Positions 1-42,939 of a stretch of DNA of 42,939 nucleotides are shown in pieces (the first letter of the stretch is position 1; every line of letters starts with the position of its first letter). The DNA is taken from the IMG/VR virus record IMGVR_UViG_3300035137_000040, positions 1 to 42,939 of that record; one strand, given 5' to 3'. The stretch is from a virus. Under the pieces are notes generated by a model, which made no database searches, had not been told where the DNA came from, and saw only the letters and a program-made list of their open reading frames with translations. The translations under genes and the position numbers were made by a program.

Positions 1-127
1 TACCGTTTAAAGGTTATCTTTTGGCCCTTGATGTTGTTGAATCAGGAGACAGGGACAGAAGAAAAATCAGACACAGCGCACTGTACAATGGAGAATCATG
101 GTCTTCATCAAACTATATTTACTTGAA
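1..127. repeat. Terminal direct repeat, left copy (circle overlap)
   Basis: These 127 bases are identical to 42813-42939. An overlap of exactly this length is what a de Bruijn assembler with k=127 leaves at the ends of a circular sequence, so it most likely marks closure of the circle rather than a biological terminal repeat. Joining the ends restores one reading frame across the junction. Confidence 0.93.
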
Positions 128-1121
128 AACATCAACCGATCCAATAATCACCGGATCACGCATGCGCGACAGGGCCATAATTTATAAAGAAAGATCGATA
201 TCTTTGCTTGATTATATAGGCGGCTCACTCTTATTTGATCTGATCGAAAATTATATAAACGGAATCGGCCCGGCAAGCATCGATTCTGTTTGCGAGTGGG
301 GGCAAGACGGGGAACGCCATTTTATTCTTGCCCAAGATACCAAGATTTACACCTTTGACGGTATAGATCATTTCCATATCTCACAAAATATCGACTCAGT
401 GCTGCAAAACATAAACCCGACTTACAAAAATTTGATCAGTTCCGTAGCAATACCGGATCTTAACAAGATCATGTGGGCAGTTCCGCTCGGATCTGACCAG
501 ACATGCAAGACACTGATTATATACGATGTTTTAGAGCGCTCATTCTGGGTAAAGTATAATGAGCCGATTGCGATAAATTCTTTCGGTAAATCAAAACTGG
601 AGGACACTGTAACATGGGACACCTTGCCTTTTACATCATGGGATGAGTGGTCATGGGATTCCTGGGATACAAGAAATGTCGTTGCAAATTCAGCATCGAC
701 TTTGGTCGGATGCGCAGACGGTTACGTGCGCAGGTTAACAGAAGGTCTTGACGATGATGGCGAGGCTATTGCTTCCTATTATCAGCAGGCTTTTAACAAT
801 ATTGACGGCTCTGACGAAACCCTTAAGCAGGTCAGCAAGATCTATATCGAAGTTAAAAATGTAGGCAGCGGCAGCGTGACGGTAACGGTTTATACTGATA
901 ATAACTTTGATGTAGCCCGTGTGCAAAATGAAGATGGAGACGCCTATCAGACCGTTGATCTTTATGACGATGATGATCCGAGCAAAGCTTACATTGTTGC
1001 CGAACTGGATGTTTCCATTCTTTGTTATAATATTGCAGTTGAGATATCACGCTCTGACGGCACATGGTCCGGAAAGATTCGCGGTTTTGATTATGAAATA
1101 ATCGGGGAACGCTTGATATGA
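1..1121 (+). CDS. Nozzle/tail-hub-like virion protein, 3' part (joins 42359-42939)
   Basis: This is the C-terminal part of a 524-residue protein whose start is at 42359; the frame runs unbroken through the contig junction. The product is rich in short beta-strand-like segments with repeated Trp/Asp turns (for example WDTLPFTSWDEWSWDSWDT near the middle) and has no membrane segment. Its place between the fibre gene and the ejection-protein genes, and its size, fit a tail nozzle or tail-hub/stabilisation protein of a short-tailed phage, with a propeller-like fold as a guess. It ends in an ATGA overlap with the next gene. The structural role is well supported by context; the exact family is not. 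Confidence 0.72.
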   Translation, partial: PFKGYLLALDVVESGDRDRRKIRHSALYNGESWSSSNYIYLKTSTDPIITGSRMRDRAIIYKERSISLLDYIGGSLLFDLIENYINGIGPASIDSVCEWGQDGERHFILAQDTKIYTFDGIDHFHISQNIDSVLQNINPTYKNLISSVAIPDLNKIMWAVPLGSDQTCKTLIIYDVLERSFWVKYNEPIAINSFGKSKLEDTVTWDTLPFTSWDEWSWDSWDTRNVVANSASTLVGCADGYVRRLTEGLDDDGEAIASYYQQAFNNIDGSDETLKQVSKIYIEVKNVGSGSVTVTVYTDNNFDVARVQNEDGDAYQTVDLYDDDDPSKAYIVAELDVSILCYNIAVEISRSDGTWSGKIRGFDYEIIGERLI

Positions 1122-1411
1122 GAATCACAAAAGAAATGAAATGGCCTGAACTCAGGCTGATTGAACGAGATAATCCCAACCAGAAAATAAATCGGCTGGT
1201 TAACTTTTTTGATAGCGTCCGGAGGATCATCTCTCAAAGGGATAATAAAATAGCCCAGGCGATCAATTCTGCCGATATAGAAATTACAGATTCAGTTCCT
1301 TCGGATGCACCCGAATTCGGTGAACCATGCTTAAGAATTTACGCAAACGGGGGAACATATCGGCTATACATTTATGTTGATTCAGGTTGGCGTTATACAG
1401 CTTTGACATAA
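1118..1411 (+). CDS. Small virion-operon protein, unknown
   Basis: A 97-residue protein whose ATG overlaps the upstream stop codon (ATGA), so it is translationally coupled to the nozzle-like gene. The N-terminal half is helical and charged. The C-terminal half (about residues 60-97) looks like a short beta domain ending in GGTYRLYIYVDSGWRYTAL. I do not recognise a family. Its place between the nozzle-like protein and the ejection proteins suggests a small tail or head-tail component. No cysteines, signal peptide or membrane segment are seen. Confidence 0.7.
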   Translation: MRITKEMKWPELRLIERDNPNQKINRLVNFFDSVRRIISQRDNKIAQAINSADIEITDSVPSDAPEFGEPCLRIYANGGTYRLYIYVDSGWRYTALT

Positions 1412-1423
1412 GGGAGGTTTATT

Positions 1424-2467
1424 ATGTGGGGTGTCGGTGGATCAATAACAGGAAGCAAAGCTTGGTCTGACAGTACTTCAAGAACAAACGAAGATACCTG
1501 GTCCAAGCAGCAGAAAGAAACGGCCAAAAAGCTCGGTAATTATATTAATCCCAATATAGGGGAGGGCTCCCCTTCTTATTCCGGCGCCAGGGTTGCCGGG
1601 ATGTCATCACCGGAACGGGGCAGCATGGCCTGGTTGCAAAGTTACCTCAACCAGGGAGCGCCGCAACAATACAACATGGCAAACCGGCAGTTGTCGAATG
1701 TCATGAACAATAATTATTCCAGTGCTATTGTTGACCCGACGCAGACAAGATCTTTATATGATTGGGCCCAGGGGCAGGCGCTTGGGACAATGGAAGGCGC
1801 TCAAAGCAAAGATATTGTTAGCGACCAGGCAACGACTGATCTTTATAAAAGAATGGTCGATCAGGTTTTGAAAAGGGATCTGCCGGGGCTTCAGAATACC
1901 GTTGCCAATAATGCAAATCTTCGTGGGATGTATTTTTCAGGCGGCCATGAAGGGATGCAAACCGATCTGTTGAAGGATGCTCAAAGCAATCTGTTGGATA
2001 CGTTAGCCAATCTGCGCTATGGTGATGAGCAGGCCAGGCGTGATCTTGAAGCAACCAGGGAAGCCCGGCGCTATGACACGCTTGGAAATGTTCTCAATAC
2101 CGGTTACGGTCAGCAATACGGTGATATTCAAACATCGCAGGATATCGGCAGAGAGCGCGAAGGGCGGCAGTTCTCGGCAATACCCTTGGCAATGGATATG
2201 GGCACGACTCAAGATGAGCTTGCGCTCAACAGAGTGGCCGCAGGTCAGCAATATGGCGAGCTTCCAAGAACACTCGAGCAGCAGCAGCTTGATACCAACT
2301 TTTCCGAGTTTCTGCGGACATTGCCTGAAAATAGCCCTCTGCTGCAGTATGCTCTTGATTATCTCAATGCCCAGGGAACAAAGAAATCCAAGACTAAAAC
2401 AGATGAAACTCAGACCGGGTTGGCGAGCAAGGTCAGCGCAAGCTATGGAATGCCGCAAAACACATAG
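1424..2467 (+). CDS. Putative internal virion (DNA ejection) protein
   Basis: A 347-residue protein preceded by GGGAGG at a good distance from the ATG. It is Gln-, Ala- and Asn-rich, mostly predicted helical, with a low-complexity glycine/serine-rich N-terminus and a long amphipathic middle (about residues 120-250) full of Arg, Glu and Gln. This composition, and its place directly before a second helical protein and the very large polyvalent protein, match the ejection-protein block of short-tailed phages, where two or three soluble helical proteins leave the capsid with the DNA. No catalytic motif is visible. Ejection role is inferred from context and composition. Confidence 0.68.
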   Translation: MWGVGGSITGSKAWSDSTSRTNEDTWSKQQKETAKKLGNYINPNIGEGSPSYSGARVAGMSSPERGSMAWLQSYLNQGAPQQYNMANRQLSNVMNNNYSSAIVDPTQTRSLYDWAQGQALGTMEGAQSKDIVSDQATTDLYKRMVDQVLKRDLPGLQNTVANNANLRGMYFSGGHEGMQTDLLKDAQSNLLDTLANLRYGDEQARRDLEATREARRYDTLGNVLNTGYGQQYGDIQTSQDIGREREGRQFSAIPLAMDMGTTQDELALNRVAAGQQYGELPRTLEQQQLDTNFSEFLRTLPENSPLLQYALDYLNAQGTKKSKTKTDETQTGLASKVSASYGMPQNT

Positions 2468-2477
2468 GAGATAGAAA

Positions 2478-3299
2478 ATGGCATCATGGTTGGATTATAT
2501 AAAATATCTGAGAATGAAGGAACTGTATCCACGGGAAGACGCTCAGAAAAGGCTTGAAGCAAGATTTGGCCAGGCCGATGCATTCGGGACCCCGATGATG
2601 CCTACTGCTCAGGATTTAATGGATTACCAGACTGCATCAGCGGGTGTCCAGTGGCCGAAAGAGCGCCTCGCAAATGACGAGCTTGGACGTATTTCCCAGG
2701 ATATTACCGGGGGTACCGATATTGCCGTCAATGCTCCTTCCGAGGTTATTGCCCAACCCCTATCAGCCAGGGAGAAAATGGAACGCCAGGCGCAAAGTGA
2801 AGCAGCGGCAAGTAAATCCAAGTGGGGATCTATTATGGATGCCCTAGGGCAATTTTCTCAGGAACGTGATGTCGATATGTCCAAAGAAGATATGCTTGCC
2901 AATATCGGCATAAAAAGGGCGCCGACAAGTGACAGAGAGACGTGGGGTGAATCATACGAGGGCCCCGGAGGTAGCCGTCTGCAAAAATCGAATAGGGGCC
3001 AGGAAAGGGCCGTTCTCGGACGCAAATCAGGCGCGGGCGCAGGCGAGAAGATGCCGGAATCGGTTAAGCAGGCCCAGCAGGTTGTCTTAAAATTCGCAAA
3101 TCAGGTCAACCCCCAGATGGCAATGGCTATAGCCATAAATCCATCATTGGCGTCTGATCCGAACATGAAGGCCATGATTTCTTCCCAGGTTCCCGAAGCT
3201 TACCGGCCGCTATTTAATAACGCCATGGCTATCGTGCAAAATTACTACATGAATCAATCAGCCGTATCAGGCGGTAACGATCCAGTCGGCATTAGATAA
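2478..3299 (+). CDS. Putative internal virion protein, second
   Basis: A 273-residue protein with a GGAG site before the ATG. It is polar and helix-rich, has Met/Gln-rich stretches, and a more hydrophobic Met/Ala segment near residues 205-235. It sits between another ejection-type protein and the polyvalent protein; its stop overlaps the next start by one base (TAATG), implying coupled synthesis in fixed ratio. I see no enzyme motif. The role as an ejected or head-internal protein rests on position and composition. Confidence 0.66.
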   Translation: MASWLDYIKYLRMKELYPREDAQKRLEARFGQADAFGTPMMPTAQDLMDYQTASAGVQWPKERLANDELGRISQDITGGTDIAVNAPSEVIAQPLSAREKMERQAQSEAAASKSKWGSIMDALGQFSQERDVDMSKEDMLANIGIKRAPTSDRETWGESYEGPGGSRLQKSNRGQERAVLGRKSGAGAGEKMPESVKQAQQVVLKFANQVNPQMAMAIAINPSLASDPNMKAMISSQVPEAYRPLFNNAMAIVQNYYMNQSAVSGGNDPVGIR

Positions 3300-6200
3300 T
3301 GAATCTCCTACAGTTTAGAAAAAAATATCCTCAATATGACGACATGACGGATGAGCAGATCGCCAAGGGGCTACACCGGCGTTATTATTCTGATCTTGAT
3401 TTTGGTGATTTTTCGAAGCGGATCGGTTACACCCTGGGTGCCGCGCAAGAAACCCCGATGGATGAAACCGAGAAAATGCAGCGCATGACACCGGCGCCAA
3501 GTGCCCCTGAAGGTCAGATGATGCCGGACAGCATTGGCCTTCCAAACAGACCGCAGATGGTCAGCACAGATGGCGGCATGGGCACGATTCAGTCAATGGG
3601 TATTGGCGCTCCAATCTCGAGTGGGGCAATTGATTATCTTTCAGCAGAAGATCCCACTTTTGCTCCAGCACGGGAGCCGAATCGTTACGCCGCACAAGCC
3701 GTAGAGGGAATCAAAGATATAGCCCGCCAAAGCATGACCGGGTATGGAGTTGGCATGGAGCAGGCGCAGAAACTTCTTGAGCGCATACCGGCTATGCCGG
3801 GTTCACCCGTGCAGCTTGCCCGTAAGGGATACGAAAAGTTAGCCCCCATGCTTAAAGAAGCTGCCCAGACACCATCATTGCAGCCCGACCCCGCTTATTT
3901 GCAATCGGCTGGTTTCTGGGAGGATGTGGTCCGCACAGGTCCGCAAATCCTAACGCAGATCGGTACAGGGCTTCTGACCGGGCCGGCCGGGCCTACGTTG
4001 CTTATGGGAGCGCAGATAGCCGGCAGCACATATGAACAGGCCGTTAAAAACGGGGTTTCTCCCGACCGTGCAGCAAAAGCCGGTATCGCTAATGCTATAA
4101 TGCAGGCCCCGTTGGAATCCCTCGGGATAAATAGGGCCTTAAAATTTGTAAAGGTCCGTGGCACTCTGCTTACAAAGTTGAAAGAAGCTGCTATGACTTT
4201 GGGCAATGAATGGCTCACCGAGTTTTTGCAGAGCTATCCTGAGGCAGCGACCACGATTTGGGCCGAGAATGCCGATGAGACGGCCCTCAGCGCAGTTAAT
4301 AAAACCATCGATCAGGCGGTTGAGATTGGAAAGCGCGGGGCATATGAGGGCGCCGTGGTGCTTCCTTTTACGGCTATTGGGATGGCAGGCGGGGCTACCA
4401 TGCAGAGTATGCGGCCAAATGTCCCAGAATCAATCAAGCCACCTGATATTGAAACGGTTCCACGTGAAACAATTGGCGAAACTGCTTTGAGGCCCCCTGA
4501 AATAATAACGGACAAGCAGAAATCTTTGATGGGCGAGGAAGCCGAAAAAGTAAGTATCCCAGAATTTAAAGACACCAATGAGGCGGTTTCCTTCGGCGAG
4601 AAAGCAACCCCCGAGCAGTTGGCTGAAATCAAGCAGCTTGAGGACCAGGCCAGGGCCAGGGAAGCAGAGTTGAAAGCCGCACAGGATTTCAGCGATGAGC
4701 GTACTAACAATGCCTACAAGGCGCAGCTTTACCGCGAAGTTCTTGAGGCATCCAGGGGAGAGCATCCTTCGCAGCGTGACAAGCGCACCCCAGGTCAAAT
4801 GCTTGGCGAAAAATCGGTTGCCCCTACTGAATACCCAATAACGCCTAAAAGAGTGATCGATCGCCTTGTTGACGAAGCGGATTTAAAACCGGGGGAATCG
4901 GTTCTTGACCCTACTGCGGGCACCGGAGAGGTCGCTCAGTCAATCAAACTGAAAGAGCCTGGGGTAAGTATCGCCACAATGGAGATTAACCCTGATCTGA
5001 GGGCCAGGCTTTCCGAGCAGGGGCAAAATGTTAAAGGAGCAGACTTCCTAAAGGACCAGGGAACCTATGATAAGATTGTTTTGACTCCACCATTTGAAAA
5101 TGACTTTGCCCATTTGCAACATGCGGCCGACCGACTCAACCCAGGAGGCAGGGCAGTTGCTCTTATTTCTGATCAAACGGCTCAAAGCGAGAATTTTGAA
5201 ACATGGGCAAGTTCTGTCGGCGCGAATATCAAGCCCGTGCGTTTGCCGGGTGTTCCTTATGATGGAAATATTGTCACGATTGAAAAGCCGAAAATTTCTG
5301 GATCCAGGCCACAGGATGCCGGGACAGAAGCCTATGAACCTGCCACCGATATCCAAAAGCGCAAAGCGCCGGCAGTACCGGCCGGCCAGCAGGCGCCGAC
5401 CGATATAGCCGCAGAGCGTCGCCACAGCGCGATCATAAAACGCATGGAAGACGCCTTCCATGCTCCTGTCAGGGTCGGTAAGTTCCGCACAAATAAAGGC
5501 AGGCGGCTTGGAGTTTATAAGCCTGGCGAGAAAGTGATCCGTGTTGGTTCAGCAAACGATATCGGTACAGTCATTCATGAAAACGCTCATCATATTCAAG
5601 ACATTTTAGGCTGGCCGAGAAACCATAGTTTTGCAAAAGAAGTTCGTGCCATGGCTTACGAGGGTGCTAAAAATATCAACCGTGAAGGATTCGCAGAGTT
5701 TGTGCGCGAGTATGTGACCGATGAGCAAAGCGCGAAAAGCAAGGCCCCTACTTTTTATAAAGAGTTTGAGGAAAAGCTGTCCAAGCGTCCGGACTTTCAA
5801 AATGTGATCATAGAGGCCAGGCAGGCTTATAATGATTACAAGGCCGCGCCATCTGTTGCTAAAGTAGGCTCTTTTGTCGTCCGCGGTAAAGAGGGTGATA
5901 AACGTCGATTCCCGACCATGGGTAAAATCTATACTGAGATGAAGGATAGCCTTTATCCGGTTAAAAAAGTTGTCGATATCGCCAAAAAGCAAGGCGGCAA
6001 GATTGCTTTTCAGGATGATCCTTATATTGTTGCGCGTCTTCTTCGCGGATGGGCCAGGAAAGCTGAACAATTCATAAAACATAGATCATTTCAATATGAC
6101 GAATCAGCACCGGATGGGGTTAAATTTACTGGCGATGGCCTTATCAAAATCTTAGCGCCTATCGAGCGTGAAGGGAAAACCAAACAGCTTGATACTTATC

Positions 6201-8440
6201 TGTTTGCGAAACGCGCCTTAAACGATGCACGGATTCAAAAAGGATTTGACAGGATCTTATCCGTCGATGATTTCAAGCAAACAGTAAAGGAGCTTGAGCC
6301 CGAATTCAAGGAAACGGCAGACAAGCTTTACAAGTACAATGATCAACTTCTTAGTTATCTTGTTGATGCCGGGCGTATAGGCAAGGAGACAGCAGAAAGC
6401 ATACGCGCCAAGAATATGTTTTATGCCCCACTCTATAGATTGATTGAGCAAGAAACCTCCGGGGCGCAAGGATTGGGAAGATCAGCGAACAATGTTTTTA
6501 ATCCAATCAAAAAACTCAAGGGTTCATCCAGGGATATAATCAGTCCTACCGAAAACATTCTGAAAAACACCTATGCCATAATCAACGCCGCTGAGAGAAA
6601 CAGGCTCGGCAATGCTTTGATAAAATTATCAGAAACAGAGGGAATGGGCAAGTTTATTGAGAAAGTACCGTTTCCAATGCGGCCGACAAGGATATTGAAA
6701 GAGGATGTTACAAGACTTTTATCAGGAATCGAAGGCGCGGACCGTGTAAGCCTTGAATCCCTGCCTGAAAATATTATAGCAAATTTCCGGCCGCAATATC
6801 GTGCCGGGGCAAATGAAGCCATTTTCTACAAGAACGGAAAACCGCAGCTTTATCAACTCGACCCTGATCTTTACAAAGCCATAAGCAGCGTCAACGGATC
6901 TGAAATAAACCTGCTTATCAAAGTCCTGGCTTATCCTGCCAAATGGTTGCGGGTCGGGGCCACGACATTCAGCCCTGAATTCGGAATAAGAAATCCCATG
7001 CGGGATCAAATGACCGCATGGATTCAAAGTAAATATGGATTCACACCGGGGGTAGATTTTTTACGCGGCTCTTATCACATCCTTAAAGCTGATGATGTCT
7101 GGCAAAAGTTCAATGCATCAGGGGCGGCACATGCGGCCATCGTGTCTATGGACCGCGATTATCTTTCAAAAAATCTTCGCAGAATGCTGCGCGAGAAAAA
7201 GTTTAAAGGCCTTGTTTTAAACCCCCTTGAATTGTTTCAAAAGTTTTCCGAACTGACCGAGGAAGCAAGCCGGGTAGCTGAATTTGCAAAGGCGATCAAG
7301 CAAGAAGGCGGTGGCCTTGAAGGATTGTTAAAAGGCGGCATGGCAGGTCGTGAAGTTTCATTGGATTTTGCACGTACCGGTGGACCAGGCGCCCGAGCGG
7401 CAAACATGATTTCAGCGTTCTGGAACGCAAGGCTTGAAGGCCTTGACAAAATGTCCAGAACATTTAGGGAACAACCGATTAAAGCCGCGTCAAAGGCTTT
7501 CCTTGGCATTACGCTGCCTTCCCTTATGCTCTGGTGGCTGCAAAAAGATGATCCGGTTTACCAGGAGCTTCCCAGCTGGAGGAAAACCTTATTTTGGAAT
7601 TGGGTATTCCATCGTGAAAATAAAGATCCCTTTGTTTTGTCGCTGCCCAAGCCGTTTGAATACGGTCTTGTTTTCGGAAGCCTGCCAGAGGCCGCGCTTG
7701 ATTGGGCATACCGAGACAATCCGGCCATGTTTAAAGAGACTGCAAAGTCTGTTGCAAAAACCTTTGATCTTGTCCCGATCCCGACAATAGCCATACCGAT
7801 CGGTGAATGGTGGGCTGAAAAGAGCTGGTTTTTTGATAGGCCTACTGTCCCTCGTGATAGGGAAGATCTTGAACCTGTTTTACAATATGGACAGCGGACA
7901 AGCGAAACTGTTAAGCTTGTCGCAAGAGCGATGGACAAGGTGCCCGGCTTGCGTGAAATAGCCTCCCCTTCAAAGATAGAAAACCTAATCCAGGGCCTTA
8001 CGGCCAGCATGGGCCGGACAGGTCTGCAGGGCATGGATTGGCTGCTTAAAACAACAGGGGCAATAGATGTTCCCGAAGAACCGGCTGCGACAGTTTCAGA
8101 TATGCCCGGCATAAGGGCTGTTTTTGCGAGATATCCAAGCGCGAACACGCAAAGCATTGAAAGGTTTTATGATAAATATAATGATCTTAAGCGTGGTTTT
8201 GAATCAGGCAAGGAGCGCGCCGGGATACGCGGGGCAGGCATAAAGGGAACTGGTTTCGGAAGTGTCTATCCAAAAGAAGAAGCAACGGCAAAAACGTTAT
8301 CATTATTGCGCAAAATGGCTAAAAAGACATATGAAGCGGATATCGACGGAGAAGAAAAGACCAAACTACTGAATAATTATTACGTTGCAATGATGAATGC
8401 AGCTCGTCTATATTTTAACTTAAAACCCTATATGGAGTAA
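3299..8440 (+). CDS. Polyvalent ejected protein: adenine-MTase fold, HExxH peptidase, LPD38-like end
   Basis: A 1,713-residue multidomain protein, about 12% of the genome. In order: residues 1-45, a short N-terminal motif with YPQYDDMTDEQIAKGLHRRY, which I recognise from other phage polyvalent or ejected proteins; 210-245 and 350-370, glycine/alanine-rich hydrophobic stretches that could enter membranes; about 505-655, a class I adenine methyltransferase fold with motif I DPTAGTGE (537-544) and motif IV TPPF (596-599), where the usual first residue of (N/D/S)PPY/F is Thr; about 720-860, a zinc-metallopeptidase-like domain with HENAHH (from 760) and a later EGFAEF glutamate; about 1340-1480, a segment like large polyvalent-protein domain LPD38 with a hydrophobic run at 1400-1414. 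Polyvalent proteins of phages and conjugative elements are injected with DNA and protect it or act on the host. Injection is inferred from the family and from the two ejection-type genes before it. Confidence 0.82.
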   Translation: MNLLQFRKKYPQYDDMTDEQIAKGLHRRYYSDLDFGDFSKRIGYTLGAAQETPMDETEKMQRMTPAPSAPEGQMMPDSIGLPNRPQMVSTDGGMGTIQSMGIGAPISSGAIDYLSAEDPTFAPAREPNRYAAQAVEGIKDIARQSMTGYGVGMEQAQKLLERIPAMPGSPVQLARKGYEKLAPMLKEAAQTPSLQPDPAYLQSAGFWEDVVRTGPQILTQIGTGLLTGPAGPTLLMGAQIAGSTYEQAVKNGVSPDRAAKAGIANAIMQAPLESLGINRALKFVKVRGTLLTKLKEAAMTLGNEWLTEFLQSYPEAATTIWAENADETALSAVNKTIDQAVEIGKRGAYEGAVVLPFTAIGMAGGATMQSMRPNVPESIKPPDIETVPRETIGETALRPPEIITDKQKSLMGEEAEKVSIPEFKDTNEAVSFGEKATPEQLAEIKQLEDQARAREAELKAAQDFSDERTNNAYKAQLYREVLEASRGEHPSQRDKRTPGQMLGEKSVAPTEYPITPKRVIDRLVDEADLKPGESVLDPTAGTGEVAQSIKLKEPGVSIATMEINPDLRARLSEQGQNVKGADFLKDQGTYDKIVLTPPFENDFAHLQHAADRLNPGGRAVALISDQTAQSENFETWASSVGANIKPVRLPGVPYDGNIVTIEKPKISGSRPQDAGTEAYEPATDIQKRKAPAVPAGQQAPTDIAAERRHSAIIKRMEDAFHAPVRVGKFRTNKGRRLGVYKPGEKVIRVGSANDIGTVIHENAHHIQDILGWPRNHSFAKEVRAMAYEGAKNINREGFAEFVREYVTDEQSAKSKAPTFYKEFEEKLSKRPDFQNVIIEARQAYNDYKAAPSVAKVGSFVVRGKEGDKRRFPTMGKIYTEMKDSLYPVKKVVDIAKKQGGKIAFQDDPYIVARLLRGWARKAEQFIKHRSFQYDESAPDGVKFTGDGLIKILAPIEREGKTKQLDTYLFAKRALNDARIQKGFDRILSVDDFKQTVKELEPEFKETADKLYKYNDQLLSYLVDAGRIGKETAESIRAKNMFYAPLYRLIEQETSGAQGLGRSANNVFNPIKKLKGSSRDIISPTENILKNTYAIINAAERNRLGNALIKLSETEGMGKFIEKVPFPMRPTRILKEDVTRLLSGIEGADRVSLESLPENIIANFRPQYRAGANEAIFYKNGKPQLYQLDPDLYKAISSVNGSEINLLIKVLAYPAKWLRVGATTFSPEFGIRNPMRDQMTAWIQSKYGFTPGVDFLRGSYHILKADDVWQKFNASGAAHAAIVSMDRDYLSKNLRRMLREKKFKGLVLNPLELFQKFSELTEEASRVAEFAKAIKQEGGGLEGLLKGGMAGREVSLDFARTGGPGARAANMISAFWNARLEGLDKMSRTFREQPIKAASKAFLGITLPSLMLWWLQKDDPVYQELPSWRKTLFWNWVFHRENKDPFVLSLPKPFEYGLVFGSLPEAALDWAYRDNPAMFKETAKSVAKTFDLVPIPTIAIPIGEWWAEKSWFFDRPTVPRDREDLEPVLQYGQRTSETVKLVARAMDKVPGLREIASPSKIENLIQGLTASMGRTGLQGMDWLLKTTGAIDVPEEPAATVSDMPGIRAVFARYPSANTQSIERFYDKYNDLKRGFESGKERAGIRGAGIKGTGFGSVYPKEEATAKTLSLLRKMAKKTYEADIDGEEKTKLLNNYYVAMMNAARLYFNLKPYME

Positions 8441-8445
8441 ACTCA

Positions 8446-8790
8446 ATGGTATCGGCAATCAAAAAAACGTATTCCGGACTCACAACATTGCAACGGGCTG
8501 TAGCTTCAGGTGTCCTCGTTGTATGCATCACAGCGTTTATCAGCTGGATTACCGTAAGCACTCTGAGAGCAAGCGACCATCCAAAAAGGTTGGATAAGAT
8601 AGAAAGCCGCAACGAAAGCAGGGATAAGGCCTGGGTTGAAATGGAAAAGCGGTTCATCCGTATGGAAAACAATGCCGAGGAAAACAGAAAACTGGCCGAG
8701 ATGAATTATTGGTATCTGCAACGCATATCAGATAAAATGTTTGGAGAAAATTACTTGTCACCGCCACCTAATATTTACCACAAAAACTAA
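8446..8790 (+). CDS. Single-pass membrane protein with coiled coil
   Basis: A 114-residue protein with GGAG seven bases before the ATG. One membrane segment lies at about residues 18-40 (VASGVLVVCITAFISWITV), followed by a charged, Glu/Arg/Lys-rich helix (45-100) likely to form a coiled coil. The topology resembles inner-membrane spanins and some accessory holins, and it is the first of several small genes at the end of the late operon, where lysis genes are usual. It has no catalytic motif. Spanin-like or ejection-channel roles are both possible. Confidence 0.7.
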   Translation: MVSAIKKTYSGLTTLQRAVASGVLVVCITAFISWITVSTLRASDHPKRLDKIESRNESRDKAWVEMEKRFIRMENNAEENRKLAEMNYWYLQRISDKMFGENYLSPPPNIYHKN

Positions 8791-8901
8791 TACTTAGACT
8801 TCTAACGGAAAGATTGTGTTTAAAATATTCCTAAAATTATTCCATCCTTAAATCAGTAGATCAAAATATATCCTAAGACTCTTTCAAAGTGTGGTCGTTC
8901 C

Positions 8902-9144
8902 ATGATTCACAGCAATGCATCCGAGTCTATCTTAAACAATCTTTCAGAGATTGCCTTAATGCTCGATGAGCTGGCTAATGGAGACATCGACAATATCAAT
9001 TGGGCTATCGGAATAGATGAAGTTGCTCTGCATATGCGTTTTGCCAGGAACGCCCTTGTATATGCCTTAAGAGCTGAACAAAAAGCTATAAAGAAAGGGG
9101 GTGAGGTTGCAAATGTGGGATCAGATATCGACGATGATAATTGA
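8902..9144 (+). CDS. Small helical protein, unknown
   Basis: An 80-residue, mostly helical, acidic protein with no recognised domain and only a weak ribosome site. It follows a 110-base AT-rich spacer (8791-8901) that could hold a promoter, although no good -35/-10 pair is convincing. Its 3' end overlaps the start of the 55-residue membrane protein at 9113, whose Shine-Dalgarno lies inside this gene, so the two are probably coupled. Confidence 0.55.
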   Translation: MIHSNASESILNNLSEIALMLDELANGDIDNINWAIGIDEVALHMRFARNALVYALRAEQKAIKKGGEVANVGSDIDDDN

Positions 9145-9280
9145 TCATTATGGAATAACGGGGGCTGTCCTGTGTGTTTTGATTGTTATGATTTATGGCT
9201 TTTTGCCGGCACGGGCCAGGGCTGTAATCAATATCTTTTTAAAAAGGCTTCCGAGATATTTGGCAAAGGTGAAAAAATGA
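9113..9280 (+). CDS. 55-residue single-span membrane protein, holin candidate
   Basis: A short frame with a very strong ribosome site (GGGGGTGAGG, about eight bases upstream). The product has a polar N-terminus of about 15 residues, one hydrophobic span (GAVLCVLIVMIYGFL, roughly residues 17-31) and a basic tail with many Arg and Lys. This is the build of a small class III holin or other membrane microprotein. It overlaps the upstream gene by 32 bases and the next by four (ATGA), so it is embedded in a coupled cluster at the end of the late operon. Holin function is inferred only from topology and place. Confidence 0.62.
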   Translation: MWDQISTMIIDHYGITGAVLCVLIVMIYGFLPARARAVINIFLKRLPRYLAKVKK

Positions 9281-9744
9281 ATGGAGACGAATTTTTAAAA
9301 GCAAAAAAGGAAAACCTATCGGAAACACCGTCTTTGCTTTATGTCGGGGGTTACAAATATCAGTCACGCAACGCAATGATCTATAATGTTTTTATCTATC
9401 CTGAACAAGATATCGTCACAGATCTGATTATTTTGCGTTCAGATGGCTGGCTGTGGGTTTCCCCGTATTTCGCTTGGGATGGATGCAGCGGGCCAACCTG
9501 GGATGATTCAACCAATATGCGCGCCGGCCATTGCCATGACGCCCTTTATGCTCTGTTCAGGATGGGGTTGCTCGATGCGGGTAAATGGCGCCCTGTGGCT
9601 GACGATAATCTTCACAGGCTCATGGTCAAAGACGGAGCATGGAAAACAAGGGCTGGCTATTACCGATGGGCTGTGAATCATTTTGCATCATTCGCCGCTG
9701 ATCCTGGGAATCAAAAAAAGCCAAAGGTCGCACCAAAAAATTGA
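9277..9744 (+). CDS. DUF1353-like phage protein
   Basis: A 155-residue protein. The ATG at 9277 is preferred over an upstream GTG because it forms an ATGA overlap with the holin-like gene and has AAGGTGA six bases before it. The core has the pattern I associate with DUF1353: a beta-rich start, then GCSGPTWDD, a conserved AGHCHDALYAL helix, ADDNLHRLM and a final TRAGYYRWAVNHF helix. The His/Asp pairs resemble a metal or active site, but the biochemical role of the family is not established. In many phages this gene lies near lysis genes. No canonical endolysin is present here, so this protein deserves testing for wall activity. Confidence 0.72.
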   Translation: MNGDEFLKAKKENLSETPSLLYVGGYKYQSRNAMIYNVFIYPEQDIVTDLIILRSDGWLWVSPYFAWDGCSGPTWDDSTNMRAGHCHDALYALFRMGLLDAGKWRPVADDNLHRLMVKDGAWKTRAGYYRWAVNHFASFAADPGNQKKPKVAPKN

Positions 9745-9748
9745 ATAA

Positions 9749-9964
9749 ATGATACAGTTGTTCTTTTATAAGAGGAAATGCCTAAAAAAGCACCGTAAAC
9801 TTGAAGATGAACGTGCCGCGCACGAGGCGTCCTATGAAATGCTTAAAATGCGCGGATTCGGTAAATCCAAAGGCGCAATAGGGTTGCTCGAACATATTTT
9901 ATATTGTAGACAACGATCACGACACTTTTTAAACCAATCTAAGATTAAAAGGAGATTGTCATGA
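9749..9964 (+). CDS. Small basic protein, unknown
   Basis: A 71-residue, Lys/Arg-rich protein (for example RKCLKKHRKLEDERAAHEAS near the start) with a helical middle. It starts four bases after the DUF1353-like gene stop with only a weak ribosome site, and its stop overlaps the ATG of the lipoprotein gene (ATGA), which supports it as a real coupled gene. No family is recognised. Confidence 0.55.
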   Translation: MIQLFFYKRKCLKKHRKLEDERAAHEASYEMLKMRGFGKSKGAIGLLEHILYCRQRSRHFLNQSKIKRRLS

Positions 9965-10479
9965 AATGGATGGGGTTAGTTTTATTGATTGTAGGATCAT
10001 TTTTTGTCATGATGCTAAGTAACTGCTCAACGATAGGAATCCCGAAGCCTCCAAGCATATGCGATAACATGCCTGCTGGTGAATCAATTTTGTGCGATAC
10101 GGCCAACAATAACGATATCCACCTTGAGACGGTCGGAAACCTTGTTATGGTGCTAAACGTTGATGCAGTTAAAAACGGCGTATACAGCGCTGAGCAGGCT
10201 ATCTCGGTCTTGGGCGATATAAGGGCCGCGATAAACAGCGATATAACGGCCATGGGATTAAAATCAATTGTAATCGATTATATTGACGAATACCCTGAAT
10301 TGATTTTACTGACTCCGTATTTTGGATATCTTGATAGTCCTGAGATTCTAAGGCCGAAAGATATCGAAATGCTTAATGCGTGGATCGATCAGCAGATCGG
10401 TTATTTGTCCAAGAAATTCGGCGTTATCGTGATGTATAATGCGCCAGTGGCTGTTTATGACGGTATGATTAGGCCCTGA
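9961..10479 (+). CDS. Putative phage lipoprotein
   Basis: A 172-residue protein with a lipoprotein signal: short basic start, hydrophobic segment (residues 5-19) and lipobox MLSNC with Cys22 as the predicted lipidated residue. The mature part is about 150 residues and probably faces the periplasm. It is the last gene of the late operon, just before a strong terminator. Lipoproteins here are often outer-membrane spanins or superinfection-exclusion factors; at 150 residues it is long for a spanin. AAAAGGAGATT precedes the ATG. Family not recognised. Confidence 0.72.
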   Translation: MKWMGLVLLIVGSFFVMMLSNCSTIGIPKPPSICDNMPAGESILCDTANNNDIHLETVGNLVMVLNVDAVKNGVYSAEQAISVLGDIRAAINSDITAMGLKSIVIDYIDEYPELILLTPYFGYLDSPEILRPKDIEMLNAWIDQQIGYLSKKFGVIVMYNAPVAVYDGMIRP

Positions 10480-10504
10480 TTTCATAACAATTAAGATCGT
10501 TATT

Positions 10505-10534
10505 AAAGGCCGCTTTAACGAGCGGCCTTTTTTT
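10505..10534 (+). terminator. Intrinsic terminator ending the late operon
   Basis: Perfect 9-bp stem AAAGGCCGC / GCGGCCTTT with an 8-base loop, followed by a run of seven T on the + strand. It lies between convergent operons. The stop codon of the - strand gene at 10515 is in the loop, so it may also slow leftward transcription, although the U-tract on that side is weak. Confidence 0.88.
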
Positions 10535-10817
10535 GTTCTTCTATTAATGAATCAATATGATTTTCCAAAGCCACCCTCTTTTCACGTACTAAATCAACAA
10601 GTTCTGATGCCATATCTTCTTCGGAATTGATTGATCCTGTAAGTTTGGATAAAGCATCAATAAAATTGTAAACGGCATCAAGAAAGCGATCACATGCAGC
10701 GAGTTTTGTTTTTGCATTCTCGATCATGGATTCATAATCGGATTCTCGGCGTTCCCCTTTTGAAGCAGGCTTGTCATTCAGAACATCATACTCCCCAACA
10801 GGGGTTCCTTTTAACAT
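10515..10817 (-). CDS. Coiled-coil protein, unknown
   Basis: A 100-residue, highly charged, helical protein at the 3' end of the leftward operon. AAAGGAGAG lies upstream of the ATG. Residues 28-95 show heptad-like Leu/Val/Ile spacing with many Glu, Asp and Lys. No cysteines, membrane span or enzyme motif are seen, and no family is recognised. Confidence 0.68.
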   Translation of the reverse strand: MLKGTPVGEYDVLNDKPASKGERRESDYESMIENAKTKLAACDRFLDAVYNFIDALSKLTGSINSEEDMASELVDLVREKRVALENHIDSLIEEQKKAAR

Positions 10818-10855
10818 AACTCTCTCCTTTTTAAATTTAGTTGTTTATTCGAATA

Positions 10856-10872
10856 GCTATTTTTTAAATAGC
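10856..10872. other. Small palindromic hairpin between leftward genes
   Basis: GCTATTT, TTT, AAATAGC: a 7-bp AU-rich stem with a 3-base loop between the 10515 and 10884 genes. It could be a weak processing or pause site; there is no U-tract to make it a clear terminator. Confidence 0.35.
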
Positions 10873-10883
10873 GGACAATATTA

Positions 10884-11354
10884 TTATTCGATCCAGACTA
10901 ACGGCCACCACTCATCCAAAACATAATCGTCAAGCCTCACAGGTTTATCACAATACGGGTCCCACGCATCTTTACCATCCCAATACAAACAATGGTTGCC
11001 CTCAAATTTTAACATAGTTGATCTGACGGTTACCATTGCCGGTTGGTTTAATGGTATTGATATTTCTATATAATCAAACTTTTTCGTAAATGATGCATCG
11101 TATCCATTGATATTTGCTCCGACAGCGCCAAAGAATCTTCCATGATGAGCCATAAATTTGCTGATTTCCAATAAATCAAAGCCACGCCGCTTGTCTGGAT
11201 GTTTTGAGCTTGGGTTAATTTCACTTCCGTCGTGGCCTACAAAATCGATTACATCCTGTAACTTTGTTTGTGTAGCCATTGCGGCAACGCAAGCGTAGCA
11301 TGACCATGAATTAAACTGTCGTACTGGCTTCCATTCTATTTCTTCGTTGTCCAT
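10884..11354 (-). CDS. C39-like papain-fold cysteine peptidase
   Basis: A 156-residue protein; the ATG at 11354 is chosen because AAAGGCAGG is then at normal distance, while an upstream GTG at 11363 would overlap that site. The N-terminal FNSWSCYACVAAMAT carries a candidate nucleophile Cys19 at the head of a helix, preceded by polar residues as in C39/papain-like peptidases. GNHCLYWDGK provides a candidate His121, and DP at 132-133 the third residue. The length fits a single peptidase domain without transporter parts. Possible roles are processing of host or phage proteins early in infection, or cleavage of a peptide signal. Fold assignment is by motif order, substrate unknown. Confidence 0.62.
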   Translation of the reverse strand: MDNEEIEWKPVRQFNSWSCYACVAAMATQTKLQDVIDFVGHDGSEINPSSKHPDKRRGFDLLEISKFMAHHGRFFGAVGANINGYDASFTKKFDYIEISIPLNQPAMVTVRSTMLKFEGNHCLYWDGKDAWDPYCDKPVRLDDYVLDEWWPLVWIE

Positions 11355-11372
11355 TTCAAACACCTGCCTTTG

Positions 11373-11561
11373 TTAATATAATTGTTTAGGCTTAACGATG
11401 AAATACTTCTCGTCTATTATGTCGTGCAGAACCTTGTTCTTCTGTCGAAGCTCGGCATTCTCTTGCCTAAGCGCATCGGTCTCCCTCACATGTTTGTTGT
11501 ACTGATACCACAATGTGCAGGCGAAGACGCCGAGTAGGATTATGATGGCGGCGGCTTTCAT
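11373..11561 (-). CDS. Small membrane-anchored coiled-coil protein
   Basis: A 62-residue protein (ATG at 11561; a TTG 15 bases upstream is possible). An N-terminal membrane segment (KAAAIIILLGVFACTLWYQY) is followed by a charged helix with ALRQENAELRQKNKVLHDII, a coiled coil. The build resembles Rz-like inner-membrane spanins, but it is in the leftward early operon and far from the late genes, so another membrane role is as likely. Confidence 0.6.
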   Translation of the reverse strand: MKAAAIIILLGVFACTLWYQYNKHVRETDALRQENAELRQKNKVLHDIIDEKYFIVKPKQLY

Positions 11562-11602
11562 TTCTTCACAATTCAACGGTATGACGACCTATTAACATGA
11601 TT

Positions 11603-11980
11603 TTAAATTAAATTTATGCCGCTCATTTCCATATCTTTACATATTTTTTTCACCATCTGAAGATGCATTTCCATTAAGACACGCATGGAGGCTGGAAGCG
11701 AAGGGATAACCATCCTGTCCAAGTAATAACTGAATTGATAATCTTTATCAAAAGAACAAGTTGAACCTATACAATGGAACCGGAAATCATTTTTATTTCT
11801 AAAACCGCGCAGAGTACCGACCCTTCTTAATGTATCAGTGTTTTCTTGAATAGCGACTACATTAATTTTTTCGTTGTTAACGACATCAACATGTAGAGGG
11901 ATCTTGTTTTCTAACTCCATGATTCTAAATTTCAATTTTTCAATTTCCAATTCAAGAGCGCATTCTCTAAGCGTCTTCAT
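11603..11980 (-). CDS. Hypothetical protein with N-terminal coiled coil
   Basis: A 125-residue protein. Residues 1-28 form a leucine-rich charged helix; the rest is mixed and includes FRFHCIGSTCSFDKDYQFSY and a C-terminal helix with several Met. AAAGGAT is about 14 bases before the ATG. It overlaps no neighbour and lies in the same leftward run as the membrane microproteins. No family is recognised. Confidence 0.62.
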   Translation of the reverse strand: MKTLRECALELEIEKLKFRIMELENKIPLHVDVVNNEKINVVAIQENTDTLRRVGTLRGFRNKNDFRFHCIGSTCSFDKDYQFSYYLDRMVIPSLPASMRVLMEMHLQMVKKICKDMEMSGINLI

Positions 11981-12007
11981 GGTTTAAATACTATCCTTTC
12001 TTACTAT

Positions 12008-12094
12008 TTATGATTGAAGCGTAAGCAACATGATTATTTGAATCACCCAGGCGGCTGTCAATAATGTCCTATGGCTGACTTTTCCTTCCGGCAT
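12008..12094 (-). CDS. 28-residue membrane microprotein candidate
   Basis: A very short frame with an excellent ribosome site (AAAGGGGA, five bases before ATG). The product has a polar basic start of about 9 residues and a hydrophobic segment TLLTAAWVIQIIMLLTLQ up to its end. Longer upstream starts run into the neighbouring gene. The strong site and clear membrane-segment composition favour a real microprotein. Confidence 0.5.
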   Translation of the reverse strand: MPEGKVSHRTLLTAAWVIQIIMLLTLQS

Positions 12095-12143
12095 ATATCC
12101 CCTTTCTGCTATTTTGGTTAATGTTTTGCCGCCTGGGTGAAGA

Positions 12144-12728
12144 TTAATCCGTTTTTTTCCGCTCAAAGTTAAGACCCATGGAAGAAGCCGACCACAGCCC
12201 CCATTCAAGGCTCCCGTATCCGTGGCGGTCGATCATCTTTAAATCGTCCCCGTCTCCGCGGATATTATCCCACATCGGATAAGTGGCGGTTTCAAAGGCA
12301 ACCCCGGCGTTATAGCCTTTCCAGAAATCGCCTTCCGCGCCGAGCGCTTTTGCTGCCCAACCGACACAGTTTGCCGAAACGAATCCCGCCCGGCCGAACC
12401 ACGCCGCTTCTGGGCCGGTGAGCTTATCGTTCGTTACCTCGCTGAGCCCCTCGAAATGGAGCTCCTTACCCATGATCGACATGGCCACGAAATGGCCCGT
12501 CGCGTGGACGACAAACGCGGTACCGACACCGGCCGCCATTTTCAAGGTAGGGTGTTGGAGATCTTCGCCGCGCACTCCGTTATAGGTGTAATTGGCACAA
12601 CCGGTTGCCATCGAAAGTAAAAATACGGCTAACAACGCCATTAGAATAAGCGCCAGCATATAGAAAACATGAGTCAAGTTTCTGTTTATTTTGTTCAATA
12701 CTTTTATGATTTTTTGGTGCTCATTCAT
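12144..12728 (-). CDS. Membrane/lipoprotein-like protein with degenerate HxxxH motif
   Basis: A 194-residue protein; the ATG at 12728 is chosen for the GGGGGAGGG site nine bases upstream. Residues 22-43 are a strong hydrophobic segment ending in MATGC, so Cys44 could be lipidated, although the 20-residue N-region is long for a lipoprotein signal. After the membrane, residues 73-91 read VVHATGHFVAMSIMGKELH, which resembles the HExxH helix of membrane-associated zinc peptidases but with Ala where the catalytic Glu should be. A second part (about 105-190) has conserved-looking Trp/Gly segments. It may be a catalytically dead peptidase-like protein or an unrelated family with a chance match. Confidence 0.62.
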   Translation of the reverse strand: MNEHQKIIKVLNKINRNLTHVFYMLALILMALLAVFLLSMATGCANYTYNGVRGEDLQHPTLKMAAGVGTAFVVHATGHFVAMSIMGKELHFEGLSEVTNDKLTGPEAAWFGRAGFVSANCVGWAAKALGAEGDFWKGYNAGVAFETATYPMWDNIRGDGDDLKMIDRHGYGSLEWGLWSASSMGLNFERKKTD

Positions 12729-12778
12729 TGTCAAGCCCTCCCCCTTTAATCGATTTATCGTTATTTCAGCATTTAATA

Positions 12779-12943
12779 TTATTGGCATTGCGGGCACAGC
12801 CCAAAAGGTTCATCAACGCATTCCGTGCAAAAGACTTTGTTGCACCCATTACACGGATTGCCCTCATTTAAATCGAAGAATTCCCCGCAATCGCACATGC
12901 AGGGCATGTCCATTGCTGCGATGTCTTCGGGATCTGTTGTCAT
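12779..12943 (-). CDS. Zinc-ribbon microprotein, paralogue of 26434-26631
   Basis: A 54-residue Cys-rich protein with AAAAGGAG seven bases before ATG. Eight or more cysteines are spaced as CMCDCGEFF, CNGCNKVFC, ECVDEPFG and CPQCQ, enough for two zinc sites in a RING-like or double-ribbon arrangement. Protein and DNA are nearly identical to the gene at 26434-26631 over about 150 bases, so this is a duplicated gene within one phage. The copies differ at both ends: the other has a longer basic N-terminus and three extra C-terminal residues. Probable role: nucleic-acid or protein binding. Confidence 0.75.
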   Translation of the reverse strand: MTTDPEDIAAMDMPCMCDCGEFFDLNEGNPCNGCNKVFCTECVDEPFGLCPQCQ

Positions 12944-12967
12944 TGGTTCACTCCTTTTATCGTTATT

Positions 12968-13381
12968 TTAGCGCGGATGCCCGTCACCGCGCAGAATGAA
13001 CAAGGTTGTATTCGATGGATGAGTCCATGGCTCTCCTGTTCTACAATCTAACCATCTAACACGACCCATACTTCGGACCTCTGCACCTGCCTCGATTAAT
13101 AAATTAATAAACGACATTGTGTTAATTATTATCACAGATGTGTTTCCTTTTTTCTGTTCTTCAATTGCCTTTCTTATAAAAGCCGTAGGGCCAGCGCCAA
13201 ACGCAGCATCGGCCCTCCTGAATGGAGGGTTTACCCAATTTACGCGACCCCATGGAACGGTTATTCCATTAAATTTTTTGGGCCTTGGATATGGGCATGG
13301 ATCAAAATCAAAAGAAAATTCTGAATTTAAATTGTTGTATATTGATGGTGGTACAAGCCAGAATCTTTTACTGTTGTCCAT
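12968..13381 (-). CDS. Dam-type phage DNA N6-adenine methyltransferase
   Basis: A 137-residue protein; the ATG at 13381 has AAAAGGAG seven bases upstream, whereas the longer open frame to 13525 has no such site. Features of the small phage adenine methyltransferase family (Dam, PF05869-like): an N-terminal WLVPPSIY segment, FDFDPCP (residues 24-30), NWVNPPF (48-54) with the catalytic NPPF motif, then a helix and strand with SVIIINT. The family transfers a methyl group from S-adenosylmethionine to adenine N6, often to protect phage DNA. It complements the methyltransferase-like domain in the polyvalent protein. Confidence 0.83.
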   Translation of the reverse strand: MDNSKRFWLVPPSIYNNLNSEFSFDFDPCPYPRPKKFNGITVPWGRVNWVNPPFRRADAAFGAGPTAFIRKAIEEQKKGNTSVIIINTMSFINLLIEAGAEVRSMGRVRWLDCRTGEPWTHPSNTTLFILRGDGHPR

Positions 13382-13505
13382 ATTGTACTCCTTTTGTTTA
13401 TTGTTAATAGCGCGGCTGCCCGCCGCACCATAAAGCGGGCAGCGCTCAATATCCTGATTGATCAGCATGCCTGTTCTGAGGGTTATAGGTGCTCGCATGG
13501 TCGCG

Positions 13506-13721
13506 CTAATCCTTGATTCTCTCAATCGATCTTAGCACACAGCCTCGCATATTATGCTCGTCCCTGGCGCTTTCGTCGAAGACCTCTTGCCCCTCAAGCA
13601 GCCGTTTCGAGCACGACTTGTGTAGAATGCGAGGATGCCCATCTATAATTCGTTCAACGTGATGCCTTCCCCATAGCTGTCGGCCGCATGCCCAACAGAA
13701 TCTTACTCTTGGCTTTTTCAT
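13506..13721 (-). CDS. Small zinc-finger-like protein
   Basis: A 71-residue protein with AAGGA nine bases upstream of ATG. Residues 9-37 contain FCWACGRQLWGRHHV and LHKSC, a CxxC pair with later His and Cys that can bind one zinc. The rest is charged and helical. The stop codon lies in a repeated TAGCGCGA sequence also found after the neighbouring gene. Likely nucleic-acid binding; family not recognised. Confidence 0.62.
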   Translation of the reverse strand: MKKPRVRFCWACGRQLWGRHHVERIIDGHPRILHKSCSKRLLEGQEVFDESARDEHNMRGCVLRSIERIKD

Positions 13722-13783
13722 TCTATCGGTCCTTATTTAAAAATCACTTCTGGCAAGTAACAAAAATGTGTCGGCTTCCTGTA

Positions 13784-13813
13784 TAGCGCGACATATTTTC
13801 GACCTTCGCGCTA
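13784..13813 (-). terminator. Stem-loop at the stop codon of the 13811 gene
   Basis: Perfect 8-bp inverted repeat TAGCGCGA / TCGCGCTA with a 14-base spacer. On the - strand it begins with the TAG stop of the upstream gene. There is no U-tract, so it may act as an mRNA end stabiliser or weak terminator. Confidence 0.45.
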
Positions 13814-14134
13814 ATCCATGAACCATTCCGGATCAGAAAAAATGTCAATTGCTACAAACGGCGTATCTTCCCCGTGGTCATGATCCAAGTAAATGCCACC
13901 AATACCACCTAAGCAATCACCTCTTACAACGATTGATAGATTGCCATTTTTATCCCTAATTGCTTTTAATTTTTCAATTACCTTATCAATCCTCATTCCA
14001 TATTCCGGCATTTTTTTCTCCTTTTGATGAGGGCTGGATTTTTCCTTTTCCGCTTCTTCCGCTTCTTTTCGGCACTCTGGACAGTATTTGTCCAAGAGTT
14101 CGCCGTGACTACAACATCCTTCAACTGGTTTCAT
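13811..14134 (-). CDS. Hypothetical protein with Cys-rich N-terminus and internal start
   Basis: A 107-residue protein starting at 14134 with GGAG just before, directly after the stop of the 14139 gene. Residues 1-24 carry CCSHGEL and YCPEC, a possible zinc site; 25-42 are charged linker; from residue 43 a separate domain (RIDKVIEKLKAIRDKNGNLS, then GIYLDHDHGEDTPFVAIDI) resembles small phage beta proteins of unknown role. A second in-frame ATG at 14011 has a perfect AAAAGGAG, so the C-terminal domain may also be made alone. Confidence 0.65.
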   Translation of the reverse strand: MKPVEGCCSHGELLDKYCPECRKEAEEAEKEKSSPHQKEKKMPEYGMRIDKVIEKLKAIRDKNGNLSIVVRGDCLGGIGGIYLDHDHGEDTPFVAIDIFSDPEWFMD

Positions 14135-14138
14135 GTTT

Positions 14139-14381
14139 TCACTCCGTAATATCTTCCAGGTGCCATGCCTCTTTATTTGATAAGCATTGGACAACTTTGC
14201 CAATGCACTCAAATAGATAAAACTCCTCGCGCTGATATTTTTGCTGCAATCTGAACAGCTCAGCAACGGCATCGTCTTTATCTGAATAAAAGCACGTCGG
14301 ACCGAATTTCTTTGAAAGTAGCTCTGCGAGGCCTATTGCAGGCTCAAGGCATGTCAGATTTATAATGCACCATAGTTTCAT
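14139..14381 (-). CDS. Hypothetical small protein
   Basis: An 80-residue protein of mixed composition, helical in the middle (DAVAELFRLQQKYQREEF). The N-terminal Cys and Leu-rich stretch could be a weak hydrophobic core but not a clear signal. The ribosome site is poor. Its stop is five bases before the next start, and the next gene's GGAG overlaps its last codons, which supports it as part of the operon. Confidence 0.55.
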   Translation of the reverse strand: MKLWCIINLTCLEPAIGLAELLSKKFGPTCFYSDKDDAVAELFRLQQKYQREEFYLFECIGKVVQCLSNKEAWHLEDITE

Positions 14382-14412
14382 TTACGAAATCCAATCAAGT
14401 TGTTGCCGTTGA

Positions 14413-14838
14413 TCATTTATTATCTTCCGACCCCCAAACCTTCCGATCTCCATAGTTGTAGTTTGGGAGGGGTTTGTAATTTTCCCACGTGCAATTACCC
14501 ATTATTTTGGAAATCGCCCCGTCACCGAAACATTTTACGCTGCCACTTTCCAGCATTTTCTCCACAACGCGCAAGAATTTCACGCCACCACGAGTCCTCC
14601 AAACGATGATCGGATCTCTCTCGATAAACTCAGGGAGTTTTGGCGGTAATGGCTTGGCGAGGCGCCATGGCATAACTCTAAATCCTCCACAGCCATTGTT
14701 ATAAATTTCCTCATCTCCTAAATATACGCACATATATCTACCATCATTGCTTATATAGAGAAAAATATGTTCATAGAATAATTGGGGTCTATCAGCAGCC
14801 AAAATCCTATCCCCTTCTTCTGGTTTGAATTCGTTCAT
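14413..14838 (-). CDS. Hypothetical protein
   Basis: A 141-residue protein with AGGG six bases before ATG, two bases after the stop of the nuclease gene. It looks mostly beta-stranded (for example FYEHIFLYISNDGRYMCVYL, then FRVMPWRLAKPLPP). No metal or catalytic motif is convincing. Its coupling to the PD-(D/E)XK nuclease gene suggests a DNA-metabolism partner, but this is only context. Confidence 0.62.
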   Translation of the reverse strand: MNEFKPEEGDRILAADRPQLFYEHIFLYISNDGRYMCVYLGDEEIYNNGCGGFRVMPWRLAKPLPPKLPEFIERDPIIVWRTRGGVKFLRVVEKMLESGSVKCFGDGAISKIMGNCTWENYKPLPNYNYGDRKVWGSEDNK

Positions 14839-14840
14839 GA

Positions 14841-15599
14841 CTACCCTGCCTTTTTATCGAGAAAGTAAGCGATCTGATCAATCCCTTGACAATCCTTGCA
14901 TCCTGGCAGGCCTGCAGGCGGTGTATCCTGCTCGATCAAGTCACGGTACTTTTGCATGAGTTCAAGGACATGTTCCTGATCATCGGCAATTTCCAGGCAT
15001 TTTACCCGGAATGCCATCAGGAACCCGCCCTCTGCCACGACCCTTACTTCATTTTCCATGGCATCTTCAAGGCTGAGCGGTTCGCAATAGCAAAGCGGCA
15101 TGTCGATAACATTGTATCCGGTCATTCCCCCGATCCACTTGTAACCGTTTTGCTGGACACGGTACATCGGCAGCAGTTTGTCTTGATTCTCGGTGTATTT
15201 GGCCGTCTTGTAGTCAGGCATCACGTGATCGGTGTTAGGTCCGTCACCGACTTCATAGAAATCATCCGGAACACCCGAAAGGGTTATGCCGCTGGCCGGA
15301 TCAAACCGTTTGAATTTAGACCAATGTGGAACTTTCAGCCATCTTTTCGCCGGCGCAATATGCGGCATGTTTGTTCTGATCCAATAGGACGCCGGATCAT
15401 TGCCTTTCAGGAAAGCATCGAAAATCATGTGCATAACATGCTTCGTGTAGGCGTCGATGGTGGAAAATATGCCGGGGAAGATCTGAAACGGTACCTTTTT
15501 GATCTTGCGTTTTACCCAAAAGCAGCGTGGGCAGAAATCTGGGAGCGCCATAGAGCCAAGGTCTTTTGCTGAAATACGGATTTCATTTTTATTCTTCAT
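14841..15599 (-). CDS. Cas4/RecB-like PD-(D/E)XK nuclease with four-Cys cluster
   Basis: A 252-residue nuclease. The core motifs are GVPDDFYEV (Asp112/113, motif II), PDYKTAK (Asp129 and Lys131, motif III) and a following YRVQQNGY helix (Q/Y motif). Four cysteines in two pairs, CPRC (23, 26) and CKDC (234, 237), flank the core as in Cas4 and AddB-type proteins that hold an iron-sulfur cluster, though the family usually has one plus three. It lies in one operon with RecT, an SbcC-like ATPase and an MBL-fold hydrolase, so it is probably the exonuclease that makes single strands for RecT. The start has AAGGAG ten bases upstream and overlaps the HNH gene by 11 bases. Confidence 0.78.
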   Translation of the reverse strand: MKNKNEIRISAKDLGSMALPDFCPRCFWVKRKIKKVPFQIFPGIFSTIDAYTKHVMHMIFDAFLKGNDPASYWIRTNMPHIAPAKRWLKVPHWSKFKRFDPASGITLSGVPDDFYEVGDGPNTDHVMPDYKTAKYTENQDKLLPMYRVQQNGYKWIGGMTGYNVIDMPLCYCEPLSLEDAMENEVRVVAEGGFLMAFRVKCLEIADDQEHVLELMQKYRDLIEQDTPPAGLPGCKDCQGIDQIAYFLDKKAG

Positions 15600-16107
15600 C
15601 GTCGTTTTTCTCCTTAAAAAGTTTAAGTTGTTTGCTTGAAATATCCCTTAGTTTCCTGTGCTCATCCATGTGACAACTGTGGCATAAAAGAATTAAATTC
15701 GTTTCACGCCAAGCGGCCCACGGGTCAACCTCGCTGTGGATGTAATCAATTAACGGTATTATGTGATGGTGTTCACATCTTTCTGTCTTCAACCATCGGC
15801 TTTTTACTGTCGGATCCTCTATACGATTCCCGTTTTCATCTTTGACTAAATTAGATCTGAGAGTAATTTTCTTGCCGCATATTTGGCATTTTTCTCCGCG
15901 GGTCTTTAATAAATATCGTCGCGTTTCATCAGGCCAAAAAAGGCGCGAGAACTCTTTAAAGCATGCATGGTGCCAATTTTTAAAATTTGGTTCACCGTTT
16001 TTTTTGAGGATACAGCATCCACACCATCTGCATATACCTGGTTCGCTGTTCCAGTGTATCGGCGCTGGACCGAATCTGTGACCTTTATAATTAAAATATG
16101 TTTTCAT
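15589..16107 (-). CDS. HNH endonuclease
   Basis: A 172-residue protein with an HNH core in the C-terminal half: CQICGKK, then CEHHHIIPL, then NLILLCHSCHMDEH. The two CxxC pairs bind a structural zinc, and the HH plus Asn/His form the catalytic beta-beta-alpha-metal site. An extra Cys group in the N-terminal half (CRWCGCC) may bind another zinc. It lies between the MBL-fold and nuclease genes with an ATGA overlap upstream. It could be a free-standing homing endonuclease that has settled in the recombination operon or a functional part of it. Confidence 0.82.
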   Translation of the reverse strand: MKTYFNYKGHRFGPAPIHWNSEPGICRWCGCCILKKNGEPNFKNWHHACFKEFSRLFWPDETRRYLLKTRGEKCQICGKKITLRSNLVKDENGNRIEDPTVKSRWLKTERCEHHHIIPLIDYIHSEVDPWAAWRETNLILLCHSCHMDEHRKLRDISSKQLKLFKEKNDDEE

Positions 16108-16790
16108 AATGCTGCATAAACCGGCTTGCCGGTCAAAGCTTCGATCTCTTTGACAAACAAATCTGCGTCAGAATTTTCGCGGCTCATGTGTATTAAGTGG
16201 ACTTCTCTCACTTTGCTCAGATCATTTGCCTGCAAGAACTGCTTGCATCTTTCAAGATTCATGTGGCTTCTATAGAGACGCTTTTTGCGTTCAGGATCAA
16301 GCCCAGGGGAAAGGGTGCGCTTGCTCCAATTGCATTCTATGGCGATGATTGTCAGCCCCTGGAAGCGGTGATGAATGTAAAATGTATCTGTTGCGAACAA
16401 CAGCTTGTCGGTTCCATCTGTAACCAGGTAGCCAAGTGACCCAGGGCAATCATGCTGTGTTGGAAACCCTAATGCCGTCCATCCGGCAATCCTGAATTGT
16501 TTCAATGGTTCAATGACGTTGATACGATGATGATCGGCAATGTTCGTGCCCTCCGCTGTTTCAGCGCTCATAAAACAATTGATCCCGGCCCTGGCGAGAT
16601 CGCGCACACCGGAGAGATGGTCCATATGTCGATGGGAGATAAGAGCGCCGTCAATCGACCTCAGATTGAAGTTGAAGGCCTGCTTTATTTTCCTAATCGG
16701 CACTCCGGCATCTATGATCAGGGAGCCTTTTGAATTGACTACCTGATATAGATTGCCGGAGCTGCCGCTATGGTGGGGGATGAATTGCAT
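16104..16790 (-). CDS. MBL-fold metallohydrolase (YycJ-like)
   Basis: A 228-residue metallo-beta-lactamase-fold protein. Metal motifs in order: SHRHMDHLSG (His53, His55, Asp57, His58), THDCPGSLGY, ATDTF, SHMNL and HMSRENSD near the C-terminus. The length and motif set match the small YycJ/WalJ-type nucleases and hydrolases often found next to RecT in phages. It starts directly after the RecT stop without its own Shine-Dalgarno, so it is probably translated by coupling. Likely nuclease or phosphodiesterase in recombination; substrate not known. Confidence 0.83.
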   Translation of the reverse strand: MQFIPHHSGSSGNLYQVVNSKGSLIIDAGVPIRKIKQAFNFNLRSIDGALISHRHMDHLSGVRDLARAGINCFMSAETAEGTNIADHHRINVIEPLKQFRIAGWTALGFPTQHDCPGSLGYLVTDGTDKLLFATDTFYIHHRFQGLTIIAIECNWSKRTLSPGLDPERKKRLYRSHMNLERCKQFLQANDLSKVREVHLIHMSRENSDADLFVKEIEALTGKPVYAAL

Positions 16791-17795
16791 TTAATAAGGC
16801 GCCGCTTCCTCTGCCTGCTCCTGCTGTTCGTCCTGGGCTTCCTGTTTTCCTGCCTGCCCCTGCTGCGCGTCGTCACCGCTGTCAGGCGTTTTATCTGATT
16901 CACGGGCATCGGGCAGGGTCTCATGCTCGACGTCGATCACGCCGCCCTGGTTGGCGTATTCGGCTGCTTCTGTGTCGGCCATATGTTCGATGCGTTCTGC
17001 CTCGCTCGTTTCGACATGGTGGTACGCGGCGTTGAGTCTTTTCGGATCAAGCGGTATGTGCTTGACCGTTTTGATAACGATCGTCTTGAACCGCATTGCC
17101 TCCGGGTGTGCTTCCCAGATTGTATTTGTCGGGGCGGCTTTTTTCGATTTAACGAAATCATTTTCGGAAACAAGAACAAGCTTGTTTTTTGACGGGTCAC
17201 TATAGATGATATACCCGAACCCACCGACCACTTTCCCACGATTGAACGGCTGCTTGATTTCGAACTCATAATTATCGCCTTCGCTTCCGACCGACCGCAT
17301 GATGGGAACGAAGACATCAGTTTCATGGACCAAGGAATAAATGACATCCTTCGGTTTTTCAACGGCCATTTCCCGGTGGTAATAGTCCTTTCCGACATAA
17401 CCGACCGAAAGATCCAAATCATATTGTCCTGTTTTCCCGTTCAGATAGGGAACAACATGCAGATGATTGGGGATAAGAGCATCGAGGCCAAGTTCGATGC
17501 GATATACTGCATCCACCGCCAGCTTGTTCATATTGATGTTATTCCAGATGATCGGCGTCTTTTTGTCCTGGCCTTTTTTCACCCTGTCGGCTTCCAGGGC
17601 TTTCAAGGCATGATCCACCTTGATGAACAAATGCTGCGCAAGCCGGCGCTGGTGGTTGGTCAGATTGATTGTCCCGATTTCTTGGCCGAACTCGCGGACA
17701 ACCATATCGGTGAACCGTTGCGATTGCGACCGGATAGGTGCAAGCTGGCCGACTTCATTTTTCTTGGACTCTTTCTTCGCTGATTGTCTTGCCAT
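16791..17795 (-). CDS. recT: RecT family single-strand annealing protein
   Basis: A 334-residue protein with AAGGAG well placed before the ATG. The body (about residues 25-260) has the RecT pattern: QRRLAQHLFIKVDHALKALE, a NMNKLAVDAVYRIELGLDAL helix, HVVPYLN, FEIKQPFNRGKVVGGFGYI and EAMRFKTIVIKTVKHIPL. The last 70 residues are acidic and Gln/Glu-rich, a disordered tail. RecT proteins anneal complementary single strands and invade duplexes for phage recombination. It lies between the SbcC-like gene and the MBL-fold and nuclease genes. Confidence 0.88.
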   Translation of the reverse strand: MARQSAKKESKKNEVGQLAPIRSQSQRFTDMVVREFGQEIGTINLTNHQRRLAQHLFIKVDHALKALEADRVKKGQDKKTPIIWNNINMNKLAVDAVYRIELGLDALIPNHLHVVPYLNGKTGQYDLDLSVGYVGKDYYHREMAVEKPKDVIYSLVHETDVFVPIMRSVGSEGDNYEFEIKQPFNRGKVVGGFGYIIYSDPSKNKLVLVSENDFVKSKKAAPTNTIWEAHPEAMRFKTIVIKTVKHIPLDPKRLNAAYHHVETSEAERIEHMADTEAAEYANQGGVIDVEHETLPDARESDKTPDSGDDAQQGQAGKQEAQDEQQEQAEEAAPY

Positions 17796-17807
17796 GTTGT
17801 TTTCTCC

Positions 17808-19799
17808 TTATTCAATTCTTAGTTGTTTATCTTTATCGGTAACAACAAGCCTGATTTGCTGGCCGATGGTAGGCAAAAGCTGAACAACAGATTCTGCCCG
17901 ATCAATGAAGCGCGGGAACTCTATCCCGTGATGGCGAGAAAAAGCATTGCCGATATCGATATCAAGATTGACCTGGCCGGCCGTATTAACGGCGCCATAG
18001 GGGATTCCGTTGAGCGTTGCGATACAGCATGGCTCGATTCCATCGTTGGTCACGTTTTCGCGGAACATCTTGAATCGCGCAAGTTCGAATTTAGAGGAAA
18101 CCGCTTCGTTGACCATGTTGGCCTGAGTACGCTCAAATAGCTCTATCAGATGCAGGTGCCCTTCAAGCTCGGCAAAGCGTTCAGAAAGCCTTCGTTCCTC
18201 TTTTTTCAGTTCATCGATTCTGGTTTCAGCTTTTTCAATAGTTTCAAGGCCGCTGATTTCTTTTTCCAGGCCTTCAATATGGCTGTCGATTTCATCGATT
18301 TCAGCCTGTGCTTTTGATATATCGGCCTCGGCCCCGGCCTGCAGGTCTGCTATTTCTTTTTCGATAGCTGTCTTGGTTTCAACCAGGGCTTCACGTTCAG
18401 TGTCTGGACCGGCTGGGACTTCTTCCTCATTCTCAAAATTCGTCACGGCTTCCAGGGCCTTGGCGTGTTTATCTTGCAGAAGTCTTTTTTCAACTTTGAG
18501 CTCATTGATTTTGAGACCAAATTCAATAATGATATTTTCAGATGCAGCCTTTTTCGCGGCATAATCCTTGCCGGTGTCAACATTGGATTTCAGACGCTGG
18601 GCTTTATTGGCGTTAAACACGGCCAGCGCCTTATTTCTTGCATCAGCAACATCTTCTTCAGGAAGATCCTGACCGCAAGTCGGGCAGGTATTTTTTTGGT
18701 CATATTCAAAGGTTTCGGCGTTGATTTCTTTCCAGGCGGCACGAAGCTCGGCTAATCTGGTATCAAAATTTGCAAGAATTGCTTCTTCTGATTTCGCATC
18801 GTACTGAAGCTTGCACAGAGCATTGGCCTTGTCGTCCAGTTCCCGTCCGATTTTATCTGCGGCCTGCTCAAGTTCGCGTTTCTTTTTATACCTGGCACTT
18901 TCGGACTTTTGTTTCGCTTCGGCGATCTTGGTGTCATGCCTCTGGATTTTGGCTTCAACCTCGGACAGCTCCTTGTTTTTGACGGCCACAGCACCGCCGT
19001 TGAGGATGGTATCGAGACGTTTTGCGGCCGCCTTGCGGTTATCACGGGCAACGGCCATAACGCTTGTAATGGTCTTCTTATCACGGCGAACCGCGCCGGA
19101 TTCATTTATTACCAGGGTACGCTCATTGATGCTGTTCGGGATATCCTTGAGGCGTTCGTTGATTTTGGTTTTCTCAGCTCTGATTATGGACCGCTGATCA
19201 TCGATGCTGTTCTTGCCCAGGATGCCGGGAAGCTGAGACAATTCCGGATTTGATTCAATCACCTTGTCCATGGTGACATCGCCGCCGGCTATTTCTATAA
19301 CCATTTCGCGGCGCTTTTTCCATGGGAAAGCCTTATCATCGTTGAAAAAGCTGGGATCGGTTATGATCCGGATAATTGTTTCATTGGGGCACAGGCTGGC
19401 AACCATTTTCTTGAATTCGGTCATGGTTTTCGGGACATCATTAATCCAATATGAAAAATCGTTCCCGGTTTTAATCTTTTCTGATTGGCCATGTGGTTTG
19501 GTCCATTTTTCCTGCATGGATTTTTTCAGCGTAATTTCCTGGCCTTCATGGTCAATAACCGCCTCGACAACTGCCTCGACACCACTGATGATATTGTTGT
19601 CTTCATCGAGCGGAAGGATTTCATAATCCTGTCGGTTCTCGGCGTCTTTCCCGAACAGGAGCCAGAGAAAAGCGTTTTTGATCGTGCTTTTTCCGGTGCC
19701 GTTGTCTCCGTAAATCGATGTTGAATCATTTCCGTTCATCGAAAGATCGAACGATGAAACTCCCTTGAAATTCTTTAATGATAGGCTTCTAAGGCGCAT
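17808..19799 (-). CDS. SbcC/Rad50-like SMC ATPase with zinc hook
   Basis: A 663-residue ABC-type ATPase. N-terminal LKNFKGV and Walker A GDNGTGKST (31-39); a long coiled coil from about 170 to 570 broken near residue 370 by the zinc-hook motif CPTCGQ; C-terminal Walker B-like FPRFIDRAES (628-637) followed by LVVTDKD. It is shorter than bacterial SbcC (about 1,000 residues), mainly in the coiled coil. No SbcD-type partner is nearby, though the MBL-fold hydrolase and PD-(D/E)XK nuclease in the same operon could act with it. Expected role: DNA-end tethering and processing in replication or recombination. GGAG precedes the ATG. Confidence 0.86.
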   Translation of the reverse strand: MRLRSLSLKNFKGVSSFDLSMNGNDSTSIYGDNGTGKSTIKNAFLWLLFGKDAENRQDYEILPLDEDNNIISGVEAVVEAVIDHEGQEITLKKSMQEKWTKPHGQSEKIKTGNDFSYWINDVPKTMTEFKKMVASLCPNETIIRIITDPSFFNDDKAFPWKKRREMVIEIAGGDVTMDKVIESNPELSQLPGILGKNSIDDQRSIIRAEKTKINERLKDIPNSINERTLVINESGAVRRDKKTITSVMAVARDNRKAAAKRLDTILNGGAVAVKNKELSEVEAKIQRHDTKIAEAKQKSESARYKKKRELEQAADKIGRELDDKANALCKLQYDAKSEEAILANFDTRLAELRAAWKEINAETFEYDQKNTCPTCGQDLPEEDVADARNKALAVFNANKAQRLKSNVDTGKDYAAKKAASENIIIEFGLKINELKVEKRLLQDKHAKALEAVTNFENEEEVPAGPDTEREALVETKTAIEKEIADLQAGAEADISKAQAEIDEIDSHIEGLEKEISGLETIEKAETRIDELKKEERRLSERFAELEGHLHLIELFERTQANMVNEAVSSKFELARFKMFRENVTNDGIEPCCIATLNGIPYGAVNTAGQVNLDIDIGNAFSRHHGIEFPRFIDRAESVVQLLPTIGQQIRLVVTDKDKQLRIE

Positions 19800-19812
19800 T
19801 TTTCACACTCCA

Positions 19813-19989
19813 TTATGTATTTTTTGCATATTCTTTTTTGTGCACAAACCCGCTGCAGACATGCCCGGCGTCAGGGAATTCAAAGCAATCCATCAGACAC
19901 TCCATGTCAAGCGGGAATTCCCAGGCTGATTTGGCATAAGTATCCTCACTCGGGACACACAGACAGCAATCTTTGCATGATGCTTTCAT
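19813..19989 (-). CDS. 58-residue Cys-rich protein
   Basis: A short frame just upstream of the SbcC-like gene with AGGAAGGA about five bases before ATG. Seven cysteines: CKDCCLC at residues 5-11, then CLMDC (31-35) and one at 45. This may bind zinc or an iron-sulfur cluster. The stop is 14 bases before the SbcC-like start. No family is recognised. Confidence 0.6.
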   Translation of the reverse strand: MKASCKDCCLCVPSEDTYAKSAWEFPLDMECLMDCFEFPDAGHVCSGFVHKKEYAKNT

Positions 19990-19990
19990 G

Positions 19991-20194
19991 TCAATCCTTC
20001 CTCATGAAACTTGGGCAAATCCATTGACCGCAATTGGTTTTCACGGCGATTTTTTCTTCTTTTGGCTGGATTTGGGTCAAGGGGCATTTGCTGCAATCAG
20101 GTTGCCGATCCAATAGTTTACACAAGGCACCGACCGCAAAGCCTATCAGTAGGAAAAGAGCCATGTATCCGAAAAATTCTGGAGTATATTTCAT
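19991..20194 (-). CDS. Membrane protein with Cys pairs
   Basis: A 67-residue protein (ATG at 20194 with GAGGT upstream; the longer frame has no good site). Residues 8-28 form a membrane segment (FGYMALFLLIGFAVGALC); the rest has two Cys groups, CSKC and NCGQWIC. The start overlaps the upstream stop (ATGA). Probably inner-membrane; possible zinc or disulfide site. Family not recognised. Confidence 0.62.
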   Translation of the reverse strand: MKYTPEFFGYMALFLLIGFAVGALCKLLDRQPDCSKCPLTQIQPKEEKIAVKTNCGQWICPSFMRKD

Positions 20195-20352
20195 GATATT
20201 ACCTCGGCAGCGCCACATTTGATCGCTTCTAAGAGGAAATCTTCCAGGGTGATGAATACTATTTCGGTCCTGCATTCTTGGATTCGTCGGCCGTCGCAAC
20301 CCTGGCAGAAGGCGGTGCCGATGGTTGTGCAGGTTTGACATTGGGGTTCCAT
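20191..20352 (-). CDS. 53-residue Cys-rich protein
   Basis: Strong ribosome site AGGAGG seven bases before ATG. Cysteines at CQTC (5, 8), CQGC (16, 19), and two more; the first four form a zinc-ribbon-like knuckle pair. The C-terminal half is helical. It is coupled to the membrane protein gene by an ATGA overlap. Family not recognised. Confidence 0.62.
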   Translation of the reverse strand: MEPQCQTCTTIGTAFCQGCDGRRIQECRTEIVFITLEDFLLEAIKCGAAEVIS

Positions 20353-20495
20353 GATGAACCTCCTAGATTGGTTGGTTGCTGGCCGCCGATGCCGATGAAC
20401 TTGCTGCACGACGCAAGAATCGGTTTCTCTCTTTCGTCTTCGGGATATAACCGCCCGCTTCCCATCGACCCTGCCACGGCCAGCGTTAAAATCAA
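20259..20495 (-). CDS. Possible overlapping ORF with TTG start
   Basis: A 78-residue frame whose TTG start overlaps the upstream TGA (TTGA), which would permit coupling; otherwise 20353-20491 holds no gene. It overlaps the better-supported 20191 gene by 94 bases in another frame. The C-terminal part is Pro/Ala/Ser-rich and may be disordered. I regard it as uncertain. Confidence 0.28.
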   Translation of the reverse strand: MILTLAVAGSMGSGRLYPEDEREKPILASCSKFIGIGGQQPTNLGGSSWNPNVKPAQPSAPPSARVATADESKNAGPK

Positions 20496-20752
20496 CTACT
20501 GAAAAATTGGTCTTTTGGTAATTGGGCGCCCTGCTTTATAACCAAAGCAATTCTCTGCAACGACTTGTCAATGCCGTCGCTAACGCCTATTTGGTAGACT
20601 TGTTCGACCAACCCGGTCAGGAGATAAAGCCTGTGGTCATCATCAAGCGGTTTCATTCTTTCCAAAACGGTGTCAAGGAAACTCCCCAATTCGTGACTAC
20701 ATATGTAAGTCGGCGTGAAAGTTTTAAGTTTTTCGTTGATTTTTGGTTCCAT
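20492..20752 (-). CDS. Hypothetical helical protein
   Basis: An 86-residue protein; ATG at 20752 with AGAGGAG seven bases before. The frame is open further upstream, but that part (MQVRILPASN) is the translated T-arm and 3' end of the tRNA-like element, a common false start. The product is helical with two Leu-rich segments and no metal-binding motif. Family not recognised. Confidence 0.65.
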   Translation of the reverse strand: MEPKINEKLKTFTPTYICSHELGSFLDTVLERMKPLDDDHRLYLLTGLVEQVYQIGVSDGIDKSLQRIALVIKQGAQLPKDQFFSS

Positions 20753-20773
20753 CAGTATCTCCTCTTGTCGATT

Positions 20774-20928
20774 GCTGGCCGGCAGGATTCGAACCTGCAT
20801 GGAGATTCTTTAACGGGTCATCGGGAAGGGTTCCAACCATGCATTATCTCCTAACATCGCCTAACAGGAATCAGGATGTTTACCCATATCCGTTAAAGTT
20901 AGCGCCTACCAATTCCGCCACGGCCAGC
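20774..20928 (-). tRNA. tRNA-Leu-like element with about 70 extra bases
   Basis: Read on the - strand: 5' GCTGGCCG pairs perfectly with 3' CGGCCAGC as acceptor stem; TGGCGGAATTGGTAGGCGC matches the D-arm of class II (Leu) tRNAs; GCAGG-TTCGAAT-CCTGC is a perfect T-arm. Total length is 155 bases against about 87 for a normal tRNA-Leu, so roughly 70 bases are extra between D- and T-arms. CTAAC followed by TTTAACG would give a UAA anticodon loop, but its partner GTTAG comes about 28 bases later. CTTTAACGG and CCGTTAAAG form a 9-bp helix across the insert. No CCA is encoded. It may be intron-containing, interrupted, or a decaying tRNA. Confidence 0.6.
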
Positions 20929-20937
20929 ATGAAATCA

Positions 20938-21282
20938 TCAGTAATATTCAGCCAAAGACAAAACAACCGCCCTGAAAATATAATCCTTGGCTTGTTGCTC
21001 TTTAGGAAGCTCGTGAAATGGAACCATACACGGATGTTCCTTTCTCTCGTGGTCCTTAACGTCACCATAAGACCAGCCGTGTTCCAATTTTTCTTTCATC
21101 CAGGCTACATGAGAAGCTTCCGGTCCCAGATCATTTGCAAGGTGTAACAGAACCCCGTTTATTGCACTGCTCCTCTGCCATTCTGGGGCTTCTTCCCATG
21201 TAAGTTGAGAGTTATCACCGATAGCTTGGCAGTATGCCCGATTAACTTCGTGAGCTATTTTTGCGATTTCTTCTGTTTTCAT
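20938..21282 (-). CDS. RyR-domain protein
   Basis: A 114-residue protein; ATG at 21282 with GAGGAG just upstream. It is a single RyR domain (the repeat named for ryanodine receptors, also common in phages): AHEVNRAYCQAIGD, WEEAPEWQRSSAINGV, HVAWMKEKLEHGWSYG and HPCMVPFHELPKEQQ in the expected order. The conserved Trp and Tyr residues form an aromatic pocket thought to bind a modified nucleotide or small ligand. First or second gene of the leftward operon. Function in phages is not established. Confidence 0.83.
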   Translation of the reverse strand: MKTEEIAKIAHEVNRAYCQAIGDNSQLTWEEAPEWQRSSAINGVLLHLANDLGPEASHVAWMKEKLEHGWSYGDVKDHERKEHPCMVPFHELPKEQQAKDYIFRAVVLSLAEYY

Positions 21283-21307
21283 TTTTCTCCTCATTACAGA
21301 TAAGATT

Positions 21308-21336
21308 GGAGGGCACCGGCCCTTTTGGTGCCCTCC
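21308..21336 (-). terminator. Strong hairpin between first two leftward genes
   Basis: Perfect 10-bp stem GGAGGGCACC / GGTGCCCTCC with a 9-base loop. On the - strand the following bases (AATCTTATC) are only moderately U-rich, so it may be a partial terminator that lowers expression of the downstream leftward operon, or an mRNA stabiliser. Confidence 0.55.
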
Positions 21337-21344
21337 GTGATAGT

Positions 21345-21545
21345 TTAATGCTCATAGGTAAATTGCCGTCCACGGCCCACAACCGTGCGCAATTCAAGGG
21401 CCTGAGAAGGCGGGGGCACAATCATCCCGACCGGGAAAATATCTATCGGCCTGCGGTGCCGCGGGGCTGGCGAAGCCGATAATGTGTACCGGTCAAGGGG
21501 ATAATGGACACAGACATAAAATCTGCGGTAGTAAAGCATGTACAT
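21345..21545 (-). CDS. Small protein, first gene of the leftward operon
   Basis: A 66-residue protein with GGAGG close before the ATG at 21545, about 50 bases after the predicted leftward promoter. It is Arg/Tyr/Pro-rich (MYMLYYRRFYVCVHYPLDRY at the start). No domain is recognised. Its leading position in an early operon suggests a host-takeover or regulatory role, which is inference only. Confidence 0.55.
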   Translation of the reverse strand: MYMLYYRRFYVCVHYPLDRYTLSASPAPRHRRPIDIFPVGMIVPPPSQALELRTVVGRGRQFTYEH

Positions 21546-21596
21546 TATGCCTCCAGGTTGGTTTGAACTGTGATAAAAAAGCTGATGTTGAAACCG

Positions 21597-21624
21597 ATCA
21601 TAACACAACTAAATATCCTGTCAA
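21597..21624 (-). promoter_or_regulatory. Leftward sigma70-type promoter
   Basis: On the - strand, TTGACA (21619-21624) and TATGAT (21597-21602) are separated by 16 bases. The -35 is a perfect consensus and the -10 has five of six matches. It would drive the leftward operon from 21545 to 10515. Confidence 0.78.
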
Positions 21625-21643
21625 GAAAAAAAATAGCTTGACA
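21619..21643. promoter_or_regulatory. Operator-like dyad over back-to-back -35 hexamers
   Basis: TGTCAAG (21619-21625) and CTTGACA (21637-21643) form a perfect 7-bp inverted repeat with an A-rich 11-base spacer. Each arm contains a consensus TTGACA on opposite strands. The adjacent XRE-type regulator gene makes this a likely operator controlling divergent transcription. The rightward -10 is poor. Confidence 0.6.
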
Positions 21644-21673
21644 TGAAAATAAATGTATGCGAAAAATAACAGC

Positions 21674-21865
21674 ATGGAAGACAATAAAATAGCAATCGAA
21701 ATAGGCAACGAAATCAGAACGGTGAGGAAAAGCCTCGGCCTAACATTAAAACAGGCCGGCAAAATAGTCGGTGTCAGCCCGGCTACGTTTTGGAAATATG
21801 AACGTGGGGTCGTGATACCTCAGGCCCATATTTACAAGCAGATTGTTAATCTGATACCTCACTAA
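21674..21865 (+). CDS. XRE-family HTH regulator
   Basis: A 63-residue protein (an ATG at 21653 would add seven residues but lies too close to the TTGACA to have its own leader). IGNEIRTVRKSLGLTLKQAG and VGVSPATFWKYERGV form a classic Cro/C1-type five-helix HTH. It is only the DNA-binding domain, like Cro or a short repressor. There is no good Shine-Dalgarno; if the TTGACA at 21638 is used with AAAAAT at 21662, the transcript would be almost leaderless. It probably binds the adjacent dyad and sets early transcription. Confidence 0.78.
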   Translation: MEDNKIAIEIGNEIRTVRKSLGLTLKQAGKIVGVSPATFWKYERGVVIPQAHIYKQIVNLIPH

Positions 21866-21888
21866 CCATTTCAAACATAGAGGTAACT

Positions 21889-22041
21889 ATGACCGATCTT
21901 GAAAGAGCGCAAGAGGCGCTGTATATCCTAAGGGATTTCAACAATATTAAAAACGACACAGATGCCTATCTATGGGACATTATCGAATGGGGACTCGGCG
22001 AACGCAGAGAGAGGCCTGTTCCGCAACAATACGGGATGTAA
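21889..22041 (+). CDS. 50-residue hypothetical protein
   Basis: A short frame with AGAGGT five bases before ATG. The product is helical and acidic, with YLWDIIEWGLGERRERPVPQ near the end. It sits between the XRE regulator and the zinc-ribbon repeat protein in the rightward early operon. No family is recognised, but the ribosome site and operon position support it. Confidence 0.58.
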   Translation: MTDLERAQEALYILRDFNNIKNDTDAYLWDIIEWGLGERRERPVPQQYGM

Positions 22042-22069
22042 AACAATAGAATGCTGGGGGGGGTGTTGC

Positions 22070-23167
22070 ATGGAAAAGATCGAATCTCCGTGCCTGAACT
22101 GCAAGCACCAGGATGGTTGTCACAGGACTGATAGATTTTCAGATTGTCCAGAACGTCTTGATTATCTTCTTAAATCATCCGGCCATGAGCCTCATCACCG
22201 GGGGTTTAAACCGGATGTTCCGGGTTTTGAGCCGGCCGATCCGGATTACATTGCCACGGGGCCAAAAATCATACGGCCGTATCATAATAGAAAGGCAAAG
22301 ATGGAAACAGATAAGAAATCTGTGTTTGATGAACTTAAGGAAGTTGAAGAACTGGCTAAAAATACACCTCCAGAAAAATCAACAATTCATAAATACGAAC
22401 TTGGGGATTATAATGGGTACATCTTTGAGGACGGTTCTACCCTACCGAAAACGAAAAAGTGTGCGGAATGCAATATTATAGCATCAGATGAAACCGAAAT
22501 AGAGCGCTTCTTTAATAAGCATGCCAGGACAAAGGATGGTTATGCCAATATATGCAAGCTCTGCCATGGTAAAAAAATAAGAACGTCCCGGATGTCAAAA
22601 AAGAATAAACCGGAAAATAAAAAATCATCAAAAACTTTGGCGACAACCGGACTTGTAGCATCATCTATTTATCGTGAATGCAAAATATGTTCTCGCTTCG
22701 CAACCTCTGAAGCCGAAATTGATGAAATATTTTCGAAAAATCCATTATCTAAAGATGGTTATCATAAGATCTGTAAAGTATGCCATGGTAAAAATGTCAA
22801 AAAGGGTATGAAATCTAAAAAGAAAACAAAAGAAACCATAGTGTATAAAGAACAAGAAGACATTGTTAATATACAGACAAAAACCTGCTCGGATTGCGGT
22901 AAGGTATACAAAGGCGCTGAGGTTATTTTAAAGAATTTCTCTCCGCACAACACCACCGCCGATGGACTATTCAAGTACTGCAAGGCCTGCAACAAAATCC
23001 GGCTGAAAAAATCAATCCATAAGGCAAATAATGAAAACTGTGTCATGGTGGATTTCTCAGAAAACATGGATTTGTTAGATAATCTGCGTGAAATGGCCGC
23101 CGCTGCTTTCCGGTCACCGGAGCAGCAGGTTCTTTATTTGATATCGAATCAAAGAAAGGCAAACTGA
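22070..23167 (+). CDS. Triple zinc-ribbon repeat protein
   Basis: A 365-residue protein starting at 22070 after GGGGGGGGTG. Residues 1-30 hold a first Cys cluster (Cys8, 11, 17, 26). Three copies of one module follow at about 129-168, 203-240 and 271-310: CxxC, a helix ending in FF or F, then DGxxxxCKxC (pairs 131/134 and 162/165; 204/207 and 235/238; 273/276 and 304/307). This module occurs singly beside HNH or other nuclease domains in phage and bacterial proteins; here it is in tandem without a nuclease. Lys-rich linkers between copies suggest nucleic-acid binding. The C-terminal 50 residues are an acidic helical tail. It precedes the replication genes. Confidence 0.74.
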   Translation: MEKIESPCLNCKHQDGCHRTDRFSDCPERLDYLLKSSGHEPHHRGFKPDVPGFEPADPDYIATGPKIIRPYHNRKAKMETDKKSVFDELKEVEELAKNTPPEKSTIHKYELGDYNGYIFEDGSTLPKTKKCAECNIIASDETEIERFFNKHARTKDGYANICKLCHGKKIRTSRMSKKNKPENKKSSKTLATTGLVASSIYRECKICSRFATSEAEIDEIFSKNPLSKDGYHKICKVCHGKNVKKGMKSKKKTKETIVYKEQEDIVNIQTKTCSDCGKVYKGAEVILKNFSPHNTTADGLFKYCKACNKIRLKKSIHKANNENCVMVDFSENMDLLDNLREMAAAAFRSPEQQVLYLISNQRKAN

Positions 23168-23518
23168 ATGGATCAGAAATGGCTTGATGAAATACTGGAT
23201 GATAGAATCGGCAAAATCAGAAAGGTTTTATCAAAGAAAGCCAGTGAATATTCATCAGGAAATGACAGGCTTCACAATTTCAAACGTGCCGCAGCTCTGA
23301 ATTGCGAAACACCTGAAAAAGCATTGGCCGGCATGCTCACAAAACACATTGTTTCAATCTATGACATGATAGACGACCTTGATTCCAAGTCATGCCCAGA
23401 CTATCAAATTTGGGACGAAAAATTAGGGGATGCTATAAATTATTGCATTCTTCTTGAAGCGCTTATTGTTGAGCGTACATCGTTCATCCGTCGAGCAGCC
23501 GTGTTTGATGATATTTAG
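23168..23518 (+). CDS. MazG-like / DUF1599-like all-alpha protein
   Basis: A 116-residue all-helical protein. KKASEYSSGNDRLHNFKRAA followed by KHIVSIYDMIDDL and WDEKLGDAINYCILLEAL resemble phage proteins of the DUF1599/nucleotide-modification-associated group, related in fold to MazG-type dNTP pyrophosphatases. The E-xxx-D pair in EKLGDAINY would fit a metal site. It starts just after the zinc-ribbon gene stop. A 19-base sequence in its 3' end (23484-23502) is identical to part of the origin iterons. Likely role: dNTP-pool control or base modification; not proved. Confidence 0.6.
   Translation: MDQKWLDEILDDRIGKIRKVLSKKASEYSSGNDRLHNFKRAAALNCETPEKALAGMLTKHIVSIYDMIDDLDSKSCPDYQIWDEKLGDAINYCILLEALIVERTSFIRRAAVFDDI
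23490..23500 (+). repeat. Outlying iteron copy
   Basis: GTCGAGCAGCC, identical to the third unit of the iteron array at 24050-24060. The match extends to 19 bases (23484-23502 and 24044-24062). It lies in a different gene and frame, so it is conserved as DNA, not as protein. Confidence 0.6.
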
Positions 23519-23555
23519 AATTGACAGTAATTTGGGATTGTGGTTTAGTTTGGAT

Positions 23556-23642
23556 GCTATGTATGTAATGGACAATAAAAACTTTAATAAATTAAGAGGC
23601 TCATGGAGCCGGCCGGTATTGTCCATTGTGACCATACATAGC
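23556..23642. repeat. Long inverted repeat forming an intergenic stem-loop
   Basis: The left arm 23556-23577 and right arm 23617-23642 are complementary over 22 bases (GCTATGTATG then ATGGACAATA blocks) with one small bulge. The 39-base interior contains a second hairpin, GGCTC-ATG-GAGCC (23598-23610). It fills most of the 169-base gap before the replication initiator gene. No T-run follows, so it is not an ordinary terminator; it may be an origin-related dyad or structured RNA leader. Confidence 0.7.
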
Positions 23643-23687
23643 GCGGTCGGTTTCATGGGCCTTTTAAGTTATTAAGGCCTTTCCCGA

Positions 23688-24497
23688 ATGTATCGCGGTT
23701 ATATAGCCCTATGGCGAAAAATAGAGGACCACCCGTTTTATAAAGAGCCGCGGGTTTTTTCAAAGTATGAAGCCTGGATCGATATCCTAAAGGAAGCCCA
23801 ACATAATGAGGATCATCAAGAGGTTGTTTTCGGGATGAATGTTTTAATTTGTCATTACGGAGAATGTCTAAAATCTAATGTGACTTGGGCTAAAAAATGG
23901 CGCTGGTCAGAGCACAAAGTTAGAAGGTTTCTGAAACTCTTAGAAAAAATGGGCCAAATCCGTCGAGAAAACGTCGGTATTACGTCGAGGATAACTGTAA
24001 TAAATTATGAGAGTTACGACCCAAGGCGTCGATCATCCGTCGATCATCCGTCGAGCAGCCGTCGAGGGTCTGTCGAGGGTCCGTCGACAGACAATAATGA
24101 TAATAATGAAAAGAATGTATTAAATACCCCCCTACCCCCCAAAGGGGGCAATGTGTCTATTTTAAAATCCTACCCATATCCAGAATGGTTAAATATGGAA
24201 TTATGGTCAGATTTTCATAAAATGAGAACAAGGATCAAAAAGCCGATTACGTCTAAGAGGACAATAGATGGCTTGTTGAAAAAATTGGAAGATATTATCA
24301 AGTCTGGTTATAATCAAAATGAAATTATCCAAAAATCTATAGATCATTGCTGGCAATCATTTTACGAGCCAAAGGGGTTAAAAAATGCAAAAGGGATTAT
24401 CGGACGTGATGGGGAAATTGAAACAACAAATATCGGAATCGGAGGGAATTCCTCAAAATATGACGGAATCGATCAAAAAATTATTGATTGCCAATAA
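23688..24497 (+). CDS. Phage replication initiator (DnaD/replisome-organiser-like)
   Basis: A 269-residue protein. The N-terminal domain (about 1-112) has the winged-helix pattern of phage replisome organisers: RGYIALWRKIEDHPFY, YEAWIDILKEA, a WRWSEHKVRRFLKLLEKMG recognition region, then SRITVINYESY. Residues 113-140 are a Ser/Arg/Asp-rich linker coded by the 11-bp iteron DNA. The C-terminal domain (160-250) is helical (WSDFHKMRTRIKKP, IQKSIDHCWQSFYEP) like DnaD/helicase-recruiting domains. It overlaps the helicase-loader gene, its expected partner. As in lambda O, the protein probably binds the repeats in its own gene. Confidence 0.78.
   Translation: MYRGYIALWRKIEDHPFYKEPRVFSKYEAWIDILKEAQHNEDHQEVVFGMNVLICHYGECLKSNVTWAKKWRWSEHKVRRFLKLLEKMGQIRRENVGITSRITVINYESYDPRRRSSVDHPSSSRRGSVEGPSTDNNDNNEKNVLNTPLPPKGGNVSILKSYPYPEWLNMELWSDFHKMRTRIKKPITSKRTIDGLLKKLEDIIKSGYNQNEIIQKSIDHCWQSFYEPKGLKNAKGIIGRDGEIETTNIGIGGNSSKYDGIDQKIIDCQ
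23962..24093 (+). repeat. Iteron array: 11-bp units in the initiator gene (candidate origin)
   Basis: Units beginning GTCGA repeat every 11 bases. Three are at 23962-23994 (GTCGAGAAAAC, GTCGGTATTAC, GTCGAGGATAA) and six at 24028-24093 (GTCGATCATCC twice, GTCGAGCAGCC, GTCGAGGGTCT, GTCGAGGGTCC, GTCGACAGACA). The two groups are 66 bases apart start to start, exactly six units, so all lie on the same helical face. Eleven is not a multiple of three, so the repeat cannot be a protein repeat. An AT-rich stretch (24091-24126) follows, as expected for a duplex-unwinding element. Confidence 0.86.
24091..24150. other. AT-rich unwinding-element candidate plus C/G hairpin
   Basis: About 36 bases that are nearly all A/T (ATAATGATAATAATG and TATTAAATA) directly after the iterons, followed by two C-runs and CCCCC-AAA-GGGGG, a tight 5-bp hairpin (24136-24148). 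Position and composition match the unwinding side of iteron origins. Still within the initiator coding frame. Confidence 0.6.
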
Positions 24498-25299
24498 ATA
24501 CGATGAGGCATTTTTAATTTATAGGCGAGAAATGTCTTTTGGAGATACGGACAAACAAAGATTTATTGACTTGGTTAAACAATACCCACCTGAAATATTA
24601 TGTGATAAATGCGGATCACTGAGGCCAGTATTATTCCAGGAACATGATAATTATACACCATGGCATATTGCACAATGCCATTCTTGCGCCCGCCCTCAAT
24701 TTGAAATCAAATTGAAAAAAGAGGCCTGTTATATATTAAGTGCAAGAGGTCTCGACCATATTTTCAAGGATGCAAAATTATCAGATTTTGATAATTCTAT
24801 TATCAGATCTATACCAACTGATTCAGGAGCATATATTTGGGGCCCATGTGGTACTGGTAAGACTCATCTTTTAAGTTCAATAATGATTGATAAAGCCATT
24901 AAGAATGCAATTTATGTTGACGATTATAATGAACTTCGTCTTGCCAAACCGGAAGAATATCCACTGATGACGTCTATTAACGAAATTTTGATAAATATAA
25001 GAAGAACTTATGATAAAAATTCAGAATATAACGAGGCCAGAATTATCGATAAAATTACTGAACCAAGTTTTGTTTTTCTTGATGATATAGGGACTGAAAA
25101 ACCAACTGATTGGGCGCTACAAACAATTTTTACTATCATAGATAGAAGATATCGTGACGGACTAGTGACATTTTTTTCCAGTAATATATCGATTGGGGAC
25201 TTATCTAAAAAACTTGGTGACAGAATAGCATCACGGATAGCTGGAATGTGTTCAATTATAAAACTTACAGGAAAAGACCGTCGCATAAAAAATAAATAG
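24385..25299 (+). CDS. DnaC-like helicase loader ATPase
   Basis: A 304-residue AAA+ protein. Start chosen because AAAGGGG lies six bases before this ATG; it overlaps the initiator gene by 113 bases. The N-terminal part has two CxxC pairs (Cys73/76 and Cys98/101), a zinc-ribbon as in several DnaC/DnaI-like loaders. Walker A is GPCGTGKT (153-160), Walker B FVFLDDIG (229-236), sensor-1-like FFSSNIS, and an arginine-rich RIASRIAGM toward the end. It would load the host replicative helicase at the origin with the upstream initiator. No phage helicase or polymerase is encoded, so replication depends on host enzymes. Confidence 0.86.
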   Translation: MQKGLSDVMGKLKQQISESEGIPQNMTESIKKLLIANKYDEAFLIYRREMSFGDTDKQRFIDLVKQYPPEILCDKCGSLRPVLFQEHDNYTPWHIAQCHSCARPQFEIKLKKEACYILSARGLDHIFKDAKLSDFDNSIIRSIPTDSGAYIWGPCGTGKTHLLSSIMIDKAIKNAIYVDDYNELRLAKPEEYPLMTSINEILINIRRTYDKNSEYNEARIIDKITEPSFVFLDDIGTEKPTDWALQTIFTIIDRRYRDGLVTFFSSNISIGDLSKKLGDRIASRIAGMCSIIKLTGKDRRIKNK

Positions 25300-25321
25300 A
25301 AAATTCTCGAGGGAAAATACC

Positions 25322-25507
25322 ATGAATGACAAACAACGTGACCGGGCAGAGCACATTTTTAAATTCATGGAGTACGATCAGCTCACAGACAGTCAGCATG
25401 ATCTGGTTTTGAAATTCGAAACGCAGTTTGAGAGCAAGGGTTGGTTATCGGATCGTCAAATGGAGATACTGGAGGATATTTTTAAGCAGGCTGCTGAGGC
25501 GGCATAG
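25322..25507 (+). CDS. Small helical protein
   Basis: A 61-residue protein with GAGGG upstream of ATG. It is all helical and acidic (DQLTDSQHDLVLKFETQFES then WLSDRQMEILEDIFKQAAEA). The second half resembles short phage or plasmid proteins tied to replication, but I cannot name a family. It lies between the helicase loader and resolvase genes. Confidence 0.62.
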   Translation: MNDKQRDRAEHIFKFMEYDQLTDSQHDLVLKFETQFESKGWLSDRQMEILEDIFKQAAEAA

Positions 25508-25546
25508 CGGTTGGTGGTTTAATTCAATCAGATAGCGAGGTAATCC

Positions 25547-25792
25547 ATGAAAAAAAATGAATCTATCGAGAAAATAATCGAAATCAAAAAGAAATTAAAT
25601 GACATTGGCCCATTCAAAGGCCGTGCTGTCATGTTGAAAGACATAAAGACACGGCTGTTTTCGTTACAAAGATATTCTGTTCCAGATGATGATCCTGTGA
25701 TTGACAAATTATACCAGGCAACGGTTAAAGATTTTAAAACTGCTGAAAGGATTTTAACGGAAAAACAGCAAGAACAGTCGACGCTATTATGA
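25547..25792 (+). CDS. Hypothetical helical protein
   Basis: An 81-residue, Lys/Glu-rich helical protein with GAGGT before ATG. Its stop overlaps the RusA start by four bases (ATGA), so the two are coupled. No domain is recognised. Possible partner of the resolvase or replication genes by context only. Confidence 0.62.
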   Translation: MKKNESIEKIIEIKKKLNDIGPFKGRAVMLKDIKTRLFSLQRYSVPDDDPVIDKLYQATVKDFKTAERILTEKQQEQSTLL

Positions 25793-26232
25793 AAGTTGAA
25801 TTTTTCGTCCCAGGCATCCCAGCCACTGCCGGCAGCAAGAACGCATACAGGACCAAAACCGGCAAAATCGTGATGGCTCCGGCAAACAAGAGACAAAAGC
25901 CATGGATGAGTCATGTAGCCAATTGTGCGTCAGAGCATTACACAAAACAAATCATATTTGGGGCCGCAGCGCTCGAAATTCTGTTTATTCTGCCTCGACC
26001 CATATCTCACTATGGGACAGGTAAAAATCGTTCGAAATTGAAGCTCTCAGCGCCACGGTACCCAATCACAAAACCGGATCTGACAAAATTACTTAGGGCC
26101 GCTGAAGATGCTCTCAAGGGGATACTGTGGCGTGATGATAGCCAAGTCGTGCAACAATCCGTTAGAAAAGAGTATGTTAGCGATAGATATCCAAACCCGG
26201 GGGCAATTATTGTTGTTGAAGAAAAATTATGA
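25789..26232 (+). CDS. rusA: RusA-type Holliday junction resolvase
   Basis: A 147-residue protein of the RusA family. Typical features: VPGIPATAGSKNAYRTKTGK at the start, PRPISHYG, and the conserved KPDLTKLLRAAEDAL with GILWRDDSQVV holding the metal-binding Asp residues (Asp in KPD and the DD pair). RusA cuts Holliday junctions made during phage replication and recombination before packaging. It is the last gene of the rightward early operon and converges with the gene at 26227 with a six-base overlap. Confidence 0.88.
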   Translation: MKVEFFVPGIPATAGSKNAYRTKTGKIVMAPANKRQKPWMSHVANCASEHYTKQIIFGAAALEILFILPRPISHYGTGKNRSKLKLSAPRYPITKPDLTKLLRAAEDALKGILWRDDSQVVQQSVRKEYVSDRYPNPGAIIVVEEKL

Positions 26233-26415
26233 TCCGCACGGTCCATCAGGGTATGCTATTTCGGCGTCTGGCAGTTTCGCGCATTCAGGACACAACAAAA
26301 TAATATTCTTGCAAATTCCATCGTCTAACATCACTTTTTCAGTTGCCGGCAGGAGGTTGCAATGATGGCACAGTAACAACCCGATGCGGCCTATGTGGTT
26401 GTGTTTCCTGATCAT
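26227..26415 (-). CDS. Small zinc-ribbon-like protein
   Basis: A 62-residue protein with GGAG eight bases before ATG. Cys/His groups CHHC (16-19) and CPEC (42-45) can form a zinc ribbon. It is second in a two-gene leftward unit after the duplicated Cys-rich gene and overlaps the RusA 3' end by six bases. Family not recognised. Confidence 0.6.
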   Translation of the reverse strand: MIRKHNHIGRIGLLLCHHCNLLPATEKVMLDDGICKNIILLCPECAKLPDAEIAYPDGPCGS

Positions 26416-26433
26416 TGTGGATCTCCGGTTATG

Positions 26434-26631
26434 TCATGGGTGCGAATATTGACATTGCGGACACAGCCCAAAAGGTTCATCAACGCATTCTGTGCAAAAT
26501 ACTTTATTGCATCCATCACACGTATTGCCCTCATTTAAATCAAACCATTCTCCGCAATCGCACATGCAGGGCATGTCCATTGCTGCGATGTCTTCGGGAT
26601 CAATTGCTGCTTTCTTTTTGTAATTTTTCAT
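26434..26631 (-). CDS. Zinc-ribbon microprotein, paralogue of 12779-12943
   Basis: A 65-residue protein; ATG at 26631 with GGGAGG eight bases upstream. A basic start (KNYKKKAA) is followed by DPEDIAAMDMPCMCDCGEW, CDGCNKVFC, ECVDEPFG and CPQCQ, the same array of cysteines as the copy at 12779. The DNA is close to 90% identical by eye over about 150 bases. Two zinc sites are likely. It lies upstream of the control region at 26.7 kb and is transcribed away from terS. Confidence 0.74.
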   Translation of the reverse strand: MKNYKKKAAIDPEDIAAMDMPCMCDCGEWFDLNEGNTCDGCNKVFCTECVDEPFGLCPQCQYSHP

Positions 26632-26893
26632 AATTTCGTCCTCCCGTTGATTGTTTTCAGTTGCAAATATACAAAGCATTATCTGTGCCAATATATCAAT
26701 TACAACGATTACAGCAAGTTACGTAAAAAACAGCACCAAAATTATATGACTTTTTTTGGCAAACTTTGCATAATGCAATTGGACAAATAATGCAGTGTTA
26801 AAAGTACGTTACGGAGATATTAACGCTAATTAAACGTTGTTATATGACGAAAAACGTCAAAAAGCATGAAAAATCTCAGTTGTAAAATAAAGC
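26632..26893. other. AT-rich non-coding control region
   Basis: No gene is seen here. It holds a perfect short dyad TGACG-AAAAA-CGTCA (26845-26859), several TAACG/CGTTA-like half-sites (26820-26840) and, on the - strand, a weak promoter-like TTGTAA with GATAAT 16 bases apart that could serve the 26631 gene. It probably binds regulators of the late promoter. Confidence 0.5.
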
Positions 26894-26923
26894 TTGACAA
26901 GCCATTTTTTCTGCGTTTAATAT
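26894..26923 (+). promoter_or_regulatory. Late-operon promoter candidate
   Basis: TTGACA (26894-26899) and TAATAT (26918-26923) with 18 bases between. The sequence AGCTTGACA is shared with the regulator's operator at 21635-21643, so the same protein might act on both. The expected start is near 26930, about 115 bases before terS. Confidence 0.65.
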
Positions 26924-26929
26924 TATCAA

Positions 26930-27018
26930 CAGCAACGGCCTGCGGGTAGTACGTAGGTCAGCAAGCGCACAACAAATGCCCGTGGCTGTAGTTATAGTCA
27001 ACGGGCATTATTTTTTTT
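26930..27018 (+). ncRNA. Structured leader or small RNA ending in a terminator, before terS
   Basis: From the predicted start, two hairpins follow: CCTGCG-GGTAGTA-CGTAGG (26939-26957, extendable by two pairs) and AATGCCCGT / ACGGGCATT (26975-27009) with a T-run. The product would be about 89 bases. It could be a stable small RNA or an attenuator that must be read through for late genes. Confidence 0.66.
26975..27018 (+). terminator. Intrinsic terminator upstream of terS
   Basis: Perfect 9-bp stem AATGCCCGT / ACGGGCATT, 17-base loop, then A and eight T. It lies between the promoter and the first late gene, so it should stop most transcripts unless antitermination occurs. Confidence 0.82.
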
Positions 27019-27043
27019 ATGTAACTCAGAGTGCGGAGCTATC

Positions 27044-27541
27044 GTGACTGACGAAAATAAAAAACATCCCACCAGACGGATTGGCCGCCCCACAAAGTAC
27101 AAAAAACGTTATTGCAGGGATATTATCGAGTTTTTCGATGTCGCTGCTGTCGTTGAACGTACAAAAACGATAACTACGAAAAACGGCAGCGTCATTGAGG
27201 AACCGGTTTATTTGCCGTGCATTTTACCCACTGTTGTTGGATTTGCAAGGAAGTTGGGGGTTTGCAGAGATACATTGCACGAGTGGGCATCAAAACATAA
27301 AGATTTTTCCGACGCTTTTAAACGTGCGAAGGAGCTACAGGAGGAGATTTGGAGCCAGAATAGCTTGCAAGGCCTCTACAATCCACGGTTTTCAGAGTTC
27401 TTCGGTATCAACATTATGGGGTGGAACAAGCGGGAGATTATCGAACAACATCATAGCGGCGAAGTAAAACATACGCACGATTTAAGCGACGACCTCAAAA
27501 CTGTGCTAAGCGATGTTTACGACACGCAGACAGGCTCATGA
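27044..27541 (+). CDS. terS: Terminase small subunit
   Basis: A 165-residue protein with a GTG start and GGAG six bases upstream. The N-terminus is basic (GRPTKYKKRYCRDIIEFFD), then LPTVVGFARKLGVCRDTLHEWASK forms a helix-turn-helix, and a long helix (DAFKRAKELQEEIWSQNSL) suits ring assembly. FFGINIMGWNKRE is typical for this class of small terminases. It recognises phage DNA for packaging and passes it to the large subunit, whose gene overlaps by 29 bases. Confidence 0.83.
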   Translation: MTDENKKHPTRRIGRPTKYKKRYCRDIIEFFDVAAVVERTKTITTKNGSVIEEPVYLPCILPTVVGFARKLGVCRDTLHEWASKHKDFSDAFKRAKELQEEIWSQNSLQGLYNPRFSEFFGINIMGWNKREIIEQHHSGEVKHTHDLSDDLKTVLSDVYDTQTGS

Positions 27542-29072
27542 TTTTTATGCAGATTTTTTGCGGCAGGCTGAAAAAACGGAGCAGGTCGAACCGGCCCTGG
27601 CCGAACTCGGGCGCCGGGATCTGTTTTTTTTGCTCGTTTATTTGTGTTGGCGTAAAGACATTGACAGGGATTGGCTCTTTGAACGCTGCATGGAAGTCAG
27701 GCAAAATCCAAACGGGCATTTAGATCTATGGGCCAGGGAGCATTACAAATCAACGATTATCACATTCGGGCTGACAATTCAGGACGTATTGAACGACCCG
27801 GAAATAACGATCGGCATATTCTCAATCACCCGTCCAGGCGCCAAGAAATTTCTCTATCAAATCCGCGAAGAACTGAGCACAAACCAAAAGCTGATACAAC
27901 TGTATCCGGATATTTTATGGGCAAACCCGGGCAAGGAAGCCCCAAAATGGAGCCTCGACGAGGGGATCATAGTCAAACGCAAGGGCAATCCGAAAGAGGG
28001 CACGATAGAGGCGCACGGCCTTGTGGACGGCATGCCTACTGGCCGTCATTTCAAAATCAGAGTCTACGACGATGTGATCGACGAGGCCAACGTAACCAAT
28101 CCGGACATGATCAAAAAGGCAACCAAGTCATGGGAGCTGTCCCTCAACCTGGGGTCAGCGCAGCCTTGCCGGATGTATTCGGAAATGAATATCGAGCGAT
28201 ATGCTGGGACTCGTTATCATTACAACGATTGTTACGCGGAGATTATGCGCCGGAATGCCGCAACAAAGCGTATCTATCCTGGTACAGTCGATGGCACACC
28301 GGAAGGAGAGCCTGTCCTGTGGACGCGGGAGTTCATGGCGACCAAGCGGCGCACCATGGGCTCATATGTTTTTGCATGCCAAATATTACAAGACCCGAAG
28401 GCTGACGAAGTGCAAGGATTTAAACAAGATTGGATCAAAACCTATAAGCGCATTGACCCGGATGCGCTTAATTTGTATCTGCTTTGCGATCCTGCCGGCG
28501 AGAAGAAAAAATCAAACGATTACACAGTGCAACTTATTATCGGCCTTGGATCTGATCAAAATTATTATCTGGTTGCCGGTATCCGTGATAGATTAAACCT
28601 GTCTGAGCGCACGAAAAAGCTATTCCAATTCCATCGGAAATATCGTCCGATAAATGTCGGTTACGAAAAATATGGCAAGGATTCTGACATAGAGCATATC
28701 GAGGACAAGCAGGAGATTCTCAATTATCGTTTTAACGTTGAGGCCCTGGGTGGGTCAACGCCAAAGCTGGATAGAATTAGGAAATTGATACCACTGTTTG
28801 AGGCGGGACGGTTTTATCTTCCTGAAAAGCTAATGTTTTTGGACAACGAGGGGAAACAGCGCGATTTGATCAAAGAATTCATCAATGAGGAGTTCGACGC
28901 GTTTCCGGTTGCCGTGCATGATGATATTTTAGATTGCATGGCCCGTATCGTTGATGATAAGCTCGGGGCTGAATTTCCGCTCGGGGGGATGGATTTGAAG
29001 GACATTAATCTGACTGACATCGAGATTTCCCAGCTCCCGGGCAACTCAGGATTCATAGGGGATATGGTTTGA
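27513..29072 (+). CDS. terL: Terminase large subunit
   Basis: A 519-residue packaging motor. The ATPase domain has a deviant Walker A AREHYKST (74-81) and Walker B VYDDVIDE (184-191). The C-terminal RNase-H-like nuclease has CDPAGE (Asp326) and HDDILD (Asp470/471) as metal-binding positions. Together with a circularly closing assembly this fits packaging from concatemers, probably by headful, although the class cannot be fixed without phylogeny. It overlaps terS. Confidence 0.92.
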   Translation: MFTTRRQAHDFYADFLRQAEKTEQVEPALAELGRRDLFFLLVYLCWRKDIDRDWLFERCMEVRQNPNGHLDLWAREHYKSTIITFGLTIQDVLNDPEITIGIFSITRPGAKKFLYQIREELSTNQKLIQLYPDILWANPGKEAPKWSLDEGIIVKRKGNPKEGTIEAHGLVDGMPTGRHFKIRVYDDVIDEANVTNPDMIKKATKSWELSLNLGSAQPCRMYSEMNIERYAGTRYHYNDCYAEIMRRNAATKRIYPGTVDGTPEGEPVLWTREFMATKRRTMGSYVFACQILQDPKADEVQGFKQDWIKTYKRIDPDALNLYLLCDPAGEKKKSNDYTVQLIIGLGSDQNYYLVAGIRDRLNLSERTKKLFQFHRKYRPINVGYEKYGKDSDIEHIEDKQEILNYRFNVEALGGSTPKLDRIRKLIPLFEAGRFYLPEKLMFLDNEGKQRDLIKEFINEEFDAFPVAVHDDILDCMARIVDDKLGAEFPLGGMDLKDINLTDIEISQLPGNSGFIGDMV

Positions 29073-29076
29073 CTGC

Positions 29077-29247
29077 ATGAAACCAAGAATCAAAAACACA
29101 TTAAAGCGCCCTATTCGACGCATGCTTGTCATTCTCCTCTATGAGGGAAACCAAAGCAGTGTCGCTGTCTGGGTTTCAACCAAAAAGATTCACGACAGGG
29201 CCTTTTTGATTCTTGATAGACGCATAATGACAACGGGATATTTGTAA
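29077..29247 (+). CDS. 56-residue basic protein candidate
   Basis: An open frame that fills the gap between terL and the 29249 gene, with stop and next start almost touching. It is strongly basic at the N-terminus (KPRIKNTLKRPIRRM) and then mixed. The ribosome site is weak. Tight fit between neighbours is the main support. Confidence 0.5.
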   Translation: MKPRIKNTLKRPIRRMLVILLYEGNQSSVAVWVSTKKIHDRAFLILDRRIMTTGYL

Positions 29248-29248
29248 A

Positions 29249-29434
29249 ATGATAGACGAAATCGTAAACCAATTCATTGAACGATGCGCAGAGACAAAGG
29301 AAGCTTGTATCATCGATGCGATGGCAAGGGGAATTGACCTCCATGTGATGAAGATCGATGAGATTGTAACCACTGAGTTGACTGAGGACAATTGCGTGAA
29401 ATTTAATTTTCGCTGTAAAGTTTCGAGGATATAA
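29249..29434 (+). CDS. Small hypothetical protein
   Basis: A 61-residue acidic helical protein just before the portal gene (three bases apart). It carries IDEIV twice, about 30 residues apart. The ribosome site is weak, so it may be coupled to the upstream gene. No family is recognised. Confidence 0.58.
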   Translation: MIDEIVNQFIERCAETKEACIIDAMARGIDLHVMKIDEIVTTELTEDNCVKFNFRCKVSRI

Positions 29435-29437
29435 GCC

Positions 29438-31345
29438 GTGAAAATACCCATCCAACATCCAGCACACCCGAAGATCATCAACCTTGTGCGCAATTGCCGT
29501 AAGCTCTCTTACGATTACATGGCTCAGCGGTATAATGGCTGGAACAAATCGGAAAAGATGGACCGGGCGTTTATTGATGTGACCGAGAAGGACACCAAGG
29601 GCCGGAAGATGAACCCTTTTGAACGTCAGGTTTATATCCCCATGAGCCGGGCTATCCTCGATACCCTGGTAACATACTGGATGGCTGTGATCTGCGGGAA
29701 ACGTCCCATATTCAAAATCAACGGTCGCGGAGGAGAGGACCAGGCGCCGGCCAAGCGGATGGAGATCATCGTTGATTATCAGGTCGAGCGACAGCGTGGC
29801 ATGCTGGCTATCTATTCGTTTCTGCGCGATTTAGGCAAGTACGGCCTATCCTCGATCAAAAACATATTCTGCCGGGACTATCAAAACGTTTTCACCAATG
29901 AGCCGCGGATAGTTCAATTCCCGTTTCCACACACAGTCAACGAGCGCGTACAAAAGACAATCATGTCATATGAGGGTCCGCAGCTGTCCAACACAGATAT
30001 CTATTCGTTTTTCCCCGACCCCCGCAAACCCATGGGCAAGATGCAATCAGGTCAGTTCGTGGGATATGAGTACACACGGAGTCGCTACGAGCTGCTCAAG
30101 CAGCAAAGCAAGGGCGTTTATTACAATATCGACGCGCTCAAAACTGAGGAAGGGCACAGCGTCAACAACTCGGATTCTACGAGCGACAATGACAACCGAA
30201 ACAGGATCCAGGGCATAGCAACGACCGACATGCTCAATGTTGACGATAAAAACCCAACATACAGGCTCAAAGAGTTTTACATCGAAATCATTCCAAGCGA
30301 TTACGGCCTTGACAGCATTGAAGGATTCGAGGAGAGTGCAAGCACTCCCCAGATATGGGTTTTCGTAACGGTCAACGATAGAGTCGTGATCCGTGCCGAC
30401 AAGATGGCCTATGCTCATGGAAAGTTCCCAAACAACAGCGCCGAGTTTGACTATGACGGCCAGAGCCTGTTTAACCAATCGTTTTATGAGTCGGTCGAGG
30501 GCCTGCAGGATCTGATGAACTGGCTCTACAACAGCCGCATGAGCAATGTCCGGGCCTGGTTGATGAACCGGGCTGTAATCGATCCGTCAGCCATTAATGA
30601 GCGCGATCTGACGCACCCGAATGCGGCCGGCCTGATCAGACTCAAGAAGCAGTTGTGGCAGAAAGGTGCACCGTTGAGCAGTGTATTCCAACAGCTTGAG
30701 GTCAGAGACGTCACACGGTCACACATCAATGATGCCGAAATGATAGGCGATGTCATGCAGCGCCGGCACCATACGCCTGACAGCCTCCAGGGTGTTGAGA
30801 CCAAAATCAAGCGGACTGCCACGGAAATCGGCGAGATGCACAACTCTGGTGCCAATCATCTGCAGGTTCAGGCTCAGATTATTTATGCCCAGGCATTCGT
30901 TGAAATGGCTGAAATGATGGTGCAAAATAACCAACAGTTTCTATCCGAGGAGCGCTATTTTAGGATACTGGGCGATTACAATAAAAAGTTGATCCAGCCC
31001 GACCCGAATTACGTAGGGGCCAATGCTATCAAGGCCGGACCTGATGATATCCAGGGGTTCTTTGATTTCCCGATCGACGATGGCACGATGCCGACGCGCC
31101 CACAAGATTTTGCCGATATCTGGCGAGAAATATTTCAGACTGTTGGGACCAACCCGATATTGCAGCAACGATATGACGTTGATTGGATTTTCAGGCAACT
31201 GTGCGAGGCGCTGAATGTCAAGAACATCGACGATGCCATTATCCAACAGGCCGGTCCTATGAATTTTAATGTTATTCCGGATGAGCAGGCGGCTGCAATG
31301 CAGCAGACCGGTGATGTTATCCCGATTAACATGCTGGGAAGGTGA
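29438..31345 (+). CDS. Portal protein
   Basis: A 635-residue protein with a GTG start and GAGGAT upstream. Size, place after terL and before scaffold, and sequence pattern (N-terminal YNGWNKSEKM and FERQVYIPMSRAILDTLVTY, central ESVEGLQDLMNWLYNSRMSN, then a helical crown with TEIGEMHNSGANHLQVQAQI) fit the portal proteins of short-tailed phages. It forms the dodecameric ring through which DNA enters and leaves. The length is typical for P22-like rather than T7-like portals. Confidence 0.85.
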   Translation: MKIPIQHPAHPKIINLVRNCRKLSYDYMAQRYNGWNKSEKMDRAFIDVTEKDTKGRKMNPFERQVYIPMSRAILDTLVTYWMAVICGKRPIFKINGRGGEDQAPAKRMEIIVDYQVERQRGMLAIYSFLRDLGKYGLSSIKNIFCRDYQNVFTNEPRIVQFPFPHTVNERVQKTIMSYEGPQLSNTDIYSFFPDPRKPMGKMQSGQFVGYEYTRSRYELLKQQSKGVYYNIDALKTEEGHSVNNSDSTSDNDNRNRIQGIATTDMLNVDDKNPTYRLKEFYIEIIPSDYGLDSIEGFEESASTPQIWVFVTVNDRVVIRADKMAYAHGKFPNNSAEFDYDGQSLFNQSFYESVEGLQDLMNWLYNSRMSNVRAWLMNRAVIDPSAINERDLTHPNAAGLIRLKKQLWQKGAPLSSVFQQLEVRDVTRSHINDAEMIGDVMQRRHHTPDSLQGVETKIKRTATEIGEMHNSGANHLQVQAQIIYAQAFVEMAEMMVQNNQQFLSEERYFRILGDYNKKLIQPDPNYVGANAIKAGPDDIQGFFDFPIDDGTMPTRPQDFADIWREIFQTVGTNPILQQRYDVDWIFRQLCEALNVKNIDDAIIQQAGPMNFNVIPDEQAAAMQQTGDVIPINMLGR

Positions 31346-31349
31346 TTGA

Positions 31350-31625
31350 TTGAAAGAAATAACGCCTCAACGTAAAAAGACGATTATCTCAAGCGGCCTG
31401 AAGCATCCGTTTTGGACCAAGATACTCAAACCTTACCTGGAGCAGGAAGCCGCTGAGAATCATGCGGCGCTGAGGACATGCGCCAAAGAGGACATCGAGG
31501 TTGTGCGCCTGAGTATCGATTACCTTGAAGCGTTGATGGCGTATCCTCAAGAACAGCTTGACATGGCGCTGACTGACATAGAACTGGAGCGCCGATCCGG
31601 GGGTAACGACAATGAGCAAGATTGA
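31350..31625 (+). CDS. Small head-region protein
   Basis: A 91-residue protein with a TTG start after AAGGTGA. It is helical, with HPFWTKILKPYLEQEAAENH and ALRTCAKEDIEVVRLSIDYL, a pattern I have seen in short proteins next to portal genes. Function unknown; may assist portal or scaffold assembly. It overlaps the next small gene by 14 bases. Confidence 0.65.
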   Translation: MKEITPQRKKTIISSGLKHPFWTKILKPYLEQEAAENHAALRTCAKEDIEVVRLSIDYLEALMAYPQEQLDMALTDIELERRSGGNDNEQD

Positions 31626-31761
31626 CCCTAACAAAGTCAAAGAGACAGAGGCTATCATGACATATCTCAGGAACCTTGAACAGCGCATTGAAGCTCTGGA
31701 ACGCGCTATCAATTCGCCTGAGATAGTTACGCAGGAAGACATTAATAAGCTATCCACATAA
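31612..31761 (+). CDS. 49-residue coiled-coil protein
   Basis: A short frame with GGGGG eight bases before ATG. The product is one amphipathic helix (YLRNLEQRIEALERAINS) likely to form a coiled coil. It overlaps the previous gene. Role unknown, probably in head assembly by position. Confidence 0.62.
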   Translation: MSKIDPNKVKETEAIMTYLRNLEQRIEALERAINSPEIVTQEDINKLST

Positions 31762-31785
31762 ACCAACAAAGGAAAGAGGTTCAAA

Positions 31786-32076
31786 ATGAATGAAATGGAA
31801 TTGCCGAAGTATCGAAGCCACAAAGAAGTATGGGCGCTGAAGATTTCTGGGGTAAAAAAAGACTGTGACTTGGCCGCAAAAGATGGCCGGGAGACCGATG
31901 GGAGCGCAACGCTCGTCTTTGAGGACAGCCGATATGCCCCCATGAAAGTGCCGCATGATTATGTGCGCAAGCACGATCCAAAACCAGGTGGGTATTATGT
32001 CGTTTACAAGGACGGTTACAAATCGTGGTCTCCTTCCGAAGCGTTCGAATCGGGCTATACCAAAATCAGCGGATAG
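31786..32076 (+). CDS. Small beta-rich virion-operon protein
   Basis: A 96-residue protein with AAAGGAAAGAGG before ATG. It looks like a small mostly-beta domain (HKEVWALKISGV, ATLVFEDSRYAPMKVPHDYV, GGYYVVYKDGYKSWSPSEAF). Proteins with a similar KVPHDYV and SWSPSEAFESGY ending are common beside phage head genes. Biochemical role not known. Confidence 0.68.
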   Translation: MNEMELPKYRSHKEVWALKISGVKKDCDLAAKDGRETDGSATLVFEDSRYAPMKVPHDYVRKHDPKPGGYYVVYKDGYKSWSPSEAFESGYTKISG

Positions 32077-32133
32077 CCAGTCAATCGAGCGTGTAGGTTG
32101 AACAATAAAACAATTGCCGGGGGGATTTTAATC

Positions 32134-32496
32134 ATGAAGAAAACGATCATCACAGCTTTCATCGTTCTGTTTGTCATGCTCTTTGTATCATGCTACCAAT
32201 CCGAAACAACGGGAGAAGCCAAAGGCATCGGTGATGGCCTTGCGGAAAAGTATCTATCTCCTAACGAGCTGGAGAAATTTAAAGAAACTGATGTAAGAAT
32301 CGCCCTTGTGTGGCTTCTTGCAGCCATGGACAAAAGAGTAGAACAACTGCAAACCAGAATTAACATGTTTGAGTCATGCGGCCATGGTTATTTTGACCCT
32401 ACCATCCGAGACGATATAACACTTTGTAGGAGCATAGACGCTACCACATTTTGCAGCAAGCTTGATATCCGGCCAAACTCATTGAGTAGCCGGTAA
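32134..32496 (+). CDS. Phage lipoprotein in the head operon
   Basis: A 120-residue protein starting at 32134 after GGGGGGAT. Signal segment KKTIITAFIVLFVMLFVSC with lipobox LFVSC gives Cys20 as the lipidated residue. The mature part is helical (EKYLSPNELEKFKETDVRIA) with three further Cys. A lipoprotein inside the head operon, before a terminator, is unusual; a superinfection-exclusion or envelope role is a reasonable guess. Confidence 0.7.
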   Translation: MKKTIITAFIVLFVMLFVSCYQSETTGEAKGIGDGLAEKYLSPNELEKFKETDVRIALVWLLAAMDKRVEQLQTRINMFESCGHGYFDPTIRDDITLCRSIDATTFCSKLDIRPNSLSSR

Positions 32497-32593
32497 AACA
32501 ATAAGCGGCCGAACACCTAATCGGTAGAAGCCGCAAGACAATTCGGGCGCTGTTTAAAGGGCAGGCCAACCCAGCAAACAGTTAAGCATTTGA

Positions 32594-32645
32594 GGGAGAA
32601 GTGGAGACTCCACACCGGGAAACCGGTTCCACTTCTCCCTTTTTT
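32594..32645 (+). terminator. Strong terminator inside the structural operon
   Basis: A 12-bp stem GGGAGAAGTGGA / TCCACTTCTCCC enclosing a second hairpin ACCGG-GAAA-CCGGT, followed by seven T. It separates portal and lipoprotein genes from scaffold and capsid. No clear new promoter is seen before 32708, so capsid transcription needs read-through or an unrecognised promoter. Confidence 0.85.
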
Positions 32646-32707
32646 GTTGCCCCGAACGTCAAGCGGCCAAACGCCAAACAAAGGCAGTAGCCAAAGGAGA
32701 AAAATAG

Positions 32708-33919
32708 ATGGAACCAGAAAAAACCGAACTTCAATTAAAAACCGAAACCGAAGACCAACAGACTTTGGCCGATTTGAACAAGTCGCAAGACGTTGAAATC
32801 GAGGCGATGTATGTCGATGAGCCTCCACCCGCAAGCCAATCCGAGGGTAAGAGTCAGCAGCAGGAGCAGGAAAAGAAACCCCAGGAGTCTGAAACAAAGA
32901 CCGACCAGGACAAGAAAACTGCTGCAGATGATAAATCCAAAGAAGCTGAAAAGGTGCCAGATGCAAACAAGACGGAAACCGGTAAGGCCGATACCAAATC
33001 CGAAAAGGAGCCCGGTAAAGCCGATGCCGACGCCTCAACACAAACCGCCGAAACCGAGAAAGAAGGAGAGAAGGCGCAAGAGCCCGTATATGCCGACCCT
33101 GAAGCCGTGTTCAAGGTTGTTACTCCATCCGGCGCCAAGGATGTCCCTATCAAGGACATGGCAACCACCTATCAGCAATTTGAGAGTCTGCAGCGACAGC
33201 ACCTGCATTACAAGCCGGTGTTTGAATTCGTTAAAAAAGAGCAGGTCCCAAATGACTTGGTTCTGCCGTTCCTGCTGTATGGGTACGATGCATATCGCCG
33301 CGATGTAAAAGAGGGTCGCGTTCTGGGCCAGGATCAAGCTCAACATCCGAGCAATCAGGTTGCCGGTCCTTTTCAGGATGAGAAACAAGCGAAATATTTC
33401 GAAGACCGTGATCCTGAGATGTTCGCCATCATTCAAAACCTGCACAAGGCGAACATGGACCTGCGGGGCAACTTAGAAAGGCTGTCATCAAGCCATACCG
33501 CCTTCAGGCGTCCTTCAAATGAAAGCAGGTCCGAATCAGAACCGGATGCCTATGCCAGACAAGAACTGACATCGCAGTTCAACAAAAAAGTTCTTGATTG
33601 GTCTGCGGAGCATTCGGACTATTTCAAGCCTGATAAGGATGGCAACAGCCAATCGCTTGACGCCTTCAAGCTCTATATCGCCAATAATTTCCCACACTGG
33701 AGAGTGTCGGAGCTGTCTCCCGAGCGGCTTTCAATCGCTTTTTCCGGGTTCGACGAAAAGTATTACACCAGCGTTTTGCACGAACGTGCGAAGTCCAAAG
33801 AAAAGCAACTGCGCGAACAGGACCGCAAGACATTTGCGGAAACAAGCCAGACGCGCAGCGCTCCCGTAAAGCTTGGCGAACAGGAGCAGGAAATATCGGA
33901 CATGTACGCCGAGGCATAG
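32708..33919 (+). CDS. Scaffolding protein
   Basis: A 403-residue protein directly upstream of the capsid gene with AAAGGAG before ATG. Residues 1-130 are extremely charged and low in complexity (Glu, Lys, Gln, Asp, Thr), probably disordered. The rest is helical with a folded part at about 130-200 (VFKVVTPSGAKDVPIKDMAT, then QRQHLHYKPVFEFV) and a charged C-terminal helix ending EQEQEISDMYAEA. This matches scaffolding proteins that guide HK97-fold shells and leave or are lost at maturation. No protease motif is present. Confidence 0.78.
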   Translation: MEPEKTELQLKTETEDQQTLADLNKSQDVEIEAMYVDEPPPASQSEGKSQQQEQEKKPQESETKTDQDKKTAADDKSKEAEKVPDANKTETGKADTKSEKEPGKADADASTQTAETEKEGEKAQEPVYADPEAVFKVVTPSGAKDVPIKDMATTYQQFESLQRQHLHYKPVFEFVKKEQVPNDLVLPFLLYGYDAYRRDVKEGRVLGQDQAQHPSNQVAGPFQDEKQAKYFEDRDPEMFAIIQNLHKANMDLRGNLERLSSSHTAFRRPSNESRSESEPDAYARQELTSQFNKKVLDWSAEHSDYFKPDKDGNSQSLDAFKLYIANNFPHWRVSELSPERLSIAFSGFDEKYYTSVLHERAKSKEKQLREQDRKTFAETSQTRSAPVKLGEQEQEISDMYAEA

Positions 33920-33958
33920 GCCGGTTTGTTGATCTCGATGTAACAAGGAGATCATAAA

Positions 33959-35137
33959 ATGCCTGTTATTCTTGGATTAAGAGACGTTGCCGATTATTCG
34001 AGCAATGAGCGTCCTAAAAGTTGGCGTGGTGTTATTCAGCGGGAAATGCCCCAGGTGGCCCCTCTGAATGTCATGCTGGCCGGTGTGAAAAAAGAAGCCG
34101 TTGACGATCCCGAATTCAACTGGTTCGACAAGGGCATTCAGACGCGTCACACCGCCATTAACTATTCAACCGGTTACGATTCAACCGCAACCACGATCAC
34201 CGTTGATGCCGCGAAATATTTTCGTGCCGGTGATCTGATCAAAAACGTTTCAACCGATGAGGTTATGCGCGTCACGGCAGACCCGACCGCCTCAACCACA
34301 TTGATTATTGCCCGTGGCTGGGGATCGACAGCCGCCGCCCTGACTGACAATGACGTGCTGTTCTGCGTCGGCGCGGCCATCGCGGAAGGTGCGGATGTCC
34401 GCAGCGGTCTGTACATCGATCCGACCAAGCGTTACAACTATACGCAGATCTTCCGGCATCCGTTGAGCCTGACCAACACCGGTAAGGCTGTCAAAATGCG
34501 CACAGGGGCGCCGTACCAGGAAATGAAACGGGACGCCTTTGAGCAGCATGTCATGGATATGGAAAGAGCGTTTTTCTTTGGCGTCCGCTATGAGGACACA
34601 ACCGGAGATGAGCCCAAACGTTCAACCGGAGGATTGGTCCAGTACATCACGACCAATGTGACGACTGTTTCTGGTGGAACTTTGACACATGCCGCGTGGT
34701 CTTCGTTCCTGAAAACACTTTTCACATACGGCAGTAACGAAAAAATTGTCTTCTGCGGCAATCAGTTCTTGTCCGTCATGGAACAAATGTCGGAGTTCAG
34801 GGGCCAATTCAACCTGATGAAGGACACCGATGTCTATGGAATCCAGCTGAAAAAATGGCAAACAACGTTCGGAACCGTGTATTTCAAACTGCATCCTCTG
34901 TTCAATGAGGTTACGGTGCATAGCAAGATGGCCGTTTTCGTTGAACCAAAGCGTTTGATTTACAAGTACCTGGCCGGCAATGGTGTCAACCGGGATACCA
35001 AACTGCTCAAGGACCGTCAGTCACCGGGGCAAGACCGGACCGTTGATGAGTTCCTGACAGAGTGCGGGTTGGAAGTTCACAACGAGCGCACCATGGGCAT
35101 CCTGAAAAACGTCAACGCATTCAGCACAACCTCTTAA
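33959..35137 (+). CDS. Major capsid protein (HK97 fold, SU10/DUF5309-like)
   Basis: A 392-residue protein with a strong AAGGAG site, right after scaffold. It begins DVADYSSNERPKSWRGVIQ and contains EFNWFDKGIQ, VDAAKYFRAGDLIKNVSTDEV (an inserted beta segment), FEQHVMDMERAFFFG, KIVFCGNQFLSVMEQM and KLHPLFNEV, which I recognise from the SU10-type/DUF5309 capsid family. It builds the icosahedral shell. Hairpins at 35145-35213 follow the gene. Confidence 0.87.
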   Translation: MPVILGLRDVADYSSNERPKSWRGVIQREMPQVAPLNVMLAGVKKEAVDDPEFNWFDKGIQTRHTAINYSTGYDSTATTITVDAAKYFRAGDLIKNVSTDEVMRVTADPTASTTLIIARGWGSTAAALTDNDVLFCVGAAIAEGADVRSGLYIDPTKRYNYTQIFRHPLSLTNTGKAVKMRTGAPYQEMKRDAFEQHVMDMERAFFFGVRYEDTTGDEPKRSTGGLVQYITTNVTTVSGGTLTHAAWSSFLKTLFTYGSNEKIVFCGNQFLSVMEQMSEFRGQFNLMKDTDVYGIQLKKWQTTFGTVYFKLHPLFNEVTVHSKMAVFVEPKRLIYKYLAGNGVNRDTKLLKDRQSPGQDRTVDEFLTECGLEVHNERTMGILKNVNAFSTTS

Positions 35138-35144
35138 CCGGTGT

Positions 35145-35213
35145 CCTGCCATGCGGCAGGCTTTAACCAATCCCCCAGAGCAAGCCCGGCAGTGGCATAA
35201 AACCCTGCCGGGC
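35145..35213 (+). other. Two hairpins after the capsid gene
   Basis: CCTGCC-ATGC-GGCAGG (35145-35160) and GCCCGGCAG / CTGCCGGGC (35184-35213, 12-base loop). Neither has a good T-run, so they probably stabilise the abundant capsid mRNA or partly reduce downstream expression. Confidence 0.55.
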
Positions 35214-35236
35214 GCAACAACGAAGGAAGGCAATCA

Positions 35237-35683
35237 ATGAACGAAACAAACTATTACCACAAAATCAAGGTCATGAAGCCCGTGGATGCTGTCAAATGGG
35301 CTGAGGAAAACCCTGATATTGTTGAAGGGTTGGACGAAAACTCGGCGGCCATGCTCAGAAAGAAGCTGATCAAGCAAGATGTTGAGCCCCATATCGGATC
35401 GAAGCCGCCTGAAACCGATCTGCCCGGAAGCAAGCCACCTGCCGATGGCGACCAAGCAAAACCTGCACCCGAGTATGTCGGCCACAAGCTTTCAAGATTC
35501 ATTTGCAACAAGTTCCCCAACAAATGGATTTTGGTCGGCAACAAAGAAATTCGCTTCAAAAATGGCGAGTTCAAGACCGATGACCCCCAGCTCATTGAGG
35601 CAATCTGTAATGAGCCGGACTTCGGCCTGTGGATTCTGGCCGATGACCCCGAATTGCGCAAGCGCTACCGGAGGCGGCGTTAA
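35237..35683 (+). CDS. Capsid-adjacent protein, unknown
   Basis: A 148-residue protein with AAGGAAGG before ATG. The N-terminal third is helical (KPVDAVKWAEENPDIVEGLD), the middle is a Pro/Gly/Lys-rich linker, and the C-terminal 55 residues form a small domain (SRFICNKFPNKWILVGNKEI, then FKNGEFKTDD). Similar linker-plus-small-domain proteins follow capsid genes in several phages and may be decoration or head-completion proteins. It is coupled by TAATG to the sulfotransferase-like gene. Confidence 0.66.
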   Translation: MNETNYYHKIKVMKPVDAVKWAEENPDIVEGLDENSAAMLRKKLIKQDVEPHIGSKPPETDLPGSKPPADGDQAKPAPEYVGHKLSRFICNKFPNKWILVGNKEIRFKNGEFKTDDPQLIEAICNEPDFGLWILADDPELRKRYRRRR

Positions 35684-36213
35684 TGCAGACAGTCAGAGAA
35701 CCTAAAACCATTGTCGTTCTGGGGATGCATCGCAGTGCCACGAGCCTGATGGCTAAGGGCCTGAACGATGCCGGCGTCAATATGGGTGAGCACCTGCTTG
35801 GAAAGCACGAATCAAACCCCTGGGGGCATTTCGAAGATATTGAGTTCATGCAGCTCAATGAAGCTATTTTGAAAGCTGCCGGGGGAAGCTGGGATAGGCC
35901 GCCAAGTGAGGAACAGATACTTTTGCAGCGCCAGGCATTTGACGAGAGGATTCATGCTCTGGTCAAAGCAAATGACGCCAATGTCGACCCGGACTATCCG
36001 CTTTGGGGGTGGAAAGATCCGCGCACGACTTTAACCATCAAGCTTTACCTGCCGCATTTGACAAACCCTTATTTTTTCTTCTGTTTTACGCACCCGGTCA
36101 AGGTCGGAATCAGTCTTCACGAACGAGACGGAACCGATATTGAATGGGGTGCCGCGCTGGCCAGGGAGTACAACAGAAGGCTGTTAAACTTCATCGAGGA
36201 ATTTAACGCATGA
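35683..36213 (+). CDS. Sulfotransferase-like P-loop protein
   Basis: A 176-residue protein. VVLGMHRSATS (11-21) is the phosphosulfate-binding loop of PAPS-dependent sulfotransferases; GHFEDIEFMQLNEAIL and GWKDPRTTLTIKLYLPH follow in the order known from bacterial sulfotransferase-family proteins, and the KDPR segment resembles the second PAPS contact. It is shorter than most (about 250-300), lacking part of the C-terminal region, so the acceptor pocket may be minimal. Predicted reaction: sulfate transfer from PAPS to a sugar or other hydroxyl. It opens a coupled enzyme cassette between capsid and adaptor genes. Confidence 0.78.
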   Translation: MQTVREPKTIVVLGMHRSATSLMAKGLNDAGVNMGEHLLGKHESNPWGHFEDIEFMQLNEAILKAAGGSWDRPPSEEQILLQRQAFDERIHALVKANDANVDPDYPLWGWKDPRTTLTIKLYLPHLTNPYFFFCFTHPVKVGISLHERDGTDIEWGAALAREYNRRLLNFIEEFNA

Positions 36214-36932
36214 TCCGCACCAAGCCATGGAATTTAGAGGATATGGAAACGCCTCAGTTCCAGGCCGTAAACAACCTGTTCAATAAATTTTTCGGTCCCG
36301 GCTGGCCGCAGGTTCCGCTTCGCCGCTGGGAGTATGTCGCGGCTGTAATTTTCACCGGGGTATTGGTCAATAACCGAGCGTATCGGGTTCTTGAAGCCGG
36401 ATCCGGTTGTTCGGTGTTCACACCGTTTCTGGCCTTGAACGGATTCCATGTGGATTCGTTCGATATGGGAAACAAGGATCAGCGCGTTGAAAGAAATATC
36501 CGCTACAAAATAAACGATCTGGTGACAGAGCACAATATGGATCTAAGGGATATCAAGTTCCCTAACAACCATTTTGAGTTTGTTTTTTGCATTTCAGCTA
36601 TTGAGCATGTAAACGCCGGCAGGTTCGCTACCGATCCGGATGCAGGCGACACGGGCGATGATAAAGCCATGATAGAACTCGCCAGGGTCCTGAAGCCGGG
36701 CGGCATTATGTATCTGACCACGGATTACGCTGGACGATATTACCCGCCGCCCGGTCTTTGGGATACCGGAAGCCATAGGATTTATGACAAGCGCCGAATT
36801 GTCGAGCTGGTTGATTCTGTCGGGCTTAAATTCCTTGGAGAAACGCAATTTGATATGGATTGGTCGAAACTCAATAGCCTGGAGCCGGCAGGCTATGATT
36901 ACACAACCTTTGCGATAACGCTGACAAAATAA
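36210..36932 (+). CDS. Class I SAM-dependent methyltransferase
   Basis: A 240-residue protein overlapping the previous gene by ATGA. Motif I RVLEAGSGCSVFTPFLA (59-75), an acidic residue in VDSFDMG at the end of strand two, FCISAIEHV (127-135), then ELARVLKPGGIMYLTTD, all typical of class I methyltransferases of the Methyltransf_11/25 type. No NPPY motif, so not an adenine DNA enzyme. It probably methylates a small molecule or sugar, in line with its glycosyltransferase and radical SAM neighbours. Confidence 0.82.
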   Translation: MIRTKPWNLEDMETPQFQAVNNLFNKFFGPGWPQVPLRRWEYVAAVIFTGVLVNNRAYRVLEAGSGCSVFTPFLALNGFHVDSFDMGNKDQRVERNIRYKINDLVTEHNMDLRDIKFPNNHFEFVFCISAIEHVNAGRFATDPDAGDTGDDKAMIELARVLKPGGIMYLTTDYAGRYYPPPGLWDTGSHRIYDKRRIVELVDSVGLKFLGETQFDMDWSKLNSLEPAGYDYTTFAITLTK

Positions 36933-38215
36933 TGAAAATCTGCCTCATAAATCTTCCAAATCCAGCCCTGGCCGAGCCGTGGTCAAATTTCCCGCTCGGC
37001 CTCGGCTATGTTGCCGCCGCAATTGAGCGCCGGGGTTACGACATTCAGGTGCTGGATTGGTGCGAAGGATTTTCAGGCGGTATCCCGCAGGCCGATATTT
37101 ATGGTATGCAGATCACAGCTCCCCATGTAAGCATCGCCAGAACCCTGGCCGAAAATATTAAAAAGATCAACCCCAGGGCGGTTGTTGTCGCAGGTGGCCC
37201 ACAGATGATTGTCGATCGTGACCGCTTTTTATCAGATCCTAACTTTGATTCCGTTGTTGTCGAAGAAGCGGAGTTCTCATTTTATGAGCTGGTCAGGCAT
37301 TACGAGCTTTATGGACAAGTTGAGCGTATCTATTGGAATCCACCGGTTAAGCTGCTTGATGATGTTCAATTCCCGGCAAGACATTTGTTCCCCGGGTTTA
37401 AAGAAAACGCCCTGAGAACTCACCAGCTATTAAAAGGGGATTACACAGAGGGCGGCCAGACAACGATTATCGCAACCCGCGGTTGCCCCTATTCGTGTTC
37501 GTTCTGTGCTCCTCATTCGCGCAAGCTTCGCTACAGGAGCCCCGAAAACGTTATCGCCGAGATCAGATCAATCATTGATCAGTTCGGAATCTATCAATTC
37601 AAATGGCAGGATGATACATTCACAGTGAATAGAAAGTGGGTGCTGGAGCTCTGCCAGCTCATCAGAAAGCAGCTTCCAAAGACATACCACAGGGCACACA
37701 CCAGGGTAAATGTGTTTGACGATGATATGGCGGCCGCCATGTATTCGGCCGGCTTCAGGGTTCTGTGCTTTGGCATAGAGAGCTTTTCCCAGCGCCTGCT
37801 GGATAACAATACCAAGGCAATCACAATTGATCAGGTCGAAGCAGCGTTGTCCATAGCCAGAAAGTATGGATTCAAGACCATCGGCTTTCTTATTTTCGGC
37901 ATGCCGGGGGAGGACCGTGAAAGCGTTGAGGAAACAAAATCCGGCATCCTGCGCAACAAACAGAATTTGGATTATCTGAACCTTGCAACCATGGTGCCGC
38001 TGCCGGGTACACCGATTGCCAAGAACCCTGATCGATTCGGCTGCGAAATACTTGATCATGATCCTGGAAGAGCCTGGATCGTAAACCATGATTCAAACAA
38101 CGACATTTTCATTAAAACCAAAGGGGTTAGCATCGAAGAGATGCAACGCCTGAAAGTTGAAATGTACCAATTCCTGCGGGATGAAGGATATTCAAGGCCG
38201 GAATGGAAAAATTAA
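36932..38215 (+). CDS. Cobalamin-domain radical SAM enzyme
   Basis: A 427-residue protein coupled by TAATG. Residues 1-130 resemble a B12-binding fold (PLGLGYVAAAIERRGYDIQV, VVVAGGPQMI), though the DxHxxG cobalamin ligand motif is not seen, so cobalamin may be base-off or absent. CPYSCSFC (185-192) gives the CxxxCxxC ligands of the 4Fe-4S cluster, followed by FQWQDD-type and VFDDDMAAAM segments, GFRVLCFGIES and FLIFGMPGED, all radical SAM landmarks of the BchE/P-methyltransferase class. Such enzymes do difficult C- or P-methylations and rearrangements. Very unusual inside a phage head operon. Confidence 0.86.
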   Translation: MKICLINLPNPALAEPWSNFPLGLGYVAAAIERRGYDIQVLDWCEGFSGGIPQADIYGMQITAPHVSIARTLAENIKKINPRAVVVAGGPQMIVDRDRFLSDPNFDSVVVEEAEFSFYELVRHYELYGQVERIYWNPPVKLLDDVQFPARHLFPGFKENALRTHQLLKGDYTEGGQTTIIATRGCPYSCSFCAPHSRKLRYRSPENVIAEIRSIIDQFGIYQFKWQDDTFTVNRKWVLELCQLIRKQLPKTYHRAHTRVNVFDDDMAAAMYSAGFRVLCFGIESFSQRLLDNNTKAITIDQVEAALSIARKYGFKTIGFLIFGMPGEDRESVEETKSGILRNKQNLDYLNLATMVPLPGTPIAKNPDRFGCEILDHDPGRAWIVNHDSNNDIFIKTKGVSIEEMQRLKVEMYQFLRDEGYSRPEWKN

Positions 38216-38937
38216 AATACAGCATACTTGTTTGCGCCTACTGCAATGTTGATCAGTTCAATAGGTTTCTAATGACGGCATGCTCACAGGATTTTGATGA
38301 TTATGAAGTCGTTGTCTTAGACAACGCCACGCCGAATAATGACATCATGCTCTCATGTGATACCGCAAGATCCTGGCTCGGAATCGATAACTTAACTTAT
38401 ATCAGGTTGTCAAAAGCAGCAAAGCGTTGCAAAAACATCGCCCAGGGAATTAATATCGCGGCCGTCCGCGCCAGGGGTGAGCGTTTTGTTATTGTAGCCG
38501 ATTCAAATGTGTTGCTCTCTGATAACCTGCTCAGCGGAATTGATAAACACAACGGCAGGGAAGTTGTCATTTCAGGCGCCGGAACGGATATCAAGATCAG
38601 TCCGGACGGCAATATCAATACGGAATACGCCGCCAGCGACCCGACAATGATAGAGCGTGAGAACGCCAGGCTTTTAAAAAGAATGGGCTGGCCCGATGAT
38701 CCGTTGAAATTGAAGCTGATTCCTGACACGTACCGCGTACCTGATCCACACAATCAATTTGATGTTTATGTAATCAGCCTGCATAGATCGCAGTTCAGCG
38801 AATACGATGAAGCGTTTGCTCATTGGGGGCCGTATCACGCCCACTATGTAAAAAACAAATGCATGGAATACGGGCACCGCAGGCTAAAGAATGTAAGAAT
38901 AATCCACCAATACCACAGGGTCTGGAAGGATGAATAA
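38203..38937 (+). CDS. Family 2-like glycosyltransferase
   Basis: A 244-residue GT-A fold protein overlapping the radical SAM gene by 13 bases. YSILVCAYCNVDQFNRFLMT and DDYEVVVLDNATPNN are the nucleotide-sugar end of GT2 enzymes; ARGERFVIVADSNVLLSDNL carries the DxN/DxD-like metal site, and a C-terminal helix pair with HWGPYHAHY completes the domain. It is short and soluble. Acceptor unknown; cassette context suggests a glycan or virion protein. Confidence 0.78.
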   Translation: MEKLKYSILVCAYCNVDQFNRFLMTACSQDFDDYEVVVLDNATPNNDIMLSCDTARSWLGIDNLTYIRLSKAAKRCKNIAQGINIAAVRARGERFVIVADSNVLLSDNLLSGIDKHNGREVVISGAGTDIKISPDGNINTEYAASDPTMIERENARLLKRMGWPDDPLKLKLIPDTYRVPDPHNQFDVYVISLHRSQFSEYDEAFAHWGPYHAHYVKNKCMEYGHRRLKNVRIIHQYHRVWKDE

Positions 38938-40330
38938 CAGTCTTAAGAACAGATTGAACATAACGCCTCTTGTTTCGATCATTATACCGGTTATTCGACC
39001 GGAAAACATGCCGTTTATGGTCAAGACGATACAAAAGCAAGCCCAGGTCCACGAAGCCGTTTATGAGATCCTAACCGCTGAGGATAAGGATAGAATCGGG
39101 TGCCCCAAGATGGTCAAGGCCCTTACGGATCAGTCCAGAGGATCAATGGTTATGTTCCTTGGTGACGACTGCATCCCCTGGAAAGGCTTTTTAAAATACG
39201 CCATAGAGGCCATGGATACCTTGCCGGACCGCTGGGGGCTTGTCGGGTTAAACGATATGCACCATGACGGCAACAAGCTGGCTACTCATTGGATGGCTCA
39301 CAAGCGGCTTTTAAAGCCCCTGGGCGGCGAGTTCTTTCATACTGGCTATGTGCATTGTTTCAGCGACCAGGAGCTTAACCACAGGGCCAAGGAGCTTGGC
39401 CGGTACGTGTGGGCTGAAAAGGCCAAGATCAAACATCGTAATCCGATCATAGACAAAAACTATAAGCTTGATGATGATTACAGGCGTGTCTATGCACCCG
39501 AAATCTACGAAGCGGACAAACAACTTTTCTTAAAAAGACAGGCATCCGGCTGGACTTATAAAAAGCCGATCGACATAAAACCAGGGCATGAACGCAAATT
39601 AGTGGCAATCGGTCTTCCGCTTTATGGGCCAAAACCAAGGTTTGAAAAATTCGAAAAATGCCTTCACGAAATGCGTCAATACAGCCTCGCCCATGGGATA
39701 GGCACTGTACTTATAAAAAATCACGGCTCAATCGTCCATCATAGCCGGAATAAAATAATCGATATGGTCAGGCGTGAGTATCCAAAATGTGAACATCTGT
39801 TCATGGTGGACGATGATATGACATTCCCACCGGATACGCTGGTGAAACTTCTCTCGCATGAAAAAGAGTTCGTTTGCTGCAATGCCTACCGCAAAGTCAC
39901 GCCTTATGCCCCGATTGCTCAGATTTGGAATATCGAAACCGAGGGGTTTAATACCATCCATGTTGATCCGGCAAAGGGCAAGATCAGGCGTATCTCAACA
40001 ATAGGCACAGGTGTTGTCCTGATCAATATGCAGGTTTTCAACAAGATCCCTTTCCCCTGGTTCGAATTCGCCTATGCACCTGATGATAATAAAGAAAACA
40101 AGCATCTGATTGAAGGCATGGTCCTAATCGGCGAGGACATGAATTTTTGTTTTAAAACGGCTGATGCCGGGGTACCGCTGTATTGTGATTTTTCAATAGA
40201 AGTCGGTCACATCCTTGCCTATGAAAACGGTAAGGAAAAAATCATTAACTGGAAAACACACGAGGAAGCATGGCAGAAACTCGACAAACAATTAGGGAAA
40301 GAGTCCAGGCCTTTGTCGGCACAGCGATAA
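38930..40330 (+). CDS. Two-domain glycosyltransferase
   Basis: A 466-residue protein with two GT-A-like domains. Domain one (about 10-200): VSIIIPVIRPENMPFMVKTI, GSMVMFLGDDCIPWKGFL with GDD as DxD site. Domain two (about 225-435): VAIGLPLYGPKPRFEKFE, CEHLFMVDDDMTFPPDTLVK with DDD, then IGEDMNFCFKTADAGVPLYC. This double architecture suggests sequential transfer of two sugars or a bifunctional polymerase. It overlaps the adaptor gene by 61 bases at its 3' end, marking the border of the cassette with the virion genes. Confidence 0.78.
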   Translation: MNNSLKNRLNITPLVSIIIPVIRPENMPFMVKTIQKQAQVHEAVYEILTAEDKDRIGCPKMVKALTDQSRGSMVMFLGDDCIPWKGFLKYAIEAMDTLPDRWGLVGLNDMHHDGNKLATHWMAHKRLLKPLGGEFFHTGYVHCFSDQELNHRAKELGRYVWAEKAKIKHRNPIIDKNYKLDDDYRRVYAPEIYEADKQLFLKRQASGWTYKKPIDIKPGHERKLVAIGLPLYGPKPRFEKFEKCLHEMRQYSLAHGIGTVLIKNHGSIVHHSRNKIIDMVRREYPKCEHLFMVDDDMTFPPDTLVKLLSHEKEFVCCNAYRKVTPYAPIAQIWNIETEGFNTIHVDPAKGKIRRISTIGTGVVLINMQVFNKIPFPWFEFAYAPDDNKENKHLIEGMVLIGEDMNFCFKTADAGVPLYCDFSIEVGHILAYENGKEKIINWKTHEEAWQKLDKQLGKESRPLSAQR

Positions 40331-40902
40331 ACGCAACGCTGAACGAAGCCATCAAAAAGGCCCACAAAGAGCTGCAGCGCAAGCACAGCTATCGCTTCAT
40401 GGAAACATCGAGCACTATCAGTGTTTCCGAGGGCGATACAACGTTTACCCTGCCGAGCGATTTTAAAGAAATCGTTAACCCGGAAATGAGCGATAACGAA
40501 GGGACAGGCTATGTGCGCATGCGCGGCGTTATCAAAGCCGGCATAGATTCAAGAGATACGAGCGAAGAAGGTAGGCCGCTTTTGTTTAGAATCTGGGCCG
40601 GGACAGGCTATCTGTATGCTCAGGCCGACCAAGATTACACGTTTAATCTTGAATACATCCGGTGGATTACAGAGCCGTCCGATAATGAATACACAAGCGA
40701 CGATAATGCCCAGAGCTTTATCGACGAATGCTATGATTTCCATGAATACAAGGCCTTGGCCGCAGGTTACAGGCGTTTAAATAAATTCGATTCAGCCAGG
40801 GAATATGAACAGCTTGCGCAGGTCAAACGTCTTGAGCTTGAGCATGATGATATCGAAATAGCTTTGGCTGGAATAGACTTAAAAATGGAGCTACCGGGAT
40901 GA
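40270..40902 (+). CDS. Head-tail adaptor protein
   Basis: A 210-residue protein with AGGAAG just before ATG. Helical start (RVQAFVGTAINATLNEAIKK, then AHKELQRKHSYRFM), a beta part with TFTLPSDFKEIVNPEM and a helical C-terminus (FHEYKALAAGYRRLNKFDSA). This is the pattern of adaptor/head-completion proteins that dock below the portal in P22-like and SU10-like phages. It overlaps the fibre gene by ATGA. Confidence 0.74.
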   Translation: MAETRQTIRERVQAFVGTAINATLNEAIKKAHKELQRKHSYRFMETSSTISVSEGDTTFTLPSDFKEIVNPEMSDNEGTGYVRMRGVIKAGIDSRDTSEEGRPLLFRIWAGTGYLYAQADQDYTFNLEYIRWITEPSDNEYTSDDNAQSFIDECYDFHEYKALAAGYRRLNKFDSAREYEQLAQVKRLELEHDDIEIALAGIDLKMELPG

Positions 40903-42305
40903 AAAATTACAAAAAAGCATTTGCCATTTTTTGGATTGCAGCGTTTCTGGCAATACCGGCGTTTATGTGGGCAGCAGAAACATGGAATGAAGCCACACCT
41001 GCAGGCGATGAATCTCCTACGCTTGGAGATGATCGCACAAGGGAATTAAAACGGGCGATTCGTGAAAGGCTGGCCGTTGATCATGATTTCGAGGCAAGTG
41101 AAAGCCCTGCTTTCGGTGATGCCAATGCAACTATAGGAATGCATGAAGGCATCAGGCTTAAAGAACAGGCTTCCTCGCCAACCACCATTGCTGACCAGGC
41201 AGGGTTCTGGGCGGCTGATGATGGGTCGGGTAACACCGAGCTTTTTATGCGTGGCCCAAGCGATGCATCGGCCGTGCAATTAACAGAAAGTAATTGTGGG
41301 AAGATAAAATCAGAGGCCGTTGATTTTAGTAAAGACGGCACGATTACAATAACGGATACTGGTGATGTTGATTACCAGTTTCCTTTGGCAATATATAATC
41401 CTAATTTGTCAGCAACAAAACATGCCGCTATTCCGATAGGGGTAGCCGGTAGTCAATACAACAGCGGGATCATCCAATTTTACTACGCCGGCGACGGGAG
41501 TACTGACAATTTAATGAGTTTTGGACTTTTCGGGTATTCAAATGCTCTGATAATCGATGGTTCATCGAATATAGGCATCGGTGGCCAAAGCGATGGGGCA
41601 AAACTTAAAGTGACCGGCACATCCGAAATAACTGATACCCTGACGTTGAGCAAAAGTAGCGGAAATGGGTTGGTGGTAACGTCGAACGTTGATTTTAATG
41701 GAAACCAGGATGTTGCTGGCACATCCAATATTCACGATACCTTGACTCTTTCAAAGGCGTCCGGTAACGGATTATCGGTAACCAATAACGCCTATATCGG
41801 CAATGATGTCAATGTGGCCGGTGATGCCAACATCACTGGTGATATTGAATTTAATGCGATAGTCAGTGGAGCGACAAAAGAGGAAATCAACTCCCGCTGC
41901 GATGGAGTGCCGTCACATGACACTGACAGCAACGCAGGCGGCACGGTAGGAGCCGGTACAACACAGTATAATACATTAGACCTTGGGACTGTGACATCCG
42001 GGGATTATGGTATTTTGATTGGAACTGCTACTTTGAAGAAAATCACCAACGCCGGACTCGCCGGAATTAGTATTGATAAAGCATCAGGCACCGGGAGTTT
42101 CAGTGCAAATGGCGTTTCAAATGGTTCTGTTTCAAATATTGGCTATTGGGACGTAATGCCGGTGACTGTTGATACAAGCGTTGTTTGCCCATTTACTATT
42201 ACAGGTACGGGTACACTGGTCATGGAATTAAATGGATATTCGTCGATTAGTAGCACAGAATTTAGCAGTATGTATTTAAGAGTGTATTGGATCAAGAAAC
42301 AATAG
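40899..42305 (+). CDS. Fibre-like protein with Sec signal peptide
   Basis: A 468-residue protein. Residues 1-27 form a clear Sec-type signal (KKAFAIFWIAAFLAIPAFMW followed by AAE as a cleavage site), which virion proteins normally lack. Just after it, WNEATPAGDESPTLGDDRTR and ELKRAIRERLAVDHDF form the N-terminal module common in fibre-like proteins of short-tailed phages. The middle has two copies of a DTLTLSKxSGNGLxVT repeat (beta-helical fibre shaft), and the C-terminus is a Gly/Ser/Thr-rich beta domain. Host recognition is likely; the signal suggests export or display at the cell surface. Confidence 0.76.
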   Translation: MKNYKKAFAIFWIAAFLAIPAFMWAAETWNEATPAGDESPTLGDDRTRELKRAIRERLAVDHDFEASESPAFGDANATIGMHEGIRLKEQASSPTTIADQAGFWAADDGSGNTELFMRGPSDASAVQLTESNCGKIKSEAVDFSKDGTITITDTGDVDYQFPLAIYNPNLSATKHAAIPIGVAGSQYNSGIIQFYYAGDGSTDNLMSFGLFGYSNALIIDGSSNIGIGGQSDGAKLKVTGTSEITDTLTLSKSSGNGLVVTSNVDFNGNQDVAGTSNIHDTLTLSKASGNGLSVTNNAYIGNDVNVAGDANITGDIEFNAIVSGATKEEINSRCDGVPSHDTDSNAGGTVGAGTTQYNTLDLGTVTSGDYGILIGTATLKKITNAGLAGISIDKASGTGSFSANGVSNGSVSNIGYWDVMPVTVDTSVVCPFTITGTGTLVMELNGYSSISSTEFSSMYLRVYWIKKQ

Positions 42306-42358
42306 ATTACTGGACTCGCTGATTTTGGCGCAACCTTTATCAAGACGCAGTAATTAAA

Positions 42359-42939
42359 ATGAAATATTTCTACAAATTATCACCGCACGGCGGCCTTTAC
42401 ACGGATAAACCAGCTCATGAGATTCCCCTGAACTGCACACCGGATTGCACTGCTGTTTGGACCAGATACGGGAGGATAGAGCGTGTATTCGGAAAAGAAA
42501 AAAACGCCGATACGCAGTTGGACGGAACCGCCATCTTAAGACACGCGATCTTTATCGATAGCAGCCAGAACGAATACAATTTAGCTATAACAAATACAAA
42601 GGCTTATAAAAAAGACGGCAGCGATTATACGTCAATTCAGGGCTCGACTGATTTCACATCAACGGTTGATTCAATGTCCTGTGTCAGCCATTATGATTCA
42701 ACCGGATCGGAGATAGCCGTTATTTCCAACATAGTTGACGGCATGAAAAAATGGACCGGAGCCGGAAATATTGCCGATCTTGACGGGAGCCCGCCTAAAG
42801 CTAAAGTGCTGCTACCGTTTAAAGGTTATCTTTTGGCCCTTGATGTTGTTGAATCAGGAGACAGGGACAGAAGAAAAATCAGACACAGCGCACTGTACAA
42901 TGGAGAATCATGGTCTTCATCAAACTATATTTACTTGAA
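42359..42939 (+). CDS. Nozzle/tail-hub-like virion protein, 5' part (continues at 1-1121)
   Basis: The first 193 residues of the 524-residue protein described at 1-1121. ATG at 42359, 53 bases after the fibre stop. The start (KYFYKLSPHGGLYTDKPAHE, then CTAVWTRYGRIERVFG) and later blocks of about 40 residues look like beta-propeller blades. Since 42813-42939 duplicates 1-127, the true gene is 42359-42812 joined to 1-1121, total 1,575 bases. Confidence 0.74.
   Translation, partial: MKYFYKLSPHGGLYTDKPAHEIPLNCTPDCTAVWTRYGRIERVFGKEKNADTQLDGTAILRHAIFIDSSQNEYNLAITNTKAYKKDGSDYTSIQGSTDFTSTVDSMSCVSHYDSTGSEIAVISNIVDGMKKWTGAGNIADLDGSPPKAKVLLPFKGYLLALDVVESGDRDRRKIRHSALYNGESWSSSNYIYL
42813..42939. repeat. 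Terminal direct repeat, right copy (circle overlap)
   Basis: Identical to positions 1-127. See the left copy. Removing one copy gives a circular unit of 42,812 bp. Confidence 0.93.

Follow-up and report, generated by a model that had tools for sequence, protein, structure and literature searches.

A candidate virion-glycosylation cassette in the head operon of an SU10-like phage

Phage particles are usually regarded as bare protein, and the locus described here raises the question of what a sulfotransferase-like protein (ST), a methyltransferase (MT), a radical SAM enzyme (rSAM), and two glycosyltransferases (GA and GB) are doing among the head genes of a phage. The genes lie in a virus contig, IMG/VR record IMGVR_UViG_3300035137_000040, which was analyzed from position 1 to 42,939; this whole 42,939-nucleotide stretch is referred to below as the window. 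Its ends form an exact direct terminal repeat of 127 bases (1-127 is identical to 42813-42939), and a virion gene of PHROG 3287 is divided between both ends of the contig, so the record is most likely the complete genome, ca. 42.8 kb long, of an SU10-like phage. Its head module is of the SU10 type, with matches for the portal (SU10_portal, 1.6e-15), the major capsid protein (33959..35137, plus strand; SU10_MCP, 1.6e-42), and the adaptor (40270..40902, plus strand; SU10_adaptor, 1e-11). We argue below that the enzyme cassette probably is a virion-glycosylation system with sugar tailoring.

The capsid gene is followed by gene X (35237..35683, plus strand), whose 148-amino-acid product is 43% identical over 88 residues to its counterpart in L003, a relative with a ca. 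62% identical capsid protein. Between gene X and the adaptor gene lie the five enzyme genes, all on the plus strand and in the order ST, MT, rSAM, GA, GB. A preliminary description of this DNA had proposed just such an arrangement, with an overlap at every junction; the open reading frames were found where it placed them, and the overlaps (TAATG, ATGA, TAATG, 13 bases, 8 bases, and 61 bases) were confirmed from the coordinates and the sequence. We regard all five as truly coding, since L003 has a homologue of each, which aligns along most of the gene at 38-54% identity. Two of the proteins fall clearly into known classes, and the motifs first picked out by eye in them were borne out by family matches above curated cutoffs. 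MT (36210..36932, plus strand) is a class I SAM methyltransferase, which carries motif I (EAGSG) and matches Methyltransf_11 (1.9e-9; 38.4 bits against a cutoff of 21.2) and Methyltransf_23 (2.8e-8). rSAM (36932..38215, plus strand) joins a B12-binding domain (PF02310, 2.8e-10) to a radical SAM core (Radical_SAM, 2.5e-23) whose 4Fe-4S motif, CPYSCSFC, is of the CxxxCxxC form and is conserved in L003. By its N-terminal domain the enzyme is classed as B12 type and is predicted to bind cobalamin. It belongs to no named NCBIfam equivalog, as the HpnJ, AprD4, and P-methyltransferase relatives all scored far below their cutoffs, and a single-sequence scan of viral contigs with rSAM returned L003 only. 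Matches in Streptomyces phage SF3 and in MT835514 were set aside as distant (22.8-28.2% identity); the one in SF3 adjoins a thymidylate kinase gene and has no glycosyltransferases beside it.

The glycosyltransferases differ in how firmly they can be assigned. GA (38203..38937, plus strand) is a GT2-like GT-A protein, 38% identical to its L003 homologue, whose match to Glycos_transf_2 (0.0017; 18.7 bits) falls below the cutoff of 23.3. GB (38930..40330, plus strand; PHROG 1574, 5.6e-20) is a tandem GT-A glycosyltransferase. Three GT-A metal sites had been proposed for the pair; the two in GB (LGDD and VDDD) stand, and their residues D79, D80, D294, and D296 are invariant in 40 homologues, but the putative site in GA is D-x-N (VADSN, or VFDPN in its relative) rather than DxD. 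The best structural matches of the predicted tandem GT-A fold of GB (Foldseek E values down to 7e-14) include LH3, ColGalT1, Mimivirus R699, polysaccharide synthases, and STIV A197 (1.4e-9), and a profile comparison with Mnn9 gave 1.6e-4. LH3 and ColGalT1 are protein (collagen) glycosyltransferases. The two viral proteins, A197 and R699, share the GT-A fold of GB or of its C-terminal domain (target-normalized TM-score of 0.65 for A197). However, GB is a tandem protein with only ca. 10-16% identity to them, and the hosts and virions differ.

ST (35683..36213, plus strand) is a short sulfotransferase-fold protein of 176 amino acids, and its assignment comes from its family and its predicted structure. 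The window copy itself has no Pfam match, found no viral contigs in a single-sequence scan, and has no relevant match among PDB sequences; however, 12 of 21 scanned family members match Sulfotransfer_3, and a family profile run against the PDB gave one weak match, to mycobacterial STF9 (2z6v; E = 0.037). The family is compact, with 34 IMG/VR loci and hundreds of bacterial stretches, and the bacterial homologues are often fused to long proteins. In the AlphaFold2 model (pLDDT, 94.9), the nine best matches by Z score are all sulfotransferases, headed by the tyrosylprotein sulfotransferases TPST1 and TPST2 (Z scores of 9.3-9.5, with 9.5 over 147 residues), whereas P-loop kinases score 7.9 and below. 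The likeness to tyrosylprotein sulfotransferases and Sulfotransfer_3 proteins extends from the fold to the 5'-PSB loop, the catalytic-type glutamate, the KDPR motif, and the serine and second arginine of the 3'-PB motif, although ST is only 176 residues long. Thus, the family is very probably one of sulfotransferases.

Whether the window copy still sulfates anything is less certain. It has the PAPS loop (GMHRSATS) noted in the preliminary description, together with E51 and KDPRT; R17 in the 5' loop and E51 are each found in 119 of 120 aligned homologues, and the window protein keeps both, as it keeps S144 and R148 (the serine and second arginine of the 3' motif). However, its 3'-PB motif has degenerated to FTHPVKVGIS. 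Position 136, the first arginine of the 3'-phosphate-binding FRDP motif, is Arg in 118 of the 120 rows and a gap in one; only the window has Thr (codon ACG). This arginine presumably contacts the 3'-phosphate of PAPS, and because of its loss (R136T), sulfation by this copy is uncertain.

In the preliminary description, the five genes were treated as a unit. L003 has homologues of all five, but they are split there between two sites (rSAM, GA, and MT upstream of the terminase; ST and GB flanked by gene X and the adaptor gene), and elsewhere among the relatives that share the SU10-like capsid the set is partial or absent. The five genes are thus no fixed unit, and their occurrence apart from one another in close relatives, which the preliminary description had named as grounds for refutation, is borne out in part. 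In L086, a 42.3-kb record, ST and GB lie between capsid and adaptor, and a search of that record detected no rSAM, MT, or GA; L097 has a single glycosyltransferase domain at the capsid-adaptor site; and in L004, gene X is followed directly by the adaptor, with no cassette genes at the site. Based on these gene contents, ST-GB appears to be the core at the capsid-adaptor junction and rSAM-GA-MT an add-on. Eleven of 85 SU10-like capsid loci, that of Microcystis phage Mel-JY34 among them, carry a GB-type glycosyltransferase gene immediately downstream of the capsid gene (some of the loci are near-duplicates). The collections were scanned with short peptide patterns and many contigs are fragments, so that absence is weak evidence and genes that seem to be missing may fall outside the contig. 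In five loci, GB overlaps the start of the adaptor gene, by 4 to 65 bases, an arrangement shared by L003, L086, L097, and L129. A separate observation concerns the large terminases of the window (27513-29072) and of L003 (L003:4045-5532), which show no similarity by tblastn, though portal and capsid proteins are 46-60% identical; this suggests that the packaging module has been swapped.

GB-family genes also occur in unrelated siphophages, where, among the best 80 of 89 related stretches found by an alignment scan, they mostly lie directly upstream of the gene for the major tail protein. In these 80, with the longest open reading frame on each side taken mechanically as the neighbor and related loci counted along with independent ones, the following gene matched the major tail protein families PHROG 158 (31 of 52), PHROG 1407 (11), and PHROG 10528 (3), which may overlap. 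The preceding gene matched Methyltransf_11 in 15 of 58 cases, and others encoded a glycosyltransferase, a CmcI-type enzyme, an epimerase, or a sulfotransferase. Individual loci come close to the set in the window. L083 reads rSAM, a sulfotransferase-methyltransferase fusion (L083:8685-9962), a long GB, and the major tail protein; L080 and L081 read rSAM, one or more methyltransferases, GB, and the tail protein; and L224, a locus in a Lutibacter assembly, reads ST, the N-terminal and C-terminal parts of GB, and the tail protein. In L176, L183, and L205, an HK97-type major head gene is followed by a gene of ca. 162 codons, a GB domain, and ST. The radical SAM enzymes of L080-L083 match Radical_SAM only, with no match to the B12-binding family, and the enzyme set therefore seems, from its domain makeup, to have come together on more than one occasion. 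L088 has a methyltransferase, a sulfotransferase, and two glycosyltransferase-like genes in a row (L088:9420-11750), in a region of replication and nucleotide metabolism away from structural genes.

Gene identities, folds, co-inheritance, and a conserved position beside major virion genes are thus direct observations, and glycosyltransferases are linked to virion structural genes in SU10-like and unrelated phages alike. The nearness of the GB fold to protein glycosyltransferases, together with this fixed position, suggests that virion proteins expressed from the same operon are glycosylated. What follows on enzyme activities, sugar, acceptor, and benefit is inference. GB, its translation coupled to that of the adaptor gene, would act with GA to attach a short chain of sugars to one of the major structural proteins of the operon. 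MT would O-methylate the sugar, the B12-type radical SAM enzyme would C-methylate or deoxygenate it, and ST, if still active, would sulfate it from host PAPS, with rSAM-GA-MT serving as a mobile add-on to ST-GB. A coat varied in this manner may alter adsorption, masking, or the surface charge of the particle.

The acceptor would be the capsid protein or adjacent neck and fiber proteins and, in siphophages, the major tail protein. Besides the capsid protein, a candidate is the fiber- or tail-like protein encoded at 40899..42305 (plus strand), so named from its position and from an N-terminal similarity, seen by eye, to a 336-residue protein of L086. A signal peptide on this protein is probably a start-site artifact, as the L086 homologue starts with MAETWNE. 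The N-terminal extension of gene X was also considered as an acceptor, since it seemed to be present with glycosyltransferases and absent without them; it was rejected because L086 has ST-GB but no extension. The C-terminal CN(x)FP module of gene X is kept, by its aligned motifs, in L003, L097, and L004.

Some observations run against a virion target. The rSAM-GA-MT genes of L003 lie outside the head operon, the L088 set is in a replication region, L004 has no cassette genes at the site, and the sulfation layer in particular is called into question by the missing, otherwise near-invariant arginine of the window ST. Synteny with structural genes may mean only that the enzymes are made late, and need not imply that they act on the virion. 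An alternative target is a glycan of the host surface (lipopolysaccharide or capsule), which the enzymes would remodel in late infection and so prevent superinfection or keep progeny from adsorbing again to debris. A role in changing the surface polysaccharides of the host has been proposed for polymorphic phage glycosyltransferase clusters (PMC7824862), and the spread of ST homologues through bacterial genomes, often within long proteins, would suit such a role. However, no membrane or carrier-lipid enzyme family was matched among the cassette proteins scanned, and the genes are coupled to, and in unrelated phages recur beside, capsid and major tail genes; we consider this explanation unlikely. 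Less probable still is a direct, glycan-independent modification of virion polypeptides, in which ST would sulfate tyrosine and the radical SAM enzyme would C-methylate a residue. The TPST1/2 matches of ST and the presence of the RiPP radical SAM protein ApyD (2e-32) among the best NCBIfam matches of rSAM are in keeping with it, but neither similarity is close or reaches a curated cutoff, fold likeness does not fix the substrate, and in close relatives ST and rSAM accompany glycosyltransferases. Decoration of a modified DNA base by the glycosyltransferases, MT, and ST, to evade restriction, is very improbable: putative hypermodification clusters with overlapping enzyme classes, including glycosyl- and sulfotransferases, have been proposed (Iyer 2013, as cited in PMC10829341), but the genes of the window lie in a late structural operon, and the subset of its open reading frames that was scanned yielded no hydroxymethylase, TET/JBP, or thymidylate synthase homologue or other base-oxidizing enzyme. 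The position of the genes thus fits neither the host surface nor DNA well, and the recurrence of the enzyme set beside the major tail protein favors glycosylation of virion proteins, with tailoring of the sugar. Of the late modifications first proposed from the sequence (of capsid, fiber, or cell surface), one directed at the virion held up as the best reading, given that the enzyme classes recur in relatives and, independently, beside tail and capsid genes of unrelated phages.

The preliminary description also stated that no such phage system had been described. This is true only in part, as glycosylation of mycobacteriophage virions, capsids included, is established (Freeman 2023, as cited in PMC11256854 and PMC13313380), and in Rhodococcus phages a glycosyltransferase with a methyltransferase has been read as virion glycosylation (PMC13313380). 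In common with the cassette, the mycobacteriophage (Che8-type) systems have phage-encoded glycosyltransferases that modify virion proteins, and methyltransferase genes are read as part of them; the excerpted descriptions (PMC11256854 and PMC13313380) mention neither a sulfotransferase gene nor one for a B12 radical SAM enzyme, and the glycosyltransferase genes of Maravista are placed near the 3' end of the genome, whereas those of the window phage lie beside the capsid gene. In the open-access literature searched, neither a sulfotransferase nor a B12 radical SAM enzyme was found in a phage virion glycosylation cassette, and this added layer therefore appears to be new. Similar sets beside shell or tail genes of unrelated phages suggest that such coats have been repeatedly built and renewed. 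More broadly, one glycosyltransferase family keeps its place beside the major tail or capsid gene in phages that are not related to one another, with methyltransferase, sulfotransferase, and radical SAM partners that can be exchanged; this suggests that virion coats of variable chemistry are common among environmental phages. We put forward only tentatively the bolder idea of a recurrent, independently assembled coat pathway in which sugars on the capsid or tail tube are sulfated, O-methylated, and radically C-methylated, which would be the first case of a virus that encodes the means to sulfate a glycan or protein of its virion. With a likely acceptor named (the major tail or capsid protein), the role of late phage glycosyltransferases, a long-standing question, becomes testable in phages that are in culture, for example Microcystis phage Mel-JY34.

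Three further genes of the window deserve mention. A metallo-beta-lactamase-fold protein (16104-16790, minus strand; Lactamase_B_2, 2e-15) has a weak, below-cutoff match to the anti-Pycsar protein Apyc1 (9e-4). A polyvalent protein of 1713 amino acids (3299-8440) combines LPD38 with an embedded methyltransferase-like domain, and a 401-residue protein (21962-23167) matches the Lar-like restriction alleviation and endonuclease VII families.
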